Of a stretch of DNA of 64,000 nt, positions 1 through 64,000 are shown in pieces; positions within the stretch are counted from its first letter, which is position 1; each line of letters begins with the position of its first letter. A program made the position numbers and the translations under genes. The notes under the pieces were generated by a model that did not search any database, was not told the origin of the DNA, and saw only the letters and a list, made by a program, of their open reading frames with translations. The stretch is from Cantharellus purpuraceus (Eukaryota; Basidiomycota; Agaricomycetes; Cantharellales; Hydnaceae): the NCBI GenBank assembly GCA_025174535.1, contig JALBUN010000003.1:558001-622000 (forward strand). The letters are read 5' to 3'.

Positions 1-645
1 TTGCAATCCCATGTCAAGCATGGGATCAACCTTGTGCAGATTGTACAAGGTGCATATAGAAAGGATACTGTCCTTTCTAAGGTGCTGGAAGCACCTAAAG
101 AGCATACACAATTTGGTGTGCGTGATGGTCTAATAAATATATACAGACACAATGTCATCTGTATACCCCATTCAGCGTTTCTGAAGGGGAGGAGGCTGGT
201 TGAGATAATAATCAACCATGTGCACCAAGTAGTTGGCCATTTTGTCAACTAAAGACCACAAATTACATTTGACAGTCATTCTGGTGGCCAGGCATGACCA
301 CCAATGTCAAATCATTCTGCACTTCATGTGCAAAGTGCCAAATGAATAAAGACAGTACAAAGAAACCCATAGGGCTTCTTCATAGCTTGCCAGTACCAGA
401 ATGGCCCTGGCAATCAATAGGTATGGGCTTTATGGGTCCATTACCAAAATCGAATGACTATGACTACCTACTGGTAGTCATAGATCACTTCACATTGCAG
501 GTACATATAATACCTACAGATACGCATGTAACAGCAAAAGGAGTAGCATGGCTATTCCTTAAAGAAGTTGTACACCTTCATGGTGTACCAGATTCAATCA
601 TGTCTGATCAAGATTCAAAATTCATGTCTATCTTTTGGCATGAAC
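1..645 (+). pseudogene. HP1 integrase, zinc-binding and core domain part
   Basis: Two reading-frame pieces, 1-252 and 294-653, match a Ty3/gypsy integrase. The second contains the CTSCAKC part of the HHCC zinc-binding domain, the WPWQSIG motif at the start of the catalytic core and the SDQDSKF motif around the second catalytic Asp. The first catalytic Asp of the usual (M)DF motif reads Gly here (GMGF, about 424-435), so the protein would be inactive even if the frame were intact. The two pieces are separated by a frame break near 252-293. The better preserved minus-strand relative at 43110-43613 reads through this point. Coding is cut by a solo LTR at 646. Confidence 0.8.
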
Positions 646-1286
646 CGTTATAAATATATTCCGTATATGCCGCCTTGCTAAGTCTAAAGTCGAATAGAGG
701 TCGGTCAGGTTGGAAGCAGAGGAAATGATAGGAGCTGGAAATGCTGGCGCTTATGACAGGGGCAAATATATGCGTGCTTGTAACGTCGTACAGGCATCGT
801 ATGGCCTTGCGGATGTGATTGAGTTTAGAAGAATTGATAAAGTATTTGAATAGTTATAAGGAGAACAGTGAAGTCGCTTCTGGAAATGACAAGTTATCAA
901 GACAAACTTGGAGATAAAAGATCTGGTCCATTGTGTAGCTAGCTAGTCTCATTTTATACACTATAAGCATGTTAGGAGTCCGTAGTAAAAGGTTCTGGGT
1001 TGTGGGGGTGGAGGGAGAATAGATGACAGAATTTTTGAGACTGGGGTGGTTCTAGCTGTAGTGTCCATGGGAGGGTGAGTAGAAAAATGAAATAAAAATA
1101 AAAAAATGTCCACAATCTTGCCCTCAACTCCTATACCCTCTCCCCTATCTCCTCCCCTCCTTATCCAATTGCTCACCTCACCCCTCACTCCTCTGGACCT
1201 CCTGTATGCCCCTTTCCCCTTGATCCTTCTCCTTTCTCCTCTCAGCCCTCTGAAACGCGCCCATTCATCTAACCGGGATCACAACA
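646..1286 (-). mobile_element. Solo LTR, family J (J2)
   Basis: Inserted in the HP1 integrase. TGAAC flanks it on both sides (641-645 and 1287-1291). On the minus strand it begins TGTTGTGATCCC, then has a long purine-rich stretch and a T-rich stretch, the same layout as J1 at 14956-15709. The far end reads ...AACG where CA is expected, presumably a mutation. No coding capacity. Confidence 0.65.
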
Positions 1287-1365
1287 TGAACTACAGTGGA
1301 TAATGGGAGTGAAATTCCTCATGTCCACAGTGTTCCATCCACAAATGGATGGAGCGATGGAACAA
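1287..1365 (+). pseudogene. HP1 integrase, middle segment
   Basis: Continues the catalytic core between two LTR insertions. In frame it reads a GVKF...STVFHPQMDG block, the region before the catalytic Glu in Ty3/gypsy integrases (usual form FHPQTDGQTE). Too short to have been called as a gene alone. Confidence 0.7.
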
Positions 1366-2818
1366 TGTTGGTTTGCTTATGGAATAGATCCTATAAGCCT
1401 GTGCACAATGGTCCTAGCAAACAGACAGTGTGTAATGCAGTTGTTCAGCACACCAAAGAACAGTCAGGCTGAGGGGTAGTACTGAGTATTCAGTAAGTGT
1501 AATAGTACACTGTGTCTGGTGAGGGTGATAAAAAGGGCACTGTCGAGATGAGTTATAGTGCTCTTTGGTTGGAAGATGAGAGGGATGGTCAAGATGGTAG
1601 ATCATGCTCTGGGACTTTCTGGCAAGATGGTTGATTGTGCTCTGTGACTGGAGGACAATGGGGAGCCTGGTTGGGAGGTATGCGAAGGCTGGTTTCAGGA
1701 GATGCAACCTCTCGGTGGCGGAGGGAAATCTGATCATTGAACCAAGGTGCTTTACCTCAGTGTAGAGCTGATGGATTGGGATGTAGAGCATAGAGTGTAG
1801 ACTTAGAGCGTGGACTTTGACTTTAGTGCATTGGCTGAAAACTTGTTGATTGATCCAAAAGGTGAAAACTAGCACCCTTTTATATACAAATCCCCAGGGC
1901 ACAACAACACAATATGAGGAGCAAATGATGTGATATGATAAGAAATGCTGATCAAGCTAGCTGACAAAGCGTGTGAAGTTAAACTACTAATGGGGAAATC
2001 ATGGAGAAATGAAGCAACAGATAGGGGTAATCTTTGTAAGAATAGGAGGTGATGAGTAATAAAAGAACCAAAAATAGAAAAAGGATGAGTAAGTCATGTA
2101 TGAATGAATTAAAAAGATGAAACAGGGGTGAGTCATATAAAAGAACAATAGAAACATCCACCAATACCATCTTCCCTACAGCTCCAAAGGTAAGTCAACC
2201 CTGAGTCACATGAGGACTTCAGTCAGCATCCACAACAAATACTCCTTATTGTCTTAGTGATCCGTATCCCGTTCCAAGGGTATTTGGTCCCTTTGCCTGA
2301 CATGATGTAACCTGAGTCGGATTGAAGTGGGAGGATAGGTCAGCAATGGCGACTGAAACTCTACCTCACATTTGGCTCTTCTATCCATGTTACAATATAG
2401 AGGCGAAATGCCGAGGAATGTATATGGTTCAACAGAATTGTGAAAGAATATGGGATCACCAATGGCATAAGAGAGACAAGGTGGGGATCTTGGATGTTGA
2501 AAGAGTTTTGGAAGTATTTTGACACGTGGAGGTGGCCTAACATGCCCATGGAGCTCAGTGTGAGGTATTATTAGAAGAGATATTGGAGAGAGGAATAGAA
2601 TTGGAAGCCATGTGAATGATGATGAAAGGATCGGTGTGAATAGAAGGCTGATAATGATCGATGGCGATGAAACATGAGTGATGATCGATGGCTAGAAATA
2701 GAGACTGAGGTGGAGAGGGAGTTGCAGCACTATTTAAAAGCTTGATACGAAAAGATGCTGATGGAGTTGGACTGTCAAAGTGGTTTGATATACATCCTTG
2801 ATGCGTCCTGGCTTGTCA
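1366..2818 (-). mobile_element. Solo LTR, family B (B1), 1453 bp
   Basis: On the minus strand it starts TGACAAGCCAGGACGC and ends ACCAACA, matching B2 (4949-6377), B3 and B4. It splits the integrase: the FHPQMDG block is on the left and NHSIGQI on the right. A TATA-like tatataaaagg lies near the start of the presumed transcribed part (about 1876-1886, minus). CAATG occurs at 1363-1367 and 2817-2821 but overlaps the TG/CA ends, so a target duplication is not certain. Confidence 0.8.
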
Positions 2819-3018
2819 ATGAGTGAATCATTCCATTGGCCAAATACTTTGTACAGTTGTACAAAGTGATCAGAAAGATTGGGCACATAAGTGTCCAATG
2901 GTGGAGTTCACGCTGGACTCCAACATAAGCTCAATAACGGGGTTTACTCCATTTGAGCTTAACTATGGGTATATGCCTAGAATAGCCATGCCCATGAATA
3001 ATGACACCAAGTTCAAGG
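2819..3018 (+). pseudogene. HP1 integrase, C-terminal part
   Basis: Reads NHSIGQI, QKDWAHKCPMVEF and TGFTPFELNYGYMPR, the typical alpha-helical segment and FELxYG motif downstream of the catalytic Glu in Ty3/gypsy integrases. Interrupted at 3019 by solo LTR O and resumes at 3336. One codon near 2820 is a stop. Confidence 0.75.
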
Positions 3019-3335
3019 TATTGGAATGTGGAATGTATACACATACCACAATGCGTCAACATGATTGTGGTTAAGCATGCCGTGTTCCACTTGTCTCATC
3101 ACTACTATTCCGCTGTTCCACACTCCACACTGGTGACCATATATATAGTGGCCACCAGTCATTCCTTCCCCTCAGTCGTATTCTCTACATACTGACTGAG
3201 GTAAGGAATTAAGTCTTATTTATTTACTGTTGGTCCACTCATGTACTATGTCGTACAGATCTGTCTGTACAGGTACTTGGAATACAGTCGTATTCTCTAC
3301 ATACTGACTGAGATCTGTCTGTACAGATTCTAACA
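3019..3335 (-). mobile_element. Solo LTR, family O, 317 bp
   Basis: Flanked by CAAGG on both sides (3014-3018 and 3336-3340). Removing it restores an uninterrupted integrase reading (KFKG followed by VK). Minus strand starts TGTTAGAATC. Inside, a block of about 28 bp (cagtcgtattctctacatac and on) occurs twice, near 3175 and 3286, so part of this LTR is duplicated about 112 bp apart. Confidence 0.65.
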
Positions 3336-3926
3336 CAAGGGTGTCAAATGATCCACACAGTAGGCTCAAACAAACCTTGCAGTGCATGACACAATTATAG
3401 AAAGTTGTGTCATTCAGATGTTTCATGCCAATAAGAAATGTTGGGAAGGTTCAACCTTCCAGGGAGGTGACAAAGTCTACCTCTCAATGAAAAACTTGAC
3501 TCTACCTAAGGGGAGAACCAGCAAACTAGTGCCTAAGTATATCAGGCCCTATAAAGTAATCGAAGCCCATAGTAAGCTTTGACGGTGACACTAGAACTGC
3601 CACCAGAACTGACTAGTAGGCACATTATGCCTACATTCCATGTCAGTCTCATTCAACTGTATGTGCTGAATGATGAGATGAGATTCCTGAAACAGGAAGC
3701 AAAGTCATTTTACAACTTTGGGAACGATGATGAGCAAGAGTGGCTCATCAATGAAATCATCGCTCATCGATGGATAAGTGATAAAGAACTTGAATTTCAA
3801 GTTCTATGGACGTTGGGAGACATCACCTGGGAACCTTACACATCATGTAAGGACCTAGAAGCTCTAGATGATTATTTAGAGCTTCAAGGGGTGACTCGAG
3901 TGCAAGAACTACCTCATAGACAGTAG
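3336..3926 (+). pseudogene. HP1 integrase tail and chromodomain
   Basis: 3382-3582 reads the GDKVYLS...TLPKGR...LVPKYIRPYKV block, the GPF/Y module found at the end of Ty3/gypsy integrases; after a one-base frame break 3579-3926 gives PTFHVSLI followed by a chromodomain-like segment (EWLINEIIAHRW, LEFQVLW, ITWEPYTSCKDL). Chromodomains in chromoviruses bind chromatin marks and bias integration. The reading ends in TAG at 3924-3926. Perfect inverted repeats are embedded in the coding sequence, for example 3785-3794 with 3796-3805 and 3858-3866 with 3877-3885. Confidence 0.8.
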
Positions 3927-4322
3927 TTCTCAGAGAGACGGAGCCCCAAAGGTCTAATGGGACTCAAGGGGGAGAAGTGGAGCTACCAAGAATAAAGGTA
4001 GCTCCTAGTGGGACACAACAAAGAGCTACCATCAATGATGGTAGCTCAATGAGAGGAGGAGGAACTACCCCAATTAATGGTAGTTCCTAGATGAGGATAG
4101 AGCTGCCATAACAATAGGCAGCTCGATGGCAGTAAAAACTGCTCCTATAGGGAGCAGTTCACCGTTGTGCTACTCATAGTAGCACAAAAAGGGTAAGCGA
4201 TAATTAATTGCATTACACTATGTGACATAGTCACTGGAAAAATTCTCAATAAAGAATTTTCAAGCTCAGCTGTAAAATGCTAGCGGTGTTTCTTCTAACC
4301 ACCACAACCCCCCTCCATCAAA
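3927..4322 (+). repeat. Spacer with eight consecutive short hairpins
   Basis: No coding potential. Perfect stems occur back to back: 3979-3987/3997-4005, 4023-4034/4036-4047, 4060-4069/4079-4088, 4100-4107/4117-4124, 4137-4145/4151-4159, 4165-4174/4178-4187, 4217-4223/4225-4231 and 4239-4246/4253-4260. Several arms are variants of GAGCTACC. The loops of the first and last contain AATAAA. Lies between the pol stop and the ATG of the second HP1 ORF. A purine-rich CAAGGGGGAGAAG precedes the first hairpin, so an alternative reading is that a short LTR begins at 3978. Confidence 0.85.
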
Positions 4323-4471
4323 ATGTCATCTCCCAGAAGGGAGATGATGGATGCTCAAGACAAGCATCCAATGGAAGTTGAACAAACTTCCACAGTGGCA
4401 GCACCTGCAATGAGTGCTGCAGATATAATCAGAGGTCATCAAGATGAGATGACCTGGAAAATAGGTGGATG
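4323..4471 (+). pseudogene. HP1 second ORF (ORF-X), N-terminal part
   Basis: Opens with ATG at 4323 (MSSPRREMMDAQ) about 400 bases after the pol stop and reads 49 codons before LTR C1 cuts it. The reading resumes at 7885. Five perfect inverted repeats fall within these 149 bases (arms such as CATCTCCC/GGGAGATG). Product unknown; see the 7885-9693 entry. Confidence 0.6.
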
Positions 4472-4948
4472 TGTTATGACTATATTCATTAACGCCCAGA
4501 TCCCCATCCAATCCACTCAGATCCCCACACATATGAAATCTATACTCCATTTGGGAACCAACACGTCTCCATTTATCTGTCTGATTGTCACTGCCAAATC
4601 TTGCCCATCTGTCTCCGGCTCCGATTGATGCATCAGCATCACCATAGGAACCCGGACATCCATCCCCGTTGGACATACTCATGTAAGGCCATCAGCCTCG
4701 GAGACCCATCACCGGAGAATTATTAATAGATTTCAAATATGTATTTAAGTTGTCTGACTGGGGATCTCATTCCCCAGTTCAAATATCAAATCACACCTAG
4801 TTCCTAAGTCTGATCCTAACCCTCTAAGTCATACTCCGTCTCTGAAATCTTGGACGCCAGTATTAGTGAGGGCGCAGCACATAAGCTGAAGCCAAGTCCG
4901 TTCCGACCCCCATGACGTACCCCAACTCCCTCTCCAACTCCGACCCGA

Positions 4949-6377
4949 TGACGAGCCAGGATGCATCGAGGACATATATCGAACCACTCTGACAGTCCAA
5001 ATCCGCCAGCACCTTTTCATATCAAACTTTTAAATAGCGCCGCAACTCCCTCTCTACCTCAGTCTCTAATTCTAGCCATCAATCATCACTTGTGTTTCAT
5101 CGCCATCGATCATTATCAGCCTTTGATTCACACCAATCCTTTCATCATCATTCACATGGCTTCCAATTCTATTCTTCTCTCCAACATCTCTTCTAATAAT
5201 ACGTCACACTGGTCTCTTGACACAGAGGACTATCAAAAATACGCTGAGCTCCACAGGCATGTTAAGCCACCACCACGTGTCAAAATACTTCCAAAACTCT
5301 TTCAATGTCCAAGATCCCCACCATGTCTCTCTTATGCCATTGGTGATCCCATATTCTTTCACAATTATGTTGAACCATATACATTCCTTGGCATTTCACC
5401 TCTATATCGTAACACGGATAGACGAGTCAAACGTGAGGTAGAATTTCAGTTGCCATCACCAACCTATCCTCCCACTTCAATCTGACTCAGGTTACATCAT
5501 GTCAGGCAAAGGGACCAAATACCCTTGGAATGGGATATCATATGGAGACGTATCACTAAGACAATAAGGAGCATTTGTTGTGGATGCTGACTGAAGTCCT
5601 CATGTGACTCAGGGTCAATTTACCTTCGGAGCCGTAGGGAAGATGGTATTGGTGGATATTTCTATTGTTCTTTTATATGACTCACCCCTGTTTCATCTTT
5701 TAATTCATTCATACACGACTTACTCATCCTTGTTCTAATTTTGGTTCTTTTATTACTCATCACCCCCTATTCTTACAAAGATTACCCCTATCTGTCGCTT
5801 CATTTCTCCATGATTTCCCCATTAGTAGTTCAACTTCACATGCTTTGTCAGCTGGCTTGATCAGCATTTCTTGCATCATATTGCATCATTTGCTCCTCAT
5901 ATTGTGTCGTTGTGCCCTGGGGACTTGTATATAAAAGGGCACTAGTTTTTGCCTTTGGGATCAATCAACAAGTTTTCAGTTAACACTCTAAAGTCAAAGT
6001 CCACGCTCTAAGTCTATGCTCTATGCTCTACATCACAATCCATCAGCTCTACACTAAGGTAAAGCACCTTGGTTCAACAATCAGATTTCCCTCCGCCACC
6101 AAGAGGTTGCTTCTCCTGAAACCAGCTTTCACATACCTCCCAACCAGGCTCCCCATTGTCATCCAGTCACAGAGCACAATCAGCCATCTGGACCATCCTT
6201 TTTGCTCCCATCCTCATCCAACCACAGAGCACTATTTCACTTTCCTGTTACTCAGTGCTACCTCTACCCCTCGACCTGATTGATCTTTGGAGTGCTGAAC
6301 AACTGCATTGAACACTGTCTGTTTGCTAGGACTGTTGCACGCAGGCTTATAGGATCTATTCCATAAGCGAACCAACA
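4949..6377 (+). mobile_element. Solo LTR, family B (B2), 1429 bp
   Basis: Runs from TGACGAGCCAGG to GCGAACCAACA, inside the C1 LTR. Contains a TATA-like tgtatataaaaggg at about 5927-5940. Open frames inside it (for example 4961-5485) recur with different breaks in B3 and B4 and are not convincing genes. No clean target duplication seen. Confidence 0.8.
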
Positions 6378-6402
6378 CCAACCTCCGACCCAATCTCCAA
6401 CC

Positions 6403-7855
6403 TGTATGGGAACTGGTTTTCCCTTAAAAAGATCTTGTTTAAAGTCCCGAAACTGTACAATTTCGCTTGATGGCCTTAAAATATCAGCATATATCTGCTG
6501 CTTTCTCTTGATTCAGGGCCATTCAAATATTCTCTATTTTTTCATATTTTTTTTGGGAATTTTCCATGCAGAAATGAGTCTACAAACTTATTGTTCTGCT
6601 GGGCGAAGTTTTGGGACCCACATGGACCCACAAACCTTCGCAGATGTCAGCAGCCTCAAAGTCAGCCGGAGTCACCCGGACAACTGACTCATTGTCGATC
6701 ACATGACTCATTTCAATCTCCGACTCAATCTGGTCACCACTGCCAGTAAATGCTCAATATCTTCGCAACCACTGCACCTCCTGACTCCATTTTCAGTGGA
6801 GAGTTCAATAGAAGCCATGCCTACCCATAGCTGTGCTAATCAGCCTGGGAAACGAAGTATTGACCGAGTTATTTGAGTAATGGTGACTCATGCAATGACT
6901 CCTGCCATGACTCATGCTATGACTCCTTCCATGACTCATACCATGACTCCTGTGATTACTCATACTATGACTCCTGCTCTGAGTCACACTATGACTCCAT
7001 CCATGACTCATGCCATGAGTCAGAGCAAATCCAAGCAGCTCATTGGCTAGGAAACTTCCACCCCTTCTCACATATTCCACTAGCTTCCAGTAGTTTCCAT
7101 CTATTAATAGGTAGAAGTTTCCAGTAGTATTAGTCAGCTCCTGTAAATACAATATAAAAGGAGCCCATTCTGCCTCTGAATAAACAACCATTTCTACCCC
7201 ATCATTTGCACATCAGTGTGACTAGAGTGACATACAGTGTCATCCTCTATATCTCAGTAACTGTTGATTGTCCAGTTCAAGGGTCGCTTACAGTTGTGTA
7301 ACTGTATTCGATTGCACTCGAAGTAGTGATTGTCCTGCTTTGGGCGTGAGTGTAGTATCTACCTCGCGTGACTACGAATCTACAGGGTGAGATTGTCTGT
7401 CGATAGTCCTGCCATTAGTGCTCTTGTTTAAGTTACTAGTGTGTACTGCCTTTGCAGAGCATTAGAATCTTGAACTCGTGTGAAGCAGTTGCTAGACTAC
7501 TTCACACATTGCTGTTACCCGCTTCAGAGTGTCACTGGTTGGACGGTCGGATTCATCCACCTACTTCCTCTAGCCTCTAAGTGCATTCCCCTCTTTTTGG
7601 AATATCTGGACCCCTAAGCGTCCGTGAACTCTAGACTCTGGAAGTCTTATTCATTCCCTACTGCTAAGAAACGTATTACCTTCCTGCGTATCGTCTGCAT
7701 TGACCATTACAACGGATTGTAACCAAAGTACAAACATTAAATCGTTTCTGGAGTTGTGCTGCAGTAGGATTTGATATTCTTCTCAGCTGTTCATTCACGG
7801 AATTGTGGTGATTTAGAGTTTGCCCTAACACCATAATTTTGCGGGTTCCAAAACA
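6403..7855 (+). mobile_element. Solo LTR, family E (E1), 1453 bp
   Basis: Runs from TGTATGGGAA to GGTTCCAAAACA with a perfect CAACC duplication (6398-6402 and 7856-7860), inside the C1 LTR. A TATA-like element (atataaaagg) lies near 7152. A second copy, E2, is at 39404-40835. E1 differs from E2 by a TGACTC-rich array (6884-7022). Confidence 0.9.
6884..7022. repeat. Degenerate minisatellite of TGACTC cores in LTR E1
   Basis: About 140 bases built from variants of (c/t)catgactc(a/c)t spaced about 10-11 bases. I count nine TGACTC and two GAGTCA, including several full TGACTCA sites. The block is absent from E2. TGACTCA is the core bound by Gcn4/AP-1-type bZIP regulators; a role in LTR expression is inference. 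The Ser/His-rich frame read from it on the minus strand is a by-product of the repeat. Confidence 0.8.
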
Positions 7856-7884
7856 CAACCCCCAATTGGACCTAGTGCATAACA

Positions 7885-9693
7885 GAATGGCATGGTGGCA
7901 TTGCCATCCATCACCCTCATGGGTGTAACAAGTGCAACGCATATGTATCACACTTAATTGAGGCCCAAAATGGGGGCCAACTATATCTTTCCACCACTTT
8001 GGTGGAAAGAGCATTAAGAGTCGCACGGCTGCAACTTATATGCAACATCAAAGATGATGTTGTGACACCTTATCATGAAGACTACAATAAGATGTACAAA
8101 GATAACTTGGACCTGTTTGCACAGGTCCAAGAACTCAAAGGACTTCTTGACAATGAGAAGTCCAAAGTAACTCATCTCAGAGACAAGTTAAAAACACTGA
8201 AGGAGGCTGCAGGTAGAGCACCTCCTACATTCAAAACCAAGCTCATGACGGTGCACTTGGCCCCAGTAGCATCACTATTGCATGCTATGACAGGCAAATC
8301 ATTGCCTGCCATTATGCCATCACAACCCATGGCTTCATCGTCATGGGAAACAATCAACCTCACCAAAGAGGATGATCTCCCAAGCAAACTGCCTCAGGTC
8401 AACCCTTGAGGGTTTGAGGGTTAAGATTGGGATGACACCAACCCAATCTGAGAGGGATACGACCATGATTGTGGTCTCCTCCTGGCTAGCATTCCCAAGG
8501 GTGCTAAGCAACTGGGCAAACTCGAAGAGTTTTCCCTATCTAAAATCAAAGCTGAGATTGATCAGCTTTGAAAGGAATACATGACTGGTGACACCAGCCG
8601 TACCTTAAAAGACCCAGTGTTGAAGATGCTGGAAGAAGCCCAGTGTGTGAATTATTGCAAATGCTGGGATGATTTCGGACATGCTCTCAAGCATGCCAAT
8701 GTGGGAAAATCATTCCCCAAATGGGCACCATGGTTCATGACTGCGGCTGACCCCCCCAGAGCAGTCACTGGCCACCTGCCATGACCTCTGGGCAAGTCTG
8801 CCCCTATCAGGGCAGACTGGTTCAACATCTGTGATACAGACACTCCAGAGTTTGTATTGCTCCATAAAAAGGCATTGGCCATGCCATTCACAGAATGGAC
8901 TATACCAATGCACAGAGTAATCAAGAGAATGACTCTGCTGGCTTGTGCTGATAACACGAGTCTTATCATCACTCTACCAACCACACCGGTAGACACGATC
9001 ACCCTCATACAGGGGTGGCAAGTAAACCCTAATGGGGTCCCCCCAGCCATCCAACAGGAGTCAGGTGGCACCATGAACTTGTCCGATGTGGACATATGGA
9101 TGTGGCTGCAAAAGGCCACTCCCAAGAAGGGTTCTTCTGCATTCAAGAAGAACCTCTGGACTATGTTCCAGAATCCTGGCCACTGGGAATCATTGACCAG
9201 TGGCCAAAAGTTCTCACCAACTCTTGGTGACACCTTTCACGCTTCAGTCACTGGAGCGTATGATTGGGGGAATCACTCCTCCAAAGAACATACTGAACTA
9301 GAGCTTGTGCTCTGGTTTGGGCAATCAGGAGGCATCACCCCTGATCGTGCTGCTTCTTTAGAGGAGTTTGCTAAACGCATCACCTCTGGTGCAGCTTTTA
9401 ACCAGCCTGCCAGGGTTGGTAAGCAAAAGCAGAAGACTCAGGGAGTCTCCCAAGCAGCTCATAAAGCTGCTAAACACTCTCTTGCTGAGTGTTTAGGTCA
9501 TGATCAAGTTAATTGTGAACTTGATAGGGATGCTGCAGTAGCAATTGCATCCTCTTCATCCATTCAAGTAGATGAGGATACTGCAACAATGTTGGGGACA
9601 ACTGAGAGCCATCCCCCTCTGGAGCCATATGATCAAGATAATCATATGGACACTGACTCATCGGAGCAGCTTCATAAGGAGCTGTATGATTAA
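7885..9693 (+). pseudogene. HP1 second ORF (ORF-X), main part; product unknown
   Basis: Stays in one frame to a TAA at about 9691-9693, but contains in-frame stops (8407-8409, and others to about 8784), most of them TGA. Joined to 4323-4471 it would be roughly 650 residues. Visible parts: an HHPHGCNKCNAY segment with a CX2C pair near its start; a heptad-like helix (about 8083-8205) suggesting a coiled coil; a Trp-rich block (WMWLQK, LWTMFQNPGHW, about 9100-9190); and a basic stretch (KQKQK, about 9424-9438). It precedes a polypurine tract and an LTR, so it sits where an extra 3' gene would be. It could instead be an unusual gag. I do not recognise the family. The DNA is saturated with perfect short inverted repeats. 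Confidence 0.6.
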
Positions 9694-9722
9694 AAAGTAC
9701 TGAATGAGATTGTGTCTCATTC

Positions 9723-9734
9723 AAAAGGGGAGGA
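9723..9734 (+). other. Polypurine tract of HP1
   Basis: AAAAGGGGAGGA immediately before the TGTAAG start of LTR D. This is the expected plus-strand primer position and marks the 3' end of the element's internal region. Confidence 0.75.
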
Positions 9735-9833
9735 TGTAAGTACCCAAGGCACTTACTTACTATAGTATATAAGTATAATTGATATACGCAGCATTCCCTT
9801 AAGGAATGTTGTCCTCTTGGTAGATATATGCAC
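9735..9833 (+). mobile_element. LTR D, first 99 bp (3' LTR of HP1, truncated)
   Basis: Matches the start of the complete 258-bp LTR D at 58022-58279 (minus strand), from TGTAAGTACC to the tagatatatgcac block. The remaining part is lost at the junction with LTR B3. Contains an inverted repeat around gcattccc/ggaatg. Confidence 0.8.
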
Positions 9834-11829
9834 TGACAAGCCAGGACGCATCGAGGACATATATTGAACCACTCTGACAGTCCAACTCCACCAGCATCTT
9901 TTTGTATCAAACTTTTAAATAGCGCTGCAACTCCCTCTCTACCTCAGTCTCTAATTCTAGCCATCAATCATCACTCGTGTTTCATTGCCATCGATCATTA
10001 TCAGCCTTTGATTCACACCAATCCTTTCATCATCATTCACATGGCTTCCAATTCTATTGCCCTCTCCAACATCTCTTCTAATAATACGTCACACTGGTCT
10101 CTTGACACAGAGGACTATCAAAAATATGCCGAGCTCCATGGGCATGTTAGGCCACCTCCACGTGTCAAAATACTTCCAAAACTCTTTCAACGTCCAAGAT
10201 CCCCACCATGTCTCTCTTATGCCATTGGTGATCCCATATTCTTTCACAATTCCGTTGAACCATATACATTCCTCGGCATTTCACCTCTATATCGTAACAC
10301 GGATAGAAGAGTCAAACGTGAGGTAGAATTTCAGTTGCCATCACCGACCTATCCTCCCACTTCAATCTGACTCAGGTTACATCGTGTCAGGCAAAGGGAC
10401 CAAATACCCTTGGAACGGGATACCATATGACGCTTGTTCAGAAATACAACAAATACGTATATACAACCTATTTTCCTCAAATTTTATACAATACACTTCA
10501 ATTCAAACTTATTTTCATATTTCAACATGATTCTCAAATTTTACACAATATACTAGATTAAAACATATTGTGATATTTTGGCATAATTCTCAAAAATAAT
10601 TCTTTTTTCCCCATTTAGTGGTGGCAACTCTCTTGAAGGAACATCCAAATATCATTGATTCTTTCTTATACAATACTTATAACATAATTTGAACTATCTT
10701 TAATCCCCACCTGGTATTTGTATATCTAAATACCCTATATAATACCAATTATATTAATACATACATTCCTATTATATCCATGTAAATGATTATGTTCATC
10801 TCAACCAAATATCTTATCTTTTAAAGTTTATTAAAATATAGAATATATGTTTATATTTATGAAAATTTCACACATCCGAAATCTTTTAAGATATCCAAAT
10901 TGTAACTCCCTGGCTTTATGTATCATTGAAATTCTGATGTATATCTCATATACATTAGAATATTGTATACTGACATGATTCCGAACAAGCGTCTATGGAG
11001 ACGTATCACTAAGACAATAAGGAGCATTTGTTGTGGATGCTGACTGAAGTCCTCATGTGACTCAGGGTCAATTTACCTTCGGAGCCGTAGGGAAGATGGT
11101 ATTGGTGGATGTTTCTATTGTTCTTTTATATGACTCACCCCTGTTTCATCTTTTAATTCATTCATACACGACTTACTCATCCTTTTTCTAATTTTGGTTC
11201 TTTTATTACTCGTCACCCCCTATTCTTACAAAGATTACCCCTATCTGTCATTTCATTTCTCCATGATTTCCCCATTAGTAGTTCAACTTCACATGCTTTG
11301 TCAGCTGGCTTGATCAGCATTTCTTGCATCATATTGCATCATTTGCTCCTCATATTGTGTCGTTGTGCCCTGGGGATTTGTATATAAAAGGGTGCTAGTT
11401 TTTGCCTTTGGAATCAATCAACAAGTTTTCAGCCAACGCTCTAAAGTCAAAGTCCATGCTCTAAGTCTATGCTCTACGCTCTACATCACAATCCATCAGC
11501 TCTACACTGAGGTAAAACACCTTGGTTCAACAATTAGATTTCCCTCCACCACCAAGAGGTTGCATCTCCTGAAACCAGCTTTCGCATACCTCCCAACCAG
11601 GCTCCCCATTGTCATCCAGTCACAGAGCACAATCAGCCATCGGGACCAACCTTTTGCTCCCATCCCCATCCAACCACAGAGCACTATTCCACTTCCCTGT
11701 TACTAAGTGCTACCTCTACCCCTCAACCTGATTGATCTTTGAAGTGCTGAACAACTGCATTACACACTGTCTGTTTGCTAGGACCATTGTGCGCAGGCTT
11801 ATAGGATCTATTCCTTAAGCGAACCGACA
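9834..11829 (+). mobile_element. LTR, family B (B3), with MITE inside
   Basis: Runs from TGACAAGCCAGGACGC to GCGAACCGACA; without the MITE at 10429-10993 it is about 1.43 kb like B2. It has LTR D on its left and G1 protease on its right, which are unrelated, so it marks a recombination joint rather than a simple insertion. TATA-like tgtatataaaaggg is near 11379-11392. Confidence 0.8.
10429..10993. mobile_element. MITE M1, 565 bp
   Basis: Terminal inverted repeats GACGCTTGTTC and GAACAAGCGTC with a 3-bp TAT duplication (10426-10428, 10994-10996). The same LTR position without insert is seen in B2 (ccatatggag). AT-rich, non-coding. A near-identical copy is at 57070-57634 and a shorter one at 41117-41522. 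The 3-bp duplication would fit PIF/Harbinger- or CACTA-type transposition; the superfamily is not settled. Confidence 0.9.
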
Positions 11830-12350
11830 CCGCTATCCAAGCATTAATTGACTCCGGTTCTACTCACTGTTTCCTTGATTCCTCTTTCTCCAATTTACAT
11901 AAACTCCATACATACATCATAACTCTGATACCGCTCTGATTATTTGATGGCACTACTAACACTGTTATTTCACGAGACCTGTCTATCCGTTTTTCTGTTG
12001 GAAAAATCCAGAACCTTACATTCTATGTTACTCCACTTGACTCCAGCTGTTCTGTGGTTCTCAGACATAACTGGCTCACCCGCTACAATCCATTGACTGA
12101 CTGCATTGGGCCATATCACATTCTGTTCTCCAGTGCAGGCTGTGTCATTCCCAATGTCACCAGCAACTTTAGGTGCGAAATTATCTTCCACCTCCGCTGA
12201 CTCCACTCCAATAGATACTCCATCTACCCCTCCATCTATATCAATGGTGGACACTATGGTCTTCACCAGACTAAGCAAACTGGATGGCTCTCACATGTTC
12301 CAGGTTCACCTCTCCAACCCAATGTTCCCCACTGCCCGTTCCGCCTGATC
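11830..12350 (+). pseudogene. G1 protease region
   Basis: Contains the aspartic protease active-site motif ALIDSGSTHCF (about 11845-11877) and downstream an LGHNWLT-like block reading LRHNWLTRYNPL (about 12058-12093). The same region occurs in G2 at about 47775-48071. Several TGA stops interrupt the frame. Would cleave the Gag-Pol polyprotein if intact. Confidence 0.8.
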
Positions 12351-12359
12351 AACTCCACC

Positions 12360-13730
12360 GGACCTATCTATGGTTCCTAAGGAGTATCATGAGTTTGCTG
12401 ACATGTTCAGCAAGTCTAAAGCCGACTCCCTAGCGGAACACCGACCATATGATCTCAAGATTGAGTTGGATGACAACTCCACCCCTCCACTTGGCCCTAT
12501 CTACTCACTATCCCAAAAAGATACTGGCTCTCCAAACATTCATAGATGAGAACTTGGCCACAGGCTTCATCTGCCCATCCCTATCCCCCCATGGAGCTCC
12601 AGTCCTATTTGTCCACAAAAAGGACGGATCACTCTGTCTATGCGTCAACTTCTGAGGACTTAACAAAATCACCAAGAAAGACTGATACCCAATACCCCAC
12701 ACCGTGGACCTACTCGAGAGTCCTCAAAAGGCTAAGATCTATTCCAAAATAGATCTCCAACATGCCTACCATCTAGTCCACATCCGAGAAGGCAATTAGT
12801 GGAAGACAACTTTCCACACTCAATATGGACCTTTCGAATGGTGCGTCATACCCTTTGGACTAACCAATGCTCCAGCCGCCTTCCAGAGGTTCATGAATGA
12901 TACCTTCACCAACCTCCTCAATGTGACCATCCTCATTTACTTAGATGACATTTTGGTATATTCAGATAACAAAGAAGAGCATTGGACACATGTCCAAGAA
13001 GTACTCCAACGTCTCTGAAAACATGGCCTCTTCACCCACACTGACAAATGCAAATTCCACTCTGACTCAGTCAAGTATCTAGGCTATATCCTCTCCCCGG
13101 CAGGACTGACAATGTCCGATGACAAAATCAAAGCCATACAGGAATGGCCGGAACTGCAGAAAGTCAAAGACGTACAGTCCTTCCTGGGGTTCGTCAACTT
13201 CTACTGCTGCTTCATTTATGGCTACTCCGATATCACCATTCCGCTCACCTGACTTGCTAGGAAGGGTACCCAATGGAATTTCACTGACAAATGTAGACAG
13301 AGCTTTGAGACCTTGAAGAAGGCCTTTACTTCCACTCCAATACTGACTCATTGGGTTCCAGATGTTCCTATCCTATTAGAGACCGATGCCTCCGACTATG
13401 CACTTGCCGTGATCCTGTCCATCCGATCGCTTTTCACTCATGTACATTTACGCCCCCCAAACTGAACTATGACGTCCATGACAAAGAGCTCCTTGCCATA
13501 TATGAAGCCTTCTGGATATGGAGACACTACCTCGAAGGCCCCTCCGATCCGGTGGATGTCATAACAGACCACAAGAACTTGGAATACTTCTCCACAGCGA
13601 AACTACTCACCCGGAGACAAGTCTGATGGTCCAAATACCTGTCTCAGTTCAATCTTGTTATCTGTTTCTGTCCTGGTTGACTCGGAGCAAAGCCCAATGC
13701 ATTAACTAGATGCTGGGACATCTACCCTAA
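12360..13730 (+). pseudogene. G1 reverse transcriptase and RNase H
   Basis: Reads EYHEFADMFSKSKAD and PYDLKIEL (start of the Ty3/gypsy RT), [29 protein letters not shown] and the catalytic [12 protein letters not shown] (about 12928-12963), then the RNase H LLETDASDYAL block (about 13372-13404), YDVHDKELLAI and ITDHKNLEYF. Broken by frame shifts and TGA stops, for example at 12653-12655 inside the FRGL motif, 13016-13018, 13250-13252, 13624-13626 and 13678-13680. Confidence 0.85.
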
Positions 13731-13759
13731 AGAGGGGAGTAGTGACTATGCCACTGTAA

Positions 13760-14950
13760 ACCCACACAACCTTCGTCCTGTGTTCACTAACGAGCAGCTG
13801 GCATTGTCCCTACAAGCATCCACCCTCATGACTCCCACCCTCCGAGCTGTTACCATTATGGACATCAACCAACTCCGCTCTGACATCCGCTCATCACTCC
13901 GATCTGATCCTGTTGCAGTTAAACACTTGGACAACCCTTCCAATCTGAAGTGATCACTTGACCCCAAAGGACACCTCCGACACAACAACCAGATATACGT
14001 CCCCAATGCCAACGGTCTCCAGCTCTGAGTTTTGCAGTATTACCATGATCACCTGATCTCCAGCCATTTTGGGCAAAATTGCACACAAAGGTTAATCTGA
14101 CAAGACTACATATGGCCAAAAATGCGGGAATACATTCAACGCTACTGTAACTCCTGTACCACCTGTATGTGCTCAAAATCGCAAAGGCACAAACCCTATG
14201 GAACACTTAAGCAACTTCTGGTCCTGGAGCAACCATGGAACTCCATCTCCATGGATTTCATAGAGAAACTCCCTCCATCGCTCAGATATGACACCATACT
14301 TGTGATTGTCGACAGGTTCACTAAACAGTCACTATTCATTCCGATGCATGACACCATCACCTCTGCCTCACTAGCTAAGTTGTTTATTCTCCACGTATTC
14401 TCTAAACACAGAGTCCCATCGCATGTCACGTCCGATCAGGGCTCGGAGTTCATGTCCTCCTTCTTCCACACATTAGAAAAGGCTCTTGACATGAAGTTTC
14501 ATTTCACCTCTGGATACCATCCTGAAGGAGACAGACAAACAGAACGAATGAATCAGTCCCTGGAACAATATCTCTGAGTCTATTGTAACTATCAACAAGA
14601 CAACTGGGCTGACCTACTTCCGATTGCAGAGTTTGCCTACAACAATGCTCTGAACATGACTACTGGCGTCTCTCCATTCTTTGCTAATAAAGGCTACCAT
14701 CCGAACATCTCCGTCCACCCTGAGAAGGAACTCACCTCCACCAAAGCCTGCCAATTTGTAACTGACATTGACCAACTACACCAACATCTCCAAGAAACCA
14801 TCTCCAATGCCCAGAAACAATACCAAGTCTCTGCAGACTGACACCGCAATCTGGCTCTGGACCTGCAAATCAGAGATGAAGTATTCGTCAAGGCTGAACA
14901 CTTCTGGACCACCCATCCATTGAATAAACTCTCCGAGAAATACTTAGGTC
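13760..14950 (+). pseudogene. G1 integrase
   Basis: Contains the CNSCTTCMCSKS half of the zinc-binding domain (about 14149-14184), then the core with all three acidic residues visible: SMDFIEKLP, TSDQGSEF and HPEGDRQTE. The longest uninterrupted frame is 14122-14577, ended by TGA where G2 has CAA. Upstream an HFGQN-like His segment lies near 14068. LTR J1 cuts the reading after LGPY (about 14955). Confidence 0.85.
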
Positions 14951-14955
14951 CTTAT

Positions 14956-15709
14956 TGTTATTTGGAAAACCGGACTTCTGGGGAGAAAAAGGAGAGGGAA
15001 GAACAGAGGGGATAGGAGGGATAGGAGCATATAGGAGGCTCAGGAGCTCAGGAGGGGATAAGGAGACAAGGGGAAACGACTGGGAGGGGGAGGGAGGAGC
15101 CCCTGTAAGCTCCACAATGATCTGAACATTCACCCTAATTTTTCTTTTGATTTATTTTGTCATTTTTTCCCTATTTGACATCACCCCCCATTTTTTTTTT
15201 ATCATAAATCACTTTCCCTTTATTCATATGACACAGAACTTTTATCACGAGTTATTAGCATGCATATCTTGTATAAAACATGCCTAGCTAGATATGCAAT
15301 GGACTAGAGAATTTCCTCTCACTTGTTTTTGTTGTCTTGTATATGAACTATTCATATCTGGAATAACTCCAGAATGAACGCATATTTCTACAATCTTTTG
15401 CATAATCTACTAGGATATTGCAACATCTATTTGAATCCCAGTTTTTGAAGCCTAAGCTCCACTGGTTGATTTTCTATTAAGCATTTACTCAATTTCGAAG
15501 CATCAGTTCCTGCTGCATACTTAAATTGTCAATATCTAGACGAAGATCACACCAAATCTTTTCAAACTTTGTAGGAAGATACTACTCAAGTATATCCTTC
15601 ATTCGAATGTGCATACACCCAGTCCACATCACTTCCCCACTCCCTACTCAAATTCTACTTCACACGGAACACTCTCAGCAAGGCACCGTCACAAATTTAT
15701 TTCCCAACA
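14956..15709 (+). mobile_element. Solo LTR, family J (J1), 754 bp
   Basis: Starts TGTTATTTGG, ends TTTCCCAACA, with a perfect CTTAT duplication (14951-14955, 15710-15714). G2 has the uninterrupted site (ccttatgaggtc, about 54417-54428). The first 200 bases are strongly purine-rich, followed by T-rich DNA. Confidence 0.9.
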
Positions 15710-15714
15710 CTTAT

Positions 15715-16110
15715 GAGGTCATTGCTCATGCAGGCAGCAGATCCTTCACCCTCCACCTCCCTGACCACTTCTGAGCAGTTCACCTGGTCTTCCATATATC
15801 AATGCTTGAACCTGCTACTACAAACGAGATCTCCGGTCGCACACAACCTCCACCTCCTCCAATCATCATCGAAGGAGATAATGAATCTGAGATATCTGAG
15901 ATCCTGGACTCAAAGATTGATCGTCAGTACAAGTGCAAGCTACAGTACCTAGTCAAATGGACTGGATACGAAGGCACCAATGAAGAGTCCACATGGATCT
16001 CCGCATCCAAACTCAACCATGCATCTGAATCCGTCTCCAATTTTCATTCCACTTATCCAGACAAACCTGGCCCTCTTATGAATCTTTATCCATTTCACAT
16101 GATCATTTCA
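15715..16110 (+). pseudogene. G1 integrase tail and chromodomain
   Basis: Resumes at EVIAHAGSRSFTLHLP (integrase C-terminal beta domain), VHLVFHISMLEP, then a chromodomain: EISEILDSKIDRQYKCK, YLVKWTGYEGTNEESTW (about 15893-15998). The aromatic and acidic positions that form the methyl-lysine pocket in chromodomains appear conserved. The corresponding part of G2 is 54501-54798. Confidence 0.85.
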
Positions 16111-16433
16111 TTACAAAGTCACAAAGGAAATTACAAGTCTACCCAAACTCTGAAGGAATCTCACTCCGCCCCATTTTTCTCCACTCCGAAATATTACAAT
16201 CAAATCATTTTCATTTTTAAAGTTATACATTGTGTTTCCTTTTTCCCTTCCCCTTGTCTACCTCAGGCTCCATCTCCAACTCATCATCACTCTCTACATC
16301 CAACACCCAATCTTTCTCATCCCCCATGTCTGAATCCTCATCCAAGGGGGCCATGAACTTCTGCAGCTGCCACAACTCAGCAGTCCACTGACCCTCCAGA
16401 ACCTCCTTCCATTTCATCATCTTCACCAGCTCA

Positions 16434-17765
16434 CTAACAACCCCTCTGTCCACCAGAGGTGCTCTGACTTTGGGGATTAAACTTTCCATCAATCCTACAC
16501 CCTCCTTTCCGACCCCGACAGCGATCACAGGACCGAAGGCAGCGAGTTGGGCCAGTGGGCCATACACACTCCACACCCATGTCATGACACAAGTTGCAAA
16601 TCACACTGGGCCTGCCGAATGGCTCCATCAGGGCCAGAGCCTTGGGCAGTCTGCTTCTTCTTGATGCGGCCTCCAAGTGCTCCCTCTCCTCCTCCTTGTC
16701 CTGCTGTTCTGCTGCCGCCTTCTCCATCTTACACTTGCGGATCTGGATCACTGACCTAGCAACATGCAGCTCCTTCTTATGAGTCGCCAATATGTGATTC
16801 TCCACCTTGCACCATATGACCCTCCAATCCACCTCCCGCTTCTCCATATCAGCACTCAGGTGCGCCTTCAATGAAAAGATCATGACCTTGAGGTTTTTCT
16901 TGGTGGTAGCAGCATATAGCTCCGCCCTTTTGCAAGCTTCAACTGCAGCTACCCAAGCCATCTCCTCATAGCAATTTGAGGTTGGATCTGGCTCCATATC
17001 CATCCTGACATCCACACCCACCTCAGGCTCTGCATTTGCATTGAGCTCCATGTTGGCATCGGGATCCACTTCTACTTCCACCCTCTCCACCTCTGCTGCG
17101 TCATCTTCCTCAGCTGCACCCACTGCAAATAACAGCCATGACTGCAGACATAATGGTGAGTCCACCAGAGGGACAGTTGTCAGACGGGTTGACTCCATCC
17201 GTGTGATTGAGATAATGGCGACCTTGGGGGTTCCTGCCCGTATTGGCACACTCGGACTCCCTGAGTGACTAGTCACCCCTGCCCCAGTCACCTCTACCTC
17301 CATGGCAGCTTCTAGCTCATGCGCCTGCTCTTCCACTTCCTTCAGCCTCACGGCCTCCATTGCAGCTGCAAGCTCCCTGACCCTGTGGGCTTGCTTGGCC
17401 TTCACTTCTTCCTCCTTCCATCTCCATTCTGCCTCTGCCTCCTCCTTCCATCTCCACTCCTCCTCCTCCTCCTTCTGTCTCCGTTCCACCTCCTCCTCCT
17501 CCTTCCATCTCCGTTCTGCTTCCTCCTCCTCCTTCCATCTCCGTTCTGCTTCCTCCTCCTCCTTCCGTCTCCATTCTACCTCCTCCTCCTCCTTCCATCT
17601 CCACTCCTCTTCCTCTTCCTTCCATCGGGCCAGGAGCAACTGCTCGAGCTCAGCCACACTCATGTTTGCCAAAGGGTTTGACATCGTTGAGGATAAGACC
17701 TCAATCATGCCCCTCCTTTTATATGTCTCCAGACCCCCAGTATAACTCTGACTACGCCCAACCAT
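16434..17765 (-). CDS. Antisense ORF of G1: E/K/R-rich protein with Zn2Cys6-spaced cysteines
   Basis: An open frame of 443 codons from ATG at 17765; an internal ATG at 17684 (MSNPLANMSVAELEQLL) is an alternative start and is conserved in G2. Parts in order: about 90 residues of WKEEEE/RRKEEEE repeats predicted to be a charged coiled coil; an Ala/Glu-rich helix; an acidic middle rich in Asp, Val and Met; a second helical block; then six cysteines spaced CX2CX6CX12CX2CX6C (from CNLCHDMGVEC to CDRCRGRKGGC, about 16495-16605). This spacing fits fungal Zn(II)2Cys6 clusters, with the basic CRxRK half second. The conserved C-terminus (KWKEVLEG...DDELEMEPE) continues in another frame down to about 16223, so this copy has a frame shift near 16434-16585. 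Convergent with pol and about 120 bp from it. Function unknown. Confidence 0.6.
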   Translation of the reverse strand: MVGRSQSYTGGLETYKRRGMIEVLSSTMSNPLANMSVAELEQLLLARWKEEEEEWRWKEEEEVEWRRKEEEEAERRWKEEEEAERRWKEEEEVERRQKEEEEEWRWKEEAEAEWRWKEEEVKAKQAHRVRELAAAMEAVRLKEVEEQAHELEAAMEVEVTGAGVTSHSGSPSVPIRAGTPKVAIISITRMESTRLTTVPLVDSPLCLQSWLLFAVGAAEEDDAAEVERVEVEVDPDANMELNANAEPEVGVDVRMDMEPDPTSNCYEEMAWVAAVEACKRAELYAATTKKNLKVMIFSLKAHLSADMEKREVDWRVIWCKVENHILATHKKELHVARSVIQIRKCKMEKAAAEQQDKEEEREHLEAASRRSRLPKALALMEPFGRPSVICNLCHDMGVECVWPTGPTRCLRSCDRCRGRKGGCRIDGKFNPQSQSTSGGQRGC

Positions 17766-17825
17766 CTCACCTATTCAATCCATGGACATGAGGCCTCAGG
17801 GGCTCGGCCTTAAATGGAGAGATAC

Positions 17826-18354
17826 TGTTATGACTATATTTATTAATGCCCAGATCCCTGTCCAATCCACTCAGATCCCCGCACATATGAAATCTATACT
17901 CCATTTGGAAACCATCACGTCTCCATTTATCTGTCCAATTGTCACCGCCAAATCTCGCCCATCCATGTCCAGTTCCAATTGATGCATCAGCATCACCATA
18001 GGAACCCAGACATCCGTCCCTGTCAGACTCAGACATACTCATGTAAGGCCGTTGGCCTTGGAGACCCATCACTGGAGTAATTATTATTAGATTTCAAATA
18101 TGTATTTAAGTTGCCCAACTGGGGACTTCATTCCCCAGTTTGAATATCAAATCACACCTAGTTCCTAAGTCCAATCCTAACTATCTAAGTCATACTCCAT
18201 CTCCGAAATCTCAGACACTGGTATTAGTGAGGGTGCAGCACATAAGCTGAAGCCAAGTCCGTTCCAACCCCCACAACACACCCCAATTCCCTCTCTGACT
18301 CCGACTGTCACTCTGACCCAACCTCCAACCCCCAATCAGACCTAGTGTGTAACA
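17826..18354 (+). mobile_element. LTR C (C2), 3' LTR of G1, 529 bp
   Basis: Runs from TGTTATGAC to GTGTGTAACA. A short purine-rich AAATGGAGAGATA precedes it (about 17812-17824) as a likely polypurine primer site, and the same sequence precedes the G2 3' LTR at 56827. To its right the DNA changes abruptly to G4 reverse transcriptase. Confidence 0.85.
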
Positions 18355-18842
18355 CACCCTACCTGCTCACAAGCCATATGATTTGAAGATTGAATTGGAA
18401 GATAGAACATCTCCTCCTTTTGGTCTGATCTACTCCTTGTCTCAGAGAAAACTCCAGGCTCTTTGAGAATTCATTGATGAGCATCTATCTTACAGTTTCA
18501 TCCAGCCAACCTGATCTCTGGGCAGTGCTCCAGTCCTTTTCATTCAGAAAAAAGACAGCTCCCTCTGACTCTTTGTTGATTTCAGGGGTCTCAATAAAAT
18601 CACCAAAAAAGACCATTATCCACTTCCTCGCATCTCTGATCTTCTTGACAGTCCTAGGAAGGCTCGATTCTTCACCAAAATCAATCTCCAGCATGCTTAC
18701 CATCTTGTCCAGATTCATGAAGGTGATGAATGGAAGACTGTGTTTTGCACTCACTATGCTCATTCAAGTGGTGCGTTATGCCCTTTGGACTTACCAATGC
18801 TCTGGCAGCATTCCAGCATCTTATGAATGACATCTTCTCCAA
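18355..18842 (+). pseudogene. G4 reverse transcriptase, first part
   Basis: A diverged relative of the G pol: [37 protein letters not shown] and the start of the FGLTNA motif can be read across three frames with stops. It begins in mid-domain at the G1 LTR and is cut by solo LTR H1 at 18843. Confidence 0.75.
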
Positions 18843-20211
18843 TGTTGGGGTATATGCAGTTCTAAACTACTTCAAATAAGGACTATTATTTAGTAGTTTA
18901 AAGGTATTTCAAATGTTCTATTGAATGTACTTATATTTCGCTTTTTTGTGTATTTGAGCCCACAAGTGTACACAAGGGGTCGGTTGCTGATATAATCTGT
19001 CATTCAACTCCAATGCACGCATTACATAATCATCAGAATTTGCACACTTCAGCCAAAAGTGGCCACAGAAGCTTCTGACACCTTCCTGGACCTTCCACAA
19101 GGTTCCCCAGCCTTCTCTTTCCTTCCAGGGGCTTCCCTAAGCGCCAGGAATGTTCTCTGATTAGTTACATAAGCTAGATAGTCCATGTATATAAAAAGGG
19201 CTGCAACAGCAGTGCAAAAATAAGATCTTTTTACCACACACACAGCAGTGTCCACTCAAGCATTGAGTAATCATCACATAAGCATCACGCTTATATCAGC
19301 TACTCTTAGTGTATATTAACTTTGATTGACTCTTGGAGAAGCCAGAAGTTATTATATTACAAGCACAGCAGGCTCTAATATTAATCAAACTTGGAGAAGA
19401 GGTTAATACGGAGTCACTGATTAGTAATTAACACACTACAAGCCCACTCGGAGCAGTAACTTGAAGTGTATTAATTGTTATTCATTGATCAAGAACCTTA
19501 CACGTGTAATTGAGACTCTGAGGTTAGCCAAATTATCACGTATCGGGCTATTGGTTATAATCAAGAATCTTGCATGTTTAATTGAGACTCTGAGGTTAGT
19601 CAGGTTAATACGTACTAGGCTATTGATTGGTCAAGAATACTGCACGTTTAATTGAGACTCTGAGGTTAGTCAGGTTAACATGTACTTTGCTATTGATCAG
19701 TTGGTTCAATTGTGGGCATTTCAATAAATCAACAACACAGTCTATTAACTCACCTCTTTTGAGACGAGATTAATATCCCTTGACTGTTGATTCTATCACA
19801 GATAAACACGTGCAGTGAATACACTTGTTCAGAAGGAAGTGTTCAAGTGCGTATCTATCTTTTTACGTTGAAGGGATTATTGTTGGCTTTAATCCACTCA
19901 ACCCGCGGTACTAAGGCACTAGGTTACTTCCCCCTTTGAAGTATCTGAACCCTTGAACGCCTGTCAATCTTTGACTTTACATTGCATTAGCAGTAAAGTG
20001 TGAACTACATGTGACAAGCATAAATCTCTATTGCTTCACTTCCTGTGGCAACATTGATTGTAATTGTTCACCGGAGTATAATTTCTTAATTGGATTCTCC
20101 GTTAAAATAGTTTCAAGCTTATTGCTAGCCTTGAAAGGTCATACATCCTCGGGCTAAACTTAGATTGTGATTAACACCACAGTTTAGGTTGAAGTTCATG
20201 GTTCCAAAACA
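18843..20211 (+). mobile_element. Solo LTR, family H (H1), 1369 bp
   Basis: Starts TGTTGGGGTA, ends GGTTCCAAAACA, with a perfect TCCAA duplication (18838-18842, 20212-20216). TATA-like atgtataaaaag (gtatataaaaaggg) is near 19185-19200. The end resembles that of family E, suggesting related LTR families. Pieces of H recur at 42678-42943. Confidence 0.9.
19490..19702. repeat. Three tandem copies of a 70-72 bp unit in LTR H1
   Basis: Units begin caagaacct/caagaatct/caagaatac at 19490, 19562 and 19632 and share aattgagactctgaggttag. Lies in the likely 5' untranslated part of the LTR transcript. Confidence 0.85.
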
Positions 20212-21270
20212 TCCAACCTCCTGGATATATGCATCCTCATGTACTTGGATGATATCCTGATATACTCCAACAACTCTGAAGAACACAGCAACCATGTCTG
20301 TGAAGTCCTTCTCTGACTCCAGAAGCACAAGCTGTATGCTTGAGCTGACAAATGTTCTTTCCATGAGAGCACAGTTGAGTACCTCAGATATATATTATTT
20401 CCCAGACTTACTATGGACTCCAGCAAAGTCCAGGTAATACAAGATTGGCCAGAACCCCACAAAGTCAAGGACATTCAATCCTTCTTAGGATGTGCCAACT
20501 TCTATAGGCATTTTATATTCAACTACTCTGATCTCACAGTTCCACTGACTCACTTAACTTGTAAAGAAACTCCATGGGAGTTCTTGGACTCCTGTCAGAC
20601 ATCCTTCAAAACATTAAAGAGAGCTTTCACTACAGCTCCAGTCTTATCACAATGGAACCCTAGATCCCCAATCATTGTAGAAACTGATGCCTCCGACTAT
20701 GCACTTGCAGCCATTTTATCAACCGTCTCTCCAATAGACAACGAGATCCATCCAATAGCTTTCCACTCCCAGATGTTCACTCTGGCGGAGTTAAACTATG
20801 ATGTCCATGATAAAGAACTACTCGCAATCTTTGAAGCTTTCAAGTCCTGGCAACATTACCTTGAAGGATCTCCAACTCCAGTCAATGTCATTACAGACCA
20901 CAAGAACCTCAAATACTTTTCAACTACCAAACTCCTTACTCAGCGGCAAGCCCACTGGTCCAAATTCCTGTCCCAGTTTAATCTGGTAATCTGTTTCTGT
21001 CCCGGCAAACTTGGTACAAAACTGGACTTGTTAACTAGATGATGGGACGTCTATCCTAAAGAGGGAGGAAATGATTATGCAGTAGTAAATCCACATAATC
21101 TTAGGCCTGTGTTCACTAATGAACAGTTAACCGCTTCCCTCTGAGCAATGGCATTCTACTCTCCAGTCCTCCAAGCAGCCATCACTATGGACATTGATAC
21201 ACTCCACTCTGATATCCGATCCACACTCTGATCAGATCCAGCCATCTCCAGACATCTCATTAAACCGACC
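20212..21270 (+). pseudogene. G4 reverse transcriptase and RNase H, second part
   Basis: Continues directly from 18842: ILMYLDDILIYS with the catalytic YLDD (about 20236-20271), then a frame open from 20413 to 21042 with QSFLGCANFYRHFI, the RNase H IVETDASDYALA, YDVHDKELLAIFEAF, ITDHKNLKYF. It fades out near 21270 before the integrase. Better preserved in frame than G1. Confidence 0.85.
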
Positions 21271-21914
21271 AATCGCTGGCCTTAAGTCTACAGCTGGAGT
21301 TCACGGATAAAGGCATGAACTCCAGCAGGCACCCGAAAGAAAACTTTTGTATACCCCGCCGAACCGTGGATCCATACGCATCCACATTAAGGGCAAGTTG
21401 CTTCATAGTAAAATAAACTTTCGTCAGATCACCACATGATGATCCAAAAAAGAAGTGAATGCTGTGGCAGTCTTCTCAGAGCTGCAATACGAACCGGACC
21501 AAAAACAGTGGCAAGTCCTGCATACAGGATCCGGCGTGGGAACAAAATCTGATTCATGTGTCTTGCCTTTATGGTAGCTTCATTTTAAGTACGTGAAATA
21601 TAGTCTCTGGGGCCCGAGTAGCGTTCTTGACTTCATACTTGATCCTTGATCCTGCTCAGTGCTGGAGGGTGCTGGTCGGCTGGGAGAAGAAAATCTAGGT
21701 CAGCAATCCACTGGTTCCTTGATTATCAGACAGTTGTGTGATTGCCCTGACGTTCCTGAGCTTCCTCGCCGCTCACATCACTGAAGCCGACCCTCATCAC
21801 ATGATGTGGTTCTATGCAACATTCGAAAAGGCTGGAACAGACCACACGTGCTCCTAGCATACATATAAGAGTATGCCATTCTCATGTTGTTTGGTTAAGA
21901 ACTAGGAGACTACC
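21271..21914. other. Unassigned sequence upstream of the Cys-rich protein gene
   Basis: No coding signal. Holds one 10-bp inverted repeat at about 21293-21324 (ctggagttca/tgaactccag). A TATA-like catacatataagag at about 21858-21871 sits some 45 bases before the ATG and may be the promoter. Confidence 0.4.
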
Positions 21915-22955
21915 ATGTTTCTATTCCACGCCATTACACTGTGCCTTTTGACCCTGGTATATGCAACGTCAACAGCAAAGGTTTTTCGAGTGGATAAACC
22001 ACCCCCAATATATGTCAACAAGAGTCGATCAGCATTCCCAGTATCCCCCAATCTCGACAATCTCTTTCTGGAGACACGAACACCAACATGCCTGTCGAAT
22101 AGTGATGGTGAGTAAATTTCTTTTGCGGATAAGTAGACTAACTCACCTCCGTGCAGTGCCGTGCCCTGGCGGTAATGCCAGTGTATGTTGCCCTGCTACA
22201 TGGACATGCGTGAGATTCTTCGATATTCCATTACCCTCATGGACATAGTCAATTTCACATCACCAGTGCACGGGGAAATGGTGCTGCCAACCTGGTACCA
22301 ATGTGAACTTTACTTACGTTCTTCATGGCGGTCTAAAGAATAACACCGAATTGTATAGTGTTTCCCACAGGTGTTCGAAGGGTGAGCAATACTGTCCTTA
22401 GTTGCTAAGAGCCATCTCATCTCATTGTGTTATCATCATAGCTGCTGTCTAGATGGAGCACAAACTTGTGGTGGAAATAATTGTTGTCTAACCACGTATG
22501 TATAGCTTGTATCCAGTTGATGAGTCCCTGTTGTTTTACAGCGTCTGCTCCCGCATACTAGGCAGGTCTGTTGCGAGGACGGAGGTTGCTGTTCCAGTGG
22601 ACAAACTTGTTGCAGCAGCTTCTGCTGTTTACAAGGCTCCAATTGTTGCGCTCAAGCGAATACTTGCTGCCAAGAAGGTGACACATGCTGTCCAGGCATC
22701 TGTGAGTTTTTTCGGTCATACTTGGTTTACCATCAATCCGACGATTAATTCTCTGGATGACAAGGCTGTCCTTCAGGAAGCCAGTGTGCTGGAAATGGGC
22801 GGTGCAGTTTCTCTTCAGATACCACAATCCCCGGTCCTAGTCCAACTCCTACACCTGTGCCTAGCAGGTCACATGCGCTTAAGGGTGGTGCGAATGTGGG
22901 AGTGCTTGCCTATCCTGTCTTGGTCCTGGTTCTTCTTATAAAGTATTCCATATAG
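21915..22955 (+). CDS. Secreted cysteine-rich protein with CC repeats and GPI-type C-terminus, seven exons
   Basis: My exon model: 21915-22107, 22157-22209, 22267-22302, 22371-22381, 22442-22495, 22562-22701, 22765-22955, giving 225 residues in one frame. The start has a clear signal peptide (MFLFHAITLCLLTLVYATS). The middle is a run of paired cysteines (VCCP, WCCQ, GCCLD, NCCL, VCCED, GCCSS, TCCSS, FCCL, NCCA, TCCQ, TCCP), each pair 5-8 residues apart, as in granulin-like or other disulphide-knotted modules. The C-terminus has a Pro/Ser/Thr stretch and then a hydrophobic tail (VGVLAYPVLVLVLLI), as in GPI-anchor signals. Introns are 49-73 bp with GT-AG ends. The 11-nt fourth exon and the acceptor at 22561 were chosen because they keep the Cys pattern in frame; they are the least certain points. 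Small Cys-rich wall or effector-like proteins of this layout are common in Agaricomycetes; no function is inferred. Confidence 0.7.
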
Positions 22956-23350
22956 TCTTCTCGATGATAGATGGCGTCGACTACATATGTTGTTAACACA
23001 GTTTGCTTGTGCTCCTGTTAGAAGTTGCAACGTTGAAAGATGTATCCGACAATACTAGCCGCATGAGCATTACATCGGAGGATGGTTGAGAAAGTGGAAC
23101 ATATCCGCAACAAATCTTTCTCTCAGTGCATTTTCAACTACTTTCTTTTGATGTATAACCTAATTGGAATGGTCAGGAGTCAATTAGTATCTGGTGAAGC
23201 CGCCAAGATGCATGCTGAATGATGCAGTATCCCATAACACCAGAAAACAATATTCTGTTGACAACTGTCAGCTATATATTTAGTTTTAGCTTCTATCTAT
23301 ATTTCTATGTTTGCACGAGTTACAGTTATCTATAATACTTATACTGTATA
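22956..23350. other. Downstream spacer, nothing recognised
   Basis: AT-rich sequence between the Cys-rich protein gene and repeat unit K1. No ORF, RNA gene or repeat seen. Confidence 0.4.
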
Positions 23351-25033
23351 CTTACTATATAATGAAACGGCCTAGGTGGGTTGTGGGCGTTTTTAGGCGC
23401 CATGCTGACCAATAACTTATCTAACGCTTAGCTAAGCTTACTTAATATTGCATAAGCCAGTCAGGTGACAAGTCGCGCCACGCTGTTCAGTGCGCGCTTG
23501 CGAATCGAAAATTTTCATTCGCTTTCTACCCCCGACCTCCACAAGCTCGCTCGCCGTCCACAATCTCTTGCTGATAGCTGTCGCTCTTCTGGCTCTCGCT
23601 GTCTGTAGCTCTTGCTGTCTGTTGCTGCCTACTAGCTCTTGCTGTTGGCCGCTGTCTACTTGCTCTTGCTGTCTGTTGCTGTCTACTAGCTCTTGCTCTC
23701 TGCTGCTGTCTACTAGCTCTTGCTGTTGGTCGCTGTCTACAATCTGACGCTGCCCGGTATAGTTTAACTTGATGATACTAGCTTCTGCTGTCTACCCGCA
23801 CTCGCGCCCCCCCTAGCCTGTACTCGCGCCCCCTCTAGCTTGCACTCGCGCTCCCTCCAGCCTACACTCGCGCCCGCACCCGCACTGACGCCTCCTCCAG
23901 CCCACACTCGCGTTCACGCCGCACCCGCACTGACGCCCCCTCCAGCCCGCACTCGCGTCCGCACCCGCACTCGCGCCCCCTCCAGCCTGCACTCGCACCC
24001 GCACCCTTCCAGCGCGCACTCGCGTCCGCATCCGCACTCGCGCCCCTCCAGCCCGCACCCACACCCACACCCTTCCAGCGCGCACTCGCGTTCGCATCCG
24101 CACTCGCGCCCGCACACACTCGCGCCGCCTCCAGCCCACACTCGCGTCCGCACCCGCACTGACGCCCCCTCCAGCCCCCACCCGCGTTTGCGCTGCACCT
24201 GCACTCACGCTCCTCCAGCCCCTCCAGCCCACACTCGCGCCTCCCCCGCACTCGCACTCGCGTCCGCACCCACACTGACGTCTCCTCCAGCCCTCACTCG
24301 CGTTCGCGCTGCACCCACACTCGCGTTTGCGTCGCACCCGCACTCGCGCCCCCTCCAGGCCTCACTCGCGACCCCTCCAGCCCACAGTCGCGTCCGCACC
24401 CGCACTCGCGCCTCCCCTCCAGCCCACACTCACGTCCACACCCGCACTGACGCCACCTCCAGCCCGCACTCGCGTCCGACCCACACTCGCACCCCCTCCA
24501 GCCCACACTCGCGTCTGCACTCGCGCCCGCATCCCCTCCAGCCCGCATGGGTGCCCGCTGACATGCACCGTGTTGTCCCCGCCACCCAGTCCGTCCCCCA
24601 CGCCCCGCCAGCATCCACCCCGGCGCAGGTGGCGACGACGCATACGGTGTACCCCCCGACGACAGAGACGACGACGGCCCGGAGGAGGGCGGCACCACTC
24701 TCGCCTGCGCACTCGCACCTGCCGTACTTGTCCCTGCCAACATGTATTTAGTGAAAAAATAGTTTAATTCTTTGTTATCACTTTACTTTTTTGAGCAAAG
24801 AGTTATTCAGAGATTAATGGTATTTAAGTTGACAAACGCTAAGGACAAATGGAAAATAAAAATGACATGAGAGAGATTTGTACCTCCAACCAAACAAAAA
24901 GTACATGCAGCTGACCACTGATCCAAGACACTCAATACAGCTGCCCTGCATCATGCTATATATTATAGTACTGCCAAAGGAATATGTATGGACAGATCAG
25001 AGGAGGGTTTGATGTGGTGTATCTGAGTGCATC
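23351..25033. repeat. GC-rich composite repeat unit K1
   Basis: Direct copy of K2 (25301-27555). Shared left end: ggcctaggNgggttgtgggcg, then the gcgcgcttgc...ttttcattcgctttctaccc block. Next is a 25-30 bp minisatellite of tagctcttgctgtctgttgc type (about 23575-23745), then about 0.8 kb of degenerate cactcgcg(t/c)ccgcacc...ccctccagcc tandem repeats (about 23800-24560), then a SINE-like segment. Shared right end: gtatctgagtgcatc. The long Pro/Arg/His- or Gly-rich frames read here are low-complexity by-products, not genes. Confidence 0.75.
24765..24945 (-). mobile_element. tRNA-derived SINE-like segment in K1
   Basis: Same segment as 27278-27440. On the minus strand it has an A-box-like and a B-box-like (GGTACAAATCTC) element followed by an AT-rich body and an A-run. 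More decayed than the K2 copy. Confidence 0.4.
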
Positions 25034-25110
25034 ACACGTACACATCCAAAATCACACGTACACATCCAAAATCACACGTACATATCCAAAATCACACGTA
25101 CACATCCATG
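25031..25110. repeat. Four exact-length 20-bp tandem repeats
   Basis: Unit ATCACACGTACACATCCAAA at 25031, 25051, 25071 (one change) and 25091 (last bases changed). Lies between K1 and K2. The rest of the interval to 25300 shows nothing recognisable. Confidence 0.9.
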
Positions 25111-26369
25111 GTGACCTCCTGAACCCAATATATGATGTGTGCATATATGCATTTCTAATCCACATGTAAAAGCACTATCTATCCTGTGCGTAAAATTCTA
25201 ATCCATGCATAAAAGCATTTTTTAATGCACTAAAACCATTTCTAATGCATGCCTATAAGATCTACTTGGGTCCTTCCGAAGGAAGGGGTACTCTGCTAGT
25301 CTATAATACAAAAGGCCTAGGAGGGTTGTGGGCGCACGCTTATGTCAGCTTATCTAATCTGCGCCAGCCTCCCGTTCACCTGCTGTCCGGTCATGTGACA
25401 AGTCGCGTGAGGTTGCTGAGTGCGCGCTTGCAAAAATGAAAATTTTCATTCGCTTTCTACCCCCGACCTCCACCAGCTCGCTGTCCACAATCTGTTCTCT
25501 ACTAGCTCTTGCTGTCTTTTGCTGTCTGCTAGCTCTTGCTCCCTGTTGCTGTCTACTAGCTCTTGCTGTCTGTCACTGTCTACTAGCTTCTTGCTCCCTG
25601 TTGGTATACTCTTGCTCTCTGTTGCTGTCTACAATCTGACGCTGCCCGGTATATTTTAACTTGATACTAGCTTTTGTTGTCTGTCGCTGTCTGCAATCTG
25701 ACGCTGTCCAGTTTATTTGACTGCTATAACTAGCTAGCCATCACCCAGCACTCGCGTCCGCGCGCGCACTCGGGCCCCCTCCAGCCCACAGTCGCGTCCG
25801 CACTCGCACTCAGGCCCCCTCTAGCTCGCACTCGCGTCCGCACCCGCACTGACGCCCCCTCCAGCCCTCACTCGCGTTCGCGCTGCACCCGCACTTGCGC
25901 CCCCTCCAGCCTACACTCGCACTCGCGCCCATCCAGCCCACAGTCGCATCCGAACTTGCACTCACGCCCCCTCTAGCTCGCACTCGCGCCCGCACCCGCA
26001 CTCGCGCCCCCTCTAGCCCGTACTCGCGCCCCCTCCAGCCCAAACTTGCGTCCGCACCCGCACTGACGTCCCCTCCAGCCCCCACTCGCGTCCGCACCCG
26101 CACTGACGCCTCCTACAGCCCTCACTCGCATTCGCACTCGCGTCCGCACCCGCACTCGCGCTGCCTCCAGCCCACACTCGCATTCGACTCGCATCCGCAC
26201 CCCCCGCGCCGCCTCCAGCCCGCATTCGCACTGACGCCCCCTCCAGCCCACACTCACGTTCACGCCGCACCCGCACTCGCGCCCCCTCCAGCCCTCACTC
26301 GCGTCCGCACTCGCACCCCACACTCGCGCCCCCTGGCCGTAGGTACTCTATATATCTCCGGCGATTCAG

Positions 26370-26740
26370 AGATCGCGAGTGACGTGCACCGCACGCCGTC
26401 CTTTTTCAACGCCCCTCGCGCCGCACATCAACCTCACCATCGAGTTCGCGCCCACCAAGCGCGGCGGAGGTCCCACCTGCTGGGTGCGCGAGTTCAGCGT
26501 CTGGCGCATCCCCCTGAGAAAGGTACCTGCACCCGCCCCCTTGCACTCGCCGCACTCGCACCCGCCTCCTCCAGCCCATCTGCCACCCAGGGCAGGCCAG
26601 AATCCCACACCACCCATCGCGTCTCTGCATCTCTGACCTCAACATTTGCCGCCCCAACCTGCTCTACGGCACCATCGTAGATGTGGACGAACGTGTCACA
26701 CTTGCCGGATATACCTCCGACTTCACATTCTCCAATTCCC
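26370..26740 (+). pseudogene. Exon-like fragments embedded in K2
   Basis: Two blocks read as ordinary protein, unlike the surrounding array: HINLTIEFAPTKRGGG, CWVREFSVWRIPLRK (about 26421-26521, followed by a GTACCT donor-like site), and CRPNLLYGTIVDVDERVTL, AGYTSDFTFSNS (about 26650-26740). They are absent from K1. I do not recognise the parent gene. They may be exons captured by the repeat, or remains of a gene invaded by the minisatellite. Confidence 0.4.
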
Positions 26741-27277
26741 GCACCCGCCGCACTCGCTCCTGCACAACTCCCGCATCCGCCGCACTTGCCGCCGCACCCA
26801 CCGCACCCAACGCACTTGCCCCCACCGCACCCAACGCACTTGCCCCCTCCGCACCCGCACTGACGCCCCCTCCAGTCCGTACCCGCACGTGCTCCCTCCA
26901 GCCCACACTCGCATCCGACTCGCATCCGCACCCGCCGCGCCGCCTCCAGCCCCACTCGCGTTCACACCCACACTCGCGCCTCTTCCAGCCCACACTCGCA
27001 GACTCGCATCCGCATCCGTCGCGCCCCCTCCAGCTCACACTCGCGTCCTCGCGTCTGACTCGCACTTGCGCCCTCTCCAGCCCTCACTCGCGCCTCCTGC
27101 AGCCCACACTCGCGTCCGCACCCGCACTGTTGTCCGACTCGCGCTCGCACCCCCTCCAGCCCGCATGCGTGCCCGCTGGCGACCGCTCGCGCCTGCGCAT
27201 TAGCGCCCGCATTCGCACTGCTGCACTTGCCCCTGCCCCCGCACGCGCAACACGTATTTGGTAAAATAATTCTTTAG

Positions 27278-27440
27278 TTTTTTTTTTTTTTTAGCAAAGT
27301 GTTATTTAGAGATTTTAATAATATTTAATTAAGTTGACAAACCCTAAGGACAAATGGAAAATAAAAATGACGAGAGATTTGAACCTGCAACAAAACAGAA
27401 AAGATGCATGCAGTTAACCACTGATCCCGGACACAGACAG
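27278..27440 (-). mobile_element. tRNA-derived SINE-like segment in K2
   Basis: On the minus strand: A-box-like GGGATCAGTGGTTAACTGC (27411-27429), B-box GGTTCAAATCTC (27374-27385), an AT-rich body and a run of 15 A (27278-27292). The tRNA part does not fold into a full cloverleaf, so it is a tRNA-derived retroposon or relic rather than a tRNA gene. Confidence 0.5.
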
Positions 27441-27670
27441 ATGCCCAACATCATGCTATATATTATAGGGGTTTGTCTCAAGTACCACCAAAGGAATATG
27501 TATGGACAGATCAGAGGAGGATTGGAAATTTGATGTGGTGTATCTGAGTGCATCTGAAAAAGACGTGCAATAACAACTTCGCACGTCGCCGGACTTCTCC
27601 GGTCACGTGATCATGCGACTGTTGCAGTTTGGTGGGCGTTTAGAATTCAGTCAGGACCTAATTTTCGTAC

Positions 27671-30624
27671 ATGCAAGATCCAGGACGCAAACGAAAATTA
27701 GCCATAACATCCTTCACGTCGATCCGAAAAAGGCTCAAACAATCACTTCACTCCAGTTCTTTCACCAGCCGTACAGTTAGAAACTCAAGCAAACATGCCT
27801 CATCGTTGATTTCTGTCACTGCGGACGATCTTCCATGGAAAGTTGTACCCACGCACGGCGACGTTAGCAGGTTTGGAGACTCAGGCGGCATATTAGGATT
27901 AGAGGAGGTAGAAGGGGTCGAAGTTGTGTATGGGGATGGCGAAGGGGGTAAAGTCGTTGGATTCCGTGTTGGTGACTTACTTGAATGATTCGCACACTTG
28001 CTGATGAAAAGATAGGTCAATGAGGAATTGCATGAGGAAGTTATTGCAGGGGAGAGCTCAAAGGCCGAAGATAGATCCGAAACAGCTGTGCCTTCAGCTT
28101 CAATCGTGATAGACAGCTTAGACAGTGCGTTCAGATACTGTGTCACTGCATTGAGTCACGATTTTTCCTATAGCAGCAACCCTGAGCCCATCCTGGGCCC
28201 GTTATCCCCTTCATGCTGCACTACTTCATTCAATACACAAGCGTGGCTTTGAACTACCCACTGAAATCCAGCAACGCACATTTGACATATTCCTTCAAAG
28301 AGGTGAGTCCGGAGGAAGTGACAACAAAACTGGCGAAGGGGGTCCTATAGATGTTCGGTTGGAGATTAAGGAACGAGATATAATAGGAGTGGCTCAAACA
28401 GCAAGTCTATCTCACCTCATCATTTTTCATGTCTAATGCGACACTCGCTTAGGGTTCCGGTAAAACTCTTGCGTATGGTCTTCCGATACTGCACCACATC
28501 CTGGATTCCCTCTCCTTTTGTGGTTCCAACCCATCATCTGTCAGCATTAAGCTTCCTGTCACTACTCAGCGCCGTCCTCTGCAAGCTCTCATCCTCGCAC
28601 CTACGCGTGAGCTAGCCCTTCAAGTCTCAGAGCATTTGAATGCTTGTCTCGATCATCTGTTCGAGGCCCAGTCGCATGGTCAGAGCGAAGTAGTCGGTGC
28701 AGATGTAAGTAGCATGGACGCACAGAAACGTAAACCACCGCCGCCGGTGTCAGTGGCAGCTATTGTAGGCGGGATGTCAGCTCAAAAGCAACGTCGCCTC
28801 TTATTGCGTGGTGCGGATGTTCTCGTGGCAACCCCTGGCCGATTTTGGGATCTGTGTGGCGAGGTGAATGCCCTAGTTCATCACTTCGACGATGAAATTG
28901 CTTCAGCAAAATACAATCTCTGCTCATGCTTTCTCTTCAGGATCCTTCCCTTGCTTCGCAGTTGCGGTCACTCAGGTTCCTAGTTCTTGATGAGGCAGAC
29001 CGTATGGTTGAGGCGGGCCATTTCCAGGAGCTCGAGCATATCTTGCGTTTGACGGCCAGGCCACCACCTGATATGGACACGTTTGTATTTTCACTTTCCA
29101 AGTCATCCACCTATTTATCTATAATTGTAACAGCGAGGAAGTCGTGCCACGAGGTTCAAGCATAGAAATTGATCCCACCTCACACGACGCTTTGGCCGCC
29201 TCAAAGTCCAATAATTCGTTGCAAACTTTCGTGTATTCTGCCACTATGAGCAAGGAATTGCAGCGAGACTTGAAGAGGAAACGCTGGAAACATTCATACA
29301 AGACCCCGCAAGGAGAGTCTGCTTCTACTTTGGGTGAGATGATTTTAAGGCGGTCTGTTGAGATTCTTGACTTATGGTGCGGTCTCTAGATGATCTTCTC
29401 ATGAAGCTCGATTTTCGAGATTCTGATCCAGTGATAATAGATCTGAGTCCTCAAGGTGGTCGTGTGGAGGGTTTGCAAGAAAGTAAAGTTGAATGCCTGG
29501 CGAACGACAAGGTGAGTTGTAGCTTGTGTGTTTGTAGGACGTCCATTGAGGCTTTCTATTTCAGGATATGTACCTGTACTACTTCCTTCTGCGACACTCA
29601 GGTCGTTCGCTTGTTTTTTTATCCTCAATAGACGGCATCCGTCGTCTTATGCCTCTTCTCGAATTGCTCAAGCTGAATGCATGGCCACTACATTCTGGGT
29701 TACAGCAGAAGCAGCGTCTCAAGAATCTTGATCGGTAATCCCCTTCGCAATTACGTTGCATTGGCCTTGACTCTCGTACGCAGCTTTAAATTGACACCTA
29801 ATTCCATTCTCCTCGCAACGGACGTTGCTGCTCGTGGATTGGATGTTTTTGCTGTGGACCATGTAATTCACTATCAAGTTCCACGGTCCGCAGACGCGTA
29901 TGTACATCGCAATGGGCGAACTGCTCGCGCCATGAAAACAGGTTTTGGACTTGTACTGTGTGCACCTGATGAGAGACGCGTTTTCAAGGGGGTTTTGACG
30001 GCACTTGGGAGAGGTACGTATGCCTTGTGAGCTGACACTGATGATGAAACCATGGGTCTACTTAGACGAAGATGACGTTCCGGAACTGAACGTGGAGCGC
30101 GACATTCTGGATAAAATCAAAGAACGGGTCCAGCTTGCTCGCAAGATTGACAGCGTAGCCCATCGCAGCAAGAAAGAAAACCATGACAAGAATTGGATGC
30201 GGGAGACGGCTGAAGCGATGGAAATTGAACTGGGGTCTGATTTTGAGCGAGTGTCTCCTTTTTGCAGATCCAGGACTCGGACTCATGGTTTTTTGCTAGA
30301 TCTGACACATCGGAAAGTGCCGCCAAAGTGTCCAAGAAGCGATCCCAGGACATACAAGTAACGAGTTTGAAAGCACAATTGAAGCAGAGATTATCTCAGC
30401 CGCTAGTTGCGCGAGGCGTGTCCACCAGATATTTGACTTCAGGAAGCCGCCCTATTGTAAATGATTTGATTGAGGGAGCAGGTGAGCGTTCGTCGCGAGC
30501 TTGGAGACACAGTCATTGATTTGCACTGGCAGGTCATGAGGGGATACTTGGGCTGCAAAAGGTCACTGCAGGAAGTCAGGTAGTGAAAAAGCAGGGCAGA
30601 AGGGAAAGGAAGAGCCAGTTGTAA
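27671..30624 (+). CDS. MAK5: DEAD-box ATP-dependent RNA helicase, MAK5/DDX24 type
   Basis: Nucleolar helicase family needed for 60S ribosomal subunit maturation. Exon model: 27671-27967, 28016-28124, 28174-28400, 28453-28863, 28941-29084, 29138-29333, 29390-29511, 29565-29734, 29784-30013, 30066 to about 30252, about 30276-30481, 30533-30624, about 795 residues. Seen: the family-specific LPWK and [13 protein letters not shown] segments near the N-terminus, Q motif (GFELPTEIQ), Walker A AQTGSGKT, PTRELA, TPGR, DEAD in [17 protein letters not shown] in [26 protein letters not shown] and HRNGRTAR. The MVEAGHF stretch after DEAD is typical of MAK5. The third intron (28401-28452) has a GC-AG donor (gcaagt) inside Walker A. 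Around 30252-30276 the frame must change and only an unusually short intron (about 23 bp) fits; an alternative exon structure there is possible. Ends 159 bp before the next ATG. Confidence 0.85.
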
Positions 30625-30783
30625 TATAGTGTGGGCGTCACACGTGTGAGACGGAAGCAAAACTTTTTCTTGTGCGAGATACAATCGCGAGTTCACGTAG
30701 GCTGTCGCGCACCAGGTAGCATTTTTGTTCCATTACACAGGGCTTAGGCTCTCCTTCAATTCACGTTCAAGAGATCCTTCACG

Positions 30784-33749
30784 ATGGCTGCCGGTTATAT
30801 TTCGCCGCCCCCCATCTCGCCACCTGCCGCACCTCATCCTGCTCAGCCGGAATACTCACTGGCACTACACCCGTACCTTCGGGAGCCAATCCTCTACATT
30901 ACCAATCTGGCACCACACGTTACTGATGCTGACCTGGCACAAGTATTCGACACATGTGTCCCCTTCCGTCCCAATATCCCTCGCGATGGCTCTGGTCACC
31001 CTCTTAACGGAACTATCGAATTTAAGCAGCTGGAGAAAGGTGCCTATCACATATAATGATCACATTGTTTCTAGTCCTTACTCACCCGATTGCAGCTGAG
31101 AAGGCCTTGACGACTCTCCATGGTCGCCCAATTACTTCGGTCACGCCCCCCGCGCAGCTCTATTTATCTGCCTACCCACCTTCCAACCCCCCCCACGTTC
31201 CTCCAGCGCCACAGGCACAACCCCGCCTTGTCAAGCATCTTCCTCCTCAATTTTCAGATTCAGCACTTTATGATCTCTTCCGTCCTTATGGCCCTATGGC
31301 ATCTGCTCGTGCTAATCAAGCAGGCTTTGGAGATGAGACTGGCGTTGTTGAGTTCTATCTAGAAGATGACGCACGCGCGGCCGAGGCGGCCCTACATTGC
31401 GCAGAGGTAGGCGACGCCAATATCGCCGTGCAGGTGTATCAGCAGCGTAGAACGAGTGGCAATCCCTCGGAATTTGGTGTTAACCCCAACGCAACATCGT
31501 TTGTGCCTGGCGGGGGGATGGTACCTTATGGCTCGCAGGTGATAACTGTGCATTTTGATTTTGCTCATGGTAGTCGCTTATGATTCCGGCAGTACTCCCC
31601 TCCTCGCCAATACGGATTCGCTAATGTTCGCCAGACACCTCCATTCGTTCACGGCCCAGGGCAGCAGGTTCAATTCGCTCCAATGCACGGGCCTGGGTCA
31701 ACAAGCCACAGCGGACTAATCGATCCTTGTAATTTGTTCTGCAAGGTGGATTCGATTCTCACTGAATCGCGTTATCGTTGCTGATCTGACTTTGTAAGAA
31801 TCTCGATCCCGATATCGACTCTAATGGTCTGTTTAGTCATTTCCGGAGAGTGAGTCTTATGGTTTCTCGCCTAGTCAGTCCTATCTAATCTTTCCCTGCG
31901 TCGATCAGTTTGGGCAGATTGTCAGGCAAGTTCCACGCGTCCCGCTTGTTCATGACCAACCTGAGCTGAATCATGCCAAACGTCCAGTGCGCGTGTTATG
32001 CGGAACGACAATGGGCAAAGCAGAGGCTTTGGGTTTGTTTCATTTCAGACACCAGATCAAGGTTGGCGCCACAGCATTACCAGGGACCATCCTCATATTC
32101 ATACATTTCTCCCATACAGCGGCCAGTGCTATGCAGGCCATGAACGGCATCGTCATTGGATCAAAGCAACTCGTCGTTCGTCTTCATGAGCCCAAACAGC
32201 TTCGCCAGGAGAAGTTGGCCCATCGATTTGGTAGCGGTTCGGGTAGCAGTGGCCATATACGGACGCGGAGTGGTAGTGGCGCCACGAGTCCGACCCTTAG
32301 CGAAGGTGGTGAAAGCTACTGGGGAAGGAGCAGCCCTGGTGGTCCCGTCTCGCCTGGGGCACATGTGGAAAGGGCGCGTCGTAGTTCAGGGAGCTATTAT
32401 AACGTGAGTATGATTTCATGCGTTCCATGCTGTCGTTTCACTGACCTTCTCTCTCTGAAGGCGGCTTTGACAGGTAACCTGAACCTTCCAATGCAATATG
32501 ACGAGCTTTCTTCTCTCTCGCCTGTGGTTCGCAGGGAGGTCCTTACTGGGGAGCTCAGCAGACGCGTCAAAGACGTCCCAGGTGTCCCGATTGCTGAAAA
32601 TGAAATAGATAGCATCGTGGATAGTCTTCTTGGGCTGTCATTGCATCAACTAGTTGATGGTATTCAGGATTCGGCTAAACTAGCAGAACAGGTGCGGAAT
32701 GCTAAAGAAGTGCTCGCATCCGCCGCCGTAGCAGAGGGACAACGCTCTACTCATTCTCCGTCCCCTGCAACTTCGCACGATTCGAGACTTCTGGATCCGA
32801 ACGCTTTAAACGCCACGGCTTCAGCGCCGGAACATCCGTCGACTCCTTTATCTCTGTCGGCATCGTTATCAACACCGCCGCGTACCTCCTCTCCATCAGG
32901 CTCTGTTGCTCCCGGTGCTTCAGAGAGAGACCGTCTTATGGCTGCGGTCGCTAAATTGGAGCCAAAGAATGCGGCGGAGATTACCGACCTTCTCATGAGC
33001 CTCTCTAAAAGAGAACGAGCATTGTGTTTGTTTAATTCTGAAGTTCTCAAGACCAAGGTGGCCGAGGCGAATGAGGTGTTGGAGGTTGTTACTGTTGAAA
33101 ATAACGTATCTCCGCAAACGGGTAGTCAAGGACAGAGCATACATTCGTCGACGGTACCAGCTGCGCCTGTAACACCTCATTCAAAGATCAACTCGATGAC
33201 TTCTGACGACTCGCCTCAGACGCCTGACTTATCCTCGAGGGGCCCTTCTGCTGCGGCATCGCCTAGCTCTCCTCCCACTCCCAGTCAAGGGACGAGTCAT
33301 ACCCTGGCATCCCTTGCTCGTTTACCTGCTACAGAGATTGTGAAGTTGGCAAGTTCGTCCTCTGCAACAGGCCTGCCGTTGGCAAAAGCGGATCCTCGTG
33401 TCATCGAGGAGACCAATCATTTCATCGATGGGCTACAGGGTAAAACTATCCAACAACAAAAGCAGTTACTGGGAGAGAAATTGTATGTTTTTACCTGTAC
33501 ATCGGGCTTCCATCGCTGAGTATTTATCTTGTCAGGTTCCGTGTGGTTAAAACGTTTGGTGTAAAAAGCGCCGTATGTTATCATCATATTAGTGGAGAAT
33601 GCTATCACTCATTTCATATATAGCCCAAGGTTACCATTGCCCTCCTTGATCAAGAGGACATACGGGCGCTCGCCCACCTCATGAATAGCTACCCCTCGGT
33701 GCTCAGAGAAAAGGCTTTGCAGTCACCTTTGGCCTCGGGTGGCAAATGA
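30784..33749 (+). CDS. RRM4: Rrm4-type RNA-binding protein: three RRM and three MLLE domains
   Basis: Exon model: 30784-31039, 31096-31538, 31593-31745, 31799-31849, 31909-31925, 31988-32061, 32120-32403, 32461-33482, 33536-33572, 33624-33749; 820 residues, every junction in phase. RRM1 about 35-115 (ILYITNLAPH), RRM2 about 127-200 (RLVKHLPPQF), RRM3 about 280-355 (NLFCKNLDPD, SRGFGFVSF). Then a Ser/Gly-rich linker, two divergent MLLE-like helical domains (about 445-505 and 583-635) and a canonical C-terminal MLLE (KQLLGEKLF, APKVTIALLDQED; about 745-810). Three RRM plus three MLLE is the architecture of Ustilago maydis Rrm4, which carries mRNAs on moving endosomes; MLLE domains bind PAM2 motifs of partners. 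The assignment rests on domain layout. Intron 31926-31987 is GC-AG, next to a 17-nt exon. An alternative is a divergent poly(A)-binding protein. Confidence 0.8.
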
Positions 33750-35116
33750 GTTCCACGCATATTCACGTGGATAATTACCAACAGCGTCTCTAAAACCCTG
33801 TTCCTAATTGCTTTTACGACTTGTCATGAACGTCTGCTTTGATTCTTTTCCCTTTTTCCTCTTCTTTTTCTTGATCTCCGTTGGGGGTCAGCTCGTGCAC
33901 CTTTCATACATACCCCCTACATTGTTTCAAATGGATAACTTTTCTGGATTACATTTCATGCCAAAACAAGTAAATCGAAAGGTTTTTGTCGCAAAATCAA
34001 ATCCGCCCTCCTAGGTCTAATCACTGTAGGAAAGCCTGGCAATTAGGGCGCCAATTACACTAGCACAGATTTTAACGTTATGCAGATAAAATCCATAGCC
34101 AAAATTCAAATATAGAAAAGTGTATATGCTTTCAAATTTTGTGGGGGCCTTCTCCCTGGTCATGCACTTAAACCCAGTGCCATCTACCAGCAGGATATAC
34201 ATCGTACATGCAAAAGAAAGCTGACTCAGCGCAGTGCTGTTCAGTTGGCATGGAAAGGCAGGATGCCCATCATGATCCCGGAGACCCCTGGAGACCCCTG
34301 CAGGATCTCGGTCCTGAGCGATCGAATTGCCCTGCGTACAAGAATGAGCAAGCTTGGAATAACTTGCTAGGCTGTCTGTTATATTATCGTCTTCGGGAGT
34401 AATTCAGCCTTTAGGTTAGGGCCTCTTTGAATGTCTGATGCACTAGGATGCACCGTACTAAAAGTCAAACACAGATGGGGATTTCTGACAACCCTGACTC
34501 TGGCGCAGGCTTCAAGAACATGCCCATCATGATGGATATGCCACTGATCAATGTGCAATCCACATGTTGGTTGAAACCAACAGCATGGATATCTGGAGTC
34601 GAGCTGGGAGCGAGATTGGCGAAGCTTTATGCTTTTAGGTGTCACCGAGCCCATTGCGTTGGTCGCTGTCTTGAGGTATAATACAACTGCAAAGTGCACT
34701 AGGCACGCATGTACTGCGCTCTGTGATGCATGATGCTGTGCCCGAGAGCTCATTGGCGAGAAGCAGTGCGCATGGAAGGGTGAAAGGCGAGACTTGAAAC
34801 TGCCGCGTTTTAATTTCTCATGAGACAATTGTCTAGCACTTGCTTATAATGGGGTCTGTGGGATAATAGAAATGTCTGAAAAAGAAGGTTGCGATGGCCA
34901 AGGTTTATAAGTTCGTACTCGGCCTGCAAGTCCGTGATATCCCATCAAACAAGCAGTGTATATATTGGTAAAGGGCGCTTATGGCATACATAGGCCAATC
35001 AATCCTAACTCCGCCAGGCTTTGTTGTTCCCCCTTTGCTCTTACTCCCCGCCCTACTGTAACCCTCCTTCTTCACGTTCTCTCCCCGCTCGCTAGTCGAC
35101 TTTAACGTTTGCAACG
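33750..35116. other. Intergenic spacer, nothing recognised
   Basis: Holds the 3' region of the Rrm4-type gene and the promoter of the kinase gene. No supported ORF, RNA gene or transposon relic was seen. Short frames in it have no recognisable content. T-rich pyrimidine stretches at about 33840-33875 follow the upstream gene. Confidence 0.5.
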
Positions 35117-36599
<1,483 letters not shown>

Positions 36600-37326
36600 C
36601 TTACCACTTGTATCTCACCATCCTATGGGTGTCAATTTAGGCGGCGACAGCCGGTATGTTGTCCAGGGCAAGAAGGTTGTTTCGCGGAGCGTTTGGAGGT
36701 ATATGACGATAAGCAACTCTTAATAAGACCTTCAACCTTTGTGAATAAATGGTGTGGCTTGCAAATCAGTATACACCCTGACATGGCAGGATTCTGGCAC
36801 AGGTTTGATCCCCTGTTTAAGAAATCTGCGCTGCGAGCTCGTAAATTTCATCCAACTAATTATTGGACAGCACTGTGGGAAGTGGAACCACTGAAAACTC
36901 ATGGTATGAACCACTAAAATTTCAATGGGCAAACTGAAATTCAGTGGTAAACTCACTGAGGCTGTTTCAGTAGGAAAGTGTTCATACCTGTGAGTGCATT
37001 TTATGGGTGTGACCATGAGGATTCAGTGAGTGAGGACAGGATTTCAATGATTACACTGTGACCTTTAGGAGTAGAATCATGTAAATTTAAACTGTCACTG
37101 ACATTACACCATTACATCCATGGTTGTATCTATGAAATTGACCCCAGATGCAGTCTCCACTCCTGCATCACCTCTGGAATTCCCTCCTCCACCTCCCCCC
37201 TACTCCACTCAAGTGCAGGTCCCATGATCCCCCATGTGAGTTGCTGGATCTCCCTTGCTGTGCATCTATCCTTCTACTATGGCATACTGCTGATGCAGCA
37301 CCAGCAGAAACATCTTACTGGGGAGT
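36600..37326. other. Spacer between the kinase gene and the right retroelement arm
   Basis: No gene supported. The first 100 bases are the kinase 3' region. From about 37140 the sequence is C-rich and may be retroelement debris, but I could not assign it. Confidence 0.4.
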
Positions 37327-37588
37327 TGTTACATACTAGGTCTGATGGAGGATTGGGGCTGGAAGGTTGGAGCTGGAGTTGGAGTCATGGTAGTTGGAAT
37401 GAACTTGGCTTCAGCTTATGTGCTGCATCCTCACTAATACCTGTGTCCAAGATGTCAGAGATGGAGTACAACTTAGGTAGTTAGGATCAGACTTAGGGCC
37501 TAGATGTGATTTGATATTCAAACTGGGGAATGAAGTCCCCAGTAGTACAACTTAAATACATGTGTGAAATCTAATAATAATTACTCTG
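37327..37588 (-). mobile_element. Half LTR C in inverted orientation
   Basis: Reverse complement of the last 260 bases of LTR C (starts tgttac at 37327). It abuts the full-length direct copy C3, so 37327-37588 and about 37850-38116 form an inverted repeat. Confidence 0.75.
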
Positions 37589-38116
37589 TGTTATGACTAT
37601 ATTCATTAATGCCCAGATCCCCATCTGATCCACTCAGATCCCCACGCACATGAAATCTATACTCCATTTGGAAACCATCACGTCTCCATTTATCTGTCCA
37701 ATTGTCACCGCCGATCTCACCCATCTGTCTCCGGTTCCGATTGATGCATCAGCATCACCATAGGAACCCAGACATCCGTCCCTGTCAGACTTGGACATAC
37801 TCATGTAAGGCCCTCAGCCTCAGAGACCCATCACCAGAGTAATTATTATTAGATTTCAAATATGTATTTAAGTTGCCCGACTGGGGACTTCATTCCCCAG
37901 TTTGAATATCAAATCACGCCTAGTTCCTAAGTCCAATCCTAACTATCTAAGTTGTACTCTGTCTCCGAAATCTCAGACACCAGTATTAGTGAGGGCGCAG
38001 CACATAAGCTGAAGCCAAGTCCGTTCCGACCCCCACAACACACCCTGATTCCCGCTCTGACTCCAACCCAATCTCCAACCCAACCTCCAACCCCCAATCG
38101 GATCTAGTGCGTAACA
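37589..38116 (+). mobile_element. LTR C (C3), 5' LTR of G3, 528 bp
   Basis: Runs from TGTTATGAC to GTGCGTAACA. Followed after 32 bases by G gag, which establishes C as the G-family 5' LTR. Confidence 0.85.
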
Positions 38117-38148
38117 GTATATTTGAACTGCCATACTCACTCCTACCA

Positions 38149-39115
38149 ATGCCACAATCCACCGCCAATTCCAAATGCGCACAAACTGTTGAGGTGGCCA
38201 CTCCCAGCATCAACACCATCCCCAAGGTCGTTGAAGAACTGATGGACCACTTAGAGGCTGTCAATGAAGAGGATGATACTCCACCCTCCCCAAATCTGGC
38301 ACAAGCCATCTCCCTGCTCGCCAGCAGCATCCGTACCCCACAAGCCCCTAAGTCCTGGACCAAGATCCAGGAACCCAACCCATTTGATGGCTCTGATCCA
38401 CACAAGCTCCAACCATTCTTGGTGCAATGCTGGTTGAATTTCTGCAACCGCCCCAATGCGTTCACATCCAATTGAGCAAAGGTCACCTTCGCCATGTCCT
38501 ATCTCAAGGGCACCGCACTGGACTACTTCAAGCCAGTGCTCATGGACAACTCCGATGACTGAATATGGTCAGAAGACTACTCCGACTTCATCTCCAAACT
38601 TCGGACCAATTTTGATCCTTACAACCCCGAGGCCGACACCGAGAATGAACTCAATTGACTTCAGATGAAGGAAAATCACAAAATCACAAAATACATTGTG
38701 AGTTTCCAGCAGCTAGCCCTGAAAGTCCAATGGGGGTGACGCCACACTCCGACACCAATTTTATGTTGGTCTCCCATCCCACATCAAGGATGAGATATCA
38801 CCCATCAGTAAACAGGATACTTTGGTAAACCTTCACAAGCTCACCCAATCCATCGACACCCGTTATTGGGAATGTCAATCTGAGGTCTCCCATGAAAATT
38901 CAGCTAACAACAAATCGGACAAATTGTTGGACAAGACCCCAAAGTCCAACAAGGGGTCCAATAAGAAGACCACCACCAACTCAGGCCAGAAGTCAAACAC
39001 TGGTAATGCCACCACTTCCGGTTCCAGTCAGAACAACTCTGGAACTGGCAATAACTCTGGAGCTTGCAAGAGCACTCTGGACCTCTCCACCAAGCTGGGG
39101 AAGGATGGCAAACTT
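38149..39115 (+). pseudogene. G3 gag
   Basis: ATG at 38149 (MPQSTANSKCAQTVEV). Reads a retrotransposon Gag domain: PFDGSDPHKLQPFLVQCWL, VTFAMSYLKGTALDYF, WSEDYSDFISKLRTNF, then a Ser/Asn/Thr-rich tail. Four or five stops, mostly TGA, interrupt it. At 38750-38752 it keeps CGA where G2 has TGA. It is cut by the copia LTR at 39116 before the zinc knuckle seen in G2 (about 47490). Confidence 0.8.
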
Positions 39116-39403
39116 TGTTGGAATGCACTGAAGGTCCCTACAAAGTTTGGTATGGATTGGGTTATTGTGTGAGGAGATATGAGTGTTTTATGTGCTACAA
39201 TTTTGCTTTTTTGCTGAGTTTGTAGTTTAGCTTATCTAATAACATCCAACTTCGCTTTTGAGCTCTACATATTCAAACTTAAGAAGAACCCTGATGGATC
39301 CATTGAGCGCTTCAGATCTAGAGTGGTTGCAAAAGGATACACACAGAAGAACATTTGCCCCTGTTGTGAGATTCAACATGCTCAGAGTGCTCCTAGCCAT
39401 CAC

Positions 39404-40835
39404 TGTATGGGAATCACCTTTTCCCTATCAAATTCCATTTATGCAGCACCAATGTGCTATTCTTTGCTTTTCCATTCCTAAATATCAGCATATATTTGAT
39501 GCTTGTACCTGGAATGGACTTATTCAAATATTCTCTATTTTTCCATATTTTTCTGGGAATATTCCATGCAGAACTCGGCCCAGAATCATTTATTTCTGCT
39601 GTGCTACAGTTGTGGACCCATAGGCGCCCACAAACCTTTGCGCAGCCGCCTCTCCCCTTTTGGACCAGGCATTTGGCCTCAATTCAAGCTCAGATGTCTC
39701 TGATCAATAAATATTCTGTAACTTAACAACCACAGCCTCTCAGGGCACTATTTTCCGTGGAGATCATCACATGACATGTGGCTATCCATGGCTGTCCAAA
39801 CCAGTGCAGAAAACAGGGTGGACACCCTTCTTTTTGCCTGATCAGTGCCTAGCTCAGGGATCAGATCAGCTGATGGGTGATCAAATCAGGTGATTGCCTT
39901 GGAATATTCTACCCCTTTCCATAACATTCTAGCTGTTTCCTTCTATTATTAGATAGAACTTTCCAGAACCATTATTCAGCTCCTGATCAGTGTTAGTGCT
40001 GTGATCAGATCCTGTGATTGGCTTGGAATATTCTACCCCTTTCTTCCACCTTCCACAACCTTCCAGTAGCTTCCATCTATTAATAGGTAGAATATTCCAG
40101 AAGCATTAGTCAGCCCCTGTAAATACAATATATAAGGAGGCCCTTCTGCCTCTGAAAGAATAACATATCATCATATTCTACCCATCTTCTGCACACCAGT
40201 GTGACTAGAGTGACATACAGTGTCATCCTCTATCTCAGTAACTGTTGATTACCAGTTCAAGGATCTTTTACAGTTGTGTAACTGTACTTGATTGCACTTC
40301 AAGTAGTGATATTCCTGCTTTGGGCGTGAGTGTAGTATCTGCCTCACGTGACTACGAATCTACAGGGTGAGATTGTCTGTCGATAGTCCTGCCATTAGTG
40401 CTCTTGTTTAAGTAACTAGTGTGTACTGCCTTTGCAGAGCATTAGAAGCTTGAACTCGTGTGAAGCAGTTGCTAGACTACTTCACACATCGCTGTTACCC
40501 GCTTCTGAGTGCCACTGGTTGGACGGTTGGATTCATCCACCTACTTCCTTTAGCCTCTAAGTGCATTCCCCTCTTTTTGGAATATCTGGACCCCTAAGCG
40601 TCCGTGAACTCTAGACTCTGGAAGTCTTATTCATTTCTTGCTGCTAAGAAACGTATTACCTTTCTGCGTATAGTCTGCATTGACCAATACAAAGGATTGT
40701 AACCAAAGTACAAACGTTAAATTGTTTCTGGAGTTGTGCTGCAGCAGGGTTTGATATTCTTCTCAGCTGTTCATTCACGGAATTGTGGTGATTTAGAGTT
40801 TGCCCTAACACCATAATTTTGCGGGTTCCAAAACA
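39404..40835 (+). mobile_element. Solo LTR, family E (E2), 1432 bp
   Basis: Starts TGTATGGGAA, ends GGTTCCAAAACA, perfect ATCAC duplication (39399-39403, 40836-40840), inside the copia RT at the LLAIT codons. Lacks the TGACTC array of E1. Confidence 0.9.
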
Positions 40836-41116
40836 ATCACCACCCTTGAGGATCTAGAATTGGACCAAGTAGATTTCAAATCTGTCTATTTGAATGGCAA
40901 TAGGAGGTCTACATAAAACTTTCAGATGGGTACAGGCAAGAAGACAAGGTTGGTAGACTAAACAAGGCCATCTATGGAACCAGGCAAGGAGGAAACAGGT
41001 GACATGCCAAACTGGACCACCAAGCCTTCCATCACATGGGATTCACCAGATCCAAGGTGGACAGCTGTCTTTACCTCTACATCCAAGGACCTGTCAAGGT
41101 CTACATCCCTGTCTAT

Positions 41117-41522
41117 GATGCTTGTTCAGAATGATGTCATTATACACTATTCTGATGTATATGAGATATACATCAGAATTTCAATGATACATAAAGCCAG
41201 GGAGTTACAATTTGGATATCTTAAAAGATTTTGGATGTCTGAAATTTTCATAAATATAAACATATATTTCATATTTTTAATAAACTTTAAAAGATAAGAA
41301 GATATTCCCTCAACAGAGTTGCCACCACTAAATGGGAAAAAAAGAATTATTTTTGAGAATTATGCCAAAATATCAAAATATGTTTTAATCTAGTATATTG
41401 TGTAAAATTTGAGAATCATGTTGAAATATGAACATAAGTTTTAATCCAAGTGTATTGTGTAAAATTTGAGGAAAATAGGTTGTATATACATATTTGATGT
41501 ATAGAAATTCTGAACAAGCATC
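41117..41522. mobile_element. MITE M3, 406 bp, inserted in the YVDD codons
   Basis: Reverse orientation relative to M1. Ends GATGCTTGTTC and GAACAAGCATC, duplication TAT (41114-41116, 41523-41525). F1 shows the empty site (tatgttgacgat on its coding strand, about 49210-49225). About 160 bases are deleted internally relative to M1. Confidence 0.9.
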
Positions 41523-42677
41523 TATGTTGATGATCAGCTTATAGCATGCAACAGTCACACCCATCTTGACAAAGTAAAGCTTGAGCTGTTGCAACACTTC
41601 AAAATAAAGGACATGGGACCTGTCAGGCACATTGTCAGTCTGGAAATCCACAGGGACAGGAGAAAGAGGATATTGCATGTTAGCCAGCACAAGTATGCAC
41701 TGGATGTTTTGAAGCGGTTCAACATGGAGAACTGCAAGCCAGTGTCTACTCCTCTTGATCCAGGCTGTCATCTCTCCAAGGATCTCTGTCCACAGTCAAA
41801 GGAGGACATTGAGACCATGAGAGGTGTTCCATACCTTCCAACTGTTGGGAGCCTGAATTATCTTGCAATTGGAACCAGACTGGACATTGCACATGTGGTT
41901 GGTGAACTTGACAAATTCAACTCAAATCCTGGTTTGGGCCATTGAAAGACAGTACAGCATGTGCTCAAATATCTCAAGGGCACTGCTGAACTGGAGTTGA
42001 CATGTGGACCTCCAGACTCTGGTTTCCAATCCATGCTCCAGGCCTACTGTGATGACAACTATGCAGGGGATGAGAACAGGAGACAGTCAACAACTGGATA
42101 TGCCTTCTTCATTGGTGGAGCAGCAGTCAGTTGGAGCAGCAAATGGCAACCCACAGTGGCAACATCCTCATCTGATGCTGAATACATGTTGGCTAACTTT
42201 GCAGGATGTGAAGCCATGTGGTTGAAACAGCTGCTGACTGAACTTGGTTACCATCTTCCTCCAGTCACACTTTGCTGTGATAGTCAACCTGTGATTGCAG
42301 TATCCAAGAAACCTGAACACCACTCAAGGATGAAGCACATTGATGTCATGTATCACTGGTTGAGGGAAAAGGTGGAAAGGAGACTGCTGAAGTTTCACTT
42401 TGTGCTGACAGATGAGATGGTAGCTGATGTGCTAACCAAGAGTCTGGGATGTGCCAATCATGTGAAGTTCAGAAATGGATTGGGTATTTTGGAGGATTGA
42501 AGGGACACTTCATTGAGGGGGTGTGTTGGAATGCACTGAAGGTCCCTAGAAAGTTTGGGATGATTTGGATTATTCTGTGAGGAGATATGAGTGTTTTATG
42601 TGTTACAATTTTGCTTTTTTGCTGAGTTTGTATTTTGGCTTATCTGATAACACACAACTTCACTTTTGAGCTCTACA

Positions 42678-42943
42678 GAAAGGTCATGCATCCTCAGGCT
42701 AAACTTAGATTGTGATTAACACCACAGTTTAGGTTGAAGTTCATGGTTCCAAAACACTTCTGTGGCCACTTTTGGCTGAAGTGCACAAACTCTGCTGCTT
42801 GTGTAATATGTGCATTGTTCACTTATACACATGTGCTCTTTGAGGTCACATGACAGATTATATCAGCAACCAACCCAATGTGTATACTTGTGGGCTCAAA
42901 TACACAAAAATGCAAAATATAAGTACATTCAATATTTACATAT
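42678..42943. mobile_element. LTR H fragments in head-to-head arrangement
   Basis: 42678-42757 matches the last 80 bases of H1 in direct orientation (ends ggttccaaaaca). 42758-42943 matches the reverse complement of about 18900-19070 of H1. The inverted joint at 42757/42758 indicates a fold-back rearrangement. Confidence 0.7.
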
Positions 42944-43106
42944 ATGTCTTAGTTCAGACTATTACACAGAACTCAACCAAGTATATTAGTATGTACTTAG
43001 GTCCACATATAGTAGACAGAAAACTTAGTAACCACCACACTGTACAGCACATCACCCAACCAATACACTTGGTTGAGTTCTGTGCAATGATGTGAACTAA
43101 GACACC
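42944..43106. mobile_element. LTR D fragments in inverted arrangement
   Basis: 42944-43000 is the reverse complement of the LTR D end (tgtcttagttca...). 43003-43106 is the same end in direct orientation, finishing gaactaagaca followed by cccaattaac, which resembles the sequence after LTR D at 58021 downwards. Confidence 0.65.
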
Positions 43107-44845
43107 CAATTAACATCCTGTGGGTTTCTTCATACTGTCTTTATTCATTTGGCACTTTGCGCATGAAGTGCAGAATGATTCAACATCAGTGGCCATGCCT
43201 GGCCACCAGTACAACCATTGAATGTAATTCGTGGTCTTTAGTTGACCAAAATGGCCAACTACTTGGTGTGCATGGTCGCATATTATCTCAACCAGCCTCC
43301 TCCTCTTCAGGAATGCTGAGCGGGGTATACAGATGACATCATGTTTGTATATATTTTTGGTCCATATTAGACCATCATGCACACCAAATCGTGCATGCTC
43401 TTTAGGTGCTTCCAGCACCTTAGAAAGGACAGTATCCTTTCTATATGTGCCTCGTACAATCTGCATGAGGTTGATCCCATGCTCGACATGGGATCGCAAT
43501 GGTGTTCCATCATCATCTGATGACATCACTCCAATGTCCTCTATTTCTTTAGAGGAATTAGAATCATTGTTCAATGATTCTGTTTGAACATTGAGTGCTT
43601 CAGCTTCTAGCACTCTGTTTTCTTTTTTCTTGAGCAGAGTTGCCCTCAGGTGACTGCTGCCGTCCTGATCTCAACAAACTGTTCTGTGAGGAGCAGTTCT
43701 CCTTCAGGGTTAAGATGTACATCTGCGCTCATGTAGATGTAGTTGGGATGGCTCTCTGTTGGGGAATCATCAGTATGGTAGCATGACAGACAATCCACTA
43801 CTTTGTTCTCTACCCCATCTATATGCAGGGTAGTAAAGTTGAAATGGGGTAAGAACTCCCACCACCTAATCTGGGAGACAGGTTCTTTTGGGTCTCAAAG
43901 TATTTGAGACCCTTGTGGTTGGTTACTAGGACAAACTTTTGTCCTAGTAGCTTATCTTCCCATCTCATCAGGGCTTCAAGCATGGCTATAGTCTTGTGCT
44001 CATGAGTCTTATAGTGCTGTTGTGCAGCACTAAATTTCTTGGATAGGAATCTGGCAGGCCAACAGGTCTGCCAATCTTTTCCTTGTACATAGACAGCTCC
44101 AACTCCAGTCTTGGAGCCATCAGTAATAACCCAAATAGTGTTGGGGTTATTGACATCAATGGCTACATGCTAGGAGCTTAATGCTTTCAAAGCATTTCTC
44201 CAGCAGCGGTGTCCATAAGAATGGACAATTATTATGAGCACAACCCAATAAAGGGGTTGTGTATGTGGTTATATCTGGCATATAGTGTGCCAGATACTGC
44301 ACTAGTCCAAGAAAATGTTGGACTTTATGGTGCGACCTAGGTCATCTCCACTCTCATATTTGCTGCATTTTGTCTGCATGCACACCTTGGTCATCTATTA
44401 GGTGACCAAGGCAATCCATACTTGTTGAGTATAGATCAATCTTATCCTTGCTCAGGAACATATGTGCTTTCCTGAGTTTGGTGAACACCATCCCTAGGTG
44501 GTGTTCGTGCTCTCGTATAGTACAAGAGTACACAAATATGTTGTCCAGATATACATGGATGAATCTTCTGATATATTCTTGGAAGATGGTGGTCATGAGC
44601 TGCTGAAATGTTGAGGGGGCATTACAGTCCCCTTGCTGCATGACTTGACTGACGAATGTCCCCAAGACGGTCACACGTGCCATCTTGGGTATATCTGTTG
44701 GCCTGACATGTATCTGTTCGTATGCCTCAGACATATTGAGTTTAGATCAATATGTACAGTGGGCAACATCATGTCCTGATCAGGGAAGGGCATTACATCC
44801 TTCACTGTATTGTCATTCTGTTCATGCAAGTCAAACATGGTGCAG
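43107..44845 (-). pseudogene. HP2: hairpin-family reverse transcriptase, RNase H and integrase start
   Basis: Read on the minus strand from 44845: RT motifs GTFVSQVMQQGDCNAPSTFQ and HVYLDNIFVYS (about 44540), where the second catalytic Asp of YLDD is Asn; then RNase H with HYKTHEHKT, ALMRWEDKLLGQKFV and LKYFETQ (about 43880-44060); a linker; then integrase 43613-43110 with the zinc-binding VVGHFGQLKT...CTSCAKCQ. The integrase part is collinear with 1-350 of HP1. Perfect inverted repeats tile the DNA, for example 43560-43569/43572-43581, 43890-43899/43903-43912, 43925-43935/43938-43948, 44385-44393/44403-44411. Cut on the right by LTR B4 within the RT. Confidence 0.8.
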
Positions 44846-46100
44846 TGATGAGCCAGGATGCATTGAGGATATATCAAACCACTTTGACAGTCAAACTCCA
44901 CCAGCAGCTTTTGTATCAAGCTTTTAAATAGTGCTGCAACTCCCTTTTCACCTCAGTCTCTATTTCAGGCCATCGATCGTAACTTGTGTTTCATCGCTAT
45001 CAATCATTATCAGCCTTCTATTCACACTGATCCTTTCATCATCATTCGCATGTCTTCCAATTCTATTCCTCTCTCCAACATCTCTTCTAATAATATGTCA
45101 CACTGGTCTCTGGACACGGAGGAATATCAAAAATATGCCAAGCTCCATGGGCATGTTAAGCCACCTCCACGTGTCAAAATACTTCCAAAACTCTTTCAAT
45201 GTCCAAGATCCCCACCATGTCTCTCTTATGCCATTGGCAGTCCCATATTCTTTCATGATTCTGTTGAACCATATACATTCCTCAGCATTTTGCCTCTATA
45301 TCGTAACATGGATAGAAGAGTTGAACATGAGGTAGAGTTTCAGTCGCCATCACTAACCTATCCTCCCACTTCAATCCAACTCAGGTTACATCTTGTCAGG
45401 CAAAGGGACCAAATACCCTTGGAACGGGATACCATATGGAGACAGATCACTAAGACAATAAGGAGTATTTGTTGTGGATGCTGACTGAAGTTCTCATGTG
45501 ACTCAGGGTCAACTTACCTTTGGAGCTGTAGGGAAGATGGTATTGGTGGATGTTTCTATTGTTCTTTTATATGACTCACCCCTGTTTCATCTTTTAATTC
45601 ATTCATACATGACTTGCTCATCCTTGTTCTATTTTTGGTTCTTTTATTACTCATCATCTCCTATTCTTACAAAGATTACCCCTATCTGTCGTTTCATTTC
45701 TCCATGATTTCCCCATTAGTAGTTCAACTTCACACACTTTGTCAGCTGGCTTAATCAGCATTACTTGCTCCTCATATTGTGCTGTTGTGCCCTGTTGATT
45801 TGTATATAAAAGGCACTAGTTTTCACCTTTGGAATCAATCAACAAGTTTTCAGCCAACGCTCTAAAGTCAAAGTCCATGCTCTAAGTCTACACGCTATGC
45901 TCTACATCACAATCCATCAGCTCTACACTGAGGTAAAGCACCTTGGTTCAATGATCAGATTTCCCTCCCCCACTGAGAGGTCACATCTTCTAAAACCAGC
46001 CTTCATGTACCTCCCAACCAGGCTCCTCATCATCCTCCAGTCACAGAGCACGATCAACCATCTTGCCAGAAAGTCCCAGAGCATGATCTACAATCTTGAC
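44846..46100 (+). mobile_element. LTR, family B (B4), 3'-truncated
   Basis: Starts TGATGAGCCAGGATGC and follows B1-B3 until about 46100, where it passes abruptly into LTR C. HP2 reverse transcriptase lies on the left. TATA-like tgtatataaaagg near 45801. Confidence 0.75.
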
Positions 46101-46586
46101 TGTCCATTCAGATCCCCATGCACATGAAATCTATACTCCATTTGGAAACCATCACGTCTCCATTTACCTGTCCAATTGTCACCACCGATTTCGCCCATCC
46201 ATCTCTGGTTCCGATTGATGCATCAGCATCACCATAGGAACCTGGACATCTGTCCCTGTTGGACTCAGACATACTCATGTAAGGCCATCAGCCTCGGAGA
46301 CCCATCACTGGAGTAATTATTATTATGTATTTAAGCTGTCTGACTGGGGACTACATCCCCAGTTCAAATATTGAATCATGCCTAGTTCCTAAAGTCCGAT
46401 CCTAACTGTCTAAGTTGTACTCCATCTCCAAAATCTTGGACACCGGTATTAGTGAGGGCACAGCACATAAGCTGAAGCCAAGTCCGTCCTGACCTCCACA
46501 ACGTACCCCAACTCCCTCCCGACTCCGACCCAACCTCTGACCCAACCTCCCCAATCTCTGACCCCAACCGGACTCAGTGTGTAACA
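46101..46586 (+). mobile_element. LTR C, 5'-truncated (5' LTR of G2)
   Basis: Begins in mid-LTR at cagatccccatgcacatg and ends GTGTGTAACA, followed by the same gtatattcaaactgcc leader as in G3. Confidence 0.8.
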
Positions 46587-48071
46587 GTATATTCAAACTG
46601 CCATACTCACTCCTACCAATGCCATGATCCACTGCCAATTCTGAACGCACACAAACTGTTGAGGTGCCCACTCCCAGCATCAACACCATCCCGAGGTCGT
46701 TGAAGAACCAATGGACCACATGATGGCTCTGATCCGCGCAAGCTCCAGCCATTCTTGGTGCAATGCCGGTTGAACTTCCACAACTGCCCCAACACATTCA
46801 CATCCGATCAGGCAAAGGTCACCTTCACCATGTCCTATCTCAAGGGCACCACACTGGACTACTTCGAGCCAGCGCTCATGGATGACTCTGATGATCTGAT
46901 ATGGTCAGAAGACTACTCTGACTTCATCTCTGAACTTCGGACCAATTTTGGTCCTTACAACCCCAAGGCCGACACCAAGAACAAACTTGATCAACTTCGG
47001 ATGAAGGAAAATCACAAAATCGCAAAATACATTGTGAGTTTCCAGCAGCTAGCCCCAAAAGTCCAATGGGGAAACACTGCACTCTGATGTCAATTTTACG
47101 TTGGTCTCCCATCCCGCATCAAGGACAAGATATCATGTGTCGGTAAGCCAGATACTTTGGTTAACCTTTGCAAGCTCGCCCAATCCATTGACACCTGTTA
47201 TTGGGAACGTCAATCCGAGGTCTCCTGCGAAAATTCAGCCAACAACAAATTGGACAAATCATCGGACAAGACCCCAAAGTCCAACAAGGGGTCCAATAAG
47301 AAGACCACCACCAACTCAGGCCAGAAGTCAAACACTGGTGATGCTGCCGCTTCCAGTTCCAGTCAGAACAACTCTGGAACTGGCAATAGCTCTGGAGCTT
47401 GCAAGAGCACTCTGGACCTCTCCACCAAGCTGGGAAAAGATGGAAAACTTACCCAGCAGGAATGCCAGCATCACATGGACAACAACCTCTGTCTGTTCTG
47501 TGGAAAACCTGGCCACCAAGCCAAGGATTGCAACAAGGCAACCTCGTCCGCAGCAAAGGCAAAGGGCCATGCCACCAATGCCACAACGGACAAGTCCGAC
47601 GCTAAAGCAACAGACCAAAAAAAATAGTAAGCAGTCCTATAGCCTCTGTACAGACTGAGGGCTGCATTGGTACTCCCCATATGACAAACGAGGTCTGCCT
47701 GAATGCATCCACTCTTTCCCACTCCGACTCCCTTACCCTCCTCGTCTACTCCGACTCCATTCCCGATACCACTATCCAAGCATTAATTGACTCTGGTTCT
47801 ACTCACTGTTTCCTTGATTCCTCTTTTTCCAATTTACATAAACTCCATACATACACCATAACTCTGATATCGCTCTGATTATTTGATGGCACTACTAATG
47901 CTGGATCTGTCTATCTGTTTTTCTGTCAGAGAAATCCAGAACCTTACATTCTATGTTACTCCGCTTGACTCCAGCTGTTCTGTGGTTCAGACATAATTGG
48001 CTCACCCGCTACAATTCATTGATTGACTGGGCATTGGGCCATATCACATTCCGTTCCCCAGTACAGGCTGT
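46587..48071 (+). pseudogene. G2 gag, zinc knuckle and protease start
   Basis: Gag core 46755-47087 (VTFTMSYLKGTTLDYFEPAL, LRMKENHKIAKYIVSF), a TGA at 47085-47087, then the same frame continues to 47627: YVGLPSRIKDK, a Ser/Asn/Thr/Gly-rich low-complexity stretch, and a CCHC zinc knuckle CLFCGKPGHQAKDC (about 47490-47531) for RNA packaging. Protease from about 47680 in another frame with ALIDSGSTHCFLDSSFSN (about 47791-47844). Truncated at 48071 by the copia LTR. Confidence 0.85.
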
Positions 48072-48225
48072 TGTAGAGCTCAAAAGCGAAGTTGGATATT
48101 ATTAGATAAGCTAAACTACAAACTCAGCAAAAATGCGAAATTGTAGCACATAAAACACTCATATCTCCTCACACAATAACCCAATCCATACCAAACTTTG
48201 TAGGGACCTTCAGTGCATTCCAACA
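48072..48225 (-). repeat. F1 3' LTR
   Basis: On the minus strand TGTTGGAATGCACTG to GAGCTCTACA. Preceded (48226-48240) by the polypurine tract ATTGAGGGGGTG. Confidence 0.9.
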
Positions 48226-48232
48226 CACCCCC

Positions 48233-50260
48233 TCAATGAACTGTCCCTTCAATCCTGCAAATACCCAATCCATCTCTGAATTTCTCATGTTTGGCACGCA
48301 CCAGAGCCTTGGTTAGCACATCAGCTACCATCTCATCTGTACGCACAAACTGAAGTTTTAATGATCTCCTTTCTACCTTTTCCCTTAACCAGTGATACAT
48401 CACATCAATGTGCTTCATCCTTGTATGGTGTTCAGGGTTCTTGGATACCGCAATGGCAGGTTGACAGTCACAGAAAAGTGTGATTGGAGGAAGATGGTAA
48501 CCAAGTTCATTCAGCAGCTGTTTCAACCACATTGCTTCATGTCCTCCAAAGTTGGCTGACATGTATTCAGCATCAGATGAGGATGTTGCCACTGTGGGTT
48601 GTCGTTTGCTGCTCCAGCTCACTGCTGCTCCACCAATGAAGAACACATATCCAGTCGTTGACCGTCTCCTGTCCTCATCTCCTGCATAGTTGGCATCACA
48701 GTAGGCCTGGAGCATCACTTGGGAACCAGAGTCTGCAGGTCCATATGTCAATCCCAGTTCAGAAGTGCCCTTGATGTATTTGAGCACGTGCTGTACCGCC
48801 TTCCAATGGCCCAAACCAGGATTTGAGTTGAATTGGCCAAGTTCACCAACCGCATGTGCAATGTCTGGTCTGGTTCCAATCGCAAGATAGTTCAGGCTTC
48901 CAACAGCAGCAAGATAGGGAACGCTCCTCATGGCCTCAATGTCCTCCTTTGACTCTGGACTAAGTTTCTTGGACAGATGGCATCCTGGATCAAGAGGGGT
49001 AGACACTGGCTTGCAGTTCTCCATGTTGAACCGCTTCAAAACATCCAATGCATACTTGTGCTGGTTAATGTGCAGCGTCCTCTTTCTCCTGTCTCTGTGG
49101 ATTTCCAGACCAACAATGTATCTGGCAGGTCCCAAGTCCTTCATTTTGAAATGTTGCAACAGCTCAAGCTTAACTTTGTCAAGATGACTCCGACTGTTGC
49201 ATGCCATAAGCTGATCGTCAACATAGACAGGGATGTAGACTTTGATGGATCCTTGGATGTACAGGTAAAGGCAGCTGTCCACTTTGGACCTGGTGAATCC
49301 CATCTGAAGGAAAGCTTGGTCCAGTTTAGCATGCCACCTGTTTCCTCCTTGTCTGGTTCCATAGATTGCCTTGTTCAGTCTCCCAACTTTCTCTCCCTGC
49401 TTGTAGCCATCTGGAAGCTCCATGTAGACCTCTTCTTCAATCTCACTGTTCAAATAGGCAGATTTGAAGTTGACTTGGTCCAATTCCAGATCCTCAATGG
49501 CGGTGATGGCAAGGAGCACTCTGAGCATGTTGAATCTCACAACAGTGGCAAATGTTTCCGTGAAGTCAATCCCTGCCTTCTGTGTATCCTTTTGCAACCA
49601 CTCTAGATTTGAAGCACTCAATGGATCCGTCAGGGTGCTTCTTGATTTTGAATACCCATTTGGAGCCCACAGCCTTCTTGCTGGGAGGGAGATCCACCAC
49701 TGTCCAAACATTGTTGTCCATAAGCAACTGATATTCTTCATCACAGGACTCTCTCCACCATGGTCCATCAACTCTAGACATGGCTTCCTGATAACTGGAT
49801 GGTTCAGGGAGGTCAGGAGCATTGCTGAGCTTGACGAGTTCCTCAAGTGGATGTCGGACAGATGGTATGGCGGATTCTGCCTGTTCCACCCCCTTATTCT
49901 GGACGTCATCCACCCCCTCAGTTGGATCATCTCTCTCCCCTGTGACTCAGGTGGAGGATTCCTGTACTGGGCAGCATTTGGGATAAGCCACCATGGTTGG
50001 GGAGGCATGCATGTGCGTGCTGAACGCCTTGGAGGAGGGTCAGATGGTAGAGGTGGAGATGGGGATGGTGGAGGGGATGGTGTTGCAGCGTCTGGCAAAG
50101 GTGGTGAGGTGGGAGTAGCTGGAGGGATAACTGGAGGGAAAGTAGATGTCTGGCGAATGGGCACATCATCAGGAAGTTGCACAAGTTGCGGTGGTGGATT
50201 GTGTGTGATGGATGTGTGTGAGTGGCCAGATTCATCAAAAATGACATCCCTGCTGATCAA
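48233..50260 (-). CDS. F1 reverse transcriptase and RNase H (end of copia polyprotein)
   Basis: 675 codons open. After a Pro/Ser-rich linker the copia RT begins (WVFKIKKHPDG lies in the adjacent frame, RVVAKGYT region near 49620). Within this frame: GIDFTETFATVVRFNMLRVL, DLELDQVNFKSAYLNSEIEEEVYMELPDGY, LNKAIYGTRQGGNRWHAKL, catalytic YIPVYVDDQL (about 49207-49236), LGLEIHRDR-like LEIHRDRRKRTLHI, GSLNYLAIGTRPDIAHAV, RNase H CDANYAGDEDRRRSTTGY, SSSDAEYMSANF, IDVMYHWLREKVE and VADVLTKAL. A short frame shift near 49590-49900 displaces about 100 residues of the RT N-terminus (frame 49566-49913). Otherwise it looks recently active. Confidence 0.9.
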   Translation of the reverse strand: MISRDVIFDESGHSHTSITHNPPPQLVQLPDDVPIRQTSTFPPVIPPATPTSPPLPDAATPSPPPSPSPPLPSDPPPRRSARTCMPPQPWWLIPNAAQYRNPPPESQGREMIQLRGWMTSRIRGWNRQNPPYHLSDIHLRNSSSSAMLLTSLNHPVIRKPCLELMDHGGESPVMKNISCLWTTMFGQWWISLPARRLWAPNGYSKSRSTLTDPLSASNLEWLQKDTQKAGIDFTETFATVVRFNMLRVLLAITAIEDLELDQVNFKSAYLNSEIEEEVYMELPDGYKQGEKVGRLNKAIYGTRQGGNRWHAKLDQAFLQMGFTRSKVDSCLYLYIQGSIKVYIPVYVDDQLMACNSRSHLDKVKLELLQHFKMKDLGPARYIVGLEIHRDRRKRTLHINQHKYALDVLKRFNMENCKPVSTPLDPGCHLSKKLSPESKEDIEAMRSVPYLAAVGSLNYLAIGTRPDIAHAVGELGQFNSNPGLGHWKAVQHVLKYIKGTSELGLTYGPADSGSQVMLQAYCDANYAGDEDRRRSTTGYVFFIGGAAVSWSSKRQPTVATSSSDAEYMSANFGGHEAMWLKQLLNELGYHLPPITLFCDCQPAIAVSKNPEHHTRMKHIDVMYHWLREKVERRSLKLQFVRTDEMVADVLTKALVRAKHEKFRDGLGICRIEGTVH

Positions 50261-50309
50261 TACCCTCCTTCTAGCTGGATCCCATAGTCGCCATGCCTTA
50301 GTCCCATTT

Positions 50310-51842
50310 TCATATCATGACGCACTTGGTGGAGTGTGACTCAAGGTGACGCCTTTTAGATTTGGGGACATGGACAAATGCAGTGGAACCAAATACCCTG
50401 AAATGCACAACAGATGGCTTGTGGCCATGCCAGGCTTCATATGGAGTCCCTTGGGATAGCGCAGAGGTGGGAGAGCAGTTGTGGAGAAGAGTGAATGCCA
50501 TTGCTGCTTCTCCCCAGAGAGAAGGACCTAGTTGAGCATCATGTAACATGGAGATAATGCCTTCTTCCAGTGTCCTGTTGTAGCGCTCTGCAACTCCATT
50601 CTGCTGTGGTGTGCCCAGTGCGGTCTTTTGCCTGAAGATCCCAGAGGACATGGTCAGGAAGGAGAACTGGTGCGATGAGTACTCTCCTCCTTTATCATCC
50701 CTCAGGGTCTTGATCCATTTGCCAGTCTGGTTCTCCACCAGTGCTTTGAACTGCTTGAATGCATCCAATGCCTGGTCCTTGGTTTTGATCAAGTACAGGC
50801 TCACAAAACAAGATTGTTGTCAATGAATGTGATCCAGTACCTAAACCCTTGTCCAGTGGGCACCTTCAATGGGCCATGAACATCAGAATAAATGAGTTCC
50901 AGGATGTCAGTGGCCCTGAAGGAGGCTTTCTTGGGGAATGAATCACGGTGTTGTTTACCATGAATGCATGCTTCACAGATTTTGGGGAATGGATTGTCTG
51001 ATGTGATGTCCATCCCCTCCACCATGTTCTGCATGATCAGCTGTTTGACAGCATCAATCCCAAGGTGCCCAAAGCGATGGTCCAGTGACTTGGACGTAGC
51101 AATGTGTGCAGTGTGAGAAAGCATGTTGCCATCTAGGTATGCCAGTCTCCCCTTGACCGTTGCAGTACATAACAGTTTGCCCAACTTGTAGAATTTGACA
51201 ACCGCTCCTATGATTTCCACACGAATCTGACGGTGCATGGTCAAGAAGAGAGTGAGAGGAGGTTGTTTGCAAGTTTGGGAATGTATAGTACATTGCTGAA
51301 CAGTATAGGTTTCAAGTTTGGGTCATTTGGGCAAAACATCACTGTGCCAATCCCTTCAGAGTACACAATTCAATGGGAGCTCTATGAGGTTTGAGCTCCT
51401 TAAACCAATGGCGATGTGGAGTCATATGTAGTGAGGCTCCTGAATCAGTGCACCAAAGGGAACTGGTATCAGAGACAAGGTGTGCATGAGGAAGAGAGGG
51501 AATGCTTGCGGTGGTAAATGCCGATCCTGCAACTTCAACAACAGAGGAGGTAGATTCATCTGCCTGTTTAGCCTTGTGCCTCTGCTTCTTCTCCTGCTTA
51601 GCCGTCTGTCTGCACTCCAGATTAGCCTTCTTGGCATTGGCAAGAAAAGCAAACATTGGTGTTATGAGTAGATGATTTGCAGAAGTTACACCATTTAGAA
51701 GAGGGTGTTGAAGCAAGTGGTTTGGATAGCATGGCTGATTGAACAGAACGGTGCAGACGGTTGTTCTCTGTGATAAAGGCTTCAATAACTTTGGCCTTGT
51801 CAATGTCCTTTTGAAGCAGTAATGCAGACGTGAAGCTGTCAA
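50310..51842 (-). pseudogene. F1 protease and integrase
   Basis: Three overlapping frames. 51842-51339: a basic linker, then protease LWCTDSGASLHMTPHRHWF (active-site DSGA). 51244-50801: GAG-pre-integrase domain (LDHRFGHLGIDAVKQL, CEACIHGKQHRDSFP, the HHCC zinc-binding His and Cys) and the first core Asp in LIYSDVHGPL. 50804-50310: core continues with TLRDDKGGEYSSHQF (second Asp) and TPQQNGVAERYNRTLEE (catalytic Glu). At least two fr shifts separate these pieces, so this copy is not fully functional, although all catalytic residues remain. Confidence 0.85.
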
Positions 51843-52356
51843 ACTCCTCAGGAGGGGCTCTAATGAGTGTCATGATCACCAGTTCCTTGTCCTGTCTGGC
51901 TAGTGTATAGGAGCCATCAGATGGACAAAGGTTCTGGCAGAGTTGCATGGCAGAGCTGACATGACCAACCAGAGACTGGAGTGTCTCATCTGGAGCCTTC
52001 CGTATATTGAAGAGTGTATCATAGGCATTGAAACAAGTGCCTGCCTGCTTCTGAACATGTACTCTGTGCAGAGCTTCCCACATTTTCACCGGATTGTCCT
52101 CTAATCCCTGAACATGAACTCGCTGCCCTTGTTCCAAGGTTGATGCAATGAGTCCAGCTGCTACCTCCTGATCCAATTCCCATTTCTCCATGTCTGCAGG
52201 TTCAGTGGGGCGCCTTTTTCTGCCATTGACAAGCATCCATAAGCCCTTTGAATATAAGCTAGCAGTCATGTTGAATGCCCAGTCATGATAATTTGAGTCT
52301 GAGAGGATGGGGAAGTTAGGAGAGGGAGTGTGATTGTTGGAGGTGGTTGTAGACAT
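51622..52356 (-). CDS. F1 gag
   Basis: 244 codons from MSTTTSNNHTPSPNFPILSD. Contains the copia-type Gag start (LSDSNYHDWAFNMTASLYSKGLW), the UBN2-like core (AYDTLFNIRKAPDETLQSL, DKELVIMTLIRAPPEEFDSF) and a truncated zinc knuckle CNFCKSSTHNTNVC (CX2CX4HX4C). The frame ends just after the knuckle; the continuing protease is in a different frame. The same start occurs in F3 (about 62989). Confidence 0.85.
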   Translation of the reverse strand: MSTTTSNNHTPSPNFPILSDSNYHDWAFNMTASLYSKGLWMLVNGRKRRPTEPADMEKWELDQEVAAGLIASTLEQGQRVHVQGLEDNPVKMWEALHRVHVQKQAGTCFNAYDTLFNIRKAPDETLQSLVGHVSSAMQLCQNLCPSDGSYTLARQDKELVIMTLIRAPPEEFDSFTSALLLQKDIDKAKVIEAFITENNRLHRSVQSAMLSKPLASTPSSKWCNFCKSSTHNTNVCFSCQCQEG

Positions 52357-52615
52357 GGTCTAGAGGTGTGTGCAGCAAGGGATAGGTATGACTAGATGAT
52401 TTGGGTGAGATATGAATGAGGATTGGTTGAGTGTATAAGAGTCCAAATGCAGATATTGATAATTGCAAGTGAAGGGATGATAGGAGAGGTTCACAGAGTT
52501 GTAGGATGGTGATAGACACCGGAAAGGCTGGGGACACAAAGTGTGGGAGCAGGGAGCACAGGAGAGTAAAAATGAGTGCAGAGCACTAAATCCAAGTGGG
52601 GTAAAAGTCCTAGGG

Positions 52616-52682
52616 AGTCCAGAGGGATCCTGAGTCGTCCAGGGGGGTCCTGAGTCGTCCAGGGGGGTCCTGAGTCGTCCTA
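52616..52682. repeat. Three tandem 21-bp repeats in the F1 leader
   Basis: Units of ggggggtcctgagtcgtcca type within the untranslated leader between the primer site and gag. F3 keeps a partial version at about 62800-62850. Confidence 0.8.
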
Positions 52683-53120
52683 GGAATGGGGAAAATGGTC
52701 CAAATGGCACCAATCACCTTCCAGCAACTTCAGGGACAACAGGACTCAGAATGAGATGGCACAACCTCACCGCAAATCAGGTGAACTGTTATGAGTCTGC
52801 AGACCACAGACTCCAGCACCCAAGGTTAACAAGAGGCCTCAGTCAACCGGCAAACTAAGGCCAGGGGTGTGGCTTTGTAACACTAGGCAATGAGGGGGGA
52901 TCCTTTCTCACCACTGGAACCTGAAACCCTTTGGGAGCTGAAGAGATGACTGCTGGGAGAAGCTGAGGGGGAAGGGGAGGATGTAGTGTGGTAAAAAAGT
53001 GAAGTGTAGTTGTGGTTGAAGTTGTTGTTTAATGGGAAATGATAGGGTTGGAAAAGGTGGATGGAACTGAGAGGATTTTGATGATATAGGAGTGTTAGAG
53101 CAACTGTTTAGGCCTGGAGG

Positions 53121-53135
53121 CCGGGGCCCATAACC
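53121..53135 (-). other. F1 primer binding site, half-tRNA type
   Basis: Immediately after the 5' LTR (minus strand) the sequence is GGTTATGGGCCCCGG. Drosophila copia has GGTTATGGGCCCAG at this place, complementary to the anticodon arm of initiator tRNA-Met, and is primed by a cleaved half tRNA. F3 has GGTTATGGGCTGC at the same position (62345 onward). Confidence 0.75.
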
Positions 53136-53289
53136 TGTAGAGCTCAAAAGTGAAGTTGGATGTTATTAGATAAGCCAAACTACAAACTCAGCAAAAAAGC
53201 GAAATTGTAGCACATAAAACACTCATATCTCCTCACACAATAACCCAATCCATACCAAACTTTGTAGGGACCTTCAGTGCATTCCAACA
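53136..53289 (-). repeat. F1 5' LTR
   Basis: 154 bp, four differences from the 3' LTR. Outside it on the right the DNA is G2 sequence equivalent to G1 position 13817. Confidence 0.9.
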
Positions 53290-54500
53290 CATCCACCCTC
53301 ATGACTCCCACCCTCCGAGCTGTCACCATTATGGACATCGACCAACTCCGCTCTGACATCTGCTCATCACTCTGATCCGATCCTGTTGCAGTTAAACACT
53401 TGGACAACCCTTCTGAAGTGGTCACTTGACCCCAAAGGACACCTCCAACACAACAACCGGATATATGTCCCCAACGCCAACAGTCTCTGACTCTGAGTTT
53501 TGCAGTATTACCATGATCACCCGATCTCTGGCCATTTCAGGCAAAACCACACACAAGGGTTAATCTGACGAGACTACGTATGGCCAAAAATGTGAGAATA
53601 CATTCAATACTACTGTAACTCCTGTACCACCTGTATGCGCTCAAAATTGCAAAGGCACAAACCCTACAGAATGCTTAAGCAACTTCCGGTCCCGGAGCAA
53701 CCATGGAACTCCATCTCCATGGATTTCATAGAGAAACTCCCCCCATCACTCGGATATGACACCATACTTGTGATTGTTGACAGGTTCACTAAACAGTCAC
53801 TATTCATTCCAATGCATGACACCATCACCTCCACCTCACTAGCTAAGTTGTTCGTTCTCCACATATTCTCTAAACATGGAGTCCCATCGCATGTCACGTC
53901 TGATCAGGGCTCGGAGTTTGTGTCCTCCTTCTTCCACACATTAGGAAAGGCCCTTGACATGAAGCTTAACGTCACCTCCGGATACCATCCTGAAGGAGAC
54001 AGACAAACGGAACAAATGAATCAGTCCCTGGAACAATATCTCCAAGTCTATTGTAACTATCAACAAGACAATTGGGCTGATCTACTTCTGATAGCAGAGT
54101 TTGCCTACAACAATGCTCCAAATGCAACTACCAGTGTCTCTCCGTTCTTTGCTAATAAAGGCTACCATCTGAACATCTCCATCCACCCTGAGAAGGAACT
54201 TGCCTCCACCAAAGCCCGCCAATTTGTAACCAACCTCAATCAACTACACCAACATCTCTGAGAATCCATCTCTGATGCCCAGAAACAATACCAAGTCTCT
54301 GCAGACCAACGCCATATTCCAGCTCCGGACCTGCAAATCGGAGACAAAGTATTCATTAAGGCCAAACACTTCTGGACCACCCATCCATCGAAGAAACTCT
54401 CTGAGAAATACTTAGGTCCTTATGAGGTCATTGCTCGTGCAGGCAGCAGGTCCTTCACCCCCTGCCTCCCTGACCACTTCCAAGCAGTTCACCTGGTCTT
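53290..54500 (+). pseudogene. G2 integrase
   Basis: Frame 53635-54261 is open for 208 codons and holds SMDFIEKLP, TSDQGSEF and HPEGDRQTE, the complete DDE triad, then AEFAYNNAPNATTSVSPFFANKGYH. A TGA at about 54259-54261 replaces a codon that is CAA in G1. The zinc-binding half (CNSCTTCMRSKLQ) lies just upstream, and the beta-barrel tail (KLSEKYLGPYEVIARAGSRSF) follows to about 54480. Unlike G1 it has no LTR insertion at LGPYE. Confidence 0.85.
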
Positions 54501-54798
54501 CCATATATCAATGCTTGAACCTGCCACTACAAATGAGATCTCTGGTTGCACCCAACCTCCACCTCCTCTAATCATCATTGAAGGCGATAACAAATATGAG
54601 ATATCTGAGATCCTAGACTTGAAGATCAATCGTCGATACAAGTGCAAGCTCCAGTACCTAGTCAAATGGACTGGATACGAAGGCACCGATGAAGAGTCCT
54701 CATGGATCTCCACATCTGAACTTGATCATGCATCTGAATCCATCTCTGATTTTCACTCCGCTTATCCAGACAAACCTGGCCCTCTTATGAATCTTTAA
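54501..54798 (+). pseudogene. G2 chromodomain
   Basis: Open from 54511: EISEILDLKINRRYKCK, YLVKWTGYEGTDEESSWIS, LDHASESISDFHSAYP, ending at TAA after GPLMNL. Closely matches G1 15802-16100. Ends the pol polyprotein, about 150 bases before the stop of the convergent antisense ORF. Confidence 0.85.
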
Positions 54799-54951
54799 GT
54801 TCCATTACTGATGCCAATCATATTATTTCACATCATCATTTTATTACAAAGTCACAAAGGAGATTACAGGTCTACCCCAAACTCCGAAGGAACCTCACTC
54901 TGCCCCATTTTCTCCACTCCAAAATATTACAATCATTTTCATTTTCATTTT

Positions 54952-56766
54952 TTATGTTATACATTGTGTTTCCTTTTTCCCTTCCCCTTGTCTACTCTCA
55001 GGCTCCGTCTCCAACTCATCATCACTCTCTACATCTGACACCCAATCTTTCTCATCCCCCATATCTGAATCCTTGTCCAAGGGGGCCATGAACTTCCACA
55101 GCTGATGCAACTCAGGAGTCCGCCGACCCTCCAGAACCTCCTTCCATTTCATCATCTTCACCAAGTCCACTAACAACCCCTCTGTCCGCCAGAGGTGCTC
55201 CGACTGCAGGTTAACCAGCTGGATAAGCTGGCCCACGGTACTGTTGGGCACAGAAACGCACCCCATACCTGCACTGGTCGTTGCCCCTTCTGATCCAACA
55301 CCGCTACCCCCAGCTGCCACAGCGCCCATCTCCATCCACCGCCTTTTGGTCAGACAACCTTCTGATTCTTTCTCTGCCCCTCCTTGTACCACTAGTCGGG
55401 GCTTGAACTTGCCATCGATCCTACACCCTCCTTTCCAACCCCAACAATGTGTGCAGGACTGAAGGTGGTGAGTTGGGCTGGTAGGCCCATGTCACGACAC
55501 AAGTTGCAAATTGCGCTGGGCCCACCGAATGGCTCCGTTGGAGCCAGAGCCTTGGGTGGTCTGCTCTGTCTCGATGTGGCCTCCAAGTGCTCCCTCTCCT
55601 CCTCCTTGTCCTGCTGCTCCGCTGCCACCTTCTCCATCTTGCACTTGCAAAGCTGGATCACTGACCTAGTGACAGACAGCTCCTTCTTACAGGTCGCCAA
55701 TACACGATTCTCTGCTTTGCACCATATGACCCTCCGGTCTGCCTCCCACTTCTCCATATCAGCAGCACTCGGGTGCACCTTCAATGAAAAGACCACAACC
55801 TTGAGGTTCTTCTTAGTGGTAGCAGCATAGAGCTCTGCCCTCTTGTGAGCTTTGACTGCGGCTACCCAAGCCATCTCCTTGTAGCAATTCAAGGTAGGAC
55901 CCGGCTCCGTATCCATCCCAACATCCACACCCGCCTCAGGCTCTGCATTTGCGTCAAGCTCCATATTGGCATCAGAATCCACCTCCACCTCCACCCTCTC
56001 CACCTCTGCCGCATCATCCTCCTCAGCCGCACCCACCGCAAATAACAGCCATGACCGCAGGCGTAACAGTGAGTCCACCATAGGGACAGTTGTCGGACAG
56101 GTTGACTCCATCTGCATAATCGAGATGATGGCGACCTTGGGGGTCCCCGCCCGCATTGGCACACCCCTGCCCCAGTCACCTCCTCTACCTCCATGGCGGC
56201 TTCTAGCTTGTGCGCCTGCTCTTCCACTTCCTTCAGCCTCGCGGCCTCCATCATGGCCGCAAGCTCCCTGACCCTGTGGGCTCACTCAGTTTTTGCTTCT
56301 TCCTCCTTCCTTCTCCATTCCATCTCCACCTCCTCCTTCTGTCTCCACTCCTCCTCCTCCTCCTTCTGTCTCCACTCCACCTCCTCCTCCTTCTGTCTCC
56401 ATTCCTCTTCCTCCTCCTTCTGTCTCCATTCCTCTTCCTCCTCCTCCTCCTTCTGTCTCCATTCCTCTTCCTCCTCCTTCCATCTCCATTCCTCTTCCTC
56501 CTCCTCCTTCTGTCTCCATTCCTCTTCCTCCTCCTCCTTCCATCTCTGTTCCTCTTCCTCCTCCTCCTTCCGTCTCCATTCTGCCTCCTCCTCCTCCGTC
56601 TCTGCTCCTCTTCCTCTTCCTTCCATCAGGCCAGGAGCAACTGCTCAAGCTCGGCAACACTCATGTTTGCCAAAGGGTTTGACATTGTTGAGGATAAGAC
56701 CTCAATCATGCCCCTCCTTTTATATGTCTCCAGACCCCCAGTATAACCCCGACTGCACCCAACCAT
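54952..56766 (-). pseudogene. Antisense ORF of G2
   Basis: Homologue of G1 16223-17765, at the same place and orientation. The MSNPLANMSVAELEQLLLA start (ATG at 56685) is followed by TGA at 56626-56628 where G1 has CGA. Downstream the WRQKEEEE repeats (56282-56626), the acidic middle and helical block (55392-56285) and the CNLC half of the cysteine cluster (about 55505-55520) can be read. About 15 bases missing near 55480-55495 relative to G1 remove the middle of the cluster and shift the frame. The C-terminal KWKEVLEG...DVESDDELETEPE part is 54952-55392. So the ORF is decayed here, but its whole length is recognisable. Confidence 0.7.
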
Positions 56767-56826
56767 CTCACCTATTCAATCCACAGACATGAGGCCTCAG
56801 GGGCTCGGCCTTAAATGGAGAGATAC

Positions 56827-57944
56827 TGTTATGACTATATTCATTAATGCCCAGATCCCTGTCTGATCCCTGTCCGATCCACTCAGATCCCCGTGCATAT
56901 GAAATCTATACTCCATTTGGAAACCGCCATGTCTCCATTTATCTGTCCGATTGTCACTGTTGATCTCGCCCATCCATGTCCAGTTCTGATTGATGCATCA
57001 GCATCACCATAGGAACCCGGACATCCATCCCCGTCGGACTTGGACATACTCATGTAAGGCATCAGCCTAGACGCTTGTTCAGAAATACAACAAATACGTA
57101 TGTACAACCTATTTTCCTCAAATTTTATACAATACACTTCAATTCAAACTTATTTTCATATTTCAACATGATTCTCAAATTTTACACAATATACTAGATT
57201 AAAACATATTTTGATATTTTGGCATAATTCTCAAAAATAATTGTTTTTTCCCCATTTAGTGGTGGCAACTCCCTTGAAGGAACATCCAAATATCATTGAT
57301 TCTTTCTTATACAATACTTGTAACATAATTTGAACTATCTTTAATCCCCACCTGGTATTTGTATATCTAAATACCCTATATAATACCAATTATATTCATA
57401 TATACATTCCTATTATATCCATGTAAATAATTATGTTCATCTCAACCAAATATCTCATCTTTTAAAGTTTATTAAAATATAGAATATATGTTTATATTTA
57501 TGAAAATTTCACACATCCGAAATCTTTTAAGATATCCAAATTGTAACTCCCTGGCTTTATGTATCATTGAAATCCTGATGTATATCTCCTATACATCAGA
57601 ATATTGTATACTGACATGATTCCGAACAAGCGTCCTAGGAGACCCATCACCAGAGTAATTATTATTAGATTTCAAATATGTATCTAAGTTGCCCAACTGG
57701 GGACTTCATTCCCCAGCTTGAATATTGAATCACGCCTAGTTCCTAAGTCCAATCCTAACTATCTAAGTCATACTCCATCTCCGAAATCTCAGACACCCAT
57801 ATTAGTGAGGGCACAGCACATAAGCTGAAGCCAAGTCCGTTCTGACCCCCACAACATACCCCGATTCCCTCTCCAACTCTGACCCAACCTCCAACCCAAC
57901 CTCCAACCCAACCTCCAACCCCAATTCGGACCTAGTGCGTAACA
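56827..57944 (+). mobile_element. LTR C (C5), 3' LTR of G2, with MITE
   Basis: About 550 bp of LTR C plus MITE M2. TGTTATGAC to GTGCGTAACA. A short acccaacctcca tandem repeat lies near its end (57885-57920). Confidence 0.85.
57070..57634. mobile_element. MITE M2, 565 bp
   Basis: GACGCTTGTTC and GAACAAGCGTC ends, duplication CTA (57067-57069, 57635-57637). Same length as M1 and very similar, suggesting recent movement of this family. Confidence 0.9.
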
Positions 57945-58021
57945 CTCTCTCACTCCAGGGGGATCTATCTAGACTCTCCAGATTCAGATTCTCTTTGAGG
58001 ATCTGGTCTTTTGTTAATGGG

Positions 58022-58279
58022 TGTCTTAGTTCACACCATTGCACAGAACTCAACCAAGTGTATTAGTTGGGTGATGTGTTGTACAGTGTGGTAGTTACTA
58101 AGTTCTATCTACTATAAGTGGACCCACACATGTACTGGGTCCACTGGCTTACATAATAACTATACATGTGCACCCATAGGGTGCATATATCTATCAAGAG
58201 GACAGCATTCCTTAAGGGAATGCTGCATATATTAATTATACTTATATGTTATAGTAAGTAAGTACCTTGGGTACTTACA
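58022..58279 (-). mobile_element. LTR D, complete, 258 bp (hairpin family)
   Basis: Minus strand TGTAAGTACC to GAACTAAGACA. Contains perfect stems 58117-58126/58136-58145, 58203-58211/58217-58225 and 58258-58266/58270-58278, plus tgcaccc/gggtgca at 58169-58185. The first and last 80 bases recur at 9735-9833 and 42944-43106. 57945-58021 on its left is unassigned. Confidence 0.8.
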
Positions 58280-58948
58280 TCTTTGGTGACACAACTTGCA
58301 TTGCTCAGAGCATTCTTGGAGTGATTTTCACATTGTTCCCAGCTCTGTAATTTGCTGCCTCATAGTGGTGGCAGCATGTTCTGCCATCTTGGCTGCCTGA
58401 GCACTAGCTTCACTAGTGCTCTTCATCTCATGCTGATTGCACATGATTTGCTCAGTCAATCTTGCAATTGACCAGTGAGTTTCACACTGCTCCATGCTGC
58501 ATGATACCCTGGTAGAAGTATTGCTACTTCTACTTGTGCTTGTCTCTCAAGCACATTCCTTCCCTTTAGAAATGTTGGAGGCAGTTCCCGGCTGTCTCCT
58601 TCTTTCTTTTCTTATTAAAGAACCACTCAACGAGGGGTTCTTGTTTGAAAGACAATCTATTGTATGATTGTCTGTGCAGTCTTGCAACCATGATGACTCT
58701 CTCCTAGAGTCTTCCTTACAAGAAGTCCCTACAACTTCTCTAGGATCTAGCTCCCCTTCATGGGAGCTTCTACTGCTGGCTATGCACTGTTCATCATTTA
58801 TGATGTCCTTGGTGCTGCCAGCACAACTCGCTCTGCTTCAAGTCATCATTATGATGACTCCTTCCCTTCTGCTTCTGTAGACTGTCAGGGTTCATATGAC
58901 TCAGTTTCTATTTTTAGTACCTTTCTTATCACCCCTATCAGCACAGCC
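58280..58948 (-). pseudogene. HP3: hairpin-family internal fragment
   Basis: Minus-strand reading gives a helical segment (CETHWSIARLTEQIMCNQHE, EASAQAAKMAEHAATTMRQQ, about 58340-58480) ended by TGA. No recognised domain; it may be part of gag or ORF-X. Tiled with perfect inverted repeats: 58399-58407/58413-58421, 58512-58520/58525-58533 and others near 58620-58670 and 58840-58855. Confidence 0.5.
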
Positions 58949-59194
58949 TGTTAGGGTGTGCTCTCCTATCTCTCCCCTATTGTTCCCCTATCTTGGTTCC
59001 CCTATTCCTTGTGTCATCTAGTATAAAGACCTTGCCTGGTGCAGCACAGTTTCCTCAGCTTGATCTCTGAGGATATCTGCTGTACCAGCTGGCATTATCT
59101 CTTATCAGCTCTCATCTATTGAGTATCTTGTTGTTGTGGCCTTATCATTCAGCGTAGCCCTCACAGAAGATCAAGCTCATAAGATGACCCCACA
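58949..59194 (+). mobile_element. Probable 5' LTR of Ty3/gypsy family L
   Basis: TGTTAGGGTGTGC to about ...GACCCCACACA, just before the L gag. Contains a TATA-like agtataaag near 59021. No second copy in the window, so ends are provisional. Confidence 0.5.
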
Positions 59195-59236
59195 CTTTAT
59201 AAACACTTTCCATAGCTATTACCCTCTACACGAATC

Positions 59237-60633
59237 ATGACCAATCAACTTCCTGAGGCCTATTGGGACACTCTGGGTGAAAGTGGTGCCTTCTTTTGAG
59301 CCTTGCTCAACAGCCAAGCACAGCAGCTCCAACAGCTGCAACTCTAGAACCAGCACCTCCAGGGCTAGTTCCAATGTCCAGAACAACCTAGCTGAGGCTG
59401 CCACAGCTGCTGCTATCACTTCAGCACAAACCATCTCCCTTCCAACATCTCCTCCTGCATCATCATCTGCTCATCCTATAAAAGCAGCTGAACTGGAGAA
59501 ATTTAGTGGAGACTGTACAGAGACAGAGGGGTTCATTTGTGCTATCAGGCTTGCCATCACAATCCAGCCTGCATCTTTTCCAGATGAGCGGACCAAGATC
59601 CTGTATGCCCTCTCTTTCATGACTGCAGGTTCTGCTGAAGTATGGGCCCACAATGAGACCCAAGCAGTCACTGATGGGACTTCATCACTCTCCTCCACTC
59701 TTGAAGAGTTCATTAGACAGGTGGAGAATGCCTTTGGAGACCCTGATTACTCTCAAACAGCATGGACAAGGTTACATGATCTCAGGATGACAGCTGGCAT
59801 GTCAGCAGATGAATACATGACATGGTTTGAGACACTGGCAGGAAGAACAGGGTTTAATGATGCAGCACTCAAAGATGCCTACACATGAGAGCTCCCTGTG
59901 ATGATTCTTGAAAAGATCCACACACAGCCAGTACTCCCATTGGGTCTCAAGGCCTGGAAGGAAGCAGCCCATCAAATTGACCATGACTACTGTTGCCTCA
60001 TAGAAGTGAAACAGGCACAGGCTCCCCACACCTCCTCTCGCTCTACTCGATCTTGAGCTCCCAACACTCCTGCTATCTCTGCACCCACCACTCTCGCACC
60101 ATTTAGTGGTGCTGTACCCATGGACATTGACTCCAGCCATCATCATATTGAAACTCGAATGTGCTATAATTGTGGCAAGTGTGGCCATATCTCCCCAGCA
60201 TGCACTGAACCATGCAGAGAACATATTCAAGCTGATCTGACAAAAGCAGCCATTGACAGTATGGTCTCTGAATCAGTTGCAGCTGCAATGGATGCCAAAG
60301 ACACAGCACAGAAGGCATCAACTCCAGCACAAGAGGAAAAGCAGGGATTTCAGGCCAGTCAGCAGTGAAGAGCATGCCCCACTTGACAAATTGGTGTTCA
60401 GTTCTTGAATCATGTACAATAGGGCTCACAAGCAATACGCTACACTCATATCCCTCCCATGATCAGACTGAAACCAAAACAGCCATGCCTAAAACTTCTT
60501 CTCAACTCCTAACTGAACACAATGACTCTCCCCACATTTATGTTTGATCTGCAGACATCCATCGATGTACAAGAATCCCTCTGAAAATCCACTCTGTAGA
60601 CACTGGATACCCTCTAGCAGTAAATGCACTTCT
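59237..60633 (+). pseudogene. Family L gag with CCHC knuckle
   Basis: ATG at 59237 (MTNQLPEAYWDTLGESGAFF), with early stops and a frame shift, then a long frame from about 59277: an Ala/Ser/Gln-rich N-terminus, AAELEKFSGDCTETEGFI, FPDERTKILYALSFMTAGSA, WTRLHDLRMTAGMSADEY (retrotransposon Gag core). TGA at 59886-59888 (probably from CGA), then the same frame continues with a basic linker, the zinc knuckle CYNCGKCGHISPAC (about 60162-60203) and a helical tail ending at 60368. Downstream the protease N-terminus (VDTGYPLAVNALL, about 60595-60633) is cut by LTR N. This family shows no hairpin tiling. Confidence 0.8.
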
Positions 60634-61268
60634 TGTTAAGGGCTGGAAAACTCGGGGGGTCAAAGGGAAATGGCTGGAGTTTGGCTGCTAGTACAGAGGG
60701 AGATGGGACTTTACTGTTCCAGTTCAACTGGAGACAGAGTGGGAGCAATACTATTGAGTCGGATCGAGTGGACTTGGCTTCAACTTGTGTGTTGCGCTCC
60801 CTCAGATCGTTGGTCCAATATTTTGGACTTCAGAGTATGGAGTTGGATCAGGGATCAGAGTTCAACTTGTCAAGAAGGTACTTGTCAAGAAGCTAGCAAC
60901 CAAGAAGTTGATGGGGCAAATCTTAGTCAATATACAAACTACTGTAATAGACAGAGAGTAGCCCATATAACTATGTGGAGAATTGAATGCTGAAACTAAA
61001 ACGATAAGACAATAAGATGGATATGGAGTACAACATGGAAAGGAGTTTGAAGTTTGGACCCAAGTCCAAACTGAAACTAAACAATATGAAAGAAGGAGGT
61101 TTGTTGTAACCCATAAGAAGAAACTACTTATAAAGAGAATAATAATGGAGTTCAGGGTTGACAGAGGTGGAGTTGACAGAGGTGGAGTTGACAGAGGTGG
61201 AGTTGATGGGGATGGAGATGAAGGAGATGGAGGTCCAGAGTTTGGACTTGGTGTTACAGGATGTAACA
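60634..61268 (+). mobile_element. Solo LTR, family N, 635 bp
   Basis: Starts TGTTAAGGGC, ends GGATGTAACA, perfect CTTCT duplication (60629-60633, 61269-61273), within the protease coding sequence. Carries a 15-bp repeat (ggagttgacagaggt type) three times plus two variants at about 61148-61225. Part resembles LTR C (cttggcttcaacttgtgtg). Confidence 0.9.
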
Positions 61269-62243
61269 CTTCTCAACAGTGGAGCTACAGGGATGTTCAT
61301 TGATGTAGAATACATCAAGGTAGAAAAACTATGAACATGTCCCCTGTCACATGCCATACCTGTTTATAACATTGATGGGACCCCCAATGAAGCTGGTTCG
61401 ATCAAAAGAGGTTGACCTCATCTGCACATATGAGATCCATATGGAACATGCCACATTCTCTGTTACAAGCTTGGCAAGCCTTGGTATCATTATTGGTCAC
61501 ACTTGGCTTGTAAAACACAATCCAGAGGTGAACTGGCACACAGGAGAGATAAAGATGACTTGTTGCCCTGATTCATGTGGGGGGGTACCAGAAAACAGAG
61601 CCTTTAACTGGAACCACTCCATTGAATGGCAAGAACCCACACAGGCAACCCCTACTTGAGGAGGGAGACCAAACCTTTGTCATCTTTGTGGAAGAAGATT
61701 TGGAGAAGATCTGTGCAGGCTCAATAGCCCCACAACAGCTTGCACAGAAGGCCACAGAATCTGCTCCTGTCAAACTCCTTGAAGATATCGTCCCAAAGGC
61801 ATATTGGGGATTTAAGGACATTTTCTCAAAGGAGTCTTTTGATCAGCTTCCACCTCAGAAACCATGGGACCATGCGATAGAATTCACTCCAGGAGCCCAA
61901 CCCTTCAGCACAAAGATCTATCCAATGTCCCCAAATGAGCAGAAGGAGTTAGACACCTTCCTTGAAGAGAACCTGCAGAATCACTGTGTATGCCCTTCCA
62001 AGTCATTGATGGCATCCCCTGTTTTCTTTGTGAAGAAGAAGGATGGCAACCTTTGGTTTGTGCAGGACTACTGCAAACTGAATGACATCACAATTAAAAA
62101 TGCCTATCCTCTACACCTGGTACCAGATATCATGAACAAAATTGCTTCTGCCAATGCCAAGTACTTTACAAAGCTTGACATCCAATGTGGATATAACAAT
62201 GTGCACATTAAAGAGGGTGATGAGTGGAAGGCAGCCTTTCAGA
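61269..62243 (+). pseudogene. Family L protease and start of reverse transcriptase
   Basis: After LTR N the protease continues with LLNSGATGMFIDVEYI, where the catalytic Asp of DSGAT reads Asn, then IGHTWLVKHNPEVNW. From 61640 in another frame: EDIVPKAYWGFKDIFSKES, LPPQKPWDHAIEF, PMSPNEQKELDTFLEENL, SPVFFVKKKDGNLWFVQDY and KLDIQCGYNNVHIKEGDEW, the first third of a Ty3/gypsy RT. It stops at 62243 against a truncated copia LTR. Confidence 0.85.
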
Positions 62244-63691
62244 TGAGGAGATATAAGTGTTTTATGTGTTACAATTTTGCTTTTTTGCTGAGTTTGTAGT
62301 TTGGCTTATCTAATAACACACATCTTCCCTTTTGAGCTCTACAGGTTATGGGCTGCAGCCTCCAGCTCTAAACAGTTGCTCAAACGCACTTATATCATCA
62401 AAATCCTCTTATTCCCATCCATCTTTTCCAACCCTCTCATTCTCCATTAAACAACAACTTCAACCTCAACCACACTTCCCTTTTGGACCCATTACATCCT
62501 CCCCTTTCCCCTCAGTTTCTCCCAGCAGTCATCTCTTCAGCTCCCAAAGGGTTTCAGGTTCCAGTGGTGAGAAAGGACCCCTCCTCATTGCCTAGTGTTA
62601 CAAAGCCACACCCCTGGCCTTAGTTCCCCAGTTGACTGAGGCCTCTTGTTAACCTTGGGTGCTGGAGTCTGTGGTCTGCAGACTCATAACAGTTCACCTG
62701 ATTTGCGGTGAGGTTGTGCCATCTCATTCTGAGTCCTGTTGTCTCTGAAGTTGCTGGGAGGTGATTGGTGCCATTTGGACCATTTTCTCTATCCCTAGGA
62801 CCCCCCTGGACGACTCAGGACTATTTTGGACCCCCCTAGGACTATTACATCTTGGATTTGGTGCTCTGCACTTAATTTTACCCTCCTGCACTTCCTGTGT
62901 GTGTATCCCCTCCCATATCTTGTCTACATAGTGTTCCCACCCTCTTTAACCATCTCACAACACCGCAAACCTATAACCACCTCCACCGATGACACCCTCT
63001 CTCCTAAGTTCCCCATGCTCTCAGATTCAAATTATCATGACTGGACATTCAACATGACTGCAAGGTTGTGTTCAAAGGGCTTGTGGATGCTTGTCAATGG
63101 CAAGAAGAAGCGCCCCACTGAACCTGCAGCCATGGAGAAATGGGAAATGGATCAGGAGGTAGCAGCTGGACCAGTGGCAACATCCTCATCTGATGCTGAA
63201 TACATGTCAGCTAACTTTGCAGGACGTGAAGCCATGTGGTTGAAACAGTTGCTAACTGAACTTGGTTACCACCTTCCTCCAGTCACACTTTATTGTGACA
63301 GCCAACCTGCCATTGCGGTAATCCAAGAACCCTGAACACCACTCCAGGATGAAGCGCATTGATGTTATGTATCACTGGTTGAGGGAAAAGGTGGAAAGGA
63401 GATCGCTGAAACTCCAGTTTGTGCCAACTAATGAGATAGTAGCTGATGTGCTAACCAAGAGTCTGGTACATGCCAAGCATGTGAAGTTCAGAGATGGATT
63501 AGGGATTGGTAGGATTGAAGGGATGGTTCATTGAGGGGTGTGTTGGAATGGACTGAAGGTCTCTAGAAAGATTGGTATGGATTGGATTATTCTATGAGGA
63601 GATATGTGTTTTATGTATTACAATTTTGCTTTTTTGCTGAGTTTGTAGTTTGGCTTATCTAATAACACACATCTTCACTTTGAGCTCTACA
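62244..63691 (+). mobile_element. Ty1/copia deletion derivative F3, gag fused to RNase H
   Basis: Left LTR lacks its first 60 or so bases (62244-62344), followed by the GGTTATGGGC primer site, leader and gag start (LSDSNYHDWTFNMTARL, about 63019). At about 63170 gag jumps in frame to RNase H (VAAGP then VATSSSDAEYMSANF), removing about 3.7 kb. The frame is then lost at VIQEP, but 63349-63534 continues (IDVMYHWLREKVE, ADVLTKSL). 3' LTR 63541-63691. Left flank is L RT and right flank is hairpin-family protease, so flanks do not match. Confidence 0.85.
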
Positions 63692-64000
63692 TGAAAACCT
63701 TCATGCTAGAGCAATCCATCACACTGCAATTAGCGTGCATTGGGAGCAGGAGTACCATAAATTATGGTGCTCACACTGTCATAAAGTTTGGTAGTCAGGA
63801 CATTGAAGAATACTTTGATGTCACCAACTTCAAGTATTACAATGTAATACTCAGTACCCCATTCCTATGAAAGCTAGGAATATGCCTGGACTTCAATGGC
63901 CATGGCCAAATCATGATGGAAACTAAAGAAGTCCCCACCAATGAAGAGCATAATACCAATGCTCTTTGTACCCTGTCACAGGGTACAAACTCAATATGAA
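63692..64000 (+). pseudogene. HP4: hairpin-family protease-like region
   Basis: Reads LACIGSRSTINYGAHTVIKFG and YFDVTNFKYYNVILSTPFL, then LGICLDFNGHGQI, the retropepsin-like domain that precedes RT in many Agaricomycete Ty3/gypsy elements; one TGA (about 63868). Perfect inverted repeats include agtattaca/tgtaatact (about 63834-63853) and tttgtaccctg/cagggtacaaa (about 63964-63990). Runs off the window. Confidence 0.65.

Follow-up and report, generated by a model that had tools for sequence, protein, structure and literature searches.

Short perfect hairpins along a Ty3/gypsy retrotransposon family of Cantharellus purpuraceus, a possible product of fold-back template switching

Why should a retrotransposon be tiled with short perfect hairpins, in coding and non-coding sequence alike? 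The question is raised by a 64,000-nucleotide stretch of the Cantharellus purpuraceus genome (the window), in which a sequence-only reading had described such tiling in one family, here called HP. All 18 arm pairs that it listed were exact reverse complements, and the tiling was borne out by density and shuffle controls. The HP-labelled bases of the window (7,409 by BLAST) held 94 stems with arms of at least 7 bp (12.7/kb), 60 of them with arms of at least 8 bp, and the remaining 56,591 bases held 68 (1.2/kb) and 22, respectively. The BLAST label also takes in 60633-61268, probably an insert; without it, 90 stems with arms of at least 7 bp were counted in 6,712 bases (13.4/kb). A hairpin in "almost every 20-30 bases" was overstated for single copies, which are dense but carry about one arm of at least 6 bp per 48 bases.

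The window contains what, from sequence, are decayed copies of a Ty3/gypsy family. Only 3,984 bases of positions 1-9833, the stretch to which the tiling had been ascribed, belong to the family; the remaining 5,849, for the most part inserts, have 1.0 stem/kb. The pieces of this copy (HP1, forward strand) were placed by BLAST. An integrase-region piece at 1-645 (90.8% to positions 1945-2596 of the oriented copy L023) is hairpin-rich (6-26, 57-79, 458-483), followed by a short piece between inserts at 1285-1362 and a further integrase-region piece at 2818-3018 with a hairpin at 2846-2867. The end of the integrase and the sequence beyond it, at 3336-4462, are dense, with hairpins at 3785-3805, 3858-3885, 4023-4047, 4060-4088, and 4165-4187 among others. 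The 3' ORF region (7883-9734) is broken, being open at 7876-8409 and 8785-9693, and runs to a polypurine tract, AAAAGGGGAGGA, at 9723-9734 ahead of the 3' LTR. The start of this LTR (TGTAAG...) lies at 9735-9833, and its match stops at 9833, where sequence repeated elsewhere in the window starts. HP2 comprises the end of an HP-family LTR at 43000-43118 (forward) and an RNase H/integrase part at 43117-44840 (reverse, inverted relative to HP1), with 26 stems of at least 7 bp across 43000-44840. HP3, on the reverse strand, comprises an LTR at 58012-58279 (five such stems) and the 5' leader/start of the internal region at 58279-58882 (eight). HP4, a probable forward-strand piece at the window end (63691-64000), has five such stems up to 63989, and its first part, 63691-63767, matches the upstream part of L021.

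The excess did not follow from composition. The eight densest 1-kb bins (starting at 1, 3001, 4001, 8001, 9001, 43001, 44001, and 58001) held 4-11 stems each with arms of at least 8 bp, against means of 0-0.6 in five dinucleotide shuffles; the other 56 bins held 0-3. In codon-preserving shuffles (100 each), the comparison on which the sequence-only reading had staked its claim, the excess in HP ORFs survived. With arms of at least 7 bp, all 12 HP ORF fragments, several of which represent the same region in different copies, exceeded the shuffle mean and 10 exceeded every shuffle. With arms of at least 8 bp, 11 of the 12 exceeded the mean, the exception being L023:2671-3183 with zero stems. All four control ORFs (host gene, copia, gypsy, and one other) fell below their own shuffle means. 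A host-wide effect was thus rejected, as other elements, the host gene, and the inserts showed no excess. Chance and base composition were ruled out by dinucleotide, mononucleotide, codon, and column shuffles, and tandem repeats were rejected as a source because within 1-9833 the only listed arrays, at 6884-7022, are part of an insert. Nothing was found in favor of chance, composition, tandem repeats, or an assembly artefact, and the shuffle controls and the hairpin richness of 20 of 20 copies on many contigs leave this explanation with practically no credence.

By its predicted domains, the hairpin-rich element is a Ty3/gypsy LTR retrotransposon. L023 encodes, on one strand and in this order, reverse transcriptase (RT), RNase H, and integrase, with Pfam matches to RT_RNaseH_2 (2.8e-15), RT_RNaseH, Integrase_H2C2 (1.9e-7), rve (1.1e-3, below the curated cut-off), and SH3_Tf2-1 (4.8e-12). 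The RT-RNase H piece has homologues with PF00078 and PF17919, and Sparassis crispa P0129 is one of its named protein matches. The sequence-only reading had reported integrase and chromodomain motifs amid the hairpins. The former were found, as Integrase_H2C2 and the weak rve match, but no chromodomain was matched in the eight fragments scanned, SH3_Tf2-1 being the sole match after the integrase core. An element with such a Tf2-1-like integrase C-terminus is presumably of the Tf1/sushi type. Features shared with Ty3/gypsy elements of this kind are the YLDD RT, RNase H, H2C2, weak rve integrase, SH3 domain, TG...CA LTR, and polypurine tract. The HP element differs in its hairpins throughout the parts read, in a 3' ORF of about 600 codons, and in that no tRNA 3'-end complement was recognized after the 5' LTR by eye in two copies. 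The 3' ORF pieces of L023 matched no Pfam family above cut-off, and a 300-residue piece had no homologue. The LTR is 269 bases (TGTAAG...TTAACA), direct, starts with TG and ends with CA, and is common to 3' and 5'/solo copies. A Foldback/MITE-type element was rejected on account of these direct LTRs and an excess confined to short local hairpins, with no long terminal inverted repeats. The solo LTRs inserted in HP1 had been described as lacking the hairpins, and inserted LTRs of other families are indeed not rich in them, but the family's own LTR, with 18 arms of at least 7 bp per kb, is as dense as its genes.

In one segment, all 20 copies read, including that of the window, were hairpin-rich, and 34 of its 44 stem positions were common to at least four copies and 21 to at least ten. 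Most stems therefore predate insertion. This argues against a correction of quasi-palindromes by host DNA replication or repair in inserted copies, as do decayed arms that were not re-matched and the lack of hairpins in other elements and genes of the window. The loop inversions described below favor it, since they differ among genomic copies and lie on different haplotypes, as described for chromosomal genes of yeast (PMC8604942). We regard host replication or repair as a very improbable source of the stems, although the flips may still come from it.

The hairpins are not a property of the whole clade, judging from L041, a single copy of a sister family (42% identical over 171 residues) that is far poorer in them. 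In the 1,014 bases of L041 for which homology was established there are four arms of at least 7 bp and none of at least 8, whereas the matching part of L023 contains ten and four. A weak arm-7 excess may exist in L041, because just 2 of 100 shuffles reach four. The first 2,400 bases of L041 hold five arms of at least 7 bp, and its positions 2404-3791 match LTR-like repeats at other loci. L042, considered as a diverged subfamily, belongs to the same family (86.7%). No DNA of relatives was found by searching viral_contigs and genome_contigs.

The geometry of the hairpins is sharply bounded. Inverted 7-mers were enriched 6-fold at gaps of 0-3, 30.6-fold at 4-7, 29.3-fold at 8-11, 9.9-fold at 12-15, and 2.3-fold at 16-20; beyond 20 the enrichment was gone (0.75-1.2-fold), and direct 7-mer repeats reached 3-fold at most. 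Column-pair stems with loops of up to 15 and arms of 8, 9, 10, 11, 12, and 13 bp numbered 40, 23, 23, 18, 2, and 1, against control means of 7.5, 1.9, 0.5, 0.4, 0, and 0. Before decay, the arms thus had a ceiling of about 11 bp, and hairpins with arms of at least 8 bp spanned 16-34 bases and covered 26-70% of every 250-base block of L023 positions 251-6000.

Such a pattern might reflect selection for local structure, the main rival to template switching: the genomic RNA or single-stranded cDNA would be kept as a chain of stable short hairpins that serves packaging, protection, or silencing escape, with stems below about 12 bp avoiding double-stranded RNA sensing or polymerase blocks. Indeed, when each piece was compared with 40 shuffles, the RNA of six of six HP pieces folded more stably (z from -3.2 to -7.0), whereas three non-HP pieces gave z values of +1.8, -0.5, and -1.4. 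The stems exploit synonymous freedom and spare the protein, the ceilings on arm and loop are easily pictured as selected, and near-restriction to one family would be natural under selection. However, G-U was not favored over A-C at stem edges (14 GU and 28 AC at 161 outer edges; 17 and 24 at 104 inner edges). Single mismatches bridging two stem parts gave 6 GU and 3 AC among 24, a small count leaning toward RNA structure. Longer-range pairing was not enriched, the LTR is as dense as the coding sequence, and no compensatory change was detected across genomic copies (109 pairs, z -0.19), although these copies, being dead, are no test of selection in the source. RNA folding, the first of two origins offered by the sequence-only reading, is thus weakened by edges, strictly local pairing, and lack of compensation, with the bridging mismatches in its favor, and we consider it rather unlikely.

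The second origin, fold-back template switching, accords with the strict Watson-Crick stems, the length ceiling, and inversions of the loop between copies. Exact loop inversions including a transversion were found in 5 of 131 stems and 15 of 2,072 cells (ATA/TAT, 2 cells; CTT/AAG, 1; GGGT/ACCC, 1; AAA/TTT, 5; and another ATA/TAT, 6), against 2 of 2,419 control placements (Fisher p 6e-6); the transversion condition was post hoc, and without it the counts were 5 of 132 stems versus 4 of 872 controls. Stems that carry an inverted loop are 9-11 bp long. The AAA and TTT forms each occur on two flanking haplotypes, so this flip recurred or was recombined. In a further LTR hairpin, TTG replaces CAA in 1 of 23 copies; the LTR of HP3 has the majority CAA loop in its first hairpin and a minority TAT loop in that at about 58169-58185. 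The flips do not prove how the stems arose, because perfect hairpins can invert their spacers in host replication.

Quasi-palindromes are known to undergo template switching as a rare kind of mutation. In Saccharomyces cerevisiae, according to PMC8604942, such switching homogenizes arms and inverts spacers, with inversions only where arms exceed 9 bp, and a survey of 4,304 found such events in 39 genes. The HP family shares with that system short-spacer perfect inverted repeats and recurrent exact spacer inversion in long-armed stems, but its stems, at about 13 per kb, are spread over a mobile element. In rRNA and microRNA genes, RNA hairpins are likewise generated and preserved by template switching, the authors taking inversion to suggest inter-strand switching (PMC8794818). 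Perfect stems and loop inversions recur here, in protein-coding and LTR sequence without a G-U preference at edges, unlike in those structured RNA genes. In yeast, loss of RNase H2 raises quasi-palindrome mutations in host reporter genes (PMC3820800); by contrast, most copies read retain the acidic residues of the element's RNase H (8 of 8, 6 of 9, and 6 of 9). Those of RT were likewise retained in most copies read, although the second aspartate of YLDD was intact in only four of seven. A lost active site was therefore rejected as the cause, and no visible enzyme defect explains the hairpins, which weakens the case for switching.

Under fold-back switching, a nascent cDNA strand would encounter an inverted repeat with imperfectly matching arms and a short spacer. 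The 3' end of this strand would fold back, or jump to the complementary strand, copy the first arm instead of the second, and rejoin the template, leaving a perfect stem no longer than roughly one helical turn. Protein selection would purge harmful conversions so that survivors are mostly synonymous, the non-coding LTR would fill with hairpins too, and inserted copies would then only decay, chiefly by transitions. The gap-limited inverted 7-mers, the loop inversions, the lack of G-U preference, the density of LTR and coding parts alike, and the similar spacer inversion in long-armed yeast stems support this process. Against it, no arm correction was caught among the copies compared, paired sites vary independently, and the sister family has few hairpins although it is also copied by a reverse transcriptase. 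Multi-base loop variants with a transversion comprised 32 non-inversions versus five inversions. In 61 clusters of at least two transversions, which include some alignment faults or sites outside the family, the stem was longer than the majority state in 9, the same in 18, and shorter in 34. A few shared transversions, at sites chosen with bias, lengthen stems; variation among copies is mostly decay, which also dominates outer-edge variants. Fold-back switching is favored, yet unproven because arm correction between copies was not caught.

We give about an even chance to the reading that the window holds decayed Ty3/gypsy copies whose source lineage was filled with hairpins by fold-back switching in its own replication. 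Slightly less probable is that its enzyme or particle, perhaps unusually prone to switching, drives the whole element toward hairpin tiling, so that an error process rather than RNA-structure selection rewrote pairable synonymous and non-coding sequence. Since loops could flip in host DNA as well, we only infer reverse transcription as the step. A combination, in which perfect stems and loop flips come from switching, with selection retaining stems and capping their length, would join the loop inversions, the ceiling, and the much lower sister-copy density; its selective part has no independent evidence and it is less simple, and we consider it improbable. In the HP family, the product of template switching seems to fill an entire mobile element. 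If switching built it, the process would be measurable in bulk, including patch size limits, spacer limits, and protein tolerance; if selection did, an element-long hairpin code would lie inside protein-coding sequence. Among the titles and abstract openings listed by full-text searches of non-subscription literature, no retrotransposon family was described in this way, which does not prove absence.

The protein is conserved where homologues exist, and its encoding under a second constraint, as proposed earlier, fits the data. Of 88 fully paired codons, 80.7% had the homologue-majority residue in some copy, as against 79.4% of 247 unpaired ones, and this keeping of residues supports fold-back switching. 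Averaged over copies, stem codons matched the homologue majority less often (0.652 versus 0.716), which weakens it; stem codon positions are themselves less conserved (0.684 versus 0.731). The codon register of stems showed no clear bias (28, 26, 18). The asymmetry expected if one arm was overwritten, whose weakness also counts against switching, appeared as a trend only: 37 of 42 left-arm codons versus 33 of 45 right-arm codons (p 0.11), with p 0.44 in the sister comparison.

All 18 arm pairs listed in the sequence-only reading, which had claimed that positions 1-9833 are tiled with short hairpins, were exact reverse complements. The eight densest 1-kb bins of the window held 4-11 stems each with arms of at least 8 bp (dinucleotide-shuffle mean 0-0.6), and the remaining 56 bins held 0-3 each. 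With bases labelled by BLAST across the whole window, stems with arms of at least 7 bp occurred at 12.7 per kb in the hairpin-rich Ty3/gypsy family (HP) vs 1.2 per kb in all other bases; the HP label takes in 60633-61268, probably an insert common to the HP copy L034, without which the HP value was 13.4. Within 1-9833, such stems numbered 12.8 per kb over the 3,984 HP bases vs 1.0 over the remaining 5,849. The claim withstood codon-preserving shuffling (100 shuffles each), which that reading had named as able to refute it: for arms of at least 7 bp, all 12 HP open reading frame (ORF) fragments lay above the shuffle mean and 10 above every shuffle; for arms of at least 8 bp, 11 of 12 lay above the mean. 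Four of four control ORFs fell below their own means. RNA folding gave z values of -3.2 to -7.0 for six of six HP pieces and +1.8, -0.5, and -1.4 for three other pieces.

The genome holding the window comprises 40.15 Mb, and 8101-9700 as a DNA query gave at least 45 matches, mostly at 86-90% identity (40 of 258 candidates were scored). Hairpins were present in all 20 copies read, including the window's own, with 13-27 arms of at least 7 bp per 1.5-1.6 kb (mononucleotide shuffles, 0.6-2.6); these copies are from one genome only and are close, decayed relatives of one another, with pairwise identities of 87-95%. Among 44 stem positions, 34 recurred in four or more of the copies read (n=20), and 21 recurred in ten or more. 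Differences between copies were chiefly transitions, on either arm; variants common to at least three copies comprised 718 transitions vs 52 transversions in all matrix columns with a depth of at least 10, a few hundred of which lie outside the HP family. The states GC/AT/GT/AC and CG/TA/CA/TG alternating at neighbouring pairs suggest CpG decay. Paired sites showed no coupled change across 109 pairs (z -0.19; slid controls -2.1 to +2.7), each site decaying independently of its partner. Most hairpins are thus a property of the source lineage, and genomic copies chiefly lose them. Two HP copies on one contig (G000:C37:39635-41200 and 50733-52298) lie in opposite orientation and matched the query over one and the same range, with equal score and length, suggesting an inverted duplication.

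Enrichment of inverted 7-mers depended on the gap, being 6x at 0-3, about 30x at 4-11, 10x at 12-15, 2.3x at 16-20, and 0.75-1.2x at 21 or more; direct repeats reached at most 3x in the same comparison. To see past decay, column pairs were scored as paired if 15% or more of the copies had a Watson-Crick match there, a rule under which a single copy suffices where few overlap, with controls affected alike. Pre-decay arms of 8, 9, 10, 11, 12, and 13 bp then numbered 40, 23, 23, 18, 2, and 1 (shuffled-column means 7.5, 1.9, 0.5, 0.4, 0, and 0), and hairpins spanned 16-34 bases, most commonly 23-26. The ceiling near 11 bp, equal to one helical turn, recurred by part: the longest arm was 10 bp in the long terminal repeat (LTR), one reached 13 in the 3' ORF, and one reached 12 in pol. 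Arms of at least 7 bp were similarly dense across the parts read (internal 10.6-16 per kb, LTR 18), the gag end being barely sampled; pre-decay arms of at least 8 bp numbered 22 per kb in the LTR plus 3' UTR, 18 in the 3' ORF, and 17 in pol.

The HP element is putatively of the Tf1/sushi type. Open fragments of the oriented reference copy L023 gave domain hits, in order, to RNase H, integrase H2C2, rve (a weak hit), and Tf2-1 SH3. Homologous proteins, some of them from Sparassis crispa and Rhizoctonia solani, reached 75% identity over part of an RT-RNase H piece; for part of the integrase C-terminus the highest identity was 72%. Downstream of integrase, a 3' ORF spans about 600 codons (7876-8409 and 8785-9693; L023:3935-5743); it matched no Pfam family above cut-off, and a 300-residue piece of it found no homologue in a protein search. 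The LTR has 269 bases (TGTAAG...TTAACA). Judged by eye, the sequence after the 5' LTR in L034 and L035 has no recognisable tRNA-like primer binding site, and priming may be unusual. The leader in these two copies opens with an oligo-T run; its counterpart in the window (58279-58882) is rich in hairpins.

The sequence-only reading had proposed either selection for an RNA fold or fold-back template switching during reverse transcription. The DISCRIMINATING tests were G-U at stem edges, retention of protein residues, and loop inversion. An RNA fold under selection should prefer G-U pairs; outer edges (n=161) had 14 GU and 28 AC, and inner edges (n=104) 17 and 24, against background fractions of 0.108 and 0.143 of all pairs. 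Stems grew by a similar amount whether G-U or A-C was allowed, and bridging single mismatches (n=24) comprised 6 GU and 3 AC. G-U was not favoured at edges, which argues against RNA-fold selection. Among 391 codons with enough homologues, the homologue-majority residue was found in some copy for 80.7% of 88 fully paired vs 79.4% of 247 unpaired codons; the copy-averaged match was 0.652 vs 0.716, and homologue conservation at those positions 0.684 vs 0.731. The residue was kept at 37 of 42 codons in left arms and 33 of 45 in right arms, a non-significant trend (p 0.11) towards overwriting of the 3' arm.

An exactly inverted loop was found in at least one copy for 5 of 131 stems (15 of 2,072 cells), vs 2 of 2,419 control placements (Fisher p 6e-6). 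This comparison required a transversion, a condition added after an initial count that had let through 4 of 872 controls, mainly CpG-like transition pairs. Among multi-base loop variants of these stems that included a transversion, a further 32 were not inversions (controls, 561). In the first LTR hairpin, TTG replaced CAA in 1 of 23 copies; elsewhere, AAA and TTT loop forms were both present on two flanking haplotypes.

For yeast, switching of template from one arm of an inverted repeat to the other is described as recurrently homogenising arms and inverting spacers, the latter only with arms >9 bp (PMC8604942), and loss of RNase H2 is described as raising such events (PMC3820800). In rRNA and microRNA genes, switching is described as making and repairing perfect stems, the inversions being taken to suggest inter-strand switching (PMC8794818). 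The HP family bears the same marks, perfect stems and inverted loops, at a density for which literature searches found no description among the entries listed. Since the marks match, we favour repeated template switching in the element's own replication, by which imperfect palindromes would be turned into perfect stems. We infer two steps, namely that switching built stems beyond flipping loops, and that it takes place in reverse transcription rather than in host DNA. However, arm corrections were not caught: of 61 transversion clusters, 9 lengthened a stem and 34 shortened one. Furthermore, the reverse transcriptase looks ordinary. The second aspartate of YLDD was intact in four of seven HP copies and the RNase H acidic residues in 8/8, 6/9, and 6/9; G-to-A decay fits all but one of the losses.

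A sister with few hairpins also speaks against such switching. L041, a copy of a related family (42% identity to the HP element over 171 residues), had four arms of at least 7 bp and none of at least 8 bp in 1,014 homologous bases, vs 10 and 4 in the matching part of L023. Because only 2 of 100 shuffles reached a count of four, a weak excess is possible there. Open frames of >1,000 codons occur in many copies of a distant Ty3 family (e.g. G000:C3:540402 and G000:C10:152537), whose integrase C-terminus is 28-30% identical. In the window, 23583-27114 is a GC-rich stretch of degenerate tandem repeats with short units (e.g. CACTCGCGCCCCCTCCAGCCC), and has long open frames on both strands.
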